Origin: Acidobacteriaceae bacterium
GTDB taxonomy: Bacteria > Acidobacteriota > Terriglobia > Terriglobales > Acidobacteriaceae
Assembly: GCA_025355505.1 (NCBI GenBank)
Contig: JANXZM010000069.1
Location: forward strand, 1-64,000
DNA length: 64,000 nucleotides
Reading direction: 5' to 3'
Position 1 is the stretch's first letter, and the number at the start of each line of letters is the position of its first letter. The notes under the pieces were generated by a model. It had not been told where the DNA came from. It did no database searches and worked only from the letters and a program-made list of their open reading frames with translations. The position numbers were made by a program, and so were the translations under genes. Shown piece after piece: positions 1 to 64,000 of the stretch.

Positions 1-177
1 CCGTGGCAATACGATAAGGCTCTTTACCGCAAGCGCAACGAAGTGGAACGGCTCTTTCGCCGACTCAAGGGCTTCCGCCGCATCTTCTCCCGCTTCGACA
101 AACTCGACGTCCTCTTTCTTGGATTTCTCAACTTCGCCCTGATCGTCGAAGCTCTACGTAGTGTTAACACGCCCTGA
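1..177 (+). CDS. IS5-type transposase, C-terminal end (cut by window edge)
   Basis: The reading frame is open from base 1 to the TGA at 175-177, giving 58 residues. It contains the KRNEVERLFRRLKGFRRI segment, the conserved end of the DDE catalytic region in IS5/IS427-type transposases (family knowledge: the R-N-x-V/I-E-R-x-F-x-R-L-K motif carries the last catalytic Glu). The rest of the element lies outside the window, so I cannot say whether it is intact. The downstream inverted repeat was not identified. It marks the start of a stretch full of mobile-element pieces. Confidence 0.85.
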   Translation, partial: PWQYDKALYRKRNEVERLFRRLKGFRRIFSRFDKLDVLFLGFLNFALIVEALRSVNTP

Positions 178-440
178 GGTCGCGGGACAGCGGAGACGAA
201 GGAAGCCCTGAGAGGTCTAGCGACGAGTCAAACGCGGAGGCGGCTGCTTCAGGAATCGCGGACTCAGAGATTCCTTTCTAATGGTGGTCGTGCCGGACCC
301 GGTGTCGCGTTTGTCAGGACCTGTTGCACTGGCCCCAGTGGTAATATGTGCAGCAAGGTAGGAGAGCGACCGTGAGCGTCGCAGATATGCGTCGTGACCA
401 GTTGGAGGGGCTAAATTCAAATGCCCGGGCAAGAGGCACA
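178..440. other. Non-coding stretch between transposase end and AbiEii-like gene
   Basis: No convincing gene is seen on either strand. The ORF that could start at 348 only adds a low-complexity leader to the AbiEii-like gene. The right end of the IS5-type element and the promoter of the toxin-like gene should lie here, but I could not define either. Confidence 0.4.
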
Positions 441-1115
441 ATGTTCACACCCAATCTTCAGATTCTTCCAGCAGCGCAACGGAGGCTTTGGGACGAACTG
501 AGACGCACTCCCAGAGAGTTCGTCCTTTACGGGGGGACAGCTCTAGCTTTGCGGCTAGGGCACCGCCATTCCGAAGATTTCGACTTCTTTTCAAACAAGG
601 CGTTTGCTCCCGACGTTCTCCTCAAGGCGATTCCATACCTGCAAGGCGCCGAACTGAGCCAGTTAGATACCAACACTCTAACCGCCATCGTGGATCGGGG
701 CGGGCCCGTGAAGGTCTCCTTCTTTGGGGAGCTGAAACTGAATCGCGTGCGGGAACCGGAAGTGGCGCACGACAACGGCATTCAGGTGGCGTCCCTTCTC
801 GACGTCGCAGCCACCAAGCTGGCCACCATTCAACAGCGAGCACAGGCGAGGGACTACGAGGACCTCGCTGCGATTGTCGGCTCAGGGATTAGTTTGGCCG
901 AAGCTCTCGGGGCAGCTGTTGCGGTTTACGGAAAAGAATTCAATGGGGCACTCAGCCTGAAAGCGCTCACCTACTTTGCGGATGGTGACCTGCCTAGCCT
1001 CAGCGCTGCGACGCAGAAACAACTTCGCATGCTGGCCAGCAAAGTCAACCTAAAACAGATTCCCCAAGTGGCGGCCAGAGTCGGCTTGACTGGTGAGGAA
1101 AGCGTTCAAAGATGA
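441..1115 (+). CDS. AbiEii/AbiGii-like nucleotidyltransferase (type IV toxin-antitoxin family)
   Basis: 224 residues from ATG 441, preceded by AGAGG six bases upstream; a longer frame from 348 lacks such a site. The N-terminal third has the nucleotidyltransferase signature: a GGTALALRLGH box followed by HSEDFDFF, the S-x-D-x-D metal-binding pair of the AbiEii superfamily. Members transfer nucleotides to RNA or protein targets and act as toxins or phage-defence factors; activity is inferred here. The stop overlaps the start of the next small gene by 4 bases (ATGA), so the two are translated together. It is an intact gene among decayed mobile DNA, as expected for an addiction or defence module. 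Confidence 0.85.
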   Translation: MFTPNLQILPAAQRRLWDELRRTPREFVLYGGTALALRLGHRHSEDFDFFSNKAFAPDVLLKAIPYLQGAELSQLDTNTLTAIVDRGGPVKVSFFGELKLNRVREPEVAHDNGIQVASLLDVAATKLATIQQRAQARDYEDLAAIVGSGISLAEALGAAVAVYGKEFNGALSLKALTYFADGDLPSLSAATQKQLRMLASKVNLKQIPQVAARVGLTGEESVQR

Positions 1116-1393
1116 GCCAACCCGATCTCCGAAGAGTTGCCAAGAGAGTAGTGTGGTTTAAGGCGCCCGATGAAGCGCTAAAAGACGTGAAACTGTTTCT
1201 CGCGCATGTGATGACCTACGCTACTCTCAGCGATATAAGCACAGTACTGCAGGATTTCTCAGAAGACGATTTCGAGGCAACCATAAGCGATCCACCGCCG
1301 GGCGTTTTCGATCGCCGTTCCTGGACCTATTGGAACGTGCGGTATCATCGCGAGCCAGTGCCACCCCTGCCACAGCGACAAATCCCCGCGTAG
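1112..1393 (+). CDS. Small partner protein of the AbiEii-like gene
   Basis: 93 residues starting in a 4-base overlap with the nucleotidyltransferase gene. It has no signal peptide or membrane segment. The sequence contains a VVWFKAPDEAL start and a hydrophobic stretch LFLAHVMTYAT, then a conserved-looking C-terminus with a PPPGVFDRRSWTYWN segment followed by a Pro-rich tail. I recall proteins of this shape encoded next to AbiEii-like nucleotidyltransferases. In most such pairs the antitoxin is encoded first, so the reversed order means that an antitoxin role is inference from position only. Confidence 0.6.
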   Translation: MSQPDLRRVAKRVVWFKAPDEALKDVKLFLAHVMTYATLSDISTVLQDFSEDDFEATISDPPPGVFDRRSWTYWNVRYHREPVPPLPQRQIPA

Positions 1394-1615
1394 CGCGTCC
1401 CAGGGCACAAACCTGATCGTGCGTTGATGGAAGGCGCGAGCAGGGCGTTTCGCGCCACTGCCCCACAAATCCCCGATATTCCCCAGCCGCTGCGTCTTCC
1501 GAAACAGTGTGCGCCACCTGACGTTTGCACGAGACAAGCGGCTGCCTACACTCGGTTGACCTTATTGGGTTGAGGACCTTGACGTGCCTGAAACAAAATG
1601 ACAAGGAGGAAAGAC
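1394..1615. other. Intergenic region before the PRTRC remnant
   Basis: No gene recognised. The minus-strand frames here have no recognisable content. The stretch ends in the strong Shine-Dalgarno AAGGAGG (1603-1609) of the PRTRC protein E gene. Confidence 0.4.
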
Positions 1616-2061
1616 GTGTTTGTTGAACTAATGCCACTGCTCAAGGAGCGGACCCTGCTCATCACCGTCGCTCGTCTTGACGAACAATTGAAGGTGAACG
1701 TGAATCTCACAAAAGCCAAAGAAGGGGAGGATCAGGCTCTGACAACTCCTCTGAGCTACACCGGATCACCCGAGGAACTAGACGCAGAGCTGGGCAAACA
1801 TCTGGCCAGCGACGTCGATTCGCATTTGCAGCTCGGCAGCACCATGGCTGAAGCAAAGGCGAAAATGGATGCGGCGGCGAAGGCGGCTCGGCAAAAAGTG
1901 AAGGCAGGTCAGCAGACCTCAAAGCCTGACCAGAGACCGCACCCAAGCAGGAAACAGCGACCGTCGCGGAGACTACGCCGAGTCTGTTTGGCCCTCAGCA
2001 GCCAAGCGCAGAACCCGCGCAGGCGGCTAACGCAGAAGAAGGGAGAAACCCAACACCATGA
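1616..2061 (+). pseudogene. PRTRC system protein E, frameshifted
   Basis: The first ~105 codons match PRTRC protein E: the FVELMPLLKERTL start, then a PLSYTGSPEELDAEL block. The start is GTG 1616, with AAGGAGG 7 bases upstream. Around 1927-1935 the frame must shift by one base to continue into the expected C-terminus, which reads TTPSLFGPQQP and ends at TGA 2059-2061, overlapping the ATG of the next gene. Loss of one C in GACCC near 1930 would explain it. Without the shift the frame runs on to 2098 with a basic, unrelated tail. PRTRC means ParB-related, ThiF-related cassette, a set of unknown function found mainly on plasmids and islands. Confidence 0.75.
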
Positions 2062-2192
2062 TCGACGCAAAAGTGCTGTCTCGCAGTTTCACGTATAACG
2101 GCGTGAAGCTTCCAGACTCAGATCCGAGGATGACGCCGGAAGAAGTGAAAACCATCTGCAGCAGCCAGTACCCCGAGTTGGCGACGGACGCC
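2058..2192 (+). pseudogene. PRTRC system protein C, truncated by an IS fragment
   Basis: The ATG overlaps the restored stop of protein E. About 44 codons match PRTRC protein C: FTYNGVKLPDSDP, then TPEEVKTICSSQYPELAT. The family is about 70 residues; here the similarity stops at about 2190. From there the minus strand encodes a transposase N-terminus, so the plus-strand frame continuing to 2423 is antisense junk. No other PRTRC genes (ThiF-like, ParB-like, proteins A, B, F) were found downstream, so the cassette is not functional here. Confidence 0.75.
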
Positions 2193-2343
2193 CTTGCCCC
2201 GCTTTTGGATACACCGGCTCGATCAGCGCGCACAACTCCGCCCACGGCACCACCTGCTCCATCTCTTCCAAAAACAACGCCCGCCGCGTCTTCTTCGTGT
2301 AGCGCTCAAACCCGTTCTGCCCCGCCAGTGTCCGCTGTTTCAT
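2187..2343 (-). mobile_element. IS5-family transposase, N-terminal fragment
   Basis: On the minus strand ATG 2343-2341 opens a frame with KQRTLAGQNGFERYTKKTRR and then FLEEMEQVVPWAELCALIEP, ending YPKAGQGRP. This is the N-terminal domain of a common IS5-family transposase type. The match stops at about 2190, where PRTRC protein C sequence begins, so the fragment is about 50 residues of a ~350-residue protein. It is a different part of the protein from the piece at 1-177, and I cannot tell if they belong to the same IS type. Confidence 0.75.
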
Positions 2344-2408
2344 TCTTCCCGCCTCCGACGTCCTTCTCCCAATTTATCTTCAACGTCGGTGGAAAATGGA
2401 GAACTTCA

Positions 2409-2757
2409 TCAGAGTCTCCCTAGTCCATCTTGCTCGTAGTAGCTGGCTGCAGATGATCGAAGTTCAGACAGATGTTCATCGACGTTTATTCCTTGCGTGT
2501 AGCGGGCTCCAACATTTCCGCCGTTGTCCACTTCCTCTAAGAGGTTGTCCCCGTCATAGAGATAGTTCGTGGTGCCGAGGGGAGAGGATTTCTGGATTCT
2601 TCTGCCGAAGGGATCGTACTTGAAGGCCACCGTCCCCGTGCCCGGCACCACGACCTGCACGAGTCGGTTCTCGAAATCCCACGTGTAGCTCTTCCCGCTC
2701 GCGTCCGTCAGCGTGTTCCCGTTTGCGTCATATCCCGGAGTGTTCCGTCGGATGCAA
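2409..2757 (-). pseudogene. RHS/YD-repeat protein fragment
   Basis: Reading the minus strand from about 2757, the frame contains NTPGYDANGNTLTDASG, then YTWDFENRL, then AFKYDPFGRRIQK and YLYDGDNLLEE. These are consecutive YD repeats of RHS-type polymorphic toxin or wall-associated proteins. The frame ends at 2409 just after YYEQDGLG, where the RHS core would normally continue. It has no start codon of its own and no toxin tip. It is a piece of about 115 residues from a protein normally over 1000 residues long. Confidence 0.75.
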
Positions 2758-2957
2758 GTTTCATGGACAGTTCCTGGCTTTTCGCTTTGAGGTTATGCGC
2801 GTTACCTCCGATTCAGCGGCTTGCTTGATCGACGCGGTAGAAACAACTTGACCGCCAGTCGTAACCGTCGGGTGATCTTGAGCTTCAGCAGCCGCCTCCT
2901 TCCAGAGAGATTCTGCTCTCTCATAGAGTTGACACCGCTTATCGTTGGACAGATCTC
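2758..2957. other. Junction region of mobile-element debris
   Basis: The minus strand is open here and encodes a hydrophilic, Ala/Gln/Thr-rich peptide with no start codon and no match that I recognise. It lies between the RHS piece and the integrase piece and is probably the tail of another broken gene. Confidence 0.35.
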
Positions 2958-3239
2958 CTATTGTATCGAGAGCTTGCGCGCCAGCAGACGTATTGAGGGG
3001 ATCAACAGTGTCGACCTTGAGACTCTTGCCAACAATTCACGAGCCACGACTTCGTCGATCGGCGTCAGCTTTCTTGAGGCTTCGGTTTTCACCGGGCCCA
3101 CATGCTGGTCAACCAGTGACCGGGTGACACTTACAGGGAGCTTCTTGAAATCGAAGTCCTGCCACTCCAGCCCAGCCAGTTCGCCTCGGCGGAGCCCGGC
3201 TGGCATGTCGAGAAACAGCATGGCCCTTTCCCGAACCTG
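2958..3239 (-). pseudogene. Tyrosine recombinase (phage-type integrase) fragment
   Basis: The minus-strand frame opens after a stop at about 3240 with VRERAMLFLDMPAGLRRGELAGLEW. RRGELAGL holds the first catalytic Arg box of the tyrosine recombinase domain, followed by DQHVGPVKTEASRK, the conserved beta-strand region with Lys. It then loses similarity at about 3000 before the H-x-x-R and catalytic Tyr boxes, so it cannot be active. It supports the view that 1-3350 is the remains of an integrated element. Confidence 0.75.
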
Positions 3240-3376
3240 GCTTCATTTTTCTCTAACGCGATACGATCGAAACCGGCCGCCCGATCGGCCGAATATCTTG
3301 TCTTGCGGAGCTCTACGACAAGTCATGGCGTTTTCGGACAGAGGAGAAGTATGATTGTCGGAGCTGATAGGAGTCC

Positions 3377-4348
3377 ATGATGTTTCCTCGGTTTTCTCGG
3401 CGGAAATTTCTCGCCGGAAGCAGCGGGCTGGCGGTGATGTCCCTTGTTCCGGTCTCAGTGGAAGCGCTTTTCGAACCCATGTACCCGCCAACGGACCTCT
3501 CTTTTTTCGAGAAGCCGATCAGTGCAGGCCCGGCGGCGATCCGCTTCGGCTATGCGGCGATCTCCTGGGGAGACAATGATCGCCAGGCGATCGAAGAGAT
3601 CTCCGCAGTGGGGTTTCGCGGCATTCAGTTGCTTTCCAACGGACTGCGCGAATTTGGCGGTAAGCCCGGCGCTCTGCGCGAACTCCTGCACCTGCACGAT
3701 CTCAGTTTCATCGCGCTTTCCAGCGAAGGAGTGGGGATCGAGCCGGGTCTGCGGGCCGAACAGATCGCCCGCTGCACGAGCCATGCTAAGTTTGTTCGCG
3801 ATTGTGGCGGACTGTATCTGCAGATCATCGACAAACGGCCGGAAGGCCGTTCGGTCGGCGCGGCGGATTACAGACAACTTGGATCCCTGCTGACCGAGAT
3901 CGGCAAACGCAGCGCGGATATGGGCGTCACCCTCGGGTACCACCATCATGTGGGCAGCATTGGCGAACACCCGGACGAGATCGATCGCGTGCTGGATGCC
4001 TCCGATCCGCGTTACGTGAAGTTGGTGCTGGACGTGGCGCACTATTTTCAGGGCGGTGGCGATCCCGCGAAGGTGATCGAACGCCATCACGATCGATTGC
4101 TCTATGTTCACATCAAGGATGTCGAGCGCAAGACGCCGGCAAGTGCCGATGCGGACCCGTTTGAGTTCGTGGAACTTGGCCGAGGCCGGGTCAATCTTCC
4201 AGCTGTGTTCGAAGCCTTGCAGAAGACCGGTTTTCGCGGATGGGCCGTGGTGGAACTCGACAACGGTTCCCGTGGACCGCATTCGCCCAAGGAATCGGCA
4301 ATACTCAACAAGAAGTACATCGAGGAGAAACTGGGATACGGCAAATGA
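3377..4348 (+). CDS. Tat-exported sugar phosphate isomerase/epimerase-like TIM-barrel protein
   Basis: 323 residues; ATG 3377 follows GATAGGAG. Residues 1-30 form a Tat signal (SRRKFLAGSSGLAVMSL). The rest is an AP-endonuclease-2/xylose-isomerase-type barrel with the metal-site pattern of this family: a HHH cluster (GYHHHVG), VLDVAHY, VHIKDVE and a final VVELDNG. Such proteins epimerise or eliminate on sugars and keto-sugars, and many sit beside Gfo/Idh/MocA dehydrogenases. The Tat signal suggests a folded protein acting in the periplasm. It overlaps the next gene by ATGA, so it is the first gene of an operon with a second barrel protein and a dehydrogenase. The substrate is unknown. Confidence 0.85.
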   Translation: MMFPRFSRRKFLAGSSGLAVMSLVPVSVEALFEPMYPPTDLSFFEKPISAGPAAIRFGYAAISWGDNDRQAIEEISAVGFRGIQLLSNGLREFGGKPGALRELLHLHDLSFIALSSEGVGIEPGLRAEQIARCTSHAKFVRDCGGLYLQIIDKRPEGRSVGAADYRQLGSLLTEIGKRSADMGVTLGYHHHVGSIGEHPDEIDRVLDASDPRYVKLVLDVAHYFQGGGDPAKVIERHHDRLLYVHIKDVERKTPASADADPFEFVELGRGRVNLPAVFEALQKTGFRGWAVVELDNGSRGPHSPKESAILNKKYIEEKLGYGK

Positions 4349-5226
4349 AATCTCCTTTTCGCGTTTCTGTCATCACCGACGAAATCACGCAGGATTTTGG
4401 CCGTGCCCTGGAGGTTGCCTCCGGAGAATTTGGCCTCGGCTGGGTGGAGTTGCGTCGCCTGTGGAACAAAAACATTTTGAAATTGGATGCCCGGGAGATC
4501 GCGGAAGCACGGCGCCTGTTGGAGCGCTATCGTTTGCGGGTCACCGATATCGGCAGCCCGCTATTCAAGGTGTCGTGGCCCGGATTGCCGGAGTCGGCAT
4601 TAACCGAGAAGCCCGACGAGTTCGGCGCGGATTTCACTTTCGACCAGCAGGATGAGGTTCTGGAGCGAGCTCTGGAACTCTGTCGCGTGTTTAAGACCGA
4701 CCGGCTGCGCATCTTCGATTTCTGGCGCATGAAAGATCCTTCTCCGTACCGGGCCGCGATGGACGCGAAACTGCTCGAGGTTGCAAATAAGGCGGCCCGG
4801 AAATCAGTCACGATCGTGCTTGAGAACGAGCCTGCGTGCAACACCGCCACAGGAGTTGAGGCCGCGCGGACGTTGAAGGCCGTTCGCGCGCCGAATTTTA
4901 TGCTCAACTGGGATCCCGCAAACGCTGCCGCGTTGAACGATACGCCCTATCCGGACGGCTACTCGCATCTGCCAAAAGATCGCATCGGGCACGTTCATTG
5001 CAAAGACCTGGTCCACAAGCCGGATGGCAAGGGCTACGAATGGATGCCCATGGGGAAAGGGACGGTGGACTGGACAGGGCAATTCCGCGCGCTCAAACGC
5101 GATGGTTATCGGTTCGCTGTAAGTTTGGAGACGCATTGGCGGGGGCCGGGCACAACGGAAGAGTCTTTCCGGGAGAGCATGGCGGGAATGAAGAAGCTAC
5201 TCCAGGCAGCCGGCGCATGGTCGTAA
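4345..5226 (+). CDS. Sugar phosphate isomerase/epimerase-like TIM-barrel protein (cytoplasmic)
   Basis: 293 residues from ATG 4345, which overlaps the previous stop. There is no signal peptide. The protein starts FRVSVITDEITQDF, a typical first strand of AP-endonuclease-2-like isomerases, and shows VLENEPACNTATG, MLNWDPANA and GHVHCKDL, which hold the predicted metal-binding Glu, Asp, His and His. It is the same fold as its neighbour but from a different subfamily, so the two are not a simple tandem duplication. With the dehydrogenase after it, it forms a short sugar-conversion operon. Confidence 0.85.
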   Translation: MKSPFRVSVITDEITQDFGRALEVASGEFGLGWVELRRLWNKNILKLDAREIAEARRLLERYRLRVTDIGSPLFKVSWPGLPESALTEKPDEFGADFTFDQQDEVLERALELCRVFKTDRLRIFDFWRMKDPSPYRAAMDAKLLEVANKAARKSVTIVLENEPACNTATGVEAARTLKAVRAPNFMLNWDPANAAALNDTPYPDGYSHLPKDRIGHVHCKDLVHKPDGKGYEWMPMGKGTVDWTGQFRALKRDGYRFAVSLETHWRGPGTTEESFRESMAGMKKLLQAAGAWS

Positions 5227-5287
5227 TTCGGGCTTGAGTTGCTAGCGGCTTTGGCGGCCTGAAGGTGCGGCCAGACATGCAAACTCC

Positions 5288-6307
5288 ATGACCATCCATG
5301 TTGGACTCATTGGCGGCGGAAATATCAGTGCAACTCATGCACGCGCCGCTCGAGCTTTGCCCGGCGTGGAGATTGCCGCCATTTACGGAACCAACGAAGA
5401 AAAAGTACGGCGCCTGTGCGCCGAACATGGAGCCAAGGCGTACTCCGATTTCGAAAGATTTCTGGACCATCAACCCTTGGACATGGTGGCCATCGGCAGT
5501 CCCTCATCGCTGCACGCTGCTCAGGGGATTGCGGCCGCGCGGCGCGGCCTGCATGTCCTGACGGAAAAACCGATTGACATCAGCACCAGCCAGACCGACG
5601 CGCTTATCGCCGAGACAGCCAAGGCCGGCGTGAAGCTCGGGGTTTTTTTCCAGGATCGTTTCAAACCCGATATCCTTCGCGTGAAGCATTGGATGGACGC
5701 CAAAATTCTCGGAAAACCCATTCTGGCGGATGCGCGGGTGAAATGGTTTCGTCCGGACGAGTACTACGCGGACTCGCAGTGGCGAGGAACGTTCAGCCTG
5801 GATGGCGGCGGAGCGTTGATCAATCAGGCTGTGCACACGGTGGACCTCCTGCTGTGGTTGTTTGGCGATGTGGTCAGCGTGCAGGCCCTGTCCAAAACGG
5901 CGCTGCATGCAATCGAAGCTGAGGACACGCTGGTGGCACTTCTGGAATTTGCCAGTGGCGCGATGGGGGTTTTGCAGGCGACAACCTCAGTGTTTCCTGG
6001 GTACCCGCGGCGCCTGGAACTCACCGGTTCCGAAGGTACGGTGATCATCGAACACGATCGATTGATTGCAGCCGACCTGCGAAACCCGCCAGCCGATTCG
6101 CAGAGTCAGGGAAACGATAGGAACTCCAGCGCGTCCTCCCCCGTGGTCAGCGACATGCGCGGACATCAGGCCGTCCTGGAAGATTTCATACGAGCCATGG
6201 CAACCGGAATTGGCCCGCGCTGCTCTGGGCCGGAGGGGCGGCGCAGTGTCGTGCTGGTGGAAGCCATTTACATGGCGTGCCGGACAGGGAAACGCGTGCC
6301 GTTGTAA
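5288..6307 (+). CDS. Gfo/Idh/MocA family oxidoreductase
   Basis: 339 residues with an N-terminal Rossmann fold (GLIGGGNISATHARAAR, the G-x-G-x-x-x motif) and the EKP motif (VLTEKPID) that positions the catalytic Lys. The C-terminal alpha/beta domain shows GGALINQAVHTVDLLLWLFGD, the usual His-Asp substrate region. No signal peptide, so it is cytoplasmic, unlike the other family members in this window. Members oxidise or reduce sugars and cyclitols with NAD(P). Its position after two isomerase-like barrels suggests consecutive steps on one sugar or keto-sugar. Confidence 0.9.
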   Translation: MTIHVGLIGGGNISATHARAARALPGVEIAAIYGTNEEKVRRLCAEHGAKAYSDFERFLDHQPLDMVAIGSPSSLHAAQGIAAARRGLHVLTEKPIDISTSQTDALIAETAKAGVKLGVFFQDRFKPDILRVKHWMDAKILGKPILADARVKWFRPDEYYADSQWRGTFSLDGGGALINQAVHTVDLLLWLFGDVVSVQALSKTALHAIEAEDTLVALLEFASGAMGVLQATTSVFPGYPRRLELTGSEGTVIIEHDRLIAADLRNPPADSQSQGNDRNSSASSPVVSDMRGHQAVLEDFIRAMATGIGPRCSGPEGRRSVVLVEAIYMACRTGKRVPL

Positions 6308-6443
6308 TCCCTAAAGAGAAATCCCTCTCTTCCAGGCAATGCAATCATCTTGCCCGAGTAGTTCAGCTTTGTTTTTGATTTCTCCGCTTGCGACCTGGCC
6401 CAGCCGACAGATCATGTGCTACTGACATCTACAAGGATGCCGC

Positions 6444-6473
6444 TTGACAGGCCAAACAGATATATTGTATACA
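6444..6473 (+). promoter_or_regulatory. Promoter and GntR-type operator of the beta-helix/GH42 operon
   Basis: TTGACA (6444-6449) is followed after 18 bases by TATACA (6468-6473). The operator-like box GATATATTGTATAC (6459-6472) overlaps the -10. The same box sits at the same distance from a TTGACA upstream of the GntR gene (27990-28003) and, reversed, upstream of 42129. The match and spacing suggest control by the GntR protein encoded at 28030. Confidence 0.7.
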
Positions 6474-6498
6474 ACGAATCCTAGCCTTAGTGAACCCG

Positions 6499-6570
6499 AT
6501 GACGTTTCAGTCAGCATCGCTTACGGATCAGGGTTACTCCCTACTGGAACGGCAGATCGTTGCGGCACGG
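6499..6570 (+). pseudogene. Remnant of a GntR regulator 5' coding end
   Basis: Codons from ATG 6499 encode SLTDQGYSLLERQ and end ARMKP. They align with SLTDQVYALLERN and GRMKP at the start of the GntR regulator encoded at 28030. Promoter, operator and the first ~25 codons are all related, after which the frame runs without a break into the signal peptide of the beta-helix protein. It is either a deletion scar that fused a GntR gene to this operon or a promoter captured by duplication. Confidence 0.65.
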
Positions 6571-7866
6571 ATGAAGCCGCGCGCGAGTTTCGCCTTGCTC
6601 ATGCTGGTTCTTCTTGCCGGCAGCGGTCCTTCGGCGGACGCCGCAACGTTGCGGGTCGGTCGGCAGAGGACGTACAAGACCCCTTGTGCCGCCATCGCCG
6701 CGGCTGTCCCAGGAGATGTGATCGAAATCGACGCTGCCCTGTATCGCGGAGACGTGTGCGCCTGGTCGACAAATAATCTGACCTTGCGGGGCGTCAATGG
6801 ACGCGCGCATCTCGCTGCCGCGGGCAAGAATTCGCAGGGAAAAGGTATCTGGGTTTCGTCCGGTAATGACACTCTCATTGAGAACGTCGAGTTTTCCGGC
6901 GCCGTTGTGCCGGACGAAAATGGCGCAGGCATCCGATATTCCGGCGTTAACCTTACGGTGCGCAACTGCTATTTCCACGACAATCAGGAAGGCATCCTGG
7001 AAGGCAACGTCGCTGGGAGCAACATTCTGATCGAGAACTCGGAATTCGAGAACAACGGTTTTCACGACGGCCAATCGCACAATCTTTACATCGGGCATGC
7101 GGCCACGCTCACGTTTCGCTTCAACTATTCCCATCGTGCGATTGCGGGACACCTTTTGAAAAGCCGCGCGGCAGTAAATTACATCCTGTACAACCGGTTG
7201 ACCGAAGAAAACGGGACCGGCAGTTATGAAATCAATGTACCGAACGGGGGGACGACCTACGTCATCGGCAATCTCATCCAGCAGGGTACTAGGAGTCAGA
7301 ACAGCACGCTGCTGAGTTATCTGGAGGAAGGAATCGCGCCGCAGAATCCAGGCCACGATCTGTACGTAGTGAACAACACCTTCGTGAATCGGGCGACCAG
7401 TGGAACCTTCGTCTTCATGGGAGCTAGTGGCAATCTCCCTGCGTTGATCCAGAACAACATTTTCTCTGGTCCGGGTGTGGTGACCAACCAGACCAGCGCG
7501 GTGCTGACGACGAATTTCTCGGGTGTGCCAGGCTTTGCGGATAAGCAGCACAATGACTACCACCTCACGGCGGGATCTCCCGCCATCGATGCCGGGACCG
7601 ACCCTGGGTTGGCGAATGGGTTTTCACTAAAGCCTCAGTTCGAATATGCACATCCTGCTGGAAGTGAAGAGCGGCTTCCCCTTGGGAAGACGATCGATAT
7701 CGGCGCCTATGAATACCGCGGCGCAGCCCAACGCGCTCGACCGATAATTCAGCCTACCGGTCTGCGCGCACACTCAGTGGCGCATGTGGTGTCAGCGGAA
7801 CGAGAAGTAAGATTTTCAGCCCCAATTTGTGGACCGCTGCTTGTCCCGGGAGAAGCAATACAGTGA
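6571..7866 (+). CDS. Secreted right-handed beta-helix protein, polysaccharide-lyase-like
   Basis: 431 residues from ATG 6571, which gives a normal Sec signal (RASFALLMLVLLAGSG, cleavage near ADAA). The frame is open further upstream to 6490, but that part derives from a GntR gene. The mature protein is a repeat of short strands with NLTLRGV, TLIENVEFSG, NLTVRNCYFHDNQEG and ILIENSEFENNG, typical of parallel beta-helix proteins (pectate-lyase-like/NosD fold). It ends in a short tail after IDIGAYEY, the common C-terminal closing motif of such proteins. The likely role is lyase or binding activity on an extracellular polysaccharide. The stop overlaps the start of the GH42-like gene. Confidence 0.75.
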   Translation: MKPRASFALLMLVLLAGSGPSADAATLRVGRQRTYKTPCAAIAAAVPGDVIEIDAALYRGDVCAWSTNNLTLRGVNGRAHLAAAGKNSQGKGIWVSSGNDTLIENVEFSGAVVPDENGAGIRYSGVNLTVRNCYFHDNQEGILEGNVAGSNILIENSEFENNGFHDGQSHNLYIGHAATLTFRFNYSHRAIAGHLLKSRAAVNYILYNRLTEENGTGSYEINVPNGGTTYVIGNLIQQGTRSQNSTLLSYLEEGIAPQNPGHDLYVVNNTFVNRATSGTFVFMGASGNLPALIQNNIFSGPGVVTNQTSAVLTTNFSGVPGFADKQHNDYHLTAGSPAIDAGTDPGLANGFSLKPQFEYAHPAGSEERLPLGKTIDIGAYEYRGAAQRARPIIQPTGLRAHSVAHVVSAEREVRFSAPICGPLLVPGEAIQ

Positions 7867-10502
7867 TGAAACCGCGTCAGTTGGTCCGGCAGTACTACTA
7901 TCCTGTTCGACTTCTTGTTCTGCTGTTTTCTATCGCCGCGCTAACCGCCCAATCCGCATACGGTGGCGAGATCCGACTTCCTTCCCCGGTGCTTGAGCGG
8001 GATGCACCGGTGCGGGCTATTTATACGACACTGTGGCCGGTGACCGGCAAAGGAGAGCTTTCGATCCGGTGGACGGATGTGTTCGGGCGCATCGTCGAAG
8101 ATCGCAAGATTCCCTTCGTGCTCACGGACGAATCCGAAGTGAGTTTCGAACTCGATCTGCGGCGCGCGGTTTCAATGAAGAACGAACTGAATGTCCATTT
8201 TTCCGTGGACGGCAAAAACCGGAAGGGTGAACCGGACCGCAGGGAAGAAGACGCAAAGATTTCATTTGTTGCCCGGACGCTGGATCGCAACTGGTCGGAC
8301 TACGAAATCATCATGTGGCACGAGCACGGGCTCGAAGCAAACGCGGTCCTGAAAGAAGTTGGCATCACCGCCGGCGGCCATGGTGGGAAGAGCGAAAGCA
8401 CTGGCAGCCTTGACAGGTTGCCTGCGCCTCTTCTGGATAACGACCAACGCTGGTACGAGGAAAACATCGCTACTGATTTCTATTCCGAATATCATCGCTG
8501 GTTTCCGGATCGTGTCGTGAGCTGGAAATTCGATGATGCCAAGGAATTTTACAAAAAAGACCCGTCGAGCAAGGAAGCGCTCAAGCGACTGCCCAGCCTC
8601 TCCGATCCGGCCTGGCTTAAGAAGGTCCATGACCGCCTGGTTGCGGACACGCTTGTGATGGCACCGTACCGGCCGGTCTTTTATAACCTTGGCGACGAGC
8701 CTGGCATCGCGGATCTGGCGGCGTTCTGGGACTTCGATTTCTCCGACTATTCCTTGACCGAAATGCGCATTTGGCTCAAAGCACAATACGGCACGCTGGC
8801 GGCCCTGAACGAGGAGTGGGGGACGTCGTTTACCTCGTGGGATCGCGTGATGCCGATGACCACCAATGAGGCGATGAAGCGCGCCGACGATAATTTCTCC
8901 GCCTGGGGGGACTTTAAGGAGTGGATGGACATCGCGTTTGCACGGGCGGTCAAAGTTGGCGTGGACGCAGTCCGCTCCGTAGACCCCGACGCCTACGTGG
9001 GGTTGGAGGGCGGACAGGTACCCGGCTGGGGCGGTTTCGATTATTCGAAGTTGTCGAACATTCTCCAGGCCATTGAGCCGTATGACTCCGGCGCGAATGT
9101 GGAAATGATCCATTCGTTTAACCCGAACATCGTGACACTGATCACCTCCGGCGGGCAGGGGCCAGAAGAGATACACCGGATGTGGCATGAGGCGCTCCAC
9201 GGCAATCGCGGAATCATCCTCTGGGACCCGAAATCAGAGGTCGTAAGCAACGACGCTAAAATTGGGCCCCGCGGCCGCGAATCCGGCGCACTCTACAAGG
9301 AACTACGCGGTGGACTCGGCGCGTTGTTGATCGCTAGCCGGCGGCAAGCCGGGCCGATTGCGATTCACTACTCGCAAGCCAGTTTTCGCGTTCAGTGGTT
9401 GCTGGAACGGCGACCGGAAGGCGAAGAGTGGATGAAACGGACCTCGGGCTCGGAGGACGGAAGCAATTTTCATACGCTTCTGGCGTCATACTGCCGCGCG
9501 ATCGAAGACTTCGGCTTGCAGTATCGATTTGTCTCCTACGAACAAGTGGAGCAAGGCGAACTGCTGCGCGGCGGCTATCGCGTGATGATTTTGCCCCACT
9601 CCATGGCGATCTCGCCGGAAGAGGCTGCCGCCCTGCGCCGGTTCGTGGACCAGGGTGGAACTCTGATCGCGGACGGCGAGCCTGGCACATTCGATGCCCA
9701 TGCCCGAAGGCTCCCCAAATCCTTACTTTCGGACCTTTTTGGCGGCGGAGCGCAGGACGGGCCGGTGACGGTTCGCTCGTTGGGTCGCGGCAAAGCAATT
9801 CGCCTGAACTTCGAAATGATCAACTATATCCAAGACCGCCTGGTGGGCAAGGAACGGGAAGCGCTTCGGCAATTCGGACGCATGTTTAAGGAGAGTGGAG
9901 TGGCGGCGGACATCGCCATCTCGGAGACATCGGGAGAGCCGGCAGTGGGCGTTGAGCTCCACACCTTCAGGAACGGCGGAGTCAATCTGATCGGCTTGCT
10001 AGCCAATCCGCAACTGTATGTCGATGACCTTGGCAACAAGAAGGAATTTACAAACCAGCGCTTCCAAAAACCCAGAGCCGTGCTGCTGACACTGCCGGCG
10101 GAATTGTATCTGTACGATATTCGAGCCGGAAAAGCCCTGGGGAAAAAGAAGCAGCTCACGGTACAACTTGACCCCTACGAACCCACGATCTACGCCGTGT
10201 CCTCTTCACCGTTCCCGGTGCTTGCTCTCTCTGCGCCCGCGCGATTGGGCCGCGGTCAATCGGGCGAACTGGGATTCAGCTTCAACGGAGTTTCCTCAGC
10301 CGCCGTGCATGTGTTGCATGTGGACGTGGTGAATCCGGAAGGGAAAACCGTAGCCTACTATTCCGGTAACGTACTCGCGCCGGGCGGGACGGCTAGCACG
10401 CTCCTGCCGCTGGCGATGAACGACCGGCCGGGAAACTGGACGGTGCGGGTGAAGGACATTTTAACCGGCCAGACGCAAGCCGCCACCATTGAGGTTTTTT
10501 AG
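7866..10502 (+). CDS. Glycoside hydrolase family 42-like enzyme
   Basis: 878 residues from ATG 7866 (TGATG overlap with the previous stop; GGAGAAG upstream). A signal peptide covers roughly residues 1-35 (LLVLLFSIAALTAQSAYGG). The middle shows GH42 features: NLGDEPG in place of the usual N-E acid/base motif, then LKAQYGTLAALNEEWGTSF. From about residue 500 a GATase-like domain (YRVMILPHSMAISPEEAAALR, GGTLIADGEPG) matches the GH42 trimerisation domain. The family cleaves beta-galactosides and arabinosides. The catalytic pair is not fully canonical, so the substrate may differ. It is transcribed with the beta-helix gene from the 6444 promoter. Confidence 0.75.
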   Translation: MKPRQLVRQYYYPVRLLVLLFSIAALTAQSAYGGEIRLPSPVLERDAPVRAIYTTLWPVTGKGELSIRWTDVFGRIVEDRKIPFVLTDESEVSFELDLRRAVSMKNELNVHFSVDGKNRKGEPDRREEDAKISFVARTLDRNWSDYEIIMWHEHGLEANAVLKEVGITAGGHGGKSESTGSLDRLPAPLLDNDQRWYEENIATDFYSEYHRWFPDRVVSWKFDDAKEFYKKDPSSKEALKRLPSLSDPAWLKKVHDRLVADTLVMAPYRPVFYNLGDEPGIADLAAFWDFDFSDYSLTEMRIWLKAQYGTLAALNEEWGTSFTSWDRVMPMTTNEAMKRADDNFSAWGDFKEWMDIAFARAVKVGVDAVRSVDPDAYVGLEGGQVPGWGGFDYSKLSNILQAIEPYDSGANVEMIHSFNPNIVTLITSGGQGPEEIHRMWHEALHGNRGIILWDPKSEVVSNDAKIGPRGRESGALYKELRGGLGALLIASRRQAGPIAIHYSQASFRVQWLLERRPEGEEWMKRTSGSEDGSNFHTLLASYCRAIEDFGLQYRFVSYEQVEQGELLRGGYRVMILPHSMAISPEEAAALRRFVDQGGTLIADGEPGTFDAHARRLPKSLLSDLFGGGAQDGPVTVRSLGRGKAIRLNFEMINYIQDRLVGKEREALRQFGRMFKESGVAADIAISETSGEPAVGVELHTFRNGGVNLIGLLANPQLYVDDLGNKKEFTNQRFQKPRAVLLTLPAELYLYDIRAGKALGKKKQLTVQLDPYEPTIYAVSSSPFPVLALSAPARLGRGQSGELGFSFNGVSSAAVHVLHVDVVNPEGKTVAYYSGNVLAPGGTASTLLPLAMNDRPGNWTVRVKDILTGQTQAATIEVF

Positions 10503-10573
10503 ATTGCCAGTGCCCTCCCCGCTGAGTATCTTGAGCTGCGGAGAGAACTGGTCCTGCTGAGCAGGAGAGAAAA

Positions 10574-11503
10574 ATGAACAGGCCAATTCTTCGCCGCGAG
10601 TTTTTGATCGGTGCGGGTGCCGCCGTCGCAACCGTGCCGGTACTTGGGCGTGCAGGCGCATTAACGCCCGCGAGTAGCGCAGCCGCGGCCCCCTCACCCG
10701 CCACCAAAGCCAGAGTCTTCGTTGGCTGCTGTGCGATCTCCTATAAGAAGTATCTCGATGCGGGTTCCATGACAATGGAAGACTTCTTCAGTAAGGCGGT
10801 GGATCTCGGAGTACACAGCGTCGACGTGACCACGTACTTTCTGAAGTCCACTGATCCGGCGTACCTGACTTCGTTGCGTCACCTGGCTTTTAAGAAGGGT
10901 CTGTCTTTCTCGGGAGCGGCGATTCGCACCGAGATGTGCCAATCGGACGCTGCAAAGCGCGCCGAGGAAGTCCGCAAGATTCAGCAGTGGGTGGACGCCA
11001 CCCAGCTTCTCGGCGCCTCGCACCTTCGCGTGTTCGGCGGCGAACTTCCCGACGGCGCATCCCCGACGCACGGTATTGAATGGGTGGCGGAGACCATGAA
11101 GTCTGCCTGCGAGTATGCCGCCCACCGGGGCATCACTCTGGGTATCGAAGACCACCATGGCATTACCGCACGAGCCTCGGCGATCCTGGAGATTCTGCAC
11201 CGGGTGGACTCGCCCTATGCAGGCATCAATCTTGACATCTCCAATTTCGAAACCAAGTCTGACCAGGAGCAGTATTCGGATATCGAAGCCTGTGTACCCT
11301 ATGCGACCCATCTTCATATCCGGGATCTATTTTCTGCAACCAGGAAGCCGATTGACCTGGAGCGCGTGTGGCAGCTTCTCGTGAAGGGGGAATACCAGGG
11401 ATTCGCGTCCGCCGAATACGAGAACGAAGAAGACCCCATGACGGGCGTGCCCAAGTTGATTGAGAAGATTAAAACCCTGTGTCGCAAGTATTCGAGCGCG
11501 TAG
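10574..11503 (+). CDS. Tat-exported sugar phosphate isomerase/epimerase-like TIM-barrel protein
   Basis: 309 residues; ATG 10574 has AGGAGAG upstream. The N-terminus is a Tat signal (LRREFLIGAGAAVATVPVLG). The barrel carries LGIEDHHGITA, INLDISNFE, THLHIRDLF and FASAEYENEEDP, giving the Glu, Asp, His and Glu expected for the metal site of this family. It precedes a Tat-exported MocA dehydrogenase, an order that repeats the isomerase/dehydrogenase pairing at 3377-6307. Exported members of both families suggest that keto-sugar chemistry occurs in the periplasm. Substrate unknown. Confidence 0.85.
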   Translation: MNRPILRREFLIGAGAAVATVPVLGRAGALTPASSAAAAPSPATKARVFVGCCAISYKKYLDAGSMTMEDFFSKAVDLGVHSVDVTTYFLKSTDPAYLTSLRHLAFKKGLSFSGAAIRTEMCQSDAAKRAEEVRKIQQWVDATQLLGASHLRVFGGELPDGASPTHGIEWVAETMKSACEYAAHRGITLGIEDHHGITARASAILEILHRVDSPYAGINLDISNFETKSDQEQYSDIEACVPYATHLHIRDLFSATRKPIDLERVWQLLVKGEYQGFASAEYENEEDPMTGVPKLIEKIKTLCRKYSSA

Positions 11504-11565
11504 CCAGGACCGTGTGGCCTCGTTTTCCATTACAAGATGCAAAACACTCATAAGGAGACGATTTC

Positions 11566-12816
11566 ATGTCGAGCCGCCGAAATTTCATGAAACAGATTGT
11601 TGCCGGAGCCGCCGGACTGACGGCGTCACGCGCGTTTGCCTCCAGCCGGATACTGGGTGCGAATGATCGCGTTCGTGTAGGACTGATCGGCGTCGGCAGT
11701 CGGGGCCAGGAAATCCTCCGAACTGCAATGAGTTGTCCCAATACCGAGGTCATTTCGGTCGCCGATATTTACGCCCGCCGCTTCGACGAAGTGAAAGCGT
11801 TTGCTCCCCAGGCTAAGACGTTTACAGATTTTCGCAAGTTGTTGGATGATTCCAGCCTTGACGCGGTGTTGATCGCAACCCCACAACACCAGCATGCTCT
11901 GAACTTCGTTCCCGCGATCCAAGCGGGGAAGGATGTGTATCAGGAAAAAACCATGGCCTTTAACGTGGACCATGCCAAGCGTATGAGGACAGCCTATGCT
12001 GGCTCCAATCGCGTCGTGCAGATCGGCATCCAGTCCACCAGCACGGCGGCATGGCAGCGGGCGCACGAATTGGCAAAGCCCGAACTGCTGGGCACGATCA
12101 CCGCCCTGCATGCCCACATGTACCGCAACGCTCCTTATGGTGGTTGGGATCGGCCCATCCCGTCCGATTGCACGCCGGAGCGAGTGGATTGGAAACAGTT
12201 CCAGGGCGAGGCTGAGCTGCGGCCCTTCGATGCTGACCGTTTCATTCACTGGCGTTACTACTGGGAGTATGGCGGCGCGAACGTCTACGAAAATATGATT
12301 CACCAGGTGGGCTTCTGGTACAAGGCACTCAATCTTCAGATTCCGCGCAGCGTCAGCATGAGTGGCGGTAACTACCTTTCTCCCAAGATGCATGTGCCAG
12401 ACACGATGGATGTTGCCATGGATCAGCCCGAGAACCTCCTGTTCACTTGGAATTCCGGCTTCTACAACGTTCACAATGGAATCAGCGAACAGCTGCTGGG
12501 CACCAAGGGAACCATCGCTCGACAGCAAGACAACGACGAGGCGAAAGAGGTCAGCTACATTCCTGAAGGCGAACAGTCGAAGTCCAAAACCGCCGAAGCG
12601 CCCGTCAAGAAGGAAGCCACCCCCGATGTGGTCGGCGTTGGCGATTCCACCGACGCACACATGAAGAACTTCATCGAATGCGTGCGCAGCCGGAAGGAGC
12701 CGAATTGCCCGTTTGAAATCGGCTTCCGGTCCGCGATTGCCGCCCGGATGGCGCTCACTTCTTTCCGCGAGGGTCGCAGGGTGTACTGGGACGCAGAGAG
12801 CCAGGAGATCATCTGA
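11566..12816 (+). CDS. Tat-exported Gfo/Idh/MocA family oxidoreductase
   Basis: 416 residues. The Tat signal is SSRRNFMKQIVAGAAGLTAS; the Rossmann motif is GLIGVGSRGQEIL. The usual EKP is replaced by QEKTMAF, which keeps the Lys. The C-terminal domain has RYYWEYGGANVYENMIHQVGFW, the conserved substrate-side His region of Tat-type members. A Lys/Glu-rich linker lies near residue 340. Exported members of this family often carry tightly bound NAD(P) and act by hydride transfer within one substrate (known for glycosidases of GH109), so a glycosidase-like role is possible. It starts the cassette with the double hydrolase and toroid genes. Confidence 0.85.
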   Translation: MSSRRNFMKQIVAGAAGLTASRAFASSRILGANDRVRVGLIGVGSRGQEILRTAMSCPNTEVISVADIYARRFDEVKAFAPQAKTFTDFRKLLDDSSLDAVLIATPQHQHALNFVPAIQAGKDVYQEKTMAFNVDHAKRMRTAYAGSNRVVQIGIQSTSTAAWQRAHELAKPELLGTITALHAHMYRNAPYGGWDRPIPSDCTPERVDWKQFQGEAELRPFDADRFIHWRYYWEYGGANVYENMIHQVGFWYKALNLQIPRSVSMSGGNYLSPKMHVPDTMDVAMDQPENLLFTWNSGFYNVHNGISEQLLGTKGTIARQQDNDEAKEVSYIPEGEQSKSKTAEAPVKKEATPDVVGVGDSTDAHMKNFIECVRSRKEPNCPFEIGFRSAIAARMALTSFREGRRVYWDAESQEII

Positions 12817-12872
12817 GTCATCATTCGAAGTGGAGCGCAGACGTAGCCGTCAGCGCGAGAGAGGTGAAAGCC

Positions 12873-15044
12873 ATGAAAGTAATTGCTGCTGCGTGCATAC
12901 TCGCCTGTCTCTTTTCCGTTCTGGGCTGGGCGCAGAATTCCCATGAGCTGAACTTCACTTCGAACAGTACTGAATTTCGGGACATAAAGCGAATGCTCCG
13001 CAAGTACCTGGATGAAAGTGCGGTAGAGAAGCTCAAGGAACGCCAGCGTACCGTCTCCGGCATGTCTACATTGGAAGATGTAGGCAAGCGACGAGCCTAC
13101 TTTCGCGAGCACATGCTGCGCGATCTCGGCGGGTTACCCGAAAGAACGCCGCTGAATGCGCGAGTGGTGGGAGTACTGGAGCGTCCGGCTTACCGCATCG
13201 AAAAGATTATTTTCGAGAGCCAACCGCACTTCTATGTCACCGCAAATTTGTACGTACCGAAAACCGGGAAGCCACCCTACCCGGCGATCCTGTTTCCTCT
13301 GGGGCACGAGGAAGGGGGAAAGGCATACCCGATCTGGCAGCAAGTGCTGGGATCGCTTGCCACCAAGGGATTCGTCGCGCTGACCTGGGACCCAATCGGC
13401 CAGGGCGAGCGGATTCAGATTTATGACCAGGACCTGGGCGGTTCAAAAGTTGGAGCCTCGACCACCGAACACACGGTCCTCGACGCCCAAGCCTTGCTGG
13501 TGGGCGACCACGTGGCGCGCTACACAATCTGGGACGGCGTTCGCGCCTTGGACTATCTTGTTTCTCGACCGGAAGTCGATCCAGAGCGAGTTGGACTGAC
13601 AGGGAACTCTGGCGGCGGAACTCATACCTCCTACATCGCGGCTCTGGATGACCGTATCAAGGTGGCAGCGCCATCGTGCTATATCACGTCCTGGCGCCGC
13701 TTGCTGGAGACCATTGGTCCGCAGGACGGTGAGCAAGTTTTCCCCCGCTGGATCGAGGACGGGCTTGACTATCCGGACTACATTTACGCGTTTGCTCCCA
13801 AGCCGTTTCTCATCATGTCGGCGATTCGCGACTTCTTTCCGATCGGGGGTGCGCGTGAAAGCTACGCCGAAGCCTCCAGGGTTTATTCAGCGCTCGGCGC
13901 AGCAGACAAGCTCAGCATGTTCGAAGCAGACGATGGTCACGGCTACAGCAAACCGCGTCGTGCGAGGGCATACGACTGGCTCAGCCGCTGGCTGAAGGGC
14001 GTCGAAGACCATACTCTGGAACCAGAAATTGAAATTGCGACCATTGAAGAGTTGAACTGCACTCCAACGGGACAAGTGGCTACCGCTCTCGGTGGCGAGA
14101 CCGTTTCTTCGCTTAATCGGGGGCGGTTGCAACAGCTGCGAGTGAATCTTCGGACCAAGCCGGCGGATTTGCCCCGCGCTGTTCGCGAAATAAGCCGCTA
14201 CCAACCCGCGACCGAACCGGTGCGCGTTTCGTCCTACGGCGTCCTTACCAGGCCTGGATATCGTATCGAAAAGCTGATCTATGAAAGCGAACCCGGCATC
14301 CTCATTCCGTCGCTCCTCTATCTTCCAGCCCAGGGAACTGCGCGGAATCCTGCTGTATTGCTGGTGGCAGGTGAAGGCAAGGCCTCCGTTGCTTCCGAGG
14401 CGGAAGGGTACGCAAAATCGGGCTTGGTGGTTCTCTCCATCGATGCACGGGGATTCGGCGAGACCCAGCCGCGTGTAGATGCTCCGGGTCCCGGCGATTC
14501 TGAATTCTCTCGCTATTTCGGAGACTACGACGAAATCCAGATTGCGATGTTGCTCGGCAAGAGCATGGCGGGTATGCGCGCACGTGACATCATCCGCGGA
14601 ATGGATCTCCTCGGTGCACGCCCGGAAGTCGATCACGACAGAATCTACGCGTACGGTAAAGGCGCTGGTGCGGTCCCGCTTCTTTACGCAGCGTCGTCCG
14701 ACAGCCGAATTCGGAAGGTCGCTTTCGACGGCATGCTCTCCTCCTATGAATCGATTGTGGCCAGCAACGTTCAACGGCGAGTGCTGGAGTATGTCGTGCC
14801 CGGAGTGTTGAAATCTTTCGACCTGCCCGACCTGGTTGCCGCGCTTGCGCCACGCGCAGTCTGGTTGGTGGACACCAACGATCCTCTTGGCCAAGTGCTG
14901 CCGACTAACCAGGCGCGAAAGGAGTACCGAAGCGCTTCGGAGGCCTACCTGCACGCAGGAGCGCCGCGCGCGATCCACACTCGAAATCGCAGGCCAGGTG
15001 AAGGCGCCATTCAAATCTCTTTCGAAGTGGGTGAAGATCGATGA
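12873..15044 (+). CDS. Exported double alpha/beta-hydrolase (active N-half, degenerate C-half), copy A
   Basis: 723 residues from ATG 12873, with GAGAGAGG upstream. The signal peptide ends near WAQ. The N-terminal half is an acetylxylan-esterase-like alpha/beta-hydrolase: nucleophile Ser246 in GNSGGG, likely acid Asp320 (AIRDFF), His356 in DDGHGY. A second hydrolase-like half follows (RPGYRIEKLIYESEPGILIP repeats the start of half one), but the nucleophile position is Lys596 in GKGAG, so it should be inactive. The likely role is deacylation of a glycan or cleavage of a sugar ester in the periplasm. Copy B at 48469 has the same design. The stop lies just upstream of the toroid gene. Confidence 0.8.
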   Translation: MKVIAAACILACLFSVLGWAQNSHELNFTSNSTEFRDIKRMLRKYLDESAVEKLKERQRTVSGMSTLEDVGKRRAYFREHMLRDLGGLPERTPLNARVVGVLERPAYRIEKIIFESQPHFYVTANLYVPKTGKPPYPAILFPLGHEEGGKAYPIWQQVLGSLATKGFVALTWDPIGQGERIQIYDQDLGGSKVGASTTEHTVLDAQALLVGDHVARYTIWDGVRALDYLVSRPEVDPERVGLTGNSGGGTHTSYIAALDDRIKVAAPSCYITSWRRLLETIGPQDGEQVFPRWIEDGLDYPDYIYAFAPKPFLIMSAIRDFFPIGGARESYAEASRVYSALGAADKLSMFEADDGHGYSKPRRARAYDWLSRWLKGVEDHTLEPEIEIATIEELNCTPTGQVATALGGETVSSLNRGRLQQLRVNLRTKPADLPRAVREISRYQPATEPVRVSSYGVLTRPGYRIEKLIYESEPGILIPSLLYLPAQGTARNPAVLLVAGEGKASVASEAEGYAKSGLVVLSIDARGFGETQPRVDAPGPGDSEFSRYFGDYDEIQIAMLLGKSMAGMRARDIIRGMDLLGARPEVDHDRIYAYGKGAGAVPLLYAASSDSRIRKVAFDGMLSSYESIVASNVQRRVLEYVVPGVLKSFDLPDLVAALAPRAVWLVDTNDPLGQVLPTNQARKEYRSASEAYLHAGAPRAIHTRNRRPGEGAIQISFEVGEDR

Positions 15045-15145
15045 TGGAAAACAGCGCTTTAGGCGGAGAGCGAGCCGGGCCGCAATCGAGGAGCGGCGAT
15101 GAGACAGGCAACGGTTTTGCCCCCGCGGGGCGTTGGCTGTCCTTC

Positions 15146-16900
15146 ATGCAGCGAACGGCGATGCTGGGACTGTTGTCTCTGGCTTGGTCGGGAATCGCGG
15201 GTGCCGGCGAACTCCCGGCGCAATATTTCCGTCTGGTGGAAGCGGGCATTGGAAAGGTGGAGAAAAGGCTGAACGACAATCCGGACGCCAGCATGCCGAA
15301 GTTGCAGGCGCTACCGGGATTTAATCGTTGGGCTCGCCTTCCGGGAACGATTCTTGCGCCTGCGGTTCTCTACACGAAACAGCACCCCGCGAACCGGCAC
15401 TATCACGACCCAAAAATGCTGGTCCTGGCGATTCGGATCGGAGATCAGGTCGCCCTGGAGACTGATGGCAAGGACTGGCAAGACGTTCTGGCCTCGGAGT
15501 GGGACCTTTGCCTCTGGATCGAAACGTACAAGCTGTTGGGACCAGATCTTGGCAATGATCGCCGTGAGCGGTGGAAGCACGCGATTGAGAAGCATGTCGC
15601 TCCCTATGCGGCAGACGCCGCACTGAGAGTGGATTTTCCCTACTACGCCACACCCTACATTGGAACTTCGCCAAATCATTTTTCCTCCTGGGCCGCGATC
15701 CTGGTGATCGCCGGGCAAACGTTTGACAGGAAGGACTGGTCAGTCCTTGGCGCCCGCATCCTGCACCGGTTCGCAGTCGAAGAGCAAGCGCCCGACGGGT
15801 ATTGGGGAGAGCAGAGCCGCAGCGGTCCGACAACCGGCTACAACCAGGTCACCACAAACCAGATGGCGCTCTACTGGGAGTACACGCACGACCCCGCAGC
15901 CCTTCAGGCGCTGCGGAAAGCCACCGACTTTCACAAATACTTTACGTATCCCGACGGCAAGCCGGTGGAAACGATCAATGATCGCAACCGCCATTGGAGC
16001 GTCAACCTGTGGGGGCATTTCGGCTTTTCCAATTTTCCCGACGGCCGACGCCTCGCTGAATTCCTCACCAGCTTTTACAGGGAGGATGACTTGACCATGG
16101 ATGACGTATGCCGCTTGTCTGAGAACCTTCTCTACTACCACGAAGGCCCCACCGCACCAATTCCTCTGGATGCTCCGCGCTATCAGCACGAGATGACGAT
16201 TCCCGCCGGCATTCGCAAAACCGGCCCCTGGGTTGTGGGCCTGTCCGGCGTGATGAGCACCCAAGCGGTCACCCAACAGTACTACCTCGATCGCCAGGCC
16301 CACGTGAGTGTGTTTCATGAAAAAACCGGGCTCATCATCACCGGGGCCAACTCCAAGCGCCAGCCCGAATTGGCGACATTCTTCGAAACGCTGCAAGGGC
16401 AGACGATTCATTTACCGATTAGCACCCGGCTGCAAATGGGCGACCGTGAGGACCGGCTTGCCCTCGCTTACAACACGTTCTTCAGCGAGTTGCACGTTCC
16501 CGCTCCGGCGGAAAAAGAGCTGGTGCTGCGTTTCGTCATCACTGGACGAGGCGAGCCCGCGGATGTGACACAACTAAATTTACAGCTTGTTCTCAAACAG
16601 GGTGAGACGCTGGAGACTGCAACCGGCAAGAAGTATGTGTTGGGCAGGGAGCGGATTGAACTTTCTCCGGAGGATATCGGAGGCAGCATCCGCCATCATG
16701 GGTGGACGATGAAGGTAGATCCCACGGCTCGGATGATCTGGCCTTTTTTCCCGTACAACCCTTATGCGGACGGCCCTGAAACAACGCTGGAACAGGCTGT
16801 GGCCGTGCTCTCCGTTCCACTCCGAAAGAAAAAGACTACAGAGGACTGGTACGTGCGTCCAGCGGAACAAGAGATTTCCATAGTCCTTGAAGTTGAATGA
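15146..16900 (+). CDS. Exported alpha-toroid polysaccharide-lyase-like protein, copy A
   Basis: 584 residues from ATG 15146, which gives a clean signal peptide (QRTAMLGLLSLAWSGIAGAG). The frame is open back to 15041, but the best Shine-Dalgarno (GAGGAG before ATG 15100) is in another frame, so the leader may have suffered an indel. The first ~330 residues are helical with YIGTSPNHFSSW, PDGYWGE and WGHFGFSNFPDGRRLAEFL. The rest is beta-rich (GLIITGANSKRQPELATF). This layout resembles the (alpha/alpha) toroid plus beta-sandwich of several polysaccharide lyases and heparinase-like enzymes, but I cannot name a CAZy family. Paralogues are at 42129 and 50644. Confidence 0.65.
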   Translation: MQRTAMLGLLSLAWSGIAGAGELPAQYFRLVEAGIGKVEKRLNDNPDASMPKLQALPGFNRWARLPGTILAPAVLYTKQHPANRHYHDPKMLVLAIRIGDQVALETDGKDWQDVLASEWDLCLWIETYKLLGPDLGNDRRERWKHAIEKHVAPYAADAALRVDFPYYATPYIGTSPNHFSSWAAILVIAGQTFDRKDWSVLGARILHRFAVEEQAPDGYWGEQSRSGPTTGYNQVTTNQMALYWEYTHDPAALQALRKATDFHKYFTYPDGKPVETINDRNRHWSVNLWGHFGFSNFPDGRRLAEFLTSFYREDDLTMDDVCRLSENLLYYHEGPTAPIPLDAPRYQHEMTIPAGIRKTGPWVVGLSGVMSTQAVTQQYYLDRQAHVSVFHEKTGLIITGANSKRQPELATFFETLQGQTIHLPISTRLQMGDREDRLALAYNTFFSELHVPAPAEKELVLRFVITGRGEPADVTQLNLQLVLKQGETLETATGKKYVLGRERIELSPEDIGGSIRHHGWTMKVDPTARMIWPFFPYNPYADGPETTLEQAVAVLSVPLRKKKTTEDWYVRPAEQEISIVLEVE

Positions 16901-16997
16901 GCCTGGTTCCGATATGACTGGTGCATTTCGCCTCGCCCAGGCTGCGTGGTGATCAGCGCAAGGGTTTCTGGACTCTGCAACACGCCAAGGAAGCTTT

Positions 16998-18215
16998 ATG
17001 CGAAGTTCTAAGCTCACGTCGCTGTTCCTATCCTTCGCGGTGGCGCTGCTATGCGACGGCGGAGTCCTTTGCTACGCTCGGACCCAGAGGATTTCGCCGC
17101 AGCAGTCGAAAGTGATTCTGGTTCGTACTCCGGATGGCGGGATCCAACCGCAGGTTACAGTCGACCGCAAGGGTGGCATCCACTTGGTTTATTTCAAGGG
17201 GAATTCCGAAGCAGGCGATCTTTTCTATGTGAACAAGCCGCCGGGCTCTGCGGCATTTTCACAGCCAATTCGGGTGAACAGTGTGCCCGGAAGCGCGGGC
17301 GCTACCGGAACCGTGCGCGCTGCACAGCTCGCCCTTGGCAGGGGAGGGCGAGTGCATGTTGCGTGGATGGGGTTCGGCAGGTCTGCACCCCGTAGCCTTT
17401 CCGGAAATGTCCCGATGCTCTACACCCGGTTGAACGACGATCAAACGGCCTTCGAGCCGCAGCGCAACGTGATGCAGTTTACTTCGGACTTGGATGGTGG
17501 AAGTTCCGTCGCCGCCGACGGTTCTGGAAACGTCTACGTTGTGTGGCATGGGAATCTTACAAAGGGCGGCGAAGAATCCAGCCGCACCGTGTGGATCGCC
17601 CGCTCTAAGAATGATGGAAGCACCTTCGCCCCGGAAAATGCCGTTTCGGATCCATCCAAGGGTGCCTGCGGGTGCTGCGGGATGCGTGCCTTTGCAGATG
17701 AGCAGGGGGCAATCTACATCCTCTATCGCACCGCCGGCCAGAGCGTTCACCGCGATATGTATCTGCTTGTGTCGACGGATCACGGGGATAGTTTTTCGGG
17801 GAAGCGAATCGACCCGTGGGAACTGAACGCTTGCCCAATGAGTACGGCCTCCATCAACGAGTCCGGATCGAGTCTCTTGCTCGCTTGGCAAACGTCCACG
17901 CAGGTCTTCTACGCTCGCGTTGACCGAGGTACAAACAAAATCTCCGAGCGTACCGCCGCACCGCGCGATGGCTCCGCCGAAGGGGACGATGCGAACAACC
18001 GCAAACATCCAGCGGTGGTGGGTAATTCTCGTGGTGAAACACTTCTGGCCTGGACCGAAGGCACTGCCTGGAAACGAGGCGGGAAAGTGGCGTGGCAGGT
18101 GTTCGACTCTCTTGGCCAGCCCAGCGGCCAAAAAGGAATGGTGGACGGCGTTCCGGTCTGGGGCTTGTTAGCGGTATTTGTCCAGCCCAATGGAAACTTC
18201 ACGATTATTTACTAG
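16998..18215 (+). CDS. Exported six-bladed beta-propeller, sialidase/BNR-like
   Basis: 405 residues with a signal peptide (LTSLFLSFAVALLCDGG). The sequence repeats blade-like units with Asp-box-like turns: AADGSGNVYVVWHG, SKNDGSTFAPEN, STDHGDSFSG, plus IQPQVTVDRKGGIHLVYF at the start. The S-x-D-x-G-x-x-F/W pattern is the Asp box of sialidases and related BNR proteins. The Arg triad of true sialidases is not obvious, so glycan binding or another propeller-based hydrolase is equally likely. A Cys cluster GACGCCG lies near residue 225. It follows the toroid gene by about 100 bases on the same strand. Confidence 0.65.
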   Translation: MRSSKLTSLFLSFAVALLCDGGVLCYARTQRISPQQSKVILVRTPDGGIQPQVTVDRKGGIHLVYFKGNSEAGDLFYVNKPPGSAAFSQPIRVNSVPGSAGATGTVRAAQLALGRGGRVHVAWMGFGRSAPRSLSGNVPMLYTRLNDDQTAFEPQRNVMQFTSDLDGGSSVAADGSGNVYVVWHGNLTKGGEESSRTVWIARSKNDGSTFAPENAVSDPSKGACGCCGMRAFADEQGAIYILYRTAGQSVHRDMYLLVSTDHGDSFSGKRIDPWELNACPMSTASINESGSSLLLAWQTSTQVFYARVDRGTNKISERTAAPRDGSAEGDDANNRKHPAVVGNSRGETLLAWTEGTAWKRGGKVAWQVFDSLGQPSGQKGMVDGVPVWGLLAVFVQPNGNFTIIY

Positions 18216-18267
18216 TAGCGTTGAATCTTGTGCGCATGAAGATTTGCAAGCAGGAAGGATCTGTATA

Positions 18268-19761
18268 TTGAGCTCGACTTCGTTTCCAAGGGTAGCGAGT
18301 TTTCGAACGCCTCGTGATTTGGCGGGGCATCTCTCGGCCCTGGGTTGGCCTCTGCCGATCGATGAAGAAATCCTGCAAGGGACGGCCTCGCCTCTTGCTC
18401 AGCCGTTGAAAATTCCTTGGCTGGGCGGGAAGAGGACTGTCGGCAACCGTTTTGCCGTGCACCCCATGGAAGGTTGGGACGCTCAACCCGATGGTCTGCC
18501 ATCGGAGCTGACGCGCCGCCGCTGGCTGAATTTTGGCAACAGCGGCGCCAAGTTGATTTGGGGTGGTGAAGCAGTGGCGGTCGTCCCGGAAGGACGCGCC
18601 AATCCCAATCAATTGCTGCTGAACGGCCGCACGGCGTCCGCGCTGGCTACGTTGCGCGCGGACACGGTCAATCAGCATCAGGAACGCTTCGGGCGCACCG
18701 ACGATCTGGTTTTCGGCCTTCAGCTCACGCATTCGGGACGCTTCTGCCGTCCGAACGCATTCGATCGTTTGGAACCCTTGATCGCCTATCGTCACCCTCT
18801 TCTGGACGCGAAACACAAAGGGAATATCGAGCCTATTTCCGATGCGGAGATTGAAAGAATTATTGCGGCATTTGGCGAGGCGGCGCGACTCGTGCTCGAG
18901 ATGGGTTTTGATTTCGTCGATCTGAAGCATTGCCACGGCTATCTCGGTCATGAATTGCTCAGCGCTCACGAACGTCCCGGCCGCTACGGCGGCAGTTTTG
19001 AGAATCGCACGCGCTTCCTGCGTGAATTGGTGGAAGCTGTTCGTTCTTCGGCGAAGGGTCTTGAAATCGGAGTCAGGATCAGCGCCTACGATTCGGTTCC
19101 GTTCGTTCCCGACGAGAAAACCTGGAGAGGCAAACCAGCACCCGCGCAAACACCTTACCGGTGGGGCTTCGGCGTCAATCCTGAAAACCCAGTGGAACCT
19201 GACCTCGCCGAGACGAAACGCTTTCTTGGGCTTCTCGAATCGTTGGGCGTGAAGTTGGTCAACGTCACCGCGGGCAGTCCTTATTACTGCGCGCATATCC
19301 AGCGCCCCGCGCTCTTTCCGCCCGTGGATGCCTACCTTCCGCCCGTGGACCCTCTTATCGGAGCCGCCCGGCTGCAATGGGCGGCACGTGAATTGAAGTC
19401 TACGTCGAACGCGGTAATCGTCTCTACCGGGTGGACTTATTTTCAAGAATACCTCCCGCACATTGCCCAGGCTCTGGTACGCGAGGGATGGACAGATTTT
19501 GTCGGACTGGGACGCATGATGTTGAGTTACCCCGATCTGCCTGCGGATGTTCTTCAGCAGGGAAGGCTGGAGCGCAAACGCATCTGCAGAACATTCAGCG
19601 ATTGCACAACTGGGCCGCGCCTTGGTTTGCCGTCGGGCTGTTTTCCGTTGGACCCGTTTTATAAGGCGAGACCTGAAGCCGAACAGCTCAAGGTGTTAGT
19701 CGAGCAAATAAAAGAAGAGCGTGCAGTTGCTGTGGCCGGGAAAGGATCCGATGAGCCTTAG
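18268..19761 (+). CDS. Old-yellow-enzyme-like NADH:flavin oxidoreductase
   Basis: 497 residues if it starts at TTG 18268, which has AGGAAGGA 8 bases upstream; the longer frame from 18178 overlaps the previous gene and has no good site. It has the OYE barrel motifs: NRFAVHPMEGWD, LQLTHSGR, then FVDLKHCHGYLGHELLS and GRYGGSFENRTRF. FMN binding is therefore expected. The C-terminus lacks the NAD(P)-binding domains of 2,4-dienoyl-CoA reductases. The substrate could be an unsaturated keto compound produced by lyase action, which is inference from context. It overlaps the following aldolase gene by 11 bases. Confidence 0.8.
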   Translation: MSSTSFPRVASFRTPRDLAGHLSALGWPLPIDEEILQGTASPLAQPLKIPWLGGKRTVGNRFAVHPMEGWDAQPDGLPSELTRRRWLNFGNSGAKLIWGGEAVAVVPEGRANPNQLLLNGRTASALATLRADTVNQHQERFGRTDDLVFGLQLTHSGRFCRPNAFDRLEPLIAYRHPLLDAKHKGNIEPISDAEIERIIAAFGEAARLVLEMGFDFVDLKHCHGYLGHELLSAHERPGRYGGSFENRTRFLRELVEAVRSSAKGLEIGVRISAYDSVPFVPDEKTWRGKPAPAQTPYRWGFGVNPENPVEPDLAETKRFLGLLESLGVKLVNVTAGSPYYCAHIQRPALFPPVDAYLPPVDPLIGAARLQWAARELKSTSNAVIVSTGWTYFQEYLPHIAQALVREGWTDFVGLGRMMLSYPDLPADVLQQGRLERKRICRTFSDCTTGPRLGLPSGCFPLDPFYKARPEAEQLKVLVEQIKEERAVAVAGKGSDEP

Positions 19762-20743
19762 TCTTGGTGACTATGGTGTCCGCCGCCGCGTCGGACGCAA
19801 GATACAGGGCGTCAGCGCGGTGCTGCTTCCGTTCTCGGCTGGCCGGATTGACGAAGCCGGGTTTCGACGACATCTGCGTCGGACGCTGGACGCGGGTCTC
19901 CGCGCGGCGGTCAATATGGACACGGGATATGTCGATCTGCTTACGCCCGAGGAAAAGCGTCGTGTTCTCGCCTGGACCGCGGAAACTGTTGCTGGCCGCG
20001 ACTGGTTCGCCGCCGGAGCGCTGCCTGCTTCTCAAGAGCTTTCCATAACGCCCTTAATGCGGGAGTACGTCAAGGAATGTTCCGTCATTGCCGAGGCTGG
20101 AGGAGTGCCGGTAATTTTTCCTTCTCCCGGCTACGGCGGGCTCGACGAGAATGAGTTGCTCATCCTGTTCCGGCAGATTGCCGCAAGCGTGGACCGCTTC
20201 ATCGCTTTTGAACTCGGCAAGATGTTCAACCCCAACGGCCGCATGTTTTCCGAGAAGGTACTTGCGGGCTTAATGGAGTTGCCGCAGTGCTGCGGGCTGA
20301 AACATTCTTCGCTGGACCGGGCTGCTGAAATAGAGCGCCTTCGGCTTCGCGACCGGCTACGGCCGAATTTCATCATTTACACAGGAAATGATCTGGCGGC
20401 GGACATGGTTGAATACGGCAGCGATTATCTACTAGGGCTTTCGACGTTCTCTCCGGAGCTCTTTGCGGCGCGCGATGCCGCCTGGGCCGGAAACGATTTG
20501 CGGTACCTGGAACTGCGGGACCTGATTCAGTATCTGGGATGGATCGGGTTTCGCACACCGGTTCCGGCCTACAAACATTCGGCGGCAATTTTCCTGAAGC
20601 TGACCGGAGGCCTGGAGAGCGACGAGCCACACCCACGCGCACCACGCCGCGAGGCATGGGATTCCCCGCTTCTTGCCGACGCAGCGAAACGACTAGAAGG
20701 AATATTGCTTGCGGCCGACCGCCGCTTGTGCAAGGAGGATTAG
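19751..20743 (+). CDS. DapA/NanA-family class I aldolase
   Basis: 330 residues from ATG 19751, with AAAGGA upstream. The barrel has IQGVSAVLLPFSAGRID at the start and CGLKHSSLD, in which the Lys is the expected Schiff-base residue. VIFPSPGYGG stands near the position of the catalytic Tyr loop. The DapA superfamily includes dihydrodipicolinate synthase, N-acetylneuraminate lyase, and KDG and keto-deoxy-galactarate aldolases/dehydratases. Within a sugar locus a 2-keto-3-deoxy acid aldolase or dehydratase is more likely than DapA itself. The end overlaps the leader of the M55 gene. Confidence 0.8.
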   Translation: MSLSLGDYGVRRRVGRKIQGVSAVLLPFSAGRIDEAGFRRHLRRTLDAGLRAAVNMDTGYVDLLTPEEKRRVLAWTAETVAGRDWFAAGALPASQELSITPLMREYVKECSVIAEAGGVPVIFPSPGYGGLDENELLILFRQIAASVDRFIAFELGKMFNPNGRMFSEKVLAGLMELPQCCGLKHSSLDRAAEIERLRLRDRLRPNFIIYTGNDLAADMVEYGSDYLLGLSTFSPELFAARDAAWAGNDLRYLELRDLIQYLGWIGFRTPVPAYKHSAAIFLKLTGGLESDEPHPRAPRREAWDSPLLADAAKRLEGILLAADRRLCKED

Positions 20744-20780
20744 AGTGGGCACGCAGACTGTGTACGACGCAGAGGAAGTC

Positions 20781-21668
20781 ATGTTTCGTGGGCGTTCGAA
20801 CCGGACGAGAAAGGTATTCGTACTAACCGCACTACTCATTTTGACGTGCTTTTGCGCCTGCCGGCCTCGCCAGGCGAAAAAAGTATTTGTGACTACGGAC
20901 ATGGAAGGGGTGGGCGGAGTTTTCAGCAGGGAACTCCAGTGCATACCTTTCGAGAGTCCGCGGTTCGAGGAGGCCAGAAAACTTCTGACGGGTGAGGTCA
21001 ACGCAGCCGTGGATGGCCTGATTGAAGGCGGTGCCACCGAGGTCGTGGTCTGGGACGGTCACGATGGCAGCCGCACACTCTCCACCCTGGATATCCATCC
21101 CCGGGCTAGGCTTCTTGCCGGCCTTCCCATCTCGTCAACCATTGAACTCGATTCGACCTACAACGCCGTGATTTTTATTGGCCAGCATGCCATGGCAGGA
21201 GCGGAGAAGGGTGTGCTCAGCCATTCCTACAGTTCCGATGGCATTGAAGGCATTTCGATCAACGGCAAGGCCGTGGGAGAGATCGGGGCGCGGACCATGC
21301 TGGCAGGCACGTTTGGCATTCCCGTGGTGATGCTTTCGGGGGACACGGCCGCCTGCCAGGAGATCCGCCAGTTAGTGCCGCAAGTGGAATGCGCGGAGGT
21401 TAAATCTGGCGCGAGCCGGACTGCAGCTTTCAGTCTCTCTCAGACAGCGGCCCGCGCGCTGATCAGAGAGAAGGCCCGACGCGCAATGGACCGGCTGCCG
21501 GAGTTCAAACCGTATCCGGTAAGCGGGCCGGCCGAAGTGAAGGTCAAGCTGACGCCGAAAGCCGCCGCCTCGAAAGTGGCCGAAGGCGTTGCCCTGCCTG
21601 ACGACCGGAGCTGGGTCTATCGGGGCAAGGACATCGTTGAAGCGTGGCTGAAGTTTTCCAGCTTCTGA
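20781..21668 (+). CDS. M55-family D-aminopeptidase (DppA-like), exported, copy A
   Basis: 295 residues from ATG 20781 (GAGGAAG upstream); GTG 20745 with AAGGAGG is an alternative that adds 12 acidic residues before the signal. The signal is lipoprotein-like (LTALLILTCFCAC). The M55 zinc ligands are visible: TDMEGVGG (D-x-E), WDGHDG, GQHAMAG, LSHSYSS, and EIGARTML ahead of VVMLSGD. M55 peptidases form ring decamers and remove N-terminal D-amino acids; the B. subtilis member is encoded with dipeptide transport genes. A second M55 gene at 52555 also follows a double-hydrolase/toroid pair. The reason for the link to glycan genes is unknown. Confidence 0.85.
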   Translation: MFRGRSNRTRKVFVLTALLILTCFCACRPRQAKKVFVTTDMEGVGGVFSRELQCIPFESPRFEEARKLLTGEVNAAVDGLIEGGATEVVVWDGHDGSRTLSTLDIHPRARLLAGLPISSTIELDSTYNAVIFIGQHAMAGAEKGVLSHSYSSDGIEGISINGKAVGEIGARTMLAGTFGIPVVMLSGDTAACQEIRQLVPQVECAEVKSGASRTAAFSLSQTAARALIREKARRAMDRLPEFKPYPVSGPAEVKVKLTPKAAASKVAEGVALPDDRSWVYRGKDIVEAWLKFSSF

Positions 21669-21803
21669 CCGGTAGCACGATCAATCGCATTCACATCCAG
21701 CAACGATTATTCTTGCAGGATGTCAACGTGATCCGCCCACAGGAGGCGAACAGTTTTGTGTGGAGAACTGATTCAATATCTAGCAAGAATGAATGAGTGA
21801 ACT

Positions 21804-22922
21804 TTGCCCCTCCCCGTAGAACTCACAATTCGATTGCATTGGGTGCAGGTACCCCTTTGGGAGCCTTTTCGCATCTCCAATGGAGAGATCCGCGTGAAGG
21901 ATGCCATCCTGGTTGAGGTGCAGGCTGGCGGTACAACCGGCTGGGGCGAAGCCTCCCCCTTGGCGGGGTCTGCCTACTCCACAGAGACTCCGCAGAGTAC
22001 TTGGGATTTCCTGCGCGACCATCTGATTCCAGCTTTTATCGAGCAGCCTGAACTCGACCCGCTTCGGTGTCTTGATCGTCTCTCAGAGCTTCCGGGAGAG
22101 CCTTTTGCCAGAGCTGGACTGGAAGGCGCGTTGTGGGATCTTCACGCCCAGCGAGTCGGAGTTCCGCTCTGGTCGCTTCTGGGCGGGAGCAATCGGCCAG
22201 TCGAATCAGGGGCGGCGGTCGGTTTGTTCACTGAGGTCTCCGATCTACTTAGTCGCGTTGAGAAATTTTTGAACCAAGGCTATCGGCGCATCAAGATTAA
22301 AATCGCTCCCGGGCAGGACCTTGAACTGATCCGCGCTCTGCGCCAGCGCTTCGGTAATATTCCCCTGATGGTGGACGCGAACGCAGCCTACCGACTGGAG
22401 GATGCGAAGCTTTTCGAGGAGATGGACGAGTACGGTTTGATGATGATCGAGCAACCTCTGGCGGGGGAAGCCTTAGCGGAGCATGCCGAACTTCAGCGCA
22501 AACTCCGGACACCGATTTGCCTGGACGAGTCAGCGGACAGCCTGGAGTCGATCCAATCCATCCTTCGACAGGGCAGCGGGCGCATCCTCAACATCAAGGT
22601 CCAGCGTATGGGAGGACTCTGGCCTGCGCGCCAGGCGCACGACCTGGCATGGGCGGCCGGCATTCCCTGCTGGCTCGGCACCATGCCGGAGCTTGGCATC
22701 GCATCGGTGCAGGGCCTGCATCTGGCAACGCTCCCCAACTTCACCTTGCCTTCGGATGTGCAGGCATCAGAGCGCTGGTTCGTCGAGGACATCATCAGCC
22801 CGCCGATTTCGATTACGCCGGATGGCTTCCTGAGCTTGTCGGATGAGCCTGGGACTGGGTGCCGGGTTGAGATCGAGAGAGTCGAGCGTTACCGTATCCG
22901 GTTTGAGGAATTGCGCCGATGA
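21804..22922 (+). CDS. Enolase-superfamily protein, OSBS / N-acylamino acid racemase type
   Basis: 372 residues. The frame opens only after the stop at 21798, so TTG 21804 is the first possible start. The protein has the N-terminal capping domain, K-x-K in RRIKIKIAPG, metal ligands in MVDANAAY, MMIEQPL and CLDESAD, and a second-side Lys in ILNIKVQRMGG. This pattern fits the o-succinylbenzoate synthase/N-succinylamino acid racemase subgroup. There are no menaquinone genes nearby, so a racemase or epimerase role is more likely. It begins a four-gene operon with 4-base overlaps and comes right after a D-aminopeptidase gene, which makes D-amino acid or peptide handling plausible. Confidence 0.8.
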   Translation: MPLPVELTIRLHWVQVPLWEPFRISNGEIRVKDAILVEVQAGGTTGWGEASPLAGSAYSTETPQSTWDFLRDHLIPAFIEQPELDPLRCLDRLSELPGEPFARAGLEGALWDLHAQRVGVPLWSLLGGSNRPVESGAAVGLFTEVSDLLSRVEKFLNQGYRRIKIKIAPGQDLELIRALRQRFGNIPLMVDANAAYRLEDAKLFEEMDEYGLMMIEQPLAGEALAEHAELQRKLRTPICLDESADSLESIQSILRQGSGRILNIKVQRMGGLWPARQAHDLAWAAGIPCWLGTMPELGIASVQGLHLATLPNFTLPSDVQASERWFVEDIISPPISITPDGFLSLSDEPGTGCRVEIERVERYRIRFEELRR

Positions 22923-23911
22923 AACTAATTTCTGCTGCGGCATGTTACAGAGGCTTGCGCCATGGGCTAATTCCTGCCGTGCCGGTGACGTTCAGCGCGT
23001 CCGGCCAGCTGGATGAAGACGCGCAGGAACGGTATGTGGCGCATATGGCCAGGCAACCGGTTGCTGGCTTGGCGGTGTGGGCGCACACCGGCCGGGGGCT
23101 GCGTCTTGGCCGCGAACAGCGGATCGGAGTCTTGCAGGCATGGCGCGACGGGCTGGGTCCAGAGAAGATGCTTATCGCGGGTGTGGGCGGAGCTTCGGAG
23201 CATGCGGCGCACTCCAGCGCGTATATCGATTCCGCTCTTGGCATGGCCAGGGATGCGCTGGAAAATGGCGCGCACGCCCTGCTGGTTTTTCCGCCTACGC
23301 CCTTTGCTCGAACCCCGCGGTCTGAGGATTTGATCCTCGACTACCATCGGCAACTCGCTGCGATCGGCGCCCCGCTCATCCTGTTCTATCTGTACGAGGA
23401 TGCGGGAGGCATCTCGTATTCGCAAGGGCTGTTACGTAAGCTGCTGGCGCTGCCGGAGGTGGCCGGAATCAAGCTGGCGACATTGGACAGCGTGATGACT
23501 TTCCAGGATGTCGCTGCCCTGATCAACGCAGAATTTCCCGGGAGGCTGCTGATTACCGGTGAGGATCGCTTCCTGGGCTACAGCCTGATGTGCGGCGCGC
23601 AGGCGGCTTTGATCGGCATGGGCGCTGCCTGCACCAAATTGCAGCGCGATCTTATGGACGCATATTTCGCAGGCCGGGCTGCGGAGTTCCTTGCCTTGTC
23701 CGAGGTGGTGGACAAACTGTCGCGGGCGTTGTTTGTGGCACCCATGGAGGGCTACATCCGCCGTGTCCTCTGGACCCTGGTTCACGAAAGTGTAATCGGG
23801 CGCGAGTCCAGCTACGACCCTTGGGGTCCGCAATTACCCGATGGCGAATTTACGGAACTCGGCCATCTTCTTCGCCAACTGGTTCTGGTTGATCGCAAGG
23901 CAGGGGATTGA
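22919..23911 (+). CDS. DapA-family aldolase/dehydratase, second member
   Basis: 330 residues; ATG 22919 overlaps the upstream stop by 4 bases. The barrel shows LIPAVPVTFSASGQLDED, the usual start of DapA-like enzymes, and VAGIKLATLDSV, with the Schiff-base Lys. The Tyr region reads LILFYLYED. It has no signal peptide and is only distantly related to the DapA-like protein encoded at 19751. The reaction is probably retro-aldol cleavage or dehydration of a 2-keto acid. Its operon with an enolase-superfamily enzyme and a transporter suggests a complete uptake and catabolic route for one small acid. Confidence 0.8.
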   Translation: MKLISAAACYRGLRHGLIPAVPVTFSASGQLDEDAQERYVAHMARQPVAGLAVWAHTGRGLRLGREQRIGVLQAWRDGLGPEKMLIAGVGGASEHAAHSSAYIDSALGMARDALENGAHALLVFPPTPFARTPRSEDLILDYHRQLAAIGAPLILFYLYEDAGGISYSQGLLRKLLALPEVAGIKLATLDSVMTFQDVAALINAEFPGRLLITGEDRFLGYSLMCGAQAALIGMGAACTKLQRDLMDAYFAGRAAEFLALSEVVDKLSRALFVAPMEGYIRRVLWTLVHESVIGRESSYDPWGPQLPDGEFTELGHLLRQLVLVDRKAGD

Positions 23912-23919
23912 AACATCGC

Positions 23920-25263
23920 ATGTGGGAATTTCTTCCACCAAGAGTCCGCTTGCCAGCAATCCCGCGTCCTCGCGAAGCCGACGCTCGTCGCATTGCAGAG
24001 GACTTCGAGCGGTTTCGCGACGGCCTCCCGCGGCCGCTCGAGCCCTATGTTTTCGATACGTACGGTGTTGACCTGGGGAGCGAATACGCAGGTCTGCGGG
24101 TGAAGAATCCTTTTGGCAAAGCTTCCGGCCAGCTTTCTCTCGCCCGGCATCAAGTCGAGCGGGATGCCGAGAGTGGACTTGGTTTTGTCATCCTGAAAAC
24201 GGTCATCGCTCAGGATTCCGGCGGCGAGCGAAGCATGCGCGAGTGGGCCATTCCGGAGACGCGTATGTTGGTGGAGCCGATTCGTGGACGCCTGGGCCGG
24301 GACGGATGGACCGTTACTTGGAAAGGCCGGGGCTGGTTCGACACGTTCCACGCGTACCGGGACTTTTTTGACCAAGCGTTGCGCCTCGGACAAGCCGCCG
24401 ACATGCTGGTCGCTCCCTCCGTCAAGTATCACTTGCCCGGCGTTGAAGAAACGGCCTGGAAACGGGAAGAGTACGACTTCACAACCAGTCGACTCCTGGA
24501 AGTGTGGAGCCAGCACTACGGAGACCGGCCGATGCCCCTGGAAAAGGATTTCAGCCCGACTCTGGCAGGCTCGGAGCGGGCTACCCAGCAGGCAAGGATT
24601 GCGGAGTGGTTCGAGGCTGTCCCCTCTCTGATCCACCGCGCGGCGCCGGGCCGGGTCCGCGTTGGACTGAAGATGTTCAACGCACTTTTTGAAGACGAGT
24701 TTCAGCTCCGGATGCTCGATACCATACACTCCGCCCAGCCGGGCGAGGGCAGAACGGATTTCCTGGTCTATGGCAACCGCCTGTTCGATCCTGCCAGAAA
24801 ATTTGAGGACAAACTGGGTGTCGCATACGGAGGTCCAGACTTGAGTGACCGCAATCTAGCCGTCCTCGAAAGATTTCGGTTCGCTCGTTCACGGCCGCCG
24901 GGTTTACCGGCGCAGAGCGCGGCGCGCGAAGATGCATTGCCTCTGAGCGCCACCGGCGACATTCATTCCGGACGCATCGCGATTGAATATCTGCTGCGCG
25001 GCGCATCCAGTTTTCAGATGCACACCTTGTTCCAGCTCCCGAATGGTGCGTTCTCGATGCGAGTAGGCAGCAAAACGGAGAAGTGTCTGCACCACCTGCT
25101 CTTTCATCCGGAAGACGGGGCGATTGCCTGGTTGCTGGATCTGCAACGCCGCTTCGTCTGGAAGCCGGAAATGAACATTGATAAGAAGGCCCAGTGGTGT
25201 CAGCAGCACTGGGCGGCGGTGGCCGAGCAATTGAGCTTGCCAGACAACCAGGCCAACGGATGA
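23920..25263 (+). CDS. Dihydroorotate-dehydrogenase-like FMN protein
   Basis: 447 residues from ATG 23920; TTG 23908 overlaps the previous stop and would add four residues. The barrel resembles DHOD and the C-terminal part of dihydropyrimidine dehydrogenase: GLRVKNPFGKASG near the start, GLGFVILKTV, and a phosphate-binding end ATGDIHSGRIAIEYLLRGAS followed by SSFQMHTLF. An Arg/Glu-rich insert separates the strands. No pyrimidine genes are nearby, so it probably oxidises or reduces another substrate. It sits third in the enolase/DapA/MFS operon. I know of no characterised member with this context. Confidence 0.6.
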   Translation: MWEFLPPRVRLPAIPRPREADARRIAEDFERFRDGLPRPLEPYVFDTYGVDLGSEYAGLRVKNPFGKASGQLSLARHQVERDAESGLGFVILKTVIAQDSGGERSMREWAIPETRMLVEPIRGRLGRDGWTVTWKGRGWFDTFHAYRDFFDQALRLGQAADMLVAPSVKYHLPGVEETAWKREEYDFTTSRLLEVWSQHYGDRPMPLEKDFSPTLAGSERATQQARIAEWFEAVPSLIHRAAPGRVRVGLKMFNALFEDEFQLRMLDTIHSAQPGEGRTDFLVYGNRLFDPARKFEDKLGVAYGGPDLSDRNLAVLERFRFARSRPPGLPAQSAAREDALPLSATGDIHSGRIAIEYLLRGASSFQMHTLFQLPNGAFSMRVGSKTEKCLHHLLFHPEDGAIAWLLDLQRRFVWKPEMNIDKKAQWCQQHWAAVAEQLSLPDNQANG

Positions 25264-25319
25264 ATGCATTGAAAGCCAACGAAGACGGACGATTTCAAAA
25301 TCGCAGAAGGCGGGCCTAA

Positions 25320-26582
25320 ATGCGCGGTTTTTACGGTTGGTGGATTGTGGTCGCGGCGTTCCTGAACCTCTTCTTCTCGGTAGGAATTGTCTACTACGGA
25401 TTCCCTGTCTTCTATCCTTCAATGGTGGATTCGCTAGGCTTCACTCGGGCTCAATTAACCCAGGGCTTTCTGGCGGGCTTCGTGGTGGCGGCTTTGATAT
25501 TCGGGATTTTGGCTGGAGTGTTGATCGACCGGTGGGGCGCTCACCGGGTCATCCGCGTGGGAATCTGGTTCGTTGGTGGCTCGCTGATTCTAATGGGAAG
25601 TATGACGCGGCTGTGGCAATACTACTTGCTCTGTATCACGGAAGTCGTCGGTTATGTTCTGACCGGACCGATCCCCAACCAGGTGTTGATCTCGAGCTGG
25701 TTCCAGGCGAAGCGAGGCCGGGCGATGGGTGGCGCATACCTCGGGCTGGGCCTGGGTGGCGCGATTTCGCCGCTTTTGATCAATGGCCTCATTCAGAGTT
25801 TTGGCTGGCGTCACGCTTTTCAAATTATCGGCGCGATGATCCTGCTCGTGCTCTTTCCCGTCGCCCAGTGGATCACGCGTTCGAGTCCACGCGACATGAA
25901 CCTGTTGCCGGATGGTGCCCCTGCGGGGACGCCGGCAGTTTCTCCCAATGTACAACTCGCTCCGGAATTGGATGTGGGGCGAGCCGTGCGCACCGCCAAC
26001 TTTTGGCTCATCCTTACAGGCTGCACGCTGACCATCGGTGCCATCGGTACGGTAACGCAGCATCTCATTCTGTTCCTTAAGGACCATGGGTATTCGCTGA
26101 GCGCAGCCTCCCGCGTGTCCAGCACTCTACTGGTATCCAGTCTCGCGGGGCGGGTGATCGTGGGCTATTTTGCGGACCGCTACAGCAAGAAAAACGTGAT
26201 GGCATTGTTCTACCTCATGCTTGCGCTGGCTATTCCCATTTTGCTTCTGGTCCGCCAGCCGGCGGGCATTTGGGGATTCGCGATGGTATTCGGGTTTGCC
26301 ATGGGCGCCGACTACATGTTGATTCCTCTGGTGACGGTGGAGTGCTTTGGATTGCCCGCGCTGGGAAGGCTTTTGTCTCTGATCATCATGGGCTATTCGC
26401 TTGGCCAGTGGCTTGCGCCCTGGCTGGCCGGCAAAATCTTCGATGTCCGCCACAGCTACGATCTCGCCTGGATCATCGTGACGGCCGCCGCACTGCTGGG
26501 CGCGGCGGCGATCTACAAGGTCGCACCGGGTCGGGGCATGCCTATAAACGGACGGAGGGACGCTACGAACCAAGTTGGTTGA
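25320..26582 (+). CDS. MFS transporter, OFA/monocarboxylate type
   Basis: 420 residues with about 12 hydrophobic segments. Between segments 2 and 3 is the MFS motif A (GVLIDRWGAHRVIRVG), with a second copy GYFADRYSKKNV in the C-terminal half. The N-terminus GFYGWWIVVAAFLNLFF is typical of oxalate:formate-antiporter-like and monocarboxylate-like carriers. It is the last gene of the 21804-26582 operon, so it likely imports the acid or sugar acid handled by the three enzymes before it. Direction and substrate are inference. Confidence 0.85.
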   Translation: MRGFYGWWIVVAAFLNLFFSVGIVYYGFPVFYPSMVDSLGFTRAQLTQGFLAGFVVAALIFGILAGVLIDRWGAHRVIRVGIWFVGGSLILMGSMTRLWQYYLLCITEVVGYVLTGPIPNQVLISSWFQAKRGRAMGGAYLGLGLGGAISPLLINGLIQSFGWRHAFQIIGAMILLVLFPVAQWITRSSPRDMNLLPDGAPAGTPAVSPNVQLAPELDVGRAVRTANFWLILTGCTLTIGAIGTVTQHLILFLKDHGYSLSAASRVSSTLLVSSLAGRVIVGYFADRYSKKNVMALFYLMLALAIPILLLVRQPAGIWGFAMVFGFAMGADYMLIPLVTVECFGLPALGRLLSLIIMGYSLGQWLAPWLAGKIFDVRHSYDLAWIIVTAAALLGAAAIYKVAPGRGMPINGRRDATNQVG

Positions 26583-26687
26583 AAAATAGTTGCTGCCTTC
26601 GCGGCGGGAAGACGCGAAAACATCTCGTATGACGTCGGCAACAGTTCGTACTCGACTTCCCGGGCTTCAGCGCAGGTCGATACACGC

Positions 26688-26721
26688 TTGACATTGGTTT
26701 GCACGTTCACTATAAGCGTGC
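26688..26721 (+). promoter_or_regulatory. Strong sigma-70 promoter with a dyad operator upstream of the amidohydrolase
   Basis: TTGACA (26688-26693), 17 bases, TATAAG (26711-26716). An inverted repeat GCACG (26701-26705) and CGTGC (26717-26721) brackets the -10 box, which suggests control by a dimeric repressor. The sequence differs from the GATATA-type box found elsewhere in the window, so another regulator is implied. Confidence 0.6.
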
Positions 26722-26774
26722 TCACATAGGAACGGAATTCTTGTTGGGTTTTTGAAAGGACTCAAGTATCCAAT

Positions 26775-27731
26775 ATGTCCAACCCATTGTCTCGTCGGAA
26801 ATTTTTGGCCGCAACGGGCGCGGTAGCCGCCTTCGCTGCCGTCCCCCCTCGGAGGGCTTTTGCGACGCCCTCTTCCAGCACGTTTCTCGTCGGCGATTTG
26901 CCGCCGGCCACCGACAAGCCCTCAGGCCGTATTGTCGATATGCACGTTCATTTTGACGAGAAGAACCCCAATTTCATCGCCGATCTCCTGAAGATTGGGG
27001 AGCGGCTGAATCTCACCGCGTGTGTGCTTACCCCTTATCTCAATCGCAAGGTGGTCGCCGATGCGGCCAAGCAGTATCCCGCGCGGATCGTTCCCATCGG
27101 CTCCGTCGATTTAGACGCTGTTGACGTAGTGCGACAGGTAGAGGAGTTGCACACCCTCGGCTATCGGGGATTGGGCGAACTCGAGTTCGTAAAGAAACCC
27201 TTTACCGATGCTTCGTACATGCCTGTTTATGAACTCGCGAACCGATACGGCTGGGCCGTTTTGTTCCACACCGGGATCGTGCTGCGGCAGAATTTTGACG
27301 AACCGGAGGACGTGGCGTCTTACCGGATGCGGGCTTTTCATGTGGAGGAAATTGCTCGCCGCTTCCCTAAAATCATCGCGCTCGGCGCGCATTGTGGTAA
27401 TCCGGAGTATGAATGGGCTGGGGAAGTTGCGCGCTGGAATCCGAACGTGTTTTTCGATCTCAGTGGTTCTTCCCTGGACAAAATGCACGACCACCTGGTT
27501 GATTTCCGGAAGGTTTTTTGGTGGTCCGGTACCCGCTGGGGAAAAAAGCAACCCGAGAACGACCCAAATGCATTCGCCAAACTAGTGTTTGGGTCCGACG
27601 ACGGCCTTGAGGGGATTGAACGAGTGTTAGTTCAATATCGAGCCCTGTTTGAAGCCTGTGACGTTCCGGCTCGCACGCAGAAACTGATTCTCGGGGGAAC
27701 GCTTGCCAAAATCTTTGGCCTGCCTGAGTGA
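26775..27731 (+). CDS. Tat-exported amidohydrolase (Amidohydro_2 type)
   Basis: 318 residues with a Tat signal (SRRKFLAATGAVAAFAAVPP). The metal motif is IVDMHVHFDEKN near the start of the mature protein. Other ligands: LFHTGIV, LGAHCGNPE and FGSDDGLEG. This order (H-x-H, H, H, D) matches the PF04909 group, which includes decarboxylases such as ACMSD and lactone hydrolases such as the 2-pyrone-4,6-dicarboxylate and sugar lactonase-like types. In this locus a sugar-lactone hydrolase is a fair guess. It has its own promoter and a short dyad after the stop. Confidence 0.8.
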   Translation: MSNPLSRRKFLAATGAVAAFAAVPPRRAFATPSSSTFLVGDLPPATDKPSGRIVDMHVHFDEKNPNFIADLLKIGERLNLTACVLTPYLNRKVVADAAKQYPARIVPIGSVDLDAVDVVRQVEELHTLGYRGLGELEFVKKPFTDASYMPVYELANRYGWAVLFHTGIVLRQNFDEPEDVASYRMRAFHVEEIARRFPKIIALGAHCGNPEYEWAGEVARWNPNVFFDLSGSSLDKMHDHLVDFRKVFWWSGTRWGKKQPENDPNAFAKLVFGSDDGLEGIERVLVQYRALFEACDVPARTQKLILGGTLAKIFGLPE

Positions 27732-27736
27732 GCCCG

Positions 27737-27753
27737 CTTACAACAATTGTAAG
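27737..27753 (+). repeat. Short perfect dyad after the amidohydrolase gene
   Basis: CTTACAA and TTGTAAG are separated by CAA, giving a 7-bp stem 6 bases after the stop codon. No run of T follows, so it is a poor intrinsic terminator. It could be an operator half-site pair or a weak hairpin. The rest of 27732-27970 holds no recognisable gene. Confidence 0.4.
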
Positions 27754-27974
27754 AGGGAGGCCGGCTGTCAGTGAAACGATCTTTGGGAAGGGTGAATCGG
27801 GTAGAGTGGTTGGTTGACTCGATACGCTGCACTGCGGTTGCTCGCCACCGCAGGGGTCCCCATCCGATTGGCGTTCCTAAGGAAATGATCCGAGCGCGAT
27901 GCTGTTCTCCTCTTTGCGGCAGATTCATACGGCAATCAATTTTGGATGTTTAATGGCCGCTATAGAGATTCCGC

Positions 27975-28004
27975 TTGACACCTTAAACAGATATATTGTA
28001 TATA
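27975..28004 (+). promoter_or_regulatory. Promoter and operator of the GntR gene (autoregulation)
   Basis: TTGACA (27975-27980) is followed after 18 bases by TATATA (27999-28004). The box GATATATTGTATAT (27990-28003) overlaps the -10. The arrangement is almost base for base that of the promoter at 6444. Its position just upstream of the GntR gene suggests autorepression. Confidence 0.7.
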
Positions 28005-28029
28005 CCGAGTCTCGGCAGCAAGAGGGGCA

Positions 28030-28818
28030 ATGAAATCTGAGTCGAGTATTCAGGCAAAGTCGCTTACCGATCAGGTTTACGCCCTCCTGGAGAGGAATAT
28101 CTCCGAAGGACGGATGAAGCCGGGCGAGCGTATTCGGGAGAAAGATCTCTCGCAACGGCTAGGCATAAGCCGGACGCCCATTCGAGAGGCATTGCTGAAG
28201 CTTGAAGTGGCTGGAGTCGTCGTTTGCAACAGCCGACGTAGCTACAATGTCCGAATTCTCACGGCGGTCGACGTCAGTGAGATTTTTGAGATGCTTGGAA
28301 TCCTGGAGGGCGCGGCGGTGTCTTCCTTTGCGCAGGAGATTACGGAGGAGGAACTGGCCCTGCTCGAGCAATACAACCAAAAAATGGCGGAGACTGCTAA
28401 GGCTGGGGACTTTCACGCCTTTGGAGGTTGGAACGAGAAGTTCCACGACGTCTTGCTCTCCAAGTCCAGGAATCGGAGCTTGCGGGAGGTCTGCGACTCC
28501 ATCCGTCGACGGATCTATGTTTTCCCCGTGCGCCCGGGTTCAGTAATCTCCTTAATTGGTCAATCGGTTCGTGAGCATGTGGAGATCATACGCCTGGTAA
28601 GAGCCAAAGACTGGGCAGCATTGGGTGCGTACTTCCGTGACGTGCACTGGAATTACCACTCCCATTTGCCCTATGTCGAGGAGGTGTACGCCGGGACTCC
28701 TGGTGGCTCCTCTGAAGACGCGGAACCGCTTCCTCTCCGACGACGGAGTACACGCGATTCGTCCATCACGACCACCAAGGGAAAGCGGAAGAAGCAATTA
28801 GCGGTAGTGAAATCATGA
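28030..28818 (+). CDS. GntR-family transcriptional regulator, FadR/FCD subfamily
   Basis: 262 residues; ATG 28030 follows AGAGGGG. Residues 10-75 form the winged helix (SLTDQVYALLERN, then EKDLSQRLGISRTPIREALLKLE). Residues 90-215 are an all-helical FCD effector domain with GWNEKFHDVLL and SVREHVEIIRL, which supply the expected metal-binding His residues. A basic tail (KGKRKK) ends the protein. FCD regulators usually sense sugar acids or short carboxylates and release DNA on binding. It is probably the local regulator of the three GATATATTGTATA promoters. The TonB receptor gene follows directly, so both may share a transcript. Confidence 0.9.
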   Translation: MKSESSIQAKSLTDQVYALLERNISEGRMKPGERIREKDLSQRLGISRTPIREALLKLEVAGVVVCNSRRSYNVRILTAVDVSEIFEMLGILEGAAVSSFAQEITEEELALLEQYNQKMAETAKAGDFHAFGGWNEKFHDVLLSKSRNRSLREVCDSIRRRIYVFPVRPGSVISLIGQSVREHVEIIRLVRAKDWAALGAYFRDVHWNYHSHLPYVEEVYAGTPGGSSEDAEPLPLRRRSTRDSSITTTKGKRKKQLAVVKS

Positions 28819-28925
28819 GAGGAACGACGCGATTGACGCTTGTAAAACGCGCATTCTTTATTGGGCAAGACAAAGTGACTGAACTCTATTTCGGCAGCGA
28901 ACTCGGATTGGACCAGGAGAATCGT

Positions 28926-31900
28926 ATGAAGCTTCGGCGGGTTAGGTTGATCGCATTGGTCTTGACACTAGCAGTGGGCATTCTGGGTTGGTTTCCGTCG
29001 CGGGCGCTGGCGCAGACCGGTACAGCGAGCGTTACTGGAACGGTGCGAGACGCTGGCCAGGCGCTGCTTCCCGGGGTCACAGTGACAGCCACCAATTCAG
29101 AAACCAACGTTTCTACTAAGACGAAGACGAATCAAGTGGGTATCTATTACCTGGGCGCCCTTCCGCGAGGTCCCTATACGCTGGTTATCGAGAGGGAGGG
29201 ATTCAGGGGGTGGGAGACGAAGCTGGAACTCCAAGTCGGACAGAATGCCGTGATTGATTCCGTCCTGGCCGTAGGCAACGTGAAGGAAGTCGTGGAGGTC
29301 AAAGATACGGCTCCGGTTGTTACGACGCAAAGTTCGGAGATCGCCAACGTAAAGGACTATGAGCGCATCCGCCAGTTGCCGCTGAATGGGCGGGACGTTG
29401 GTAGCCTTTTTAGCTTGACTCCCGGAGTCGAGGGCGGTGCCGGCGGCGCGCGGGTTAACGGCATGAAAGTGGGGTCGCTGGAGATCACCGTGGACGGGAT
29501 CTCGGTCGTCGATCGCTTTGGTGGCGGTATTGCTCGGGTGCAGCCCGGCCTCGATACTGTGCAGGAATTCCGCATCGAGACCGCCGGCTCCGATGCTCGC
29601 TACTCGCGACCCTCGAACGTTACGATCTCAACTCGCAGCGGAACTAACCAGATTCATGGGAGCATTTTTGAAACTCATCGAAACAACTCCGGCGGCCTGC
29701 TCTCGCGTCGGCGTGAGGATCAGCGCGATCCCAAAACCGGGCAGTTTATTCCTAAGAAGCTCATTCGGAATGAATACGGCGTGTCGGCAGGGGGGCCCGT
29801 CTACATTCCACATCTTTACGATGGGCGTAACAAGACCTTCTGGTTTGCGGCCTTCGAGGGGTTGAGAAACGTCCAGCAAACTCTCAACGTCAATGATGAG
29901 AATGGTCAGGCGGCGCCAACCGAGGCCATGTGGAACGGGGACCTAAGCAATGCGGTGAACGGATCAAGTGGCTCACTGAACCCGGTCATCATCTATGACC
30001 CGCTTACCACAGACGCTAATGGTGTCCGCCAGCCATTCCCGGGAAACATTATTCCAGCTGACAGAATTAGCACGCTTGCCCATGTGTTGAGCGCTCTGTC
30101 AGCGCGTCCAAACAATGACGGGAATCCGTACACAAACCAGAACCTGATCAAATTTTATCCCGACACATCCAAGAGCGCGAAACTCACGCTGAAAGGAGAC
30201 CTGCACTTTACCGAGAAGGACGATCTAGCAGTTCGATATAGCCGGGGCACGCAAAATCACATCACTGCCGGCGGCGTCTTCGGCAATCCCGCGACTCCGT
30301 CATCGGGTGTCGGAACTTCGAGAAGCGACACCAAAATTACCGATGTTTCTGTGAATTACAGCCGGCTGATTTCGAATTCTGTCCTGAATGAGCTCCTGGT
30401 CGGTGTGCACCGATCATTCTACGATCAAGGCACAACCGCCGACTTTACGGACTGGGCCAACAAGCTGACCCTTCCAAACCCGTTCTCCGCTAACGGATGG
30501 CCAACTTTTTGTGCGTACAACTTGGGGTTTTACTATGGCTTTTGCTGGGACGCCGACAACCGCAACAATCAGGCCCTGACGTCCGAAGTCCTCGATGACA
30601 ATGCGACCTGGAACAAAGGCAAACACACCGTCAAGTTTGGTGGAAGGATTCGTCTGGAACAGAACAATGTCCGCGAACTCCAACAGGCTCAAGGCTCGCA
30701 TACCTTCGACCAAGGCTGGACCGGGCAAATTGATCCCAGCAACCCTTCGTCTCTCCTCCCGGATACTGGAGACGGCTTCGCGTCCATGCTCTTAGGCCTT
30801 CCCGTGACTTTGCGCAACCAGTACAACCGGGGTTACTTCTACTTCCGGCAGAAGGAAATGGGTTTCTACTTTACCGACACTTGGAAAGTTACGCCCCGCC
30901 TGACGCTTAATCTGGGGCTGCGCTGGGACAAGTGGACGCCATACCAGGAGAAAGAGAACCGGCTTGTGACTGCCGACACAAACTCCATCTTCGACAAGTT
31001 CGAAGTGATTACTCCGGGAAGCCATGACATCCACGGTCTCCCAGGTATTCCTCCGTCCGTGCTCTCGTCCTGGGAGGGTCGGGGACTGACCTTCAATACC
31101 GCGGACGCGGTCGGCTATCCCTCCAGCCTGTTCGCGGCTGATAACAACAACTTTGGTCCCCGTCTGGGCGTTGCGTTCAAGATCAACGACAAGACTGTCT
31201 TGCGCGGCAGCTACGGGGAGTATTTCTGGACCATGCCCCTTTCCCAGATTCTGTCGGCCTCGAGGACCAATCCTCCTCTGAATCTGCGCTACAGAAACGG
31301 TTTGAATGAGAGGACCTGCCCTTCACCTCTATGTACCGGGTTTAATTACACACTGGTAAACGCGCCTGCGGCCGGAGATTTTCTGCCCGCCGCTACCGTG
31401 GATATCTCAGCGGGTGCCGTGCTCTCCCCCGGAGCGCAACAGATAAGTCTCTGGGACGGCCGGAACTGGAAGGAGGCTCACGCAAGGGAATGGCACGTGA
31501 CTTTAGAGCGTGAGGTGCTGCCGCAGACCGTTCTCCGCGTCAGCTATATCGGAAACCACGGGAGCGATCTGGAGCAGCATCTCGCCATCAATAGCCGGGA
31601 GCCGGTGTTCAATTACGTTACTCGCACAGGGGTGGCACCGCCGGGTAACCTTGACTTGCTCCGCCGTAACAAGGACTGGAACCCCTTTGCTGTCTTGAAT
31701 CGCACTGGGTTTTCGAATACCCACTCCGGGCAGGTTGAGATCGAGCACAGGTTTGCCAAGGGTGTGGCTTTCCAGTGGTTTTACACCTACACCCGTTCCC
31801 TAACCACCACCGACGCAGGAGGCTTTGACAGCGGTAACGCCGGTATCAACAACACCAGCCAGGGAGGAGCGGCGCCTGAAAACATTCAACTCCTTGGCGA

Positions 31901-32633
31901 GCCGAACCTCAGCTTCGACCGGCGCCTTCGCATGGTCTATTACCACTCCACGGAAGTTCCGCCCCATCGAATTCGCTACAACGCCGTCGTCGATCTACCC
32001 TTTGGCCGGGGCAAGAAATTCGGAAATGGCGCTTCGGGAGCACTCAACCAATTGATCGGTGGTTGGCAGGTTACCACCATTGGAGATTGGCGGAGCGGCT
32101 TCTGGCGGAGCGTTAGCGCTAACCGATTCCAGGCTGGCAATCCCCGGCTCAACGCCGACCAGCGGCTGGAAATGGACATCTTCGGCAGTCACCAACGGCT
32201 TTGGTTCAAGGGCGACTTTGATCCCACCCAGGCGACCAATGTGACGGGAGGAAACTTGTTGGCATTGGTCCCGGCTGATCGCAGTCAAAGAACGGTCCGT
32301 CCGTTTGGACCGGACTGCACCGGAAGTTTTGATAACAACCGACTGGCCGTGACTCTGGCAGATAATTCTTGTTTTAACGCTGGCACTTCGGACTTTTTCA
32401 ATGCCGGTCCGAGAGCCGGTTTCCTCGGTCCAGGTGCATGGAATACGGACATCTCGGTCGTGAAGAACTTCAAGATCAGGGAGCAGACGAATATTAGATT
32501 CTCGGCGGATTTCTTCAACGCCTTTAACCACCCGAACGATATCGATCCCGATTCCAGAACCGGGCTGCAGAATTTAGGCTTCCAGGCTAATGACCCTCGG
32601 ATCATTCAATTATCGCTCCGGGTAGACTGGTAG
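28926..32633 (+). CDS. Oar-like TonB-dependent receptor with carboxypeptidase-regulatory-like domain
   Basis: 1235 residues from ATG 28926 (AGGAGA upstream); a longer frame from 28815 adds a leader with no signal character. After a signal peptide (ending ALAQ) comes a carboxypeptidase-regulatory-like beta-sandwich (ASVTGTVRDAGQALLPGVTV). Then follows the plug with RIRQLPLNGRDV, the hallmark of acidobacterial Oar-type receptors. The long beta-barrel ends in LSLRVDW with a terminal aromatic residue, as needed for outer-membrane insertion. It likely imports oligosaccharides released outside the cell. It lies directly after the GntR gene and ahead of a strong terminator, so it is probably under GntR control. 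Confidence 0.9.
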   Translation: MKLRRVRLIALVLTLAVGILGWFPSRALAQTGTASVTGTVRDAGQALLPGVTVTATNSETNVSTKTKTNQVGIYYLGALPRGPYTLVIEREGFRGWETKLELQVGQNAVIDSVLAVGNVKEVVEVKDTAPVVTTQSSEIANVKDYERIRQLPLNGRDVGSLFSLTPGVEGGAGGARVNGMKVGSLEITVDGISVVDRFGGGIARVQPGLDTVQEFRIETAGSDARYSRPSNVTISTRSGTNQIHGSIFETHRNNSGGLLSRRREDQRDPKTGQFIPKKLIRNEYGVSAGGPVYIPHLYDGRNKTFWFAAFEGLRNVQQTLNVNDENGQAAPTEAMWNGDLSNAVNGSSGSLNPVIIYDPLTTDANGVRQPFPGNIIPADRISTLAHVLSALSARPNNDGNPYTNQNLIKFYPDTSKSAKLTLKGDLHFTEKDDLAVRYSRGTQNHITAGGVFGNPATPSSGVGTSRSDTKITDVSVNYSRLISNSVLNELLVGVHRSFYDQGTTADFTDWANKLTLPNPFSANGWPTFCAYNLGFYYGFCWDADNRNNQALTSEVLDDNATWNKGKHTVKFGGRIRLEQNNVRELQQAQGSHTFDQGWTGQIDPSNPSSLLPDTGDGFASMLLGLPVTLRNQYNRGYFYFRQKEMGFYFTDTWKVTPRLTLNLGLRWDKWTPYQEKENRLVTADTNSIFDKFEVITPGSHDIHGLPGIPPSVLSSWEGRGLTFNTADAVGYPSSLFAADNNNFGPRLGVAFKINDKTVLRGSYGEYFWTMPLSQILSASRTNPPLNLRYRNGLNERTCPSPLCTGFNYTLVNAPAAGDFLPAATVDISAGAVLSPGAQQISLWDGRNWKEAHAREWHVTLEREVLPQTVLRVSYIGNHGSDLEQHLAINSREPVFNYVTRTGVAPPGNLDLLRRNKDWNPFAVLNRTGFSNTHSGQVEIEHRFAKGVAFQWFYTYTRSLTTTDAGGFDSGNAGINNTSQGGAAPENIQLLGEPNLSFDRRLRMVYYHSTEVPPHRIRYNAVVDLPFGRGKKFGNGASGALNQLIGGWQVTTIGDWRSGFWRSVSANRFQAGNPRLNADQRLEMDIFGSHQRLWFKGDFDPTQATNVTGGNLLALVPADRSQRTVRPFGPDCTGSFDNNRLAVTLADNSCFNAGTSDFFNAGPRAGFLGPGAWNTDISVVKNFKIREQTNIRFSADFFNAFNHPNDIDPDSRTGLQNLGFQANDPRIIQLSLRVDW

Positions 32634-32655
32634 CAGATCAGTAGATCTCATTCGG

Positions 32656-32696
32656 AGCCCCCGGTTAGCCGCGAGCTTGCGGGGGCTTCGTTTTTT
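32656..32696 (+). terminator. Intrinsic terminator after the TonB receptor gene
   Basis: AGCCCCCG (32656-32663) pairs with CGGGGGCT (32680-32687). The loop is 16 bases and contains a small inner GC pairing. TTCG and then six T follow at 32691-32696. It lies 20 bases past the receptor stop and ends the GntR-receptor transcript. Confidence 0.85.
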
Positions 32697-32894
32697 CTGG
32701 TTTATCGAGCTGTAGGTTTGTGAGGAAGATAGGCCTGAAAATCCACAGGAGAAACGGAAGAGGCTGTTCGTCTGCGGGGAAACTGCCGATCACACTCTGC
32801 CTTTAACCCATAACTTCGCCCGCTTGGGGCGATGCACCGACGTACAGAACTCTGACGGTTTTTGAGGGATAGACTCTAGTGAGGATCGGTCCAG

Positions 32895-34202
32895 ATGAAG
32901 GATAGGGATGAAGTCACGCGGCGCAACTTTCTAAAGACAGCCGCCTCCTTTGCGGCTGTCGCAGCTCTGCCTCAGGTCGCCGGGACGTCAGATTCAGCCC
33001 AGGCCGCGTCCAATGACGCGGTGCGATACGGCTTTATCGGTACCGGGACGCAAGGTTGCACCCTTCTGAGGTTTCTGGCGACCATACCGGAAGGGCGATG
33101 CCTTGCCACCTGCGATATTTATCCTCCTAACGTTCAGAAGGGAGTCGAGGCCATCGGCGCGAAGCCGGACACGTACGACGACTATCGGCGACTGCTGGAC
33201 CGGAAGGACGTTGACGCCGTACTGATCGCCACTCCCCTCTATCTCCACGCGCGGATGACGATGGACGCTCTCGACGCCGGCAAACACGTCTTCATCGAAA
33301 AAAGCATGTTCTTTAAGGAAGCAGAAGCCGAACAGATCCGCCAAGCCGTGGCCGTACATCCGAAACAGGTTCTCCAGGTGGGCTTGCACCGCCGCTCGGG
33401 TGTGCTCTTCCAGATCGCCATCGAGATGGTACGCAAAGGAGCTCTGGGTAAGATTCTACTGGTGCAATCACGTGTCACCACCAATAGCACCTGGCGAAGG
33501 CCGGTGGCGGACGCGAAGTTCGAACGCCTGATTAATTGGCGAATGTACCGCGAATACTCGGGCGGACTGATGGCGGAGATGGGCTCCCACTTTATCGACA
33601 TTGCGAATTGGGTGTATGAGGCCGAGCCAGTCTCGGTTATCGGCACGGGCGGAATCGACTACTGGAAAGACGGGCGGGAAACCCAGGACAACGTTCAGGC
33701 GATTTTCGACTACCCCGATGGTCGGAGACATACCTTCAACTCGATGCTCTTCAACGGGCACCACGCGAATGGCGTAGTGATCATGGGTGACCAAGGAACG
33801 TTGGAGCTCAAGGATGATCGCGGAATCTACTTCCGTGAACCGGTCGCCAAGATTTCAACGGGCGCCGCCAAAGAAAACTGGTGGGCTGGTGCGACCGTTT
33901 CCAAAGCAGCTATGCAGAAAGGTATTCCAATATTTCCCGAAAGAGAAGCCAAGGACAGCGGTTTTGTGGATCGAGAACTTGGCTATGCCAGGCGTTGGCT
34001 TGCCTCGATGGGTATTTATCAACCCGAAGAACCCTATGATCCTTACTGGGGCGAACTTGTGAACTTCTTCGCCAGCATTCGCGAAGGTAAACCCGTGATC
34101 GCTCCTCTTGAGGTCGGCACTGCGGATGCGATGGCGGTCATCAATGCCAACCGTGCAATCGACACCGGTCAAAAAGTATCCTGGCCGAAGAAGGTGGCGT
34201 AG
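32895..34202 (+). CDS. Tat-exported Gfo/Idh/MocA family oxidoreductase
   Basis: 435 residues. A Tat signal (TRRNFLKTAASFAAVAALPQ) is followed by the Rossmann motif GFIGTGTQGCTLL. The EKP motif appears as EKSMFF, keeping the Lys. The C-terminal domain has YREYSGGLMAEMGSHFIDIANWVY, the substrate-side His/Asp segment. It is another subfamily than the exported members encoded at 11566 and 47110. The 260 bases before it hold the terminator of the receptor operon and no gene. It is followed closely by apbE and a GH20-like gene. Its substrate is unknown; exported members of this type are often linked to keto-glycoside or GH109-type chemistry. Confidence 0.85.
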   Translation: MKDRDEVTRRNFLKTAASFAAVAALPQVAGTSDSAQAASNDAVRYGFIGTGTQGCTLLRFLATIPEGRCLATCDIYPPNVQKGVEAIGAKPDTYDDYRRLLDRKDVDAVLIATPLYLHARMTMDALDAGKHVFIEKSMFFKEAEAEQIRQAVAVHPKQVLQVGLHRRSGVLFQIAIEMVRKGALGKILLVQSRVTTNSTWRRPVADAKFERLINWRMYREYSGGLMAEMGSHFIDIANWVYEAEPVSVIGTGGIDYWKDGRETQDNVQAIFDYPDGRRHTFNSMLFNGHHANGVVIMGDQGTLELKDDRGIYFREPVAKISTGAAKENWWAGATVSKAAMQKGIPIFPEREAKDSGFVDRELGYARRWLASMGIYQPEEPYDPYWGELVNFFASIREGKPVIAPLEVGTADAMAVINANRAIDTGQKVSWPKKVA

Positions 34203-34219
34203 TCGCTCGCGGACGCAAG

Positions 34220-35317
34220 GTGATTCTGGCAGTTCCGCTGCAGTCGAGCTTCGGGAAACCAATGCGAGTTGCCCTGACACGATACGAAGCTTTCCACCAG
34301 GCTATGGGGACTGAGTTCACCTTGGTTACCTACGGTGAAGATGCTCAGTACCTCACGGCTGTGGGCAGAGAGATTTTCGAAGAGATCGACCGCCTCGAAG
34401 CGCAGATGAGTAAATACAATCCCAAGAGCGAACTCTCAGTGATCAATCGATCTGCGGCTCGGCGGAGTGTCTGCGTAGAGCCCAAGCTTTTCGAGTTGCT
34501 CGCGCATGCCGTCCATTACAGCCAGTCCACAGAGGGAGCCTTTGACGCGACCGCGGGGCCGCTGATGAAGGCGTGGGGATTCTTTCGCGGGAAGGGTCGC
34601 GTTCCAAGGAATTCCGAAATTGCCAAGGTGTTGCGGCGAGTCGGCTATCGACACTTACACCTAAACCGAGTTGATCGTACCATCCGCTTCGATGTGCACG
34701 GCCTCGAACTGGATTTGGGCGCAATCGGAAAAGGCTATGCTGTCGACCGGGCTGTGGACATCCTTCGCTACTATGGCATTACCCGGGCTTTGGTCTCGAG
34801 CGGCACAAGCAGTCTCTACGCTCTCGGTGCGCCACCGGGTGCGCGAGGATGGTCGATTCGTCTGCGCAACCCCTACTCCATGCAAAGGGCGGCGGACGTG
34901 ATCTGCCTTAGGAATTGTTCCCTCTCGACTTCCGGGAACTACGAGAAATTCTTTAAGGTCGGAGCGAAGACGTATGCGCACATCTTGGACCCCACCAGCG
35001 GCAAACCGGTGGAGAACATGCTGGCCGCTATCGTCCTTGCTCCGCATGCCTGTGATGCCGACGCCCTTTCGACTGCGTTTTATGTGCAAGGCGTCGCGCG
35101 CAGTCGAGAGTACCTCGCCACTTCCCGAAATCTGATTGCCCTCTTTTACCTGCCTCAAGGCAGCGGGCGAAAGTTCCGGCGGGTGATCCTGCGCTCGGGG
35201 TCTACGAATTCTACGGGCGCAGTTCTTGCCCGGATTGCGAAACGAAAAGCGAACGCCGCCGGAGTGCGTACTCGCAGATCCGGCGGGGGGACCTTTTCCA
35301 GAGCCATTTCCCGGTAG
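34220..35317 (+). CDS. apbE: FAD:protein FMN transferase (ApbE)
   Basis: 365 residues from GTG 34220; ATG 34262 is an alternative start nearer the usual family N-terminus, and neither has a strong Shine-Dalgarno. Typical ApbE features are present: GTEFTLVTYG, ELDLGAIGKGYAVDRA, VSSGTSSLYALG (nucleotide-binding loop), and DADALSTAFYV, with the Mg-binding Asp. ApbE attaches FMN to Thr in exported redox proteins. No protein in the window shows the flavinylation motif, so its client is elsewhere or not recognised. No clear signal peptide is visible. The gene fits the many exported oxidoreductases around it. Confidence 0.9.
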   Translation: MILAVPLQSSFGKPMRVALTRYEAFHQAMGTEFTLVTYGEDAQYLTAVGREIFEEIDRLEAQMSKYNPKSELSVINRSAARRSVCVEPKLFELLAHAVHYSQSTEGAFDATAGPLMKAWGFFRGKGRVPRNSEIAKVLRRVGYRHLHLNRVDRTIRFDVHGLELDLGAIGKGYAVDRAVDILRYYGITRALVSSGTSSLYALGAPPGARGWSIRLRNPYSMQRAADVICLRNCSLSTSGNYEKFFKVGAKTYAHILDPTSGKPVENMLAAIVLAPHACDADALSTAFYVQGVARSREYLATSRNLIALFYLPQGSGRKFRRVILRSGSTNSTGAVLARIAKRKANAAGVRTRRSGGGTFSRAISR

Positions 35318-35508
35318 CTGGGTCAGACCGCCAAGGGAGAGCCATGCCAGGCCTGGTGATTCGAGGACAGCCGTCAACTCACTTCAACGACGCCGTAGAA
35401 CACAAGTAACACGTCGAAAAGTCAAACTTCAACATGGCACGATCTGCCCCGCCTCTTGTCTTGACTTACTGGGAAAGGGGGGCAAGAACATGTATAGGAG
35501 TATCGCTC

Positions 35509-37902
35509 ATGATGGTGTCTAGAAATCAATACCGACCTCGTCCGGTGGGGCGGAACAGGACTTCTGTGCGCAAGGAATACTCGCTAGGGAAATATCTTGG
35601 CTATTGTCTCGCCCTCGTCGCATGCCCGATGTTGTTCACAGCAGCACTCCGCGGCGAGACCCTGTCCCCACTTGCCGCCGCAGGCTATGCCGTTGTTCCA
35701 CCCCCGCAAAAAGTCAAATTGACGGGTGCCCGCTTCGCATTGGATAGCCACTGGGCGGTAAAGCTGGAAGGTAGAGTGAGGGAGAATGACGTCGCCGTAG
35801 AAAGCCTGAGGGACGAGGTGGCATCCAGGTTCCATTTGATCCTCGCTGCTACCCATTCCAGCGGAGCGGAGTCTGGAGTGATTCGGATGGATCTAAGGCC
35901 AAACTCGGTTTCCATTGGGGATGCCAATGATTCCGACAAATCCTCCCTCGCGGAGCAGGCTTACCGCCTGACTCTCGGCCCAAAAAGTGTGACCATCACA
36001 GCCAACGCCGCGCCCGGACTCTTCTATGGGGTGCAGACTCTGGTTCAATTGATCCGGCTGAGAGAGGGGCGTCTCTGGCTTCCCAACGGAGAGATAGTGG
36101 ACTGGCCCGATCTTAACCTGCGGGCTATCTATTGGGACGACGCCCACCATCTGGAGCGCATCGACGTGCTGAAGCAGGCTGTGTGGCAGGCGGCGTTTTT
36201 TAAGATCAACGGTTTCGCCATCAAACTGGAAGGGCACTTCCAGCACAAGAGCGCTCCGGCCATGGTCGAACCTTATGCTCTGACGCCCTCGGAGCTGCAA
36301 GACCTCACCGACTTTGCGTTGCGTTATCATGTGCAGCTGATCCCCTACTTGGATGGGCCCGCGCACGTCTCCTTCATCCTGAAGCACCCCGAATACGCGC
36401 CACTACGCGCCTTTGCCAACAGTAACTATGAATTCTGCGTGACGAATCCCGAAACCTACAAGCTGTTGTTCGGCATGTTTGACGATCTTCTCGAAGCCAC
36501 CAAAGGATCCAAGTACTTCGTCCTGTCAACCGACGAACCGTATTACGTGGGCATGGCCAGTGGCTCCCAGTGTGATGAAGCGCCGCGCGCTCGCGCGCTC
36601 GGGTCCGTGGGAAAGCTGCTGGCGGAATTTATCACCAAGGCTGCCAACCACCTGCACGACCGCGGGCGCACCGTGCTGTTCTGGGGCGAATACCCGCTGA
36701 TATCCGAAGATATCCCGTCGCTGCCAAGTCATCTCGTGAGCGGTGAGGTCTATAGTCCCGAATTTAATTCTGCCTTCAAGAAGCGCGGAATCCGTCAGCT
36801 CGTCTACACCTCGACCCAGGGCACCGAGATGCTTTTCCCCAATTACTACGCCTTGCCTTCGCCCCGTCGTCTGCATCCGAGGTCGCCGGACAGTGGGCGT
36901 GTTCAGGAGATGCTCAACCTTATCTCGTTCACGCCGGCACGCCAACAGGCTGACTTGATGGGAGCAATCGTGGCCGGGTGGGGCGACGCCGGCTTGCATC
37001 CGGAAACCTTCTGGCTTGGATACGCGACGGGGACCGCCGCCGCGTGGCACCCTGCATCGGCGAGTCCGGCAGAGCTCATGAACTCCTTCTACGATTTGTT
37101 CTACGGGCCCGGCGCGCACAACATGGGTCGCCTCTATCAGCTCATGAGCGAGCAGGCGCAGATCTGGGATGACACTTGGGAAAGCACGCGTTCGAATGCC
37201 CGAACCCCTATCTGGGGCAACTCGGACAGGATCTTCAATCCGCCGCACCCCGCAGATGACCAGACCCTTCCGCCGTTGTCCGTTCCATTCGCCGGGACCC
37301 TGACGATTGCGCATGACTGGAGGCAGGAGAATTCGAGGCGTCTTGAGATCGCCGCGACTGCCCTCTCCGAAAGCGATGAATTGCTCGACCTGCTGCACGC
37401 CAACCTCGGACGAGTCAACGACAACCAGTACAACCTCGCAGTGTTCCTCTCCATCGCCCAGCTGTACCGGCAAAACCTTGAAATGATCCTCGATCTGGGT
37501 CGGATTAGCGACCTACTGAAGACGGCTCAGGCTGCTGCCGATACAGGAGACGGCGGCGAAGCGCTGGCTGCTCTGGATGAGGCGCTGAACACCGCGGCAG
37601 GAATCCAGCACCGGCGCAATCGCGTTCTCCGGGATGCTACGAGCACCTGGTACCAGACGTGGTTTCCGCGAGTGGCGGAGGCTAACGGGCGGCGATATCT
37701 CAACCAGGTGGACGACGTGAAGGACCACCAACCGGTCCGCACCGTCGACATGAGCTACCTGGTGTACCGTCAGCGCCTTTATCCGCTCGGAGACTGGGCA
37801 GCAGAGACGCTCGCGGCAAGGAACGAATACGCGCGCGCACACCAATTGCCTGAACGTACTGAGGAACTCAACTGGAAGGACACAACTGTGGCGGCAAAAT
37901 AA
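35509..37902 (+). CDS. GH20-like beta-N-acetylhexosaminidase-type protein
   Basis: 797 residues from ATG 35509, with ATAGGAG upstream; the frame is open from 35434. A signal-like stretch YCLALVACPMLFTAALRG follows a long basic N-region. Residues about 70-190 match the GH20 N-terminal alpha/beta domain (NAAPGLFYGVQTLVQLI), followed by the barrel start LNLRAIYWDDAHHLERI. The usual H-x-GGDE catalytic motif reads FVLSTDEPYYVG, keeping the Asp-Glu pair. The C-terminal 350 residues are helical. A beta-hexosaminidase is likely, but the altered motif and the long C-terminus may mean a different substrate. Confidence 0.7.
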   Translation: MMVSRNQYRPRPVGRNRTSVRKEYSLGKYLGYCLALVACPMLFTAALRGETLSPLAAAGYAVVPPPQKVKLTGARFALDSHWAVKLEGRVRENDVAVESLRDEVASRFHLILAATHSSGAESGVIRMDLRPNSVSIGDANDSDKSSLAEQAYRLTLGPKSVTITANAAPGLFYGVQTLVQLIRLREGRLWLPNGEIVDWPDLNLRAIYWDDAHHLERIDVLKQAVWQAAFFKINGFAIKLEGHFQHKSAPAMVEPYALTPSELQDLTDFALRYHVQLIPYLDGPAHVSFILKHPEYAPLRAFANSNYEFCVTNPETYKLLFGMFDDLLEATKGSKYFVLSTDEPYYVGMASGSQCDEAPRARALGSVGKLLAEFITKAANHLHDRGRTVLFWGEYPLISEDIPSLPSHLVSGEVYSPEFNSAFKKRGIRQLVYTSTQGTEMLFPNYYALPSPRRLHPRSPDSGRVQEMLNLISFTPARQQADLMGAIVAGWGDAGLHPETFWLGYATGTAAAWHPASASPAELMNSFYDLFYGPGAHNMGRLYQLMSEQAQIWDDTWESTRSNARTPIWGNSDRIFNPPHPADDQTLPPLSVPFAGTLTIAHDWRQENSRRLEIAATALSESDELLDLLHANLGRVNDNQYNLAVFLSIAQLYRQNLEMILDLGRISDLLKTAQAAADTGDGGEALAALDEALNTAAGIQHRRNRVLRDATSTWYQTWFPRVAEANGRRYLNQVDDVKDHQPVRTVDMSYLVYRQRLYPLGDWAAETLAARNEYARAHQLPERTEELNWKDTTVAAK

Positions 37903-38265
37903 CAATCCCTTGGTAGTCCATCAGCACGCGCGGGAAAAAGTAGATGTTGCTCTTGCATTTGGGTGGCGCAGCGGTTCACCGCTGCTATCTGCTGCGCCCT
38001 TAGATGGCGGCCTTCCAGCTCACGGGGTTGAGGGCCCTGCTCCCTAACAGTTTCGCCTCGCAGCTAGCATTGTGCCGGAAATTTGCGCCATGAATTAGAG
38101 AAGACTTGAAGGGGCGCGCTTTCAGGGCGAGCCGAAGTTCAACAGAGAATCACAGCTTTAGCCTCTGCGGTGTACCTGTTGGCTCTGCAAAACGCCTACG
38201 GTATTTCTACAACCCAATTTCCTGGACACGATACTAGATTCAGGGACCGTCGCCCCGCGAGTCGC
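37903..38265. other. Convergent intergenic region with a nested dyad
   Basis: No gene is seen. A palindromic element lies at 37965-37998: GGCGCAG pairs with CTGCGCC, and inside it AGCGGT pairs with ACCGCT. It has no T-run. It may serve as a bidirectional hairpin between the convergent genes, or be a dispersed intergenic repeat. The remaining sequence shows nothing recognisable. Confidence 0.5.
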
Positions 38266-39456
38266 TCACTTAAGCACCAAAATCATCGCGGTCTCGGGTC
38301 CGCGAATATTTCCGCGGCTGACGGTGTGCAGTCGAAGCGTGTTCCGACCCTTGTGCAGATTCCAGTTTACCGATGTCTCATCTTTGACACGTTCCAGACT
38401 TTTCTCATCGAACGACACCTCGTACCCTGAACGGTTGGGGCAGTAACTTTCAAGGCCGAACCGTATCAGACCTTTCGAGGCATCCTTGACGTCTACCTTA
38501 GTCACCCCCACGGTCCAATAGGCGTCTTCGATTCGATCTGTCTTCAGGAAGATATTTTTTGTATATCCCGGGTGCGGAACACCCCGCCCCTGCTCACTAT
38601 CGTTTTGGTACCAAGTTTCCTGTGCGTTGGCACTGTCTTGGGGGAAAATAAGTTTCCACGTGCTGCCGTCGGTCCCCATGTTCGCGTGATCCGTGACATA
38701 GAGCCAAAAGTATTCAGCCGTCTCATCCTGGTCCTTCCACGTCCACCACGCCATGCCGTGAGTCTTCTTCTCAGCATGGGGTGGCGCACCGACCACACGG
38801 TCTACATCGGCCCCATTGTTCTTCAGCGATTCGGCGCGAATTTCCCAGGCTGAGAGGGGCACACCCTTTTTTTCGAAATGCAAATTGCTCTGAGCGTCAA
38901 TCACCAACCATTTGTTGAATTGGTTCGACCAGACCTCGGCGACACCGTGGTGCTTACTCTCTAGCCCCTCTGGACCGTGTCGCCGGTCCACCCCAATCGG
39001 GCGGGCCTGCCAACCCAGGGCCTGTGCGGTTTCGACATAAGTGATCGCGAAATAAGTGCACCAGAACTTCTCTCCCTTGGCGGCGAAATCCAGAATATCC
39101 TCCGCATGCTTTGGAGATTGTTTGGGGTCACCGTCTTTGATTCGGACGTGGACCCACTCTTTCAGCATGAGCTGCGCAGCCCACTCGTCCGGCGCCCCGG
39201 CAACAACCTCCTGTAAATGGTATTTCTCCCGCAGGCTGACCATGGCACTGTCATCGTAATTGAACATCGCGAAGGGAAGTCGGGGTGGGATTGCCGCGGG
39301 GGCGTTCGCCTCGGCCCCTTCGACCAAAAAGCCTGCCGCAGCTGCCGCTGCACTAAGTCGTACGGATGAGAGCGGTCCCGTTTCGAATACTTGGGATTGC
39401 AAATTCTCCGGGAGAATCATCGCGAGAACAATCAAAGGAAATCCAAGCCAGTTCAT
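38266..39456 (-). CDS. Exported transglutaminase-like cysteine protein
   Basis: 396 residues; ATG 39456 has AAAGGTGA upstream. The N-terminus is signal-like (WLGFPLIVLAMILPENLQSQ). The transglutaminase-like triad is visible in order: Cys in EKFWCTYFAITYVETAQALG, His in SKHHGVAEVW and Asp in WLVIDAQSN. The C-terminal ~150 residues are beta-rich. Bacterial members are often proteases or amidases acting on cell-surface or exopolymer peptides. It is on the opposite strand to the glycan genes and shares its direction with the sulfatase/TPR gene, 147 bases away. Function in this locus is unknown. Confidence 0.7.
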   Translation of the reverse strand: MNWLGFPLIVLAMILPENLQSQVFETGPLSSVRLSAAAAAAGFLVEGAEANAPAAIPPRLPFAMFNYDDSAMVSLREKYHLQEVVAGAPDEWAAQLMLKEWVHVRIKDGDPKQSPKHAEDILDFAAKGEKFWCTYFAITYVETAQALGWQARPIGVDRRHGPEGLESKHHGVAEVWSNQFNKWLVIDAQSNLHFEKKGVPLSAWEIRAESLKNNGADVDRVVGAPPHAEKKTHGMAWWTWKDQDETAEYFWLYVTDHANMGTDGSTWKLIFPQDSANAQETWYQNDSEQGRGVPHPGYTKNIFLKTDRIEDAYWTVGVTKVDVKDASKGLIRFGLESYCPNRSGYEVSFDEKSLERVKDETSVNWNLHKGRNTLRLHTVSRGNIRGPETAMILVLK

Positions 39457-39602
39457 AACATCACCTTTCTAACGCTGCAGATTCTTCGCAAGGTTTGGCC
39501 CGTAACCGGCCTGGGAATATACGAGGCTCTGGTCATGGCCGCTTCAAAACGGAAAGTCGTGGTACGTTCGGTCATTTGTTTGGAACTCCTTTGGGGCGAG
39601 GG

Positions 39603-41621
39603 CTACTTGGCGCGGTCGAATTCCTCCTGGGCTTGTGCGTTGAGCCCTTTTGTCTCGTAGGCTTGTCCCAAACGGTAGTGCGCTTGCTTCATCTCCGGTG
39701 CGATCACCACTGCCCGCTCCAATGCCTGCACGGCATCGTCTACGCGCTTTTGATAGAGGTAGATTTCGCCCAGAGCCGTGTATGCCTCCGCAGAATCCGG
39801 GTGAATCTTGATGGCTGCCTGGAAAGCGAGAGCGGCTTCATCCACGCGCTTCAGGCGAAGGCAGGCGGCGCCCAGGCCAAAAGCTGCGGAGAAATTTGTG
39901 GGATCGAGATCCAGAGCCTTCTTGAAACTCTCCACCGCAGCTTCGTTGTTGGAAGTCTGCGAGTAAATCACGCCCAGGTAGTAATGGGGCTGAGCGAATG
40001 TGGGCTTGAGTTCAATGGTTTTGTTGAAGAATTCGATGGCGTGCTGGTAGTCCTGCATTTGCAAGTAGTCAAGGGCCGCCAGGAAAACGAGAGAGGAGGA
40101 GTTAGGTTCGGTCTTTTCCGCCTCGCGCAGTTTGCGGAGAGATTCCTCATAGCGACCGTGCTGTCCGTCTGCCATGGCCTCCCAGAACAACTCGTAAACC
40201 TGGACGCGGTCCTTGGGGTCAGGGAGCTCCTTGTTATCCGCGTCGGCGAAGGTGCCGCCGGGGGTTGCCACATAGCCCAGGGCCTGGAGTCGCTCCAGAA
40301 GAGCCGGGTCTGTCATCTCTTTTTCATTGGCGGCGGCACCTGAGGCGGGCGTATAGAGTCGAAGGATGTTGAGGAGCCTGTCGTGCATTACCTGGGATAC
40401 GCCCGGGCGCGCGCGGAACAGGTTCTTCGTCTCGTGCGAATCTGCGATGGTGTCGTAGAGTTCTGGCCGTGGCGCATCAATGTACTTCAGACCGTTCCGC
40501 CTTAACCCGCGTAACTGGCTCCAGCTAAAGTGCAAGAGAGGCAAGAAAGTTTCCGCATAAAGAGTTGAACTGCCGGAACTTGGATGACCCAGAATTCCGT
40601 TCAGCAAACTACGCCCCTGCACGGTGGGCGGGATGGGAATGCGCAATGCCTGAAGAAGGGTCGGCATGACGTCCACCAAGGAGACCTCTTCGTCAACACG
40701 GCGGGGCAGGGCACCAGGAACCTTGACGAGTAAGGGCACGTGCAGGGTCGAATCGTAAATGAAGAACCCATGTTTCTCCTCGCCGTGCTCGCCCAAACCT
40801 TCGCCGTGGTCTGCTGCTAAGACGACCAACGAATTTGTGAAGCTCGCCGTCGCCCTCAAGAACGACAGCAGACGACCGATCTGAGCATCAGCAAAGGCGA
40901 TTTCCCCGTCGTAAGGACGAGTTTTGTAGCGGCTCGCATAGGGTTCTGGTGCCGCGTAAGGGTAATGGGCATCGTAAAGATGAACCCAGAGCAAGAACGG
41001 TCGTCGCGGCTTCTTCTTTAGCCAGCCCAGCGCTTCGTCGATGACCACATCGCCCCGTCGTTTCACCTCGTCAGCCTTTGCTTCGTCGAGACGAGTGAAG
41101 TCAAAGTGGTCGAAGTACGTGTCAAAACCCTGGTTCAAGCCATAGCGAGAGTCGAGCACAGGAGCGCCGAGGAACGCCCCCGTGGCATAGCCATTCTGAC
41201 GCAGTATTTTTGCCAGTGTTACCGCGCTGGATGGAAGCGTGTTGCTGGCAAAGTCATGAACGCCCGTGGCCATGGGGAAGCTGCCCGTAAAGAGCGCGGC
41301 GTGCGCGGGTAAAGTAATTGGTACTGGAGTAAAGGCGTGGCTGAACCGCGCGGACGAGCGCGCCAAGGCATCGATGTTGGGAGTCTGGATCAGCCCGTAC
41401 CCATAGCACCCCAGGTGGTCGGCACGGACTGTGTCAATCGTAATAATAATGATATTGGGTTTTGCCTCCGCTGCCTGAAGTTGGATCGCAGACGCACCCA
41501 GACACACAGATAGGAACACCCACCACACAAGAGTAGAAGCGTGGGCAAGGTATTGAGTCCAGGAAGAGAACTGCGCGGAGGTACATCGGCACGAGCAGGC
41601 AACCGGAGGAGGACTCTTCAT
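39603..41621 (-). CDS. Sulfatase-fold (alkaline-phosphatase superfamily) protein with C-terminal TPR repeats
   Basis: 672 residues from ATG 41621; the frame is open to 41756. A signal-like segment lies around residues 30-50, then IIIITIDTVRADHLGCYGY with the first metal-binding Asp. The nucleophile site reads PITLPAHAALFTG, with Thr103 and His, instead of the C/S-x-P-x-R motif needed for formylglycine. ADHGEGLGEHG supplies the other metal ligands. Five or six TPR units fill the last ~200 residues. The Thr makes a phosphodiesterase, phosphotransferase or pseudo-sulfatase more likely than a true sulfatase. Such fusions are common in acidobacteria. Confidence 0.8.
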   Translation of the reverse strand: MKSPPPVACSCRCTSAQFSSWTQYLAHASTLVWWVFLSVCLGASAIQLQAAEAKPNIIIITIDTVRADHLGCYGYGLIQTPNIDALARSSARFSHAFTPVPITLPAHAALFTGSFPMATGVHDFASNTLPSSAVTLAKILRQNGYATGAFLGAPVLDSRYGLNQGFDTYFDHFDFTRLDEAKADEVKRRGDVVIDEALGWLKKKPRRPFLLWVHLYDAHYPYAAPEPYASRYKTRPYDGEIAFADAQIGRLLSFLRATASFTNSLVVLAADHGEGLGEHGEEKHGFFIYDSTLHVPLLVKVPGALPRRVDEEVSLVDVMPTLLQALRIPIPPTVQGRSLLNGILGHPSSGSSTLYAETFLPLLHFSWSQLRGLRRNGLKYIDAPRPELYDTIADSHETKNLFRARPGVSQVMHDRLLNILRLYTPASGAAANEKEMTDPALLERLQALGYVATPGGTFADADNKELPDPKDRVQVYELFWEAMADGQHGRYEESLRKLREAEKTEPNSSSLVFLAALDYLQMQDYQHAIEFFNKTIELKPTFAQPHYYLGVIYSQTSNNEAAVESFKKALDLDPTNFSAAFGLGAACLRLKRVDEAALAFQAAIKIHPDSAEAYTALGEIYLYQKRVDDAVQALERAVVIAPEMKQAHYRLGQAYETKGLNAQAQEEFDRAK

Positions 41622-42035
41622 AGGCGGACCTGATGCCGACCGTAGAATATATATCAACATAAAACTGAGACTCAAACTGATTTCGTTACATCGAGAGAGT
41701 GACATCGCGGACTCAAGGAGCGAATCCCGCACGACTCTCGCGCCCTCTTCGCCCAAACCATTACTTTAAACTCCCTGTGTCCAGTTTTTGGGGATGCAAT
41801 ACAAGCACGTGTTTGGGGTAGCGAAGCTGAATTCGCATTCGAGGTGTGGGGAATAAAATCCTGCGAACGCCGGCGGCCTTCGCCTGGAGGGAAGATCGCT
41901 TCGCCTTGGGCGCACCATTTCCCTCGTCCGAAACGTCGGCCAGCGCATGGGAATGCCGGAAGCGCTGGGCTCAACATCGAAAATAGTGGACTTGTTCAAG
42001 AGTTTTTTTAAGTCGTTTGCGCAGAAAAATTTCCC
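41622..42035. other. Divergent intergenic region
   Basis: It holds the promoters of the minus-strand sulfatase-like gene and the plus-strand toroid gene. An AT-rich stretch at 41642-41655 reads GATATATATTCTAC on the minus strand, matching the GntR-type box only in its first half. No additional gene is seen. Confidence 0.4.
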
Positions 42036-42065
42036 TTGACTGAGATATGTAATATACAATATATC
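42036..42065 (+). promoter_or_regulatory. Promoter and GntR-type operator upstream of the third toroid gene
   Basis: TTGACT (42036-42041) precedes ATATACAATATATC (42052-42065), the exact reverse complement of GATATATTGTATAT. The box starts 16 bases after the -35 start, compared with 15 at the two other sites, and overlaps the expected -10 position (TATATC at 42060-42065). It likely places the 42129-47053 genes under the same GntR regulator. Confidence 0.65.
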
Positions 42066-42128
42066 ATTCCGTGAGAGTAGTGCTAGTTGTCCTGAGCGCT
42101 GTATCCACTTGGTTGTGCGGAGACCTTC

Positions 42129-43923
42129 ATGATTGGCCGGGCCATCCTGTCGGGCATGTTGGTGTGTGCGGCTGCAGCGCGGGGCGGGGCGGCTGAGCTG
42201 CCTGGACAATATTTCCGGCTAATGGAGTCTGGTATTGCCCAAGCCGAGCAGCGATTAGCCGCCCAGCCATCGTTAGACCTGAAGGCCTTCGAGACCGACG
42301 ACAATGGGTATCCCCTTTTTCCGCACGTCGTTCTTGTTGCGGCGGTACTCTATGTCAAACAGGACTCGTCGAATTACCGCTATAGGGATCCAAAAATGCT
42401 TTCGTTGGCGATGAAAATCGGCGATTCCTTGGCTGGCGAGCGCCAAAACGGAAAATTCTCAGGGACAGATAACGAACGCGACCTGTACATGTGGCTGGAA
42501 GCTTACCGATTGCTCGAACGCGATCTGGGAGAAGAGCGCCGGGAGTGCTGGCGGCAAGAGCTGCAAAGCATTGTGCAAGAGCTGGCAGGCGAAGTTGCCC
42601 GGCGGGAGGACTTTCCCGGTTACCAGTCACCCTTCATCGGCACCTCACCGAATCACCTCGCGTTGTGGACCTCGACCGTCTATCTCGCAGGGCGTGTGTT
42701 CGGAAACCGCAAATGGGAGGAACTGGGAACCCGTGTCCTGCACCGCTTTGCCGTCGAAGAGCAGTCTCCGAATGGCTACTGGGGCGAACATGAGAGATCG
42801 CTTCCAACGCCCGGATACGGTTACAACACTTACGCGAGTGTCTCGCTGTACTACGAATTTTCGCATGACCCGGCTGCGCTCAAGGCACTGCGGCGGGGCT
42901 TGCTCTTCCACAAGTTCTTCACTTATCCGGACGGAAGCCCTCTTGAAGTGCTAGACGATCGCAACCGCTATACGAGTGTGGTCGGCTGGGGTTCGACCGG
43001 GTTGCCGAGGCGGTCGGGTGACATGCCACCCGGTGGGAACGACGAGTCGGCCTCAAAGGGGCAGTTTGGATTCTCGAATTTTCCGGATGGACGCCGCTAT
43101 GCCGAGTTCTTGACGAGTTTCTTCCACGAAGGCCGCATGGCCTATGAGGACCTGGGCCGGATTGCTCAGGACGCCCTTTACTACCACCCCGGTCCTAAGG
43201 CGCCGATCCCGCAGGATTTGCCCCGCTACACCCGGCAGCTCACAGTGCCGGCAGGAATCCGCAAGACCGGACACTGGGTGGTCTGCCTCTCTGGCCTGAT
43301 CAGTCCCCAGGCGGTCACCAGCCAGTTCTATCTTGATCGCCAGGGGCACTTGTCCATCTTCCACGATAAGCTCGGGCTGATCGTCACCGGAGCCGGCTCC
43401 AAGCGACAATCCGAGTTAGCCACGTTTTCCGAAAAGCTCCAGGGCCAAACATTTCACATGCCCATCAGCAGCCGATTGCAGATGAGCACAGAGAAGGACC
43501 GGCTCTCACTTGCCTACAATACGTTTTTCAGCGATCTTTATGTGCCGCCACCTTCGGACGACCAGGTGACGCTTCGCTTCGTCATCACCGGAAGGGGCCC
43601 TCCAGCGGACGAAGCGCAACTGACTCTACAGTTGTGCCTCAAACCGGGAGAGATACTAGAAACTGCGGCAGGTCGAACGAGTGGAACTGAAGGCAGATGC
43701 TCTGGGCGGTTGGATTCGCCACCACGGATGGACGCTGAAGATTGATCCGGCGGCACGACTGGTCTGGCCCGTCTACCCGCATGACCCTTACACGGATGCT
43801 CCGGAAACAGCTCTGGAGCACGCCGTGGGCGTGCTTTCCGTGCCGCTTCGATTGGGCAAAGAAAGCACCCGAGGCCTGCGCCCGGGTGAACAGGAAATTT
43901 CTCTCACCCTGACGGCTCAGTAG
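42129..43923 (+). pseudogene. Alpha-toroid polysaccharide-lyase-like protein, copy C, frameshifted
   Basis: The frame from ATG 42129 has a signal peptide and matches copies A and B through residue ~515 (YIGTSPNHLALW, NGYWGEHE, FGFSNFPDGRRYAEFL). At 43672-43680 the frame breaks: the paralogues have GKRIVLGTERIEL, whereas here AAGR is joined to ERVEL in another frame. This equals loss of about 20 bases. The remaining C-terminus, GGWIRHHGWTLKIDPAARLVW to the end, continues in the new frame to 43923. The first frame instead ends at 43745. The product would lack the last ~70 residues of the beta-domain. It also has a ~35-residue insert near residue 300. Confidence 0.75.
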
Positions 43924-44013
43924 GCGCAGCATTGCCGAGCCTTCGCAACGTTGATCATGCTGTATGGGCCGGTGTGACACAGCAGCAAGGGCCGTGGGCG
44001 ATGGAGGAAATAC

Positions 44014-45246
44014 ATGCCTAAGAAAACGCAAGAAGGAGCGCCGAAAGAAATGGATCGCCGGGAATTTTTGACCCTGGTCTCGGCCAGCACGCTCGGGGGT
44101 AGCATCCTCAGTGCGATAGACGCTCTCGGGGCCACGCCCGCGTCAGCTTCCACTTCCACGCACGGGATGAAGTACCGGCGGTTGGGGCGCACGGAAATGA
44201 TGGTCTCCGAGATCGCCATGGGCTGTTCTCCGCAAGGGCAGAAGACTCCTGAGGTGGAATATTTTCAGAAGCTCACGCGCGTTATCCAAATGGCGATTGA
44301 TCGCGGCGTAAACCTGATCGACACAGCGCCCACTTATTTTTCTGAAAAGATGGTTGGTGCGGCGATCAAGGGCCGCCGAGACAAGGTTTACATCGCCACC
44401 AAAGCCGAGAGCCTCGACCGCAACGAGTTGATACGCGGCGTCGAACAGAGCTTGCGCGATCTGGGCACAGACTACATTGACCTTTTGCACGAGCACGCGC
44501 ACTACGAGACGGCGGAGGAAGTTTTCACTAAGTCGGGTTTTCTGGAAGCCTGCGAGAAATTGAAGCGCGACGGCAAGTTGCGCTTCTCTGGCATCAGTGG
44601 GCACAACGTGAACATCCACATCGAGGCGATCAAGACAGGTTATTTCGACACCTTCATGATCCCCTACAACTATCTCATCCGCCAGCCAGCGGAGGTCTTG
44701 TTCCCGCTGGCCAAGAAACTCGACGTGGGTGCGCTGGTGATCAAACCGATGACCGGAAATTTCAAGCCCTGGGAGCAGATGTCAGGCGACCCGCGGCTTG
44801 ATGATCTAAAGCTCGCGTTCAATCAAACCAACTATGCGCGGGCCTCGATCAAGTGGGCGCTCTCCAATCAGTACATCGCCAGCCTGGTTATCGGCATGGA
44901 GTTCGAGCGCGACGTGATCGAGGACACGGCGCTGGCCGGCGAGCGCATTACCGAAGATGATGAACGGCTGCTCGCCGTCTACGCGAGCGCGGTCGGTGCC
45001 GATTACTGCACCATGTGCAACAAGTGCTTGCCGTGTCCGGAAGGAGTGGCGATTCCCGACATGCTGCGGTTCATGACCTATCACGACAACTACGGCCATC
45101 GCGAGCGGGCTCGACGGCTCTACGCGCAGTTGCCGGTCCTGAACAACGCCGCCCGCTGTACCGACTGCGGGGACTGCGAACCGCGCTGTCCGGTAAAAAT
45201 CCCGATTGTACGGAAGTTGCGAGCTGCGCATGCGACGCTGGCATAA
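44014..45246 (+). CDS. Tat-exported aldo/keto reductase with two [4Fe-4S] cluster motifs
   Basis: 410 residues with a Tat signal (DRREFLTLVSASTLGGSIL). The AKR barrel shows YRRLGRTEMMVSEIAMGC, LIDTAPTYFSE with the catalytic Tyr and Asp, YIATKAES with Lys, and LLHEHAHYE. The C-terminal extension has two ferredoxin motifs: CTMCNKCLPCPEG from Cys332 and CTDCGDCEPRCPVK from Cys382. Export with bound iron-sulfur clusters means that the protein folds before transport and could pass electrons to a carrier. The next gene encodes a triheme protein, a likely partner. Substrate unknown; a sugar or keto-sugar fits the context. Confidence 0.85.
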   Translation: MPKKTQEGAPKEMDRREFLTLVSASTLGGSILSAIDALGATPASASTSTHGMKYRRLGRTEMMVSEIAMGCSPQGQKTPEVEYFQKLTRVIQMAIDRGVNLIDTAPTYFSEKMVGAAIKGRRDKVYIATKAESLDRNELIRGVEQSLRDLGTDYIDLLHEHAHYETAEEVFTKSGFLEACEKLKRDGKLRFSGISGHNVNIHIEAIKTGYFDTFMIPYNYLIRQPAEVLFPLAKKLDVGALVIKPMTGNFKPWEQMSGDPRLDDLKLAFNQTNYARASIKWALSNQYIASLVIGMEFERDVIEDTALAGERITEDDERLLAVYASAVGADYCTMCNKCLPCPEGVAIPDMLRFMTYHDNYGHRERARRLYAQLPVLNNAARCTDCGDCEPRCPVKIPIVRKLRAAHATLA

Positions 45247-45250
45247 ACCC

Positions 45251-47053
45251 ATGAGAGTGATTGCTTTGGTTGAGTGGATGAAACCATTATCGCTACGAGA
45301 TGGGGTCCTTTGCCAGGTTCTCAAGGGAATGGTTTACGCTTTGTATGCACTGTTGCTCACGGGATTGGCGCAGGTTTCGCCTGCCCAACTGCCTCCTCAA
45401 TCGTCGGCGCAGGCAGAGGACCCGGAGGTGGCACGGTTGCTCGCGACCCTTAAGCAAGAGCAGTGGGCGGACTGGCAAGTGCCGCAGGCGGCCGCTCAAA
45501 GGCTGGCCGAGATAGGCGGTCCAGCCGTGCGCCCGATCTTTCAGGCGATGACCGAGAGCACCAACACTCGCGCATTGGACTGGATGGAGTATTCCCTCTA
45601 TCGCATGGCCGAGCAGTATGCTGCGGGCCACGATGAGGCGAAGTCTCCGCTCACGATTTTCATGGCTACACTCGACAACCGCCGTGAAGCGTATGACCTG
45701 CGCCGGTTAGCGGCTCGGCTGCTGGGCAAGCTCGGCGACGCTCTTGCCGTTCCAGTGTTGGGGAACAATTTGACCGACCGACGCGTAGCCCTGCAGGCCG
45801 CGCGTAGCCTGGGCCAGATCAAAACCGCAAGCGCGCGGCGGGAGCTCGTCAGTCATCTCGCAGCAGCCAACCAGGCGCTGAAGTTGGAGATCATCGAAGC
45901 GCTTGGCCAGTTGGCAGATGCGCAAGCCTTACCTGCGCTGGAGAGTGCGGCGGCTTCGCATACTCCAGAAGTACGCGCGGCGGCGGTGGGAGCGCTGGCG
46001 CGCATCCGGGGACCGCGTACGCTCACGCTGCTCAAGCAGATGGTGACGCACGAAGCCAATATGCAGGTCAGGCAATCGTTGCGGCTCGGTTTTCTGCGCC
46101 TGGGTCAAGCGCTGCCGCCTTCTCTTGCAAAGCTTGCAACAGCCGACATCAAGACGATCTCTTGCCAGGGTTGCCACGCGCAGATCTACACCGACTTTCT
46201 CACCAGCGCACACAACACGAAGGGCCACCTCACTTGCATCACTTGTCATGGCAAGAGCGTCGCGCATCAGGTGAGCTATGGCAGCGAAGCGCCCGAGCGG
46301 ACGTATGGCGGGCCGAGAGTCGCGCCCCTATGCGCGCAGTGCCATCGGCAAATGGACCTGCCTTCAGTGGAGCTCGCGCTGACCGGTCGGTTACGGCATA
46401 CTTTCTCGTTCTTGAACCGGATCAAAGCGGGCAGCGGTGCTGGCTCGCCGGCCGAAACCTCCACCTATGTGGAGAACTTTGAGCACGGCACAGCGCTCAA
46501 CTGGGAAGCGGTCAATCCCGAAGATTGGCAGCTGCTGCGTAACGGCGCAAACCGCTTCTACGCCTTGACCAAGCCGTTCACCAGCGGCGTGCCCCGCCGC
46601 CCAATCCAAATCTCGTTGCTCAAGCAGAAGGCCTTTGGGGATCTTACCTTCACTGTGCGCGTGCGGCGACCGGACCCGGCCATGGGTTCGCTGGTTCTGG
46701 TTTTCGGTTACCAGGACGAAGCACATTTCTATTACGCGCATCTGTCCGAGGATTCATCGGTGAAGGCGCCAATGCACAACGGGCTGTTCGTCGTGGATGG
46801 CGCGCCGCGGCAGCGCGTCGGGACTGCGGAGGCCGCTGCGATTCTGCCTGACACCAACTGGCATCGGATCAGGATCGTGCGTGAGGTGAGCAGCGGGCGC
46901 ATCGCACTTTATTTAGACGATGCGCCGCAACCGGTGCTGGAGGCAATTGATCACCGTTTCCAGTGGGGGCAGATTGGGCTGGGCAGCTTTCACGAAGTCG
47001 GCCAGTTCGACGACGTGACTATAACCGGTACGCGGGCTGCCAGCGTGAAATAG
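45251..47053 (+). CDS. Exported HEAT-repeat / triheme cytochrome / concanavalin-like fusion protein
   Basis: 600 residues from ATG 45251, 5 bases after the AKR stop. A signal peptide lies near residues 20-45. Residues 50-290 are HEAT/PBS-type repeats (AARLLGKLGDALAVPVLGNN, ALQAARSLGQIKTAS, LEIIEALGQLADAQALPALE). Three CXXCH heme sites follow: CQGCH at 305, CITCH at 329 and CAQCH at 361. Residues ~405-600 form a beta-sandwich of the LamG/DUF1080 kind (FGDLTFTVRVRRPDPAMGSL, NWHRIRIVREVSSGRIALYLDD, GQIGLGSF), a fold found in 3-keto-glycoside hydrolases. It may bind glycan while shuttling electrons from the adjacent Fe-S aldo/keto reductase. Confidence 0.75.
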   Translation: MRVIALVEWMKPLSLRDGVLCQVLKGMVYALYALLLTGLAQVSPAQLPPQSSAQAEDPEVARLLATLKQEQWADWQVPQAAAQRLAEIGGPAVRPIFQAMTESTNTRALDWMEYSLYRMAEQYAAGHDEAKSPLTIFMATLDNRREAYDLRRLAARLLGKLGDALAVPVLGNNLTDRRVALQAARSLGQIKTASARRELVSHLAAANQALKLEIIEALGQLADAQALPALESAAASHTPEVRAAAVGALARIRGPRTLTLLKQMVTHEANMQVRQSLRLGFLRLGQALPPSLAKLATADIKTISCQGCHAQIYTDFLTSAHNTKGHLTCITCHGKSVAHQVSYGSEAPERTYGGPRVAPLCAQCHRQMDLPSVELALTGRLRHTFSFLNRIKAGSGAGSPAETSTYVENFEHGTALNWEAVNPEDWQLLRNGANRFYALTKPFTSGVPRRPIQISLLKQKAFGDLTFTVRVRRPDPAMGSLVLVFGYQDEAHFYYAHLSEDSSVKAPMHNGLFVVDGAPRQRVGTAEAAAILPDTNWHRIRIVREVSSGRIALYLDDAPQPVLEAIDHRFQWGQIGLGSFHEVGQFDDVTITGTRAASVK

Positions 47054-47109
47054 CGCGGGGTATCACGAGTGCGAAATGCGGGTTCGGGTAATTTATCTAG
47101 AAGGGAAAT

Positions 47110-48447
47110 ATGATGTCAGAAAACAATTCAAGTCTCACCAGACGCGCATTCATCGTTGCCGGCGGCGCGGCGCTGGCCGCAACAGCAACTTCTGTTGTCA
47201 ACCTTCCGCTGGAGGCGCAACAGCGGAGGCTCAGGATGGCCATTGTAGGCACCGGCAATCGCGGCTGCCTTACCTGGGGACAGGAGGTGGTGGTCGGCTA
47301 CAGCGATGTCGTGGAAATCGTCGGGCTATGCGACATCAACCGCAAGCGGGTAGTGGCGGCCCAGAAGCTGATTGGGATCAACGCGCCCACCTTTGTGGAC
47401 TTCGACCGGATGATCAAAGAGACCCGCCCCGATACCGTGATGGTGACTACGATCGATGCCACTCACGCCCGGTACATCATTCGCGCGCTGGAACTGGGCT
47501 GCGACGTGATGAGCGAAAAGCCGCTCTGTACCGACGAGCAGCAGTGTCAGGCGATCCTGGATGCCGAAAAGAAGTCGGGCAAGAAAATCACCGTGACCTT
47601 CAATGCCCGGCACGATCGAATGGAAAAAAAAGTGAAAGAACTACTCCTGGGGAAAGCCATTGGCGATGTCATCTCCGTGGACTTTCACGAATATCTGGAT
47701 ACCAGTCATGGCGCCGACTATTTCCGCCGCTGGCACCGGCTGAAGGAGAACTCCGGTACGTTGTTGGTCCACAAAGCATCACATCATTTTGACCTGGTCA
47801 ACTGGTGGCTGAATTCCACACCGGTGGAGGTGACAGCCTTCGGTGATTTGAAATTCTACGGGCGTAACAATTCCTTCCGCAGCACGCACTGCCGTGTTTG
47901 CCCGTTCAAACAGCAGTGCAAGTTCTATATGGACGTTACCAAAAACGAGCAGTACGTAAGACTCTACGTGGATTGTGAATCCGAAGACGGCTACATGCGC
48001 GACGGTTGCGTCTGGCGGGAGGACATCAATATCTACGACAACATGTCGGTGGTAGTGAAGTATGAAAATGGCGCCCACCTTAACTATACCGCCAACACTT
48101 ACTTGCCCTATGAGGGCCAGGCGATTTCCATCAATGGCCATCAGGGACGGATCGACTGTAACGAGTTCGGCGGCGGTGGGTTCAGCAACAAGGAAGTTCG
48201 CCTGACACGCAGTTTCGGCAAATCAGAAGTGGTAAAAGATTTGGAACCGGAGCGAGTGGGTGGACACGGAGGCGCCGACGCGTCGTTGCAGGATCTGATC
48301 TTTCGCGGATCGCAAGGTCCTGACCCGCTGGGTTTGCGCGCTGGCCTTCGGGATGGCGCTCTCTCAAGTCTGATCGGGATTGCGGCCCGTCACAGTATCG
48401 AACGCGGCAGTCAGACGGTCAAGATCAACGACCTGGTCAAACTCTAA
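47110..48447 (+). CDS. Tat-exported Gfo/Idh/MocA oxidoreductase with an inserted cysteine cluster
   Basis: 445 residues; ATG 47110 or 47113 with AGAAGGG upstream. A Tat signal (TRRAFIVAGGAALAATAT) precedes AIVGTGNRGCLTWG, the Rossmann motif, and MSEKPLC, the EKP motif. Between residues 261 and 300 an insert carries five Cys (C261, C264, C270, C289, C300) in the pattern HCRVCPFKQQC then CES and DGCVW. This suggests a structural zinc or an Fe-S centre, which the other MocA proteins in the window lack. Substrate-side residues include HKASHHFDLVNWW. It precedes copy B of the double hydrolase. Confidence 0.85.
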   Translation: MMSENNSSLTRRAFIVAGGAALAATATSVVNLPLEAQQRRLRMAIVGTGNRGCLTWGQEVVVGYSDVVEIVGLCDINRKRVVAAQKLIGINAPTFVDFDRMIKETRPDTVMVTTIDATHARYIIRALELGCDVMSEKPLCTDEQQCQAILDAEKKSGKKITVTFNARHDRMEKKVKELLLGKAIGDVISVDFHEYLDTSHGADYFRRWHRLKENSGTLLVHKASHHFDLVNWWLNSTPVEVTAFGDLKFYGRNNSFRSTHCRVCPFKQQCKFYMDVTKNEQYVRLYVDCESEDGYMRDGCVWREDINIYDNMSVVVKYENGAHLNYTANTYLPYEGQAISINGHQGRIDCNEFGGGGFSNKEVRLTRSFGKSEVVKDLEPERVGGHGGADASLQDLIFRGSQGPDPLGLRAGLRDGALSSLIGIAARHSIERGSQTVKINDLVKL

Positions 48448-48468
48448 TTGCATCGAGGGAGCATAAGA

Positions 48469-50631
48469 ATGCGAACCGTGTGCATCGCTTGTATCGTGGC
48501 TTGCCTGCTTGCCGTGTCCGCCGCAGCGCAAGAATCCGCGGACTTGAATTTCGCCTCCGGGTTAGAGCAATTCCAGAATATCCACGGAATGTTGCCGGCG
48601 TACTTGGACAACATCGGGCTGCGGATGCTCACGGAACGAAATCGCAAGGTCGAGGGGCTGGCCAATATCGAAGACGTGAAAAAGCGAGGCGCTTATCTCC
48701 GGCAACGGATACTGGATGATGTCGGTGGCTTCCCCGAAAAAACTCCCCTGAACGCGAGAGTTGTTGGAGTGCTGGAGGGGCCAGGGTACAGAATTGAGAA
48801 AGTGATTTTCGAGAGTCAACCTCATTTCTACGTAACTGCCAACCTATATCTGCCAACAACCGGGCATCCACCTTATCCGGCGATTCTCTACCCACTCGGA
48901 CATGAGCGCGGAGGCAAAACTAATCCGACCTGGCAGCAGATGCTCGGGTCGCTTGCCACCAAGGGTTTTGTCGCGTTGACTTGGGACCCGATCGGTCAGG
49001 GCGAACGGCTGCAAATTTACGACGAGGACCTGCGCGAGTCGAAAGTCGGCGATTCGACCACCGAGCACACCGAAGTCGGCGCGCAGTGCCTGCTGGTCGG
49101 CGACCACATGGCGCGCTATATGATCTGGGACGGTATTCGTGCTCTCGACTATCTTCTCTCGCGAAAGGAAGTTGACCCCGCGCGTGTCGGTTTGACGGGA
49201 AATTCCGGCGGCGGCGCCAGCACTGCCTATATCGCAGCACTGGATGATCGCATCCAGGTCGCGGCGCCCTCCTGCTGGATCACTTCGTGGCGTTTGATGC
49301 TTCAGACGCTTGGCCCCCAGGACGGAGAGCAAACGTTCCCCTTCTGGCTGCGGGACGGCCTCGACTATCCTGACTTTCTCTACGCGTTTGCTCCCAAACC
49401 CTATCTCGTACTTTCCGCCATACGCGATTTCTTCCCCATCGCTGGCGTCCGAGATACTTTTGCCGAAGCTAAGGCGGTCTATTCAGCGATCGGCGCAAAG
49501 GAAAAGCTGGCCATGTTTGAAGCTGACGACGGTCACGGTTACAGCAAGCCGCGTCGAATGGCCGCATACGATTGGTTTAGCCGCTGGCTGAAGGGAGCTG
49601 AAGACAAGAGTCCGGAGCCGCAGATCAAAATGTCTACTCCCGAGGAGTTACGTTGTACTCCTACGGGCCAAGTCTCCACTTCGCTGGGCGGCGAGAGCGT
49701 ATTCACCTTGAACCAGAAACGGCTGGAGCGGTTGAAGGCGAATCGCACGACGCGGACCGGAGACCTGTCTCGTGAAGTGCAAGAGTTGATCCACTACGAA
49801 CTTTCGACGGGCCCGTTACAAGACAGGCCATATGGCACGCTCACCCGTTCCGGCTATCACATCGAAAGGCTGATCTACGAGAGTGAGCCCGGCATCATGA
49901 TTCCATCGCTGCTCTATGTTCCCGATGCGGGAGCTGGCAAGAAGGCTGCGGTGTTACTGGTCAGCGGAGATGGCAAGGCAGATTCAGCGCCCGAGGCGGA
50001 GCAACTTGTGACATCGGGGATGGTTGTGCTCTCCATCGATGCCAGAGGTTTCGGCGAAACGAAGGTTACCGCGGAAGTCAACAGCAGGGATTTTGACCGC
50101 TACTTTGGAGATTTCGACGGCTCGATGACCGCTCTGGTGATCGGCAAGACCATGGTTGGAATGCGCGCCCTTGACATCACGCGAGGCGTCGATCTGCTCT
50201 TAGCACGCCAGGATGTTGACCCGGACAAGATTTATGCCTACGGGAAAGATGGAGGCGCGATGCCGGCTCTGTATGCCGCAGTGCTGGATCATCGGATCCG
50301 TAAAGTGGCGCTGGAAGGCATGTTGTCCTCTTACGAGTCCGTTGTGAACAATAGGGTTCATCGACAGGTGTTCGACAGCCTCGTACCTGGCGCTTTGAAG
50401 TTCTACGATCTGCCCGATCTGGTGGCCGCCTTGGCTCCGCGTGAGGTTTGGATTGTGAGCGGCACCGACCCGATGGGACACGGATTGCCAGCCAGTGAAA
50501 TCAAGAAAGAATATAGTCGCGCGGTCGATGCGTTCAGGAACGCGGGAGCGGAACAAGCCCTTCACATTCGGGACCACAGGCCCGGTGAGGACACCATCAC
50601 CACCTACCACGAGTTAACTGACGGCCGATAG
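48469..50631 (+). CDS. Exported double alpha/beta-hydrolase (active N-half, degenerate C-half), copy B
   Basis: 720 residues from ATG 48469 (GAGGGA upstream), signal peptide ending near AAAQ. The design is that of copy A: nucleophile Ser246 in GNSGGG, Asp in AIRDFF, His356 in DDGHGYSKPRR, and a second hydrolase half whose nucleophile is Lys593 in GKDGG. Long blocks are nearly identical to copy A (for example FESQPHFYVTANLY and LGSLATKGFVALTWDPIGQ), which indicates a paralogous duplication. That the Ser is lost from the second half in both copies points to an old loss with a kept structural role. The predicted role is ester cleavage on a glycan substrate. Confidence 0.8.
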   Translation: MRTVCIACIVACLLAVSAAAQESADLNFASGLEQFQNIHGMLPAYLDNIGLRMLTERNRKVEGLANIEDVKKRGAYLRQRILDDVGGFPEKTPLNARVVGVLEGPGYRIEKVIFESQPHFYVTANLYLPTTGHPPYPAILYPLGHERGGKTNPTWQQMLGSLATKGFVALTWDPIGQGERLQIYDEDLRESKVGDSTTEHTEVGAQCLLVGDHMARYMIWDGIRALDYLLSRKEVDPARVGLTGNSGGGASTAYIAALDDRIQVAAPSCWITSWRLMLQTLGPQDGEQTFPFWLRDGLDYPDFLYAFAPKPYLVLSAIRDFFPIAGVRDTFAEAKAVYSAIGAKEKLAMFEADDGHGYSKPRRMAAYDWFSRWLKGAEDKSPEPQIKMSTPEELRCTPTGQVSTSLGGESVFTLNQKRLERLKANRTTRTGDLSREVQELIHYELSTGPLQDRPYGTLTRSGYHIERLIYESEPGIMIPSLLYVPDAGAGKKAAVLLVSGDGKADSAPEAEQLVTSGMVVLSIDARGFGETKVTAEVNSRDFDRYFGDFDGSMTALVIGKTMVGMRALDITRGVDLLLARQDVDPDKIYAYGKDGGAMPALYAAVLDHRIRKVALEGMLSSYESVVNNRVHRQVFDSLVPGALKFYDLPDLVAALAPREVWIVSGTDPMGHGLPASEIKKEYSRAVDAFRNAGAEQALHIRDHRPGEDTITTYHELTDGR

Positions 50632-50643
50632 AAGAGGAGCAGC

Positions 50644-52461
50644 ATGATCGCAAAGACGTGTGGTGTAGGAATCGGAAAGCTCACGATCGGAGGGGTGGCG
50701 ATGCTGTGCCTGCTGGGCTTTGCGCAGACAGCAGCCGCGCAGCCCACCGCGTTGCCAGGTGCGTACTTCCGTTTGATGGAAGCGGGAACCGGCCTGGTTG
50801 AAGCGCGGCTCAACGCGGAACCCGATGCGACCCTGGAAACGCTGGAAGGACGGCCGGGGTGGAGTCACTTTCCCTATTCCATTCTGGCGGCCACCGTTTT
50901 GTATACCAAGCAGAACGCCGCGAATCGGCACTATCACGATCCCAAGATGCTGGCGCTGGCAATTCGGATCGGAGATCTGCTTGCGGATGAAAGCGAAAAA
51001 GGGCGCTTTGAACCGCGCCTCGATAGTGACTGGGACACCTACATGTGGGTAGAAGCGTACCGACTGCTGGGGCCGCAGCTAGGGAAAGAGCGCCGGGCGC
51101 GTTGGAAAATGGAAATCGAGAAAATTGTGGTATCGATCGTTCCCGATACCGTGGCTCGTATGGACTTCCCATGGTACAACACGCCCTACATCGGAACCTC
51201 TCCGAATCACTACGCGCAATGGGCCTCCCTGCTACTTGTTGCCGGCCGGGTGTTCGGAAACAAGGATTGGGAAAACCTGGGCACCAGAATCCTGCATCGC
51301 TTCTCCGCGGAAGAGCAGACGCCGGATGGCTATTGGGGAGAACATAGCCGCGCGGGTCCAACCACGGGCTATGACTATGTAACCTCTACCCAGGTGGCGG
51401 TTTATTGGGAGTACACACATGACCCCGTGGCATTACAGGCATTGCGCCGCTCGACCGATTTTCACAAGTACTTTACCTATCTGGACGGCACTCCGGTGGA
51501 GCTCATCAATGACCGCAATCGCTACTGGGGCGTCGACGCTTGGGGACATTTCGGTTTCTCAAATTTTCCCGACGGCCGACGGTACGCGGAGTTCTTGACC
51601 AATTTTTTTCGCGTGGACAACTTGGAACACATGGCTCCCCAATGGGACAAGTGGGGATTGACGTTGGATGCATTAGGGCGGCTGGCCCAGGATGCGCTGT
51701 ACTATCACGACGGACCCACCAGACCCATTCCTCAAGATCAGCCTCGGTACTCCCATCAGATGAGTGTGCCGGCAGGGATCCGCAAGGCCGGACCTTGGGT
51801 CGTGGTGCTTTCGGGTTTGACCAGCACTCCGACAACCTTCAGCCAGTTCCACCTGGACCGGCAAAGTAGTATTAGCGTCTTTCACAAGAAATATGGCTTG
51901 GTGATCAGCGGCGCCAATTCCAAACGACAGCCTGAGCTCGCGACTTTTTCGGAAAACATACAGGGACAGATATTCAACCTGCCGCTTAGCAGTCGTTTGC
52001 AAATGAACGATAAGCAGGATCGACTCTCCCTGGCCTATAACACCTTCTTCAGCGACATGTACGTTCCCACGCCATCCAAAAACGAGTTACAACTTCGCTT
52101 CGTGCTTACTGGCCGGGGGGAGCCGGCGGAGCAAGCAACTTTGAGTCTGCAGCTTTGCCTGGTGGCAGGGGAGACGCTGGAAACCGCGAGCGGGAAACGC
52201 ATCGTGCTGGGGACCGAACGGATCGAGCTTTCAGGAGCGGAGATAGGAGGAACAATCCGCCACCGCGGCTGGACGCTGAAGGTGGATCCCAATGCCCGGC
52301 TTGTCTGGCCCGTCTATCCTTACAACCCTTACTCGAATGCAGTCGAGACTAAGCTGGAGCATGCGGTTGGCGCGCTTTCGGTTCCATTGCGAAAGCCCAA
52401 AGAGCACAAGTATATCCGTGCAGCTGAACAGGAGATTGCGTTCACGCTGACGGTGGATTGA
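50644..52461 (+). CDS. Exported alpha-toroid polysaccharide-lyase-like protein, copy B
   Basis: 605 residues from ATG 50644, preceded by AGAGGAG; 12 bases after the hydrolase stop. The signal peptide (IGGVAMLCLLGFAQTAAAQ) is normal. Key conserved blocks shared with copies A and C: RLMEAGTGLVEARL, NRHYHDPKMLALAIRIGDL, YIGTSPNHYAQW, DGYWGEHS, NDRNRYWGVDAWGHFGFSNF, and the beta-domain VSVFHKKYGL-like segment (ISVFHKKYGLVISGANSKRQ). Invariant Asn, His, Tyr and Arg residues in these blocks are candidates for catalysis. It is the best-preserved member of the three. I cannot assign a CAZy family from sequence reading alone. Confidence 0.7.
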   Translation: MIAKTCGVGIGKLTIGGVAMLCLLGFAQTAAAQPTALPGAYFRLMEAGTGLVEARLNAEPDATLETLEGRPGWSHFPYSILAATVLYTKQNAANRHYHDPKMLALAIRIGDLLADESEKGRFEPRLDSDWDTYMWVEAYRLLGPQLGKERRARWKMEIEKIVVSIVPDTVARMDFPWYNTPYIGTSPNHYAQWASLLLVAGRVFGNKDWENLGTRILHRFSAEEQTPDGYWGEHSRAGPTTGYDYVTSTQVAVYWEYTHDPVALQALRRSTDFHKYFTYLDGTPVELINDRNRYWGVDAWGHFGFSNFPDGRRYAEFLTNFFRVDNLEHMAPQWDKWGLTLDALGRLAQDALYYHDGPTRPIPQDQPRYSHQMSVPAGIRKAGPWVVVLSGLTSTPTTFSQFHLDRQSSISVFHKKYGLVISGANSKRQPELATFSENIQGQIFNLPLSSRLQMNDKQDRLSLAYNTFFSDMYVPTPSKNELQLRFVLTGRGEPAEQATLSLQLCLVAGETLETASGKRIVLGTERIELSGAEIGGTIRHRGWTLKVDPNARLVWPVYPYNPYSNAVETKLEHAVGALSVPLRKPKEHKYIRAAEQEIAFTLTVD

Positions 52462-52554
52462 TTGAGTTTGTCACGTACGCCAAGTGCTACGGGTCCATTC
52501 GTGGCAACCTCGTGAGCTTGTCACAGGGAAGCGGTTTGTCTGGCCGGAGGGTCA

Positions 52555-53478
52555 ATGCGAAGAGGAGCCTGGTTTTTCCTGAGTATACTGCTGTTGGCGG
52601 CTGCGGCTCACCCGCAGCAGAACAAGCTGAAAGTCTATATTTCAGCCGACATGGAGGGCATTGGCGGCGTAAGCACGTGGCAGGTACAGGCGGCCCCCGG
52701 CGCACCTGAATATGAGAAATTCCGACGGCTCATGACCCTGGAAGTGAACTCTGCAGTCTCGGGTGCTTTCGATGCAGGCGCTACCGAGGTCATGGTCAGC
52801 GACTCCCACTGGAATGCCCAGAACATTGATATAGAAATCCTCGACCATCGTGCCCGGCTGGTCCGCGCCTTCCCCCGACCGCTGGGGATGATGCAGGGCA
52901 TCGACGCCACCTTCGACGCCGTTGTCTTCATCGGCTACCACGCCAGCGAAGGAACGCCATCGGCGATTCTCGCCCACACGATGAGCAGCGCTCGAATCCT
53001 TGAAATCAAGCTGAACGACACTCCCGTGCCGGAGGCAGGGCTCAATGCGGCCGTCGCTGGGGAATTCGGCGTGCCCGTCGTCTTTGTATCGGGAGATCAG
53101 GTGATCGGGGAGCAAACTCGGGGATTACTCGGTCCGATTGAGACGGTCGCTGTCAAACAGTCCACCGGGTTCTACTCGGCCATCATGACAACCCCGGCGG
53201 AATGTCAGCGGCTCATCCATGAAGGCGTGAAGCGTGCGGTCGAGGGGCGGAAAGGAATGAAACCTTATCGCCTCGCCCACCCAGTACGTCTTGAGGTGAC
53301 GTTCAAGAACATTGTGGACTCGGAGCTGATTTCCTACCTGCCTGGAGTTGAACGACCGCGTGGCAGCACGATTGTGTTTAAGGCGCGTGACATGATCGAA
53401 GCCTCGAAGTTCCTGGAGGGTGTGTTGGGAATGAATACTTTCCCTCGTAACGCTCCAGATAGTGAACCGAAGCGATGA
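52555..53478 (+). CDS. M55-family D-aminopeptidase (DppA-like), exported, copy B
   Basis: 307 residues from ATG 52555, with a signal peptide (WFFLSILLLAAAAHPQQ). The zinc ligands are present: SADMEGIGG (D-x-E), SDSHWN, GYHASEG, LAHTMSS and EAGLNAAVAG before VVFVSGD. It is only moderately similar to copy A, so the two are not a recent duplication. Both copies stand downstream of a double-hydrolase/toroid pair, which suggests a shared job, perhaps removing D-amino acids from the acyl or peptide decoration of a surface polymer. Export to the periplasm sets them apart from the cytoplasmic Bacillus DppA. Confidence 0.85.
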   Translation: MRRGAWFFLSILLLAAAAHPQQNKLKVYISADMEGIGGVSTWQVQAAPGAPEYEKFRRLMTLEVNSAVSGAFDAGATEVMVSDSHWNAQNIDIEILDHRARLVRAFPRPLGMMQGIDATFDAVVFIGYHASEGTPSAILAHTMSSARILEIKLNDTPVPEAGLNAAVAGEFGVPVVFVSGDQVIGEQTRGLLGPIETVAVKQSTGFYSAIMTTPAECQRLIHEGVKRAVEGRKGMKPYRLAHPVRLEVTFKNIVDSELISYLPGVERPRGSTIVFKARDMIEASKFLEGVLGMNTFPRNAPDSEPKR

Positions 53479-53886
53479 ACCAGGTCAGACGGCGACTCGA
53501 CTTCCGGAAGGATTTTTGAAGAACGCTAGGCGAAATCCCACCACAAGCTTCCGAGTGAAACAGCCGTGACACTCTTGTTCTTTGCCGTACAGGGTCGGTG
53601 CCGCATGCGTCAGCTAGCTCTTCTGCTACGCTCCCGGATTGGCGACGATCCACTCGGAACCACTTGGGCTTCCCAGCAGCCCGTTTCTGGATAACTTCCG
53701 TGCAGTCGACGATACGTCTGGATTGCGCCGGATGCGTCTCTTGCATCTAGCGCACTACTTTGCCGGGAATGGTGCGTGCAGTCCAAGTAGCTGGCAATGC
53801 GAGCCTTCGAGAACTCCTCAGATTTTCATCGCGGCGCGGCGCGGATATTGGGCTTGACTGCAGACGACCGGCGTTTGCACGCTCCA
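53479..53886. other. Convergent intergenic region
   Basis: No gene recognised. A minus-strand frame reaching up to 53746 overlaps the end of the M55 gene and reads as a basic peptide of no known kind. No clear hairpin terminator was found between the two converging units. Confidence 0.4.
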
Positions 53887-55751
53887 TCAGGATTCATATT
53901 TCCAGACTCCTCCGACCATGGTCCGTTCCACCTGGAGGTTCAGCAGTTCGGATGGATCAGCCTTGAACGGATCCTGAGCGAGCACGACCAAGTCAGCGAG
54001 TTGTCCCGGCTGAATGGAACCCTTCAGATCTTCCTCGAAGGCCGCGTGTGCGCCATTGACCGTGCCGCAGCGGATTGTCCTTGATTTCATCTACCGGAGA
54101 AGAAAGAAAATCTTTCGAGACCACCACGAGATCGGCCAGTTTCCCTGGTTCGATCGAGCCCTTTATCTTCTCGTCGAAAGAAAGATACGCGGCATTGAGC
54201 GTCCACATGCGCAGCGCTTCCTCGCGGCTGATGCGCTGCTCTGGTTCAAGCACGATTCCGTCTACCCCTTGGCGTGTGATCGCCATCCACATTCCGAAGA
54301 ACGGATCATACGGGTTGATCGCCTGGCGCGCGTCCAACCCCAACATATGGTCCGATCCACCCGCTACGATCACACCTGCTTCAAACAGCGAACGCAACGG
54401 CAGGAAGTAGCTCATACGAGCGGGACCGAACACTTCCTTCAGAGCCAGCCCGTCGAGATAATGCCACGCGGGCTGGCAATCGAACACGACCCCTAGTTTT
54501 TTCGCCCGGGCAATCGCAGCTGGGTTGGGGAAGTTGCCGTGAGTAACGGTGAAACGACGATCTCGGATTGATTTCTCCCGGTCCGCGACCTCATACGCAT
54601 CGAGCAGCAAATCGATGGCGCCCCCGCCGGTGGCATGCGCTGTCATCTGCCAGCCAATCTCGTTGGCCGTTCGCGCCATCTCGATGACGTTCTCACTGGG
54701 CGCGTTGAGTTCACCCCGATACTCCGGGTCCTGGTATCCGTAGACCGCGGTGTGCGATCCGTAGGGCTCCCGCAAATAGGCTGTACCCGTTAAGATGCCG
54801 CCGTCGAGGTACGCTTTCAGCGAACTCACTCGCATCCAATCGTCGCCCCATCCAGTGACAAATGGAATTCCCAGGATTCGCTCCCGCACCTGCTGCGGCG
54901 TGCCTTGCAGGCTGGTCATGTAAGTCACGGAGCTACGAACCGTCAATTCTCCCTTTTGGTGGAGTAATTCGTAGGCCCGAAATCCCTCCGGTCCTTGCTC
55001 TCGATCAATGACGCTCGTCGGGCCGAGCTAGTTGTATCTCTTTTGCATGGTTTTCAAGGCCCACACCACGTCGTCAAAAGTGTGGGGCGGGCTGCGTCGC
55101 ACCGGCTGCAACAATTCCGCAGCCCCCAGGACAAGGCCCGTCGGCTCGCCACGATTGTCCATGAGGATCTTGCCGTTGGACGGCTGCGGCGTGTCGCGCG
55201 TGACACCCAATTGAGCCAGCAATGCGCTGTCGAGCACCGCCGCATATCCGTTTGTCAGCGACGGCCAGCCTCCCACCCGCAGCCTCGTCAAGCTCGTAGC
55301 GAGTGGGATATCTGCGCTCCCGCAGCCGTGTCGCAAAGACTTTTGGAACATGGATGATTTGCCCAGAGGGCAAGACGGCAGCCTGCTGTCGAATGTACGC
55401 CTGGATATCCGCAATCGAATGAAGAACCGGAACCGGGCCGTTCATCGTCGCCATCGCTGCGGTTATTGGATGAGTGTGGCTGTCGATCAGTCCGGGGATT
55501 ACACATCGTCCTCGGAGATCGGTCTTCTTGGTGGACGGACCGCCAGTCTTAAAAATTTCGCCGTTCGAGCCAACTTTGAGGAAATCATTGCCGCGAATGG
55601 CCATGGCCTCGGCAACCGGTCGGGTGTCCCACAGGGTTACAATCCTGCCGTTGTAGTAGATGGCATCGGCTGTCTGCCCGGCCGCGACAATGTTCCCAAG
55701 CACCAAGAGCTGTAGCCAACAACCGGGACGCAAGCTTCCTATTATGCGCAT
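53887..55751 (-). pseudogene. YtcJ-like amidohydrolase (Amidohydro_3), chimeric and multiply broken
   Basis: The start (ATG 55751, signal peptide, AIYYNGRIVTLWD, then GLIDSHTHP with the metal-binding His pair) is normal. At about 55275 the frame shifts by one base into GGWPSLTNGYAAVLDS. A TAG at 55030-55028 then interrupts the new frame between KTMQKRYN and LGPTSVIDRE. The same frame continues to KGSIEPGKLADLVVVSKD and stops making sense at 54090, where a second C-terminus (HAAFEEDLKGSIQPGQLADLVV, ending WKYES) begins in a third frame. So the tail of one amidohydrolase is joined to the tail of a paralogue. Not functional. Confidence 0.8.
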
Positions 55752-55799
55752 GTGCCTCCAGCCAGTACCCTTCGCTTGGGAAAAGTTCGTTGACGAGAG

Positions 55800-57869
55800 C
55801 TATTCCCGCAGAAAAACGACGTACTTGTGCTTGCGCAGAAACCGGAAATATCCCACGAAGTCGAAATCTGTTGGCCCAAGTTCCATGCGGGTCAAGCGGA
55901 TGACCTCGGCAAGGTTGCGATGTCCGTCACACCAAAAGAGGGCCGTTGTGGGAAGAATATCCCACGCTCCTGAAGGGTAGCCCTCGCGCTGGTCGGGCGA
56001 GATGTCGTCCAGCGGCAAGGTCCCGAAGCGCTTCCGCCCAACGACAATTTTGGACGCTTCGTTCACTTGAGGGTCTAGGACCGCAATCGGTCGCACAGGT
56101 GCTATGCCAAACTCCATGGCCCTGCGATCAACGGCATGGCGCACCCTGTTGGTTTGCTCCTCCCCAAAGCGGCGCAGTCCATCGACCAGCGGAGCCAGAC
56201 TCTTTGCCACTTCCTCGCGTCTCGATTCCGGGACCAGACGAAGAACCGAGAGAACGGATTGAGTTTCTCGATTGACGGAATATGCGACGTGATCGATCGC
56301 GTCCTGAAGCAACCGCCCGAGGCCGTTAAGGTCGCTCGCTACCGGGGCGCGATCCAGGAACTGCGCGTCGGAAGCCAGTATCTGTCCGTAGCCCCGCGTC
56401 TGGCTCAGCTCCGCCAGCCACATCGCCTCGGGCTCACTTGCGTTAGCCAGATAGTAGACGAAAGCGGCATTTACGGTTGCGATGTCGCGCACTGAGCGAG
56501 AATCCACGCGGTCAGGTGTGTCTTCGCTGTTATGGTGCGTCTGCACCCCGCTGCCGCTGTAACCCCACACCGTGGGAACATCGACCATCGGCTCACTCAA
56601 GTAGGTGTCGGTGCCAGCCATGAACTCGTGCTCATGCCAGGGTCGCTCCACCTTGGGAAAGTACTCCTGGGCAACGCGCAAGATGAACGCATCCGTGTAG
56701 GATTTCGCCACGTGCGGATTCATGTAAAAGGTGTACTCTGTCCCCGCCAAATCGTAGGAAGCGGCCGGCGTGTCCATGCACAACGCCGCAACCGTGCGGC
56801 GAATGCGATCAGGATGCGTATCGATGTAATGCATCGATCCGTAGAGTTCACCCATGATCAATAAGCGGATGCTCCTCTTCGGCCGGGGTAGCTTACCAGT
56901 GGCGATCAGCCGGTTGAGGGTTGCCATGGACTCAAGCATTGCCGCCACACCCGTGGCGTTGTCCTCAGCCCCTTGTTCGAACGAGTGCCCCAGCGTCAGC
57001 ACTTCTTCGGGACCGGTTCCCGGGATAACGCCGGTCACATAGGGATATTTGCCGCTGTAGTAGCGACTGTCGACGGTGGCCTTTACGCGCACCGCGGAGT
57101 GCTCCGCGAGGAGTTTGCGAACGAGCGCGGTTTGCCGGGGGGAAATCGAGAACGAAAGCAGCGGAGTGTTGCCCTTGGTGAACGCCCACCCATTGTCTCC
57201 CCACGCGTTGATCCACTGCCGACCGTCCTCAAGCCCGGGATTTTCGGTGAAGGCATTGATGGCGCCGGCGGCTCCGGCTCGTACAAGCGCCCACTTGAAG
57301 TCTGCGGGATTCTGGCTGGTGAGCACCAGTCTGCCATTGAGCGGCAAGCGTGCGATCTTCGCGGGATCAGTCTCTTTGAGTTCCACTACCTCTGCGGTCA
57401 CGCCATCAGCAGGCGTCGGACCGCTCCACATGCCGAGCGAGGTGGGAACCTTCTGAAAATCGGCCAGAGTTGCTAGATCGGCCGGCAACGGGGGATCGAC
57501 GATCTCCAGGTGCGCCGACTTCGCTTCCCAGGCGAGGGGCATCGTCCAGAACCCGGCTTGAGTTGAACCGTCCGCCGGTGCCCCTAAGAGCTCGACGTTC
57601 TTCATGCCAACTTCTTCCATGGTCTGTTTCAGGTATTCCGCTGTCTCTTGAAACTTCGGGTAAGTGGACCAGCGGTCTGTCGAGTACACGTGCCGCATGA
57701 AGTCCATGGCCTGACTGGGCTGTATCTCGGCACGGATGACTTGAACCTGTTGCGCAAGATCTCCCGGCGGCGGCGCCGGAGTCTGCGACCATGCAGCATC
57801 GAGCAGGAGGAAGAGAACAGCGAGTGCCTGGAGGGGGCGAGGTAGAGGGCGTCGTTCCGGAGAGGTCAT
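55800..57869 (-). CDS. Exported M28-type zinc aminopeptidase with C-terminal winged-helix-like region
   Basis: 689 residues from ATG 57869 (the frame opens at 57926); a signal peptide covers LQALAVLFLLLDAAWSQ. A protease-associated-like domain lies around residues 150-250. The M28 metal site follows: LTLGHSFEQGAEDNATGVAAMLE, with His and Asp, LIMGELYGS near the usual E-E pair, CMDTPAA, and THHNSEDTPD with the last His. GHS replaces the usual HxD, so metal ligation may differ. The last ~80 residues (DGHRNLAEVIRLTRMELG) look like a small helical DNA-binding-like fold seen in DUF4910-type M28 relatives. It probably cleaves peptides in the periplasm. Confidence 0.75.
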   Translation of the reverse strand: MTSPERRPLPRPLQALAVLFLLLDAAWSQTPAPPPGDLAQQVQVIRAEIQPSQAMDFMRHVYSTDRWSTYPKFQETAEYLKQTMEEVGMKNVELLGAPADGSTQAGFWTMPLAWEAKSAHLEIVDPPLPADLATLADFQKVPTSLGMWSGPTPADGVTAEVVELKETDPAKIARLPLNGRLVLTSQNPADFKWALVRAGAAGAINAFTENPGLEDGRQWINAWGDNGWAFTKGNTPLLSFSISPRQTALVRKLLAEHSAVRVKATVDSRYYSGKYPYVTGVIPGTGPEEVLTLGHSFEQGAEDNATGVAAMLESMATLNRLIATGKLPRPKRSIRLLIMGELYGSMHYIDTHPDRIRRTVAALCMDTPAASYDLAGTEYTFYMNPHVAKSYTDAFILRVAQEYFPKVERPWHEHEFMAGTDTYLSEPMVDVPTVWGYSGSGVQTHHNSEDTPDRVDSRSVRDIATVNAAFVYYLANASEPEAMWLAELSQTRGYGQILASDAQFLDRAPVASDLNGLGRLLQDAIDHVAYSVNRETQSVLSVLRLVPESRREEVAKSLAPLVDGLRRFGEEQTNRVRHAVDRRAMEFGIAPVRPIAVLDPQVNEASKIVVGRKRFGTLPLDDISPDQREGYPSGAWDILPTTALFWCDGHRNLAEVIRLTRMELGPTDFDFVGYFRFLRKHKYVVFLRE

Positions 57870-58028
57870 TGCAAGTTCCCGCGGGTATCCAGACGAGTTT
57901 GCGTCACCACTTCTGAGGAAGCCCACCGTGTCACCCCTGACTGCCGAACCGGAGCCCTCGTGACGAGCGAAAGCTCCGCCAACTCGGCAAAAATCGACTT
58001 GAGACCTGTTTGGATAGCATGTTATAGT

Positions 58029-58979
58029 CTACTTGTTGTGGTGTGCGATATATAGTATATCACCACCATAGGTTCCTCCCGCTATATCGCGCAGCAGGTT
58101 GTAGTGGTTCCGGTTGTCGATTCCACTGAGCTGAACGCTGAGCCGCAACTGCCAGCGTTCAGCGAGTACCCGTAAGACTTCTTGAATCTGGTGATCCCAC
58201 TCAAGCCAATCGTGCACTCCCGGGCGCTCGCGGTATTCGTGCGGGAAATGCTTCGCCTGCAACAATTCAGAAAACCGCCGGCTGTCTGGTAAGAGATCAT
58301 CCTCTGTTCCACAATCCACATATAGAAACGGCATCTCCGCCGCCGGAATGTCGAGAAGCTGCTTGGGATCGTTGGCCGCGCGTTCCGGTGAACCGGCGGG
58401 ACCAAAGGCGTCGTGAACCGAGTGGACGAATTCATCGCCCCACTTCCGCATCTGCTCGTCTGTTCGGTCCGTGATCCCCAGTACCCCGCTCAGAGATGCC
58501 GCAAACGAAAAAGTTTCGTGATACTTGAGTCCCAGCTTGATCGCGCCATATCCCCCCATCGAGAGTCCTGCCACCGCGATGCGCCCCTGATCCTGCAGCG
58601 TACGGTAGTGCGCATCTACATACGGAACCAGATCTTTCATGATGTAGTCTTCCCAGCGAACTCCTGAGCCTGCCCCGTTCGCATACCAGCCGGTCTTGCC
58701 ATCGGGCATGACGATGATCAAGGGATACCGTCTGGTGTACAAAACAATGTTGGTCTTTTCCGTCCAGGCGCTGTACGTGTCGCCGAACCCGTGCAGAAGC
58801 AACAGAACGGGATAACGTTCCTCTCCCTGGTCGTAGCCTTCGGGAAGAATGATCCGAAATGGAGCTTTGGAGCGCAAGACCGCGCTTTCAAATACGACTG
58901 TGTCCACTCGCTTGTGCGATTGCGCGTGAAGAGAAATAGCCAGCGAAAAGAAGAGCAGTCCTGCAAGGAGTTTGCCCAT
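58029..58979 (-). CDS. Exported esterase, esterase-D/feruloyl-esterase-like
   Basis: 316 residues from ATG 58979, with AGGGAGA upstream; TTG 58985 is a weaker option. The signal peptide is LLAGLLFFSLAISLHAQ. The alpha/beta-hydrolase of the PF00756 type has LLLLHGFGDTYSAW, nucleophile GLSMGGYGA, acid in YVDCGTEDDLLPDS and His in PGVHDWLEW. Members remove acetyl, feruloyl or other acyl groups from plant polysaccharides. The last ~20 residues lie past the fold, and their codons contain a copy of the GATATATAGTATAT element. It is followed by the M28 gene on the same strand. Confidence 0.85.
   Translation of the reverse strand: MGKLLAGLLFFSLAISLHAQSHKRVDTVVFESAVLRSKAPFRIILPEGYDQGEERYPVLLLLHGFGDTYSAWTEKTNIVLYTRRYPLIIVMPDGKTGWYANGAGSGVRWEDYIMKDLVPYVDAHYRTLQDQGRIAVAGLSMGGYGAIKLGLKYHETFSFAASLSGVLGITDRTDEQMRKWGDEFVHSVHDAFGPAGSPERAANDPKQLLDIPAAEMPFLYVDCGTEDDLLPDSRRFSELLQAKHFPHEYRERPGVHDWLEWDHQIQEVLRVLAERWQLRLSVQLSGIDNRNHYNLLRDIAGGTYGGDILYIAHHNK
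58047..58061 (+). promoter_or_regulatory. GntR-type box inside the 3' end of the esterase gene
   Basis: GATATATAGTATATC fits the consensus GATATATWGTATAY seen at three promoters, and is flanked by GTG and CAC, making a longer dyad. It lies within the last codons of the esterase gene, about 180 bases upstream of the M28 gene start, and has no clear -35. It may control the M28 gene or be chance. Confidence 0.35.
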
Positions 58980-59026
58980 ATTCAATTCTCCCTATAAGTG
59001 AGGAAACTCCGTCATCGAGAACGTCG

Positions 59027-59803
59027 CTATTGATTGACGCCGCTGGCCAAGAACCCGCCATCCACGGTCAGCATTGTACCTGTGACGAAGCTGGCAGCAT
59101 CGGATGACAGAAAGATAGCCGCGCCCACCAGTTCTTCAATTTTCCCAAAGCGCTTCATCGGAGTGCGCAGCAGAAACTCTTGTCCTCGCGGAGTGCCATC
59201 AAGCAATTGTGCGTTCAGAGAGGTGCGAAGCACGCCGGGCACAATCGCGTTCACACAGACTTCGTAAGGAGCCCATTCGACCGCCAGGGACTGCGTCAAA
59301 GAACGGACACCGGATTTGCTGGCACCGTAGGCTGCCACTTCATGGAGCCCGACAAACGAAGAGAGCGATCCGATATTGACGATACGACCGTATTTGCGCT
59401 CCAGCATATGCTGGCCAAACACCTGGCAGGCACGCAACACACCTGTCAGGTTCGTCTCGATAATCCTGTTCCAATCGGCTTCAGGGAAGTTCTGCGTGGG
59501 GGCCCGCTTGGTGATTCCAGCGGAGTTGACTAGGATATCGACTTTTCCGAAGGCTGCGATGACAGCGGCCAAAAGAAGTTCAATCGAAGCGCGGTCGAGA
59601 ACATCGGAGGTGATATGCAGAGAGCGGCGTCCCAGCGCCTCGATCTCAGCGGCGACTTGATTCACCTGTTCCGTCCGGCGTGCGGTGGGAATAACGTCTG
59701 CACCCGCTTCCGCTAAACCAAGGGCGATCGCCCGACCAATGCCGGAACTTCCCCCGATTACCACGGCAGTTCGACCGTTCAGTTCTAAGCCTCGATAGCC
59801 CAT
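59027..59803 (-). CDS. Short-chain dehydrogenase/reductase, gluconate-5-dehydrogenase-like
   Basis: 258 residues, classical SDR: cofactor motif VIGGSSGIGRAIALG, NSAG at the NNAG position, catalytic Ser in IGSLSSF and Y-x-x-x-K in YGASKSG, and a C-terminal MLTVDGGF. The residues after the first strand (TARR) favour NADP(H). Sequence style fits the group that includes gluconate 5-dehydrogenase, fructuronate/tagaturonate-type reductases and 2-keto-3-deoxygluconate dehydrogenases. It shares its strand with the ManD-type dehydratase 57 bases upstream, so a hexuronate or hexonate oxidoreductase is the best guess. Confidence 0.85.
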   Translation of the reverse strand: MGYRGLELNGRTAVVIGGSSGIGRAIALGLAEAGADVIPTARRTEQVNQVAAEIEALGRRSLHITSDVLDRASIELLLAAVIAAFGKVDILVNSAGITKRAPTQNFPEADWNRIIETNLTGVLRACQVFGQHMLERKYGRIVNIGSLSSFVGLHEVAAYGASKSGVRSLTQSLAVEWAPYEVCVNAIVPGVLRTSLNAQLLDGTPRGQEFLLRTPMKRFGKIEELVGAAIFLSSDAASFVTGTMLTVDGGFLASGVNQ

Positions 59804-59860
59804 TCTTCCTCGCTGTTCTCCAGATGGCGACTACATGAATTCCGTGAGGGCTGTGCCTCG

Positions 59861-61069
59861 CTACCAATTCCACATCGTTCCGTCCAATTTACGGTTGACC
59901 GGTAAATAAGCCCGTGCGTAGGGGAATCGTTCCGCCAGCTTTACGTCGTAGTCCACGCCCAGGCCGGGCTTGTCTCCAGGATGGAGATATCCGTCGGCAA
60001 AGTAGTAGGCGTGTGGGAACACATCGTCCGTCTCCTTGGTGTGGCGCATATATTCCTGAATTCCGAAGTTGTGAATGGAGATGTCGAAATGGAGAGCTGC
60101 AGCCATCGAGATGGGAGACAGATCCGTAGCCCCGTGACAACCGGTTTGCACGTGGTAGATCTCAGCCAGCGCCGCAATTTTCTTCAAATGGGTGATCCCG
60201 CCACTGTGGACGATGGTCATGCGAATGTAATCGATCAGTTGCTCGGTGATGAGGATGTGCGCGTCCCATATCGAATTGAAGACTTCTCCCAGTGCCAAGG
60301 GAGTTGTCGTATGGTGGCGGACAATGCGGAATCCCTCCTGGAGCTCCGCCGTGACCGCGTCTTCCAACCAAAACAGGTGATGAGGCTCCAGACTCTTTCC
60401 CAACCGGGCTGCCTGGATTGGAGTAAGTCGGTGATGCGCGTCGTGGAGAAGATGCAGGTCGTCGCCAAACGTGAGGCGCAATCTCTCAAATAGCTTGGGG
60501 ACATGGAGAAGGTATTGTTCAGTGGACCACAAATTCTCCGGCGGAAGGCCGGTCGCAGCGGGCTCATAGTAAAGCTTTTCTTGGGCAACACCATAGGTGG
60601 AAGAGAGACCGGGGATTCCGGTTTGTGCACGAACCGCCTTGTACCCCAGCGCTACGTATTTCGCGACTTCGTCGCTGGTTTCCGCAATATCGACGCCGTT
60701 GGCGTGCCCGTAGACAAGGACTCTGTTTCGACTCTTTCCTCCGAGCAGGTTATAGACCGGCGTGTTCAAAGCTTTGCCCTTGATATCCCACAAGGCCATG
60801 TCTACAGCCGCGATGGCTGTCATTGTGACCGGTCCGCCGCGCCAGTAAGCTCCCCGGTATAAGTACTGCCAAATGTCTTCGGTCTCAAAAGGGTCACGAC
60901 CAATGATGCAAGGAACTACGTGCTCACGAAGGTAGGAAACGACCGCCATCTCGCGCCCATTCAGCGTGGCATCTCCGAGGCCGTAGATCCCTTCCTCTGT
61001 CTGGATCCGCAGGGTCACGAAATTCCTTCCCGGGCAGGTGACAAGAACGTCGGCGGCAATGATCTTCAC
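59861..61069 (-). CDS. manD: D-mannonate dehydratase-family enolase (ManD/RspA type)
   Basis: 402 residues. Sequence blocks are those of the mannonate dehydratase family of the enolase superfamily: [62 protein letters not shown], and the C-terminal DGTMWNW. Metal ligands are the Asp in HDAHH and the Glu in EDA and GEV. High-activity members convert D-mannonate to 2-keto-3-deoxygluconate; low-activity members act weakly on mannonate or gluconate, so the exact substrate is not certain. It fits between an SDR and a LacI regulator as a hexuronate branch. Confidence 0.85.
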
Positions 61070-61135
61070 TTGTTCGCAGTCTCCTCAAGGCCTGTTCTTC
61101 CAGAAATATCGATGGGATGAATCCTGTCCGGCCTA

Positions 61136-62200
61136 TTAGCGCGCGTGCGCCTGGACCTCTGAAACACCCGCCAGCGTCGGCTCGATGGAGCGAATAGAGT
61201 CACGACGGATCAGTTCTGTCGGCATCAGCAACTGTTGCGGAGGCAGGTCGGGTTCCTGGATACGTCGCAGAGTGAATTCGGCGAGATGCGACCCGAGTTC
61301 CATGGGGAATTCCCGCACCGTGGTCAACGCTGGATACAACAAGTCCCCCATGGTGTCGTTGAATCCTGCCACGCTCATATCGTCGGGAATCCGGATTCCT
61401 AACTCCTGCAACGCGCCATAGACGCCCGTGGCTGCTTGGTCGCTGCCTGCAAAAATTGCGGTCGGGCGTTCGTTTTTTGCAAGCAATGATTTCACCGCCA
61501 GATATCCCAACTCGCGGTCTTCGGAGCGAATCTCGCTGTAGTGCGGTTCAAGGCCTGCTTCGAGCATGGTCTGCGCATAGCCCCGGGCGCAGCGGGCATA
61601 CCACGGCAAGCCGCGGTTTCCGATAAACCAAATCTTGCGGTGCCCCATGGAAATGAGATATTGGGTAATTTCGGCGGATCCGCGGAGGTCATCCGTGGCC
61701 ACGCTGTCGCAGTCTTCTGAACGCCAACTTCCAATGATGTTGTTGCCGACGACGGAGAAGGGAATGCGCCGCTCGCGAAGAGCTGACAGAATGCTGACCG
61801 AATGCGTACCGCTAAGGATCACGCCGCCAACGCGGTCCTTGCGCGTGAGGGCTGGAGGAAGCCGTAAATTTCCTGCGGGTGCAGTCAGGTCGCAGCGGAA
61901 AGAAATAAATTGGAGATCCCATCCGTGCTGATTGCAGTATGCCTCAGCGCCCAGCAGGATGCGGGACTGAAATTCATTCAAATTGTCACGATTTCCCAGG
62001 ACGAACGCGATCACCCGGTTCTTGCGTGTGGTCGTCAGATCAACGCCAAGGTGTCGAGCAGCCTCATAGACCCGTGCCTGAATCTCGGCATCGACCTGAG
62101 GATTTCCATTCGCGACACGAGAAACTGTTGCAGCGCTTACGCTTGCGAGTTTCGCGATGTCGTGTAGGGTAGTCTTCACGGACTTTTTCTCGCCATTCAT
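61136..62200 (-). CDS. LacI-family transcriptional regulator
   Basis: 354 residues from ATG 62200; the frame extends to 62242 but without a good start site. The helix-turn-helix is TLHDIAKLASVSAATVSRVANG, followed by a hinge and a periplasmic-binding-protein-like effector domain (AFVLGNRDNLNEF, GVILSGTHS, IFAGSDQAATG). A sugar effector is expected. It is encoded 66 bases upstream of the ManD-type gene on the same strand and divergent from the dioxygenase gene. A perfect 10-bp inverted repeat at 62252-62277 is its probable operator. Confidence 0.9.
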   Translation of the reverse strand: MNGEKKSVKTTLHDIAKLASVSAATVSRVANGNPQVDAEIQARVYEAARHLGVDLTTTRKNRVIAFVLGNRDNLNEFQSRILLGAEAYCNQHGWDLQFISFRCDLTAPAGNLRLPPALTRKDRVGGVILSGTHSVSILSALRERRIPFSVVGNNIIGSWRSEDCDSVATDDLRGSAEITQYLISMGHRKIWFIGNRGLPWYARCARGYAQTMLEAGLEPHYSEIRSEDRELGYLAVKSLLAKNERPTAIFAGSDQAATGVYGALQELGIRIPDDMSVAGFNDTMGDLLYPALTTVREFPMELGSHLAEFTLRRIQEPDLPPQQLLMPTELIRRDSIRSIEPTLAGVSEVQAHAR

Positions 62201-62251
62201 TATGCCACAGCCTAGAGGGACGGTTGAGTAGGAAGTTGCCATTAAAATAGA

Positions 62252-62284
62252 AATATTGCCAAACCAATGGCAATATTATTGACA
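62252..62284. promoter_or_regulatory. LacI-type operator dyad with adjacent -35 box
   Basis: AATATTGCCA (62252-62261) and TGGCAATATT (62268-62277) form a perfect 10-bp inverted repeat with a 6-base spacer. TTGACA (62279-62284) follows at once and may be the -35 of the plus-strand dioxygenase gene, though its -10 is weak. A further TTGCCA half-site is at 62236-62241. The dyad lies between the LacI gene and its divergent neighbour and so could control both. Confidence 0.7.
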
Positions 62285-62447
62285 CATTAAGAAACAATAG
62301 AGAAGATGATTTCGCGTTGGCCTAACCAGTTCTTGCAAGACCACCGCACGATATGTCCGGACTCTGGGCTTAAGATTAGCGAAATTGGATGGCCAGAACT
62401 GGTACCTGGCAGTGATGCGTCGCAATACTGCTTGGAGGAAAGTCAAA

Positions 62448-63275
62448 ATGGTCATACCTGGAAACATCGAAGGCGAGCTTAGCGCCCCGTATGGACTCCG
62501 AAAGGAACAGATCGAGTTCTATGCGCAAAACGGTTATCTGAAACTCCGTCAGGTATTCACATCTGAGCTGTTGAACTATTACCAGCCTGAAGTCAGCAAG
62601 AAAGTGATGGAGCTGAATAGGCAATCTCTTCCGCTCGCTCAACGTTCTACTTATGATAAAGCGTTCTTGCAGATCATGAACCTGTGGGTTGAGAGTTCCA
62701 TCGTGCGCGAGCTTGTTTTTAGTGAGAGACTGGCTCGCATTGCAACCGAACTAATGGGGTGTCGTGGCGTCCGTCTATATCACGACCAAGCTTTGTACAA
62801 GGAATCCGGCGGTGGCGCAACTCCATGGCACGCAGATCAATACTATTTCCCTGTGTCGAACGACAACATAGTTACGGCGTGGATTCCGCTTCAGAGCACT
62901 TCGCTCGAAATGGGGGCACTTTGTTTCTGTGGGAAGAGCCATCACCTTCAGTATGGCCGTGATCTTGAGATCAGTGACGAAAGCGAGTTGAAGCTTGCGC
63001 AGGCGCTTAAACAGTTTCCCGTTGATGAAACCCCGTTCGCTCTGGGTGACGTTAGCTTCCACGCCGGCTGGACCTTTCACCGAGCGGGCGCAAACAGGAC
63101 AGGTCAAGCTCGCGAGGTGATGACGATCATTTATATGGACCAGGATATGCGATTGGTACAGCCGAAGAACAAGAACCAAGAGAGTGATCTCGAGCACTGT
63201 CCTGGAGTAGCCATCGGAGAGGTTATCGATTCACCACTAAATCCAATTATCTTTACCGATCCCAGCAAATCGTAG
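62448..63275 (+). CDS. Phytanoyl-CoA dioxygenase-like Fe(II)/2-oxoglutarate oxygenase
   Basis: 275 residues from ATG 62448, which has GGAGGAAAG upstream; a longer frame from 62385 lacks a site. The jelly-roll iron site is H-x-D in TPWHADQYYFP and the distal His in FHAGWTFHRAG, followed by the Arg that binds 2-oxoglutarate in GQAREVMTIIY. There is no signal peptide. PhyH-like enzymes in sugar loci are common in acidobacteria and planctomycetes and mostly uncharacterised; some hydroxylate small molecules. It is divergent from the LacI gene across a shared dyad, so it may belong to its regulon. Confidence 0.8.
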   Translation: MVIPGNIEGELSAPYGLRKEQIEFYAQNGYLKLRQVFTSELLNYYQPEVSKKVMELNRQSLPLAQRSTYDKAFLQIMNLWVESSIVRELVFSERLARIATELMGCRGVRLYHDQALYKESGGGATPWHADQYYFPVSNDNIVTAWIPLQSTSLEMGALCFCGKSHHLQYGRDLEISDESELKLAQALKQFPVDETPFALGDVSFHAGWTFHRAGANRTGQAREVMTIIYMDQDMRLVQPKNKNQESDLEHCPGVAIGEVIDSPLNPIIFTDPSKS

Positions 63276-63336
63276 TGGCACGGAACTAGCAACGAGAAAG
63301 TGAACTCTGCCTTCGAGTCGGCGATTCCACGCAGAC

Positions 63337-64000
63337 CTATTGGGGCACGACAGGTAGAATCAGCGCCGAAGGACGCGTCTGGTCGTGCCACACCGTGTTG
63401 GTGGCTTTCACCATGCGGGAGCTGCTCGCCTGCTCCTCGCCGGTATTCAGGTTGCGATCAAAACGGGGGAAGTTACTGCTGGAAACTTCCAGACGAAGCC
63501 TGTGACCAGCAAGGAAAACATTGCTGGTTCCGGCCATGTCGACGGTGATCGGATAGACGGCTCCGGGCGTCATCATCTCCACTTTCTCTTGTGTGTTGCG
63601 GTAGCGCATGCGGAGAATTCCTTCCGTCAGATTTTGCGCATACCCATTCGGCCAGACGTCTACAAGTTTTGTGGTAAAGTCCGTGTCCTTAGCCGAGGAG
63701 CTCACATACAGCTCAAGACTTACGGGTCCTGTCACCTCGAAGTCTCTTTGGAACGCCTGCGTGGTGTAGACGAGAACATCACTGCGTTCTTCCACCGTCC
63801 GCTGATCGATCGGCCCGGCGGTCATGCGATCCCGATCACAGCAGAGAGGCCCTCCGCGTGTAGGCACGGGATTTGCAGGATCGTAGGTGAAGGTATCGCG
63901 ACTCTCCTTCGCGGTAGGTGTCTGCGGTGTCAAACCTCCTTCGCCGTTTACAGAGTTCGCGTTTCCTGAAGATTCAAGGTAGTACCGTGTACCTTTCGCG
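63337..64000 (-). CDS. CocE/NonD-family hydrolase, C-terminal part (cut by window edge)
   Basis: The minus-strand frame is open from base 64000 to the stop at 63337, giving about 220 residues. It matches the C-terminal jelly-roll domain of X-Pro dipeptidyl peptidase/cocaine-esterase-like hydrolases: FTYDPANPVPTRGGPLC, then DVLVYTTQAFQRDFEVTGP, TDFTTKLVDVWPNGYAQNL and HRLRLEVSSSNFPRFDRNL. The catalytic alpha/beta-hydrolase half lies outside the window. Members hydrolyse esters, amides or beta-lactam-type amides. It converges on the dioxygenase gene with a 61-base gap. Confidence 0.85.
   Translation of the reverse strand, partial: AKGTRYYLESSGNANSVNGEGGLTPQTPTAKESRDTFTYDPANPVPTRGGPLCCDRDRMTAGPIDQRTVEERSDVLVYTTQAFQRDFEVTGPVSLELYVSSSAKDTDFTTKLVDVWPNGYAQNLTEGILRMRYRNTQEKVEMMTPGAVYPITVDMAGTSNVFLAGHRLRLEVSSSNFPRFDRNLNTGEEQASSSRMVKATNTVWHDQTRPSALILPVVPQ

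Follow-up and report, generated by a model that had tools for sequence, protein, structure and literature searches.

In this work we asked what a protein that joins HEAT repeats, three c-type heme sites and a lectin-like domain could do in a glycan-type operon of an acidobacterium, and with which of its neighbours it might work. The gene in question lies at 45251-47053 on the plus strand of the window, by which we mean the whole stretch of 64,000 nucleotides of Acidobacteriaceae DNA that was analysed. As read, it encodes 600 residues in an open frame with no internal stop codon; ATG 45251 was taken as the start, a choice that is uncertain, the longest in-frame start being TTG 45206. The N-terminus is hydrophobic and signal-like within residues 18-47, with a helix predicted by AF2 at residues 18-40, and it includes the signal-peptide-like stretch MVYALYALLLTGLAQVSPAQL (residues 27-47; 45329-45391, plus strand, subject to the same uncertainty of the start codon). 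From this N-terminus we infer that the protein is exported. The following part, residues 58-293 (45422-46129, plus strand), is a HEAT repeat solenoid, and both the profile and the helical-repeat fold agree on this: Pfam HEAT_2 matches the protein with an E-value of 4.4e-21 (75.4 bits vs a cut-off of 27.7) and HEAT_PBS with 8.7e-10, the AF2 model places helices over residues 58-293 at a pLDDT of about 60-86, and in a fold comparison this part of the model matches alphaRep HEAT structures with Z up to 14.9. The PSCyt domain is absent from the protein according to Pfam, and a scan for promoters and terminators yielded no more than chance.

Is such an architecture real, or could it have arisen when the genome was assembled? 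The search of the phylum returned one independent ortholog, which a peptide-pattern scan of species genomes placed on contig JACQDB010000059.1 of Acidobacteria bacterium isolate NC_groundwater_983, a groundwater metagenome-assembled genome (MAG) from another class of Acidobacteriota. The two copies are about 62% identical over their full length (60-63%) and their domain order is identical. Since this independent genome has the same architecture, an assembly chimera, or local assembly fusion, can be ruled out. As judged from their sequences, a HEAT solenoid, three c-type heme sites and a ConA/LamG-like module thus follow one another in the same order in two distant genomes, and the open frame, the Pfam matches and the ortholog together uphold the original description of a single exported protein that combines HEAT repeats, three CXXCH sites and a lectin-like domain in a glycan-type operon. 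The ortholog searches covered the genus (24 genomes), the order (249), the phylum (396), the ortholog's family (7) and class (162), and plasmids. The fusion was found in none of the 23 other genomes of the genus, the 248 other genomes of the order contained nothing beyond the C-terminal module, and the groundwater MAG was the one further genome with a full-length match in the phylum search. None of the 161 other genomes of the ortholog's class gave a match at E <= 1e-20, and a profile of the HEAT and heme parts gave no further match in the window's own class (399 genomes). We also scanned 84,980 species genomes twice with narrow peptide patterns, and it is by these scans only that other phyla were covered. 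Elsewhere the heme profile matched ordinary multiheme proteins, and none of the reading frames inspected showed an evident fusion to HEAT repeats. In all searches, the fusion is therefore known from two genomes, the window's and that of JACQDB010000059.1, and because its presence is so scattered, horizontal transfer or frequent loss of the gene is suggested.

The three heme sites lie close together in a segment of residues 300-385 (46148-46405, plus strand). The motifs are CQGCH (residues 305-309; 46163-46177), CITCH (residues 329-333; 46235-46249) and CAQCH (residues 361-365; 46331-46345), all on the plus strand, and their first residues coincide exactly with the positions 305, 329 and 361 given in the first-pass annotation. 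A chance origin was ruled out by composition shuffling, in which 0.002 CXXCH motifs were expected per shuffled copy of the fusion protein and three together occurred in 0 of 100,000 shuffles. With at least two CXXCH motifs in an exported protein as the criterion, the predicted product would belong to the multiheme c-type cytochromes, and the host encodes cytochrome c assembly proteins, with five matches in its genome to Cytochrom_C_asm (PF01578) above the cut-off. The segment itself is matched below threshold by two families, Cytochrome_C7 (PF14522; E 0.0009, 19.4 bits vs a cut-off of 24.8) and Cytochrom_c3_2 (PF14537; E 0.0021, 18.9 bits vs a cut-off of 25), and AlphaFold, a program that has no heme, leaves it unfolded. 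Four small exported trihemes of Acidobacteriota, which are c7/c3-like, share its spacing of CxxCH-x11-H, CxxCHG, CxxCH and a late histidine, but they are standalone proteins without HEAT repeats or a beta module, whereas the segment of the fusion stays below the cut-offs of the two families. Between the two fusion copies the segment is 67% identical and thus among the best-kept parts; both retain the three CXXCH motifs and the candidate distal ligands H321, H339 and H383, while H326 is not retained, in a comparison where two sequences sample the residue conservation of the full-length fusion weakly. Because six histidines are conserved and the spacing is common to the standalone trihemes, the segment likely carries three bis-His hemes that would serve in electron transfer rather than in substrate binding. 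A close spacing of heme sites, here three, together with conservation of candidate second ligands, is what one typically sees in electron carriers. This is also what speaks against reading the protein as a redox sensor or structural scaffold whose hemes carry no metabolic flux. The HEAT scaffold, the rare and scattered distribution and the lack of an identified donor would fit a sensor or scaffold, but with three such heme sites we regard this function as quite improbable.

What does the C-terminal module (residues 405-595; 46463-47035, plus strand) bind or convert? It had been described as close to the domain of 3-keto-glycoside hydrolases, and for this we found no support at the sequence level: the module of the window protein has no Pfam match, DUF1080 included, and neither it nor 17 relatives match PF06439 (DUF1080) at E <= 1, a family with no match in the host's own genome either. 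Laminin_G_2 weakly matches 7 of the 18 relatives of the module (best E 0.0051), the window copy not being among them, and the matches from a profile search of the PDB (neurexin, laminin and a levanase carbohydrate-binding module) were all weak. A low-confidence model of the module (pLDDT about 40-70) matches galectins with a Z of about 11.5 and an rmsd of about 3 over some 140 aligned residues; it suggests a beta-sandwich, and as DUF1080 chains were not in the list of this fold comparison, the list excludes nothing on the DUF1080 fold. The best reading of the profile and model matches is a ConA-like lectin fold. Could the module nevertheless be an enzyme in its own right, acting on oxidised or unsaturated sugars in the manner of 3-ketoglycoside hydrolases, with the hemes serving a coupled redox step? 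Residues W426, R449, P451, Y495, H497 and R520 (in the 600-residue numbering) are invariant among the 18 relatives, and the polar set R449, Y495, H497 and R520 is shared by relatives down to 23% identity, which goes beyond what a mere binding module would call for; moreover, one relative is fused to ThuA and others lie near Gfo/Idh or GMC genes. However, neither PF06439 nor any other enzyme family is matched and the fold matches are lectins, so that we consider a catalytic module unlikely. The module alone is widespread in Acidobacteriota, where it occurs on its own as an exported protein or in fusion with ThuA (PF06283), the latter seen at L048:6222-7796, and standalone relatives occur near genes for AKR, Gfo/Idh, GMC, or PQQ-dehydrogenase and cytochrome c.

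A candidate partner lies directly upstream. The gene for a Tat-type aldo/keto reductase (AKR) with a ferredoxin-type tail occupies 44014-45246 on the plus strand; its stop codon ends at 45246 and the ATG of the fusion starts 5 bases on, which leaves 4 bases between the two genes. The N-terminus of the AKR is of the Tat type (DRREFL), and the tail of the protein has a Fer4_9 match (E 3.9e-7) and two CxxCxxCxxxC motifs; the earlier account of an exported-type AKR with two [4Fe-4S] motifs immediately before the fusion gene therefore holds. It is tempting to imagine that this enzyme oxidises or reduces a sugar and trades electrons through its clusters with the adjoining triheme protein, all the more since both proteins have export-type starts. 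At seven loci in three other families, too, the gene immediately before that of a standalone LamG/ConA-like protein homologous to the C-terminal module (about 30-38% identity) encodes a Tat-type AKR. These standalone proteins, however, have neither HEAT repeats nor heme, they form one clade (support 100/99) apart from the window's module, and the matches of the AKRs next to them leave out the Fe-S tail. Because their modules cluster apart, we count the seven loci as one other association and not as conservation, and reject them as support for the pair in the window. Nor does the pair recur with the ortholog: there is no AKR within 40 kb of the fusion on JACQDB010000059.1, and the best AKR of that genome is a partial match of 32% identity over residues 51-247 with the Fe-S part unmatched, so that the sole ortholog genome is without the Fe-S AKR. 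At the strict limit of E <= 1e-90, no close ortholog of the AKR was found in 247 genomes of the phylum. On present data we therefore reject the Fe-S AKR as a conserved partner. The transfer of electrons from NADPH through Fe-S clusters to heme normally needs a flavin, which splits the hydride into single electrons, and Pfam found no flavin domain in the AKR. With the pair not conserved and the flavin lacking, the proposed path from NADPH or Fe-S to heme is left unsupported, and for these two reasons we give electron exchange between the AKR and the triheme protein a low probability.

The fusion gene stands in a plus-strand run with short gaps that encodes, in order, a lyase-like paralog, the AKR, the fusion, a Gfo/Idh/MocA oxidoreductase with a Tat-like start (47110-48447), an acetyl-xylan-esterase/abhydrolase protein (48448-50631), an intact lyase-like protein of 605 residues (50644-52461) and an M55 peptidase. 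In the groundwater MAG a relative of this 605-residue protein, about 62% identical, is encoded directly after the fusion gene (12663-14507 of L033), and it is the only conserved neighbour common to both fusion loci. The family has three copies in the window. Besides the 605-residue protein, there is an intact paralog of about 600 residues at 15041-16900 and the paralog that opens the run at 42129-43918, both on the plus strand; the latter is frameshifted near 43690, with tblastn continuing in another frame at 64% identity, and is either a pseudogene or an assembly error. As three copies lie within 64 kb, the distance of 3.6 kb between the fusion and lyase-like genes in the window could partly be due to chance, and more weight attaches to the MAG, where the two genes are directly adjacent.

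The lyase-like family has no match to a Pfam or NCBIfam family, and no PDB sequence was matched in a profile search. Its low-confidence model (pLDDT 52) resembles chondroitin, hyaluronate and alginate lyases, with a best Foldseek E-value of 1.5e-7 at a TM of about 0.3, and in comparison with PL17 it gives a Z of 14.2 and an rmsd of 8.3 over 389 aligned positions (residues 37-605). The model thus resembles the (alpha/alpha)-toroid polysaccharide lyases of the PL8/PL17/PL33 kind. N188-H189 and Y243, a candidate catalytic set, are invariant in the four sequences of the family, and the distance of 54 residues between His and Tyr equals that from H172 to Y226 of the PL5 enzyme PanPL; the PanPL mutants N171L, H172A and Y226F are named among the matched structure entries. 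Judging from the model, this family of about 600 residues is likely an undescribed family of predicted polysaccharide lyases. The same neighbour bears on the question of whether the fusion protein might donate electrons to an oxidative polysaccharide-cleaving enzyme, as cellobiose dehydrogenase does to LPMO. A heme protein with a carbohydrate-type module in a polysaccharide locus would suit such a donor, but the Pfam search of window proteins found neither an LPMO nor a copper enzyme, and the one neighbour common to both loci resembles a non-redox lyase; we therefore think a role of this kind very improbable.

What, then, might the fusion protein do? The reading that we tentatively favour is that of a secreted modular electron carrier, periplasmic or on the cell surface, for glycan breakdown beside a lyase-type enzyme. 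Through its C-terminal module the protein would be anchored at a poly- or oligosaccharide, a partner would dock on the HEAT solenoid, and the role of the bis-His hemes would be electron transport and not the binding of substrate. In this way the fusion protein could take up electrons where an exported enzyme oxidises sugar at the glycan and deliver them towards the respiratory chain, alongside the lyase-type enzyme and at least one exported sugar oxidoreductase. Next to the fusion gene, we found a flavin or quinone sugar dehydrogenase in neither locus. By analogy, the closest known model would be the glycoside 3-dehydrogenases with a heme c acceptor. An FAD glucoside 3-dehydrogenase passes its electrons to a heme c protein (PMC9915066), and LacABC works together with DUF1080 proteins (PMC9007349). 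As we propose for our locus, sugar is oxidised there in the periplasm with heme c as acceptor, and a sugar-acting protein of the ConA-like kind is close by (PMC9007349, PMC9915066); unlike those systems, the operon of the fusion has no GMC dehydrogenase that we could see, and its module is not DUF1080 by profile. A second comparison is offered by the PSCyt-CBM fusions of Planctomycetes and Verrucomicrobia, which lie near polysaccharide genes and whose role is unknown (PMC5615132). In them, too, a single protein unites a c-type cytochrome domain with a carbohydrate-binding module, of the LamG or another type, in a neighbourhood of polysaccharide degradation (PMC5615132), but theirs are PSCyt/PSD domains, whereas here three CXXCH motifs within about 60 residues are combined with HEAT repeats and PSCyt is unmatched. 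Fusions of cytochromes with carbohydrate-binding modules are therefore an already published kind of protein, and for the combination of HEAT repeats with a multiheme cytochrome our literature search found no precedent. A more specific reading, to which we assign little probability, is that a single exported protein puts a domain for binding or converting sugar, together with a bis-His triheme wire, on a HEAT dock, such that the lyase-type system would pass electrons from its oligosaccharide products directly to respiration; this would give LacABC and PSCyt systems a multiheme counterpart.

In Planctomycetes and Verrucomicrobia, fusions of the cytochrome-CBM type are common. The protein described here is a compact and independently conserved case with three heme sites and a recognisable lyase-like neighbour. 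Is the breakdown of glycans in Acidobacteriota wired directly to extracytoplasmic electron transfer? The fusion offers a tractable route to this question, and the follow-up has also brought out a family of about 600 residues with no Pfam match, which the structural model marks as a likely new polysaccharide lyase. Some further observations concern the surroundings. A second plus-strand run at 10574-26582 encodes Gfo/Idh, esterase, lyase-like, M55 peptidase, Oxidored_FMN and enolase-type proteins, two DHDPS-type proteins and an MFS transporter; it is apparently a sister operon with no cytochrome. At 34220-35317, also on the plus strand, an ApbE-type flavin transferase is encoded between a Gfo/Idh protein and a GH20 hexosaminidase, its flavoprotein target not being obvious. 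Finally, in another genome of the same family (G163, L036:4648-7806), a standalone copy of the lectin-like module directly follows the genes for a PQQ dehydrogenase and a monoheme cytochrome c.
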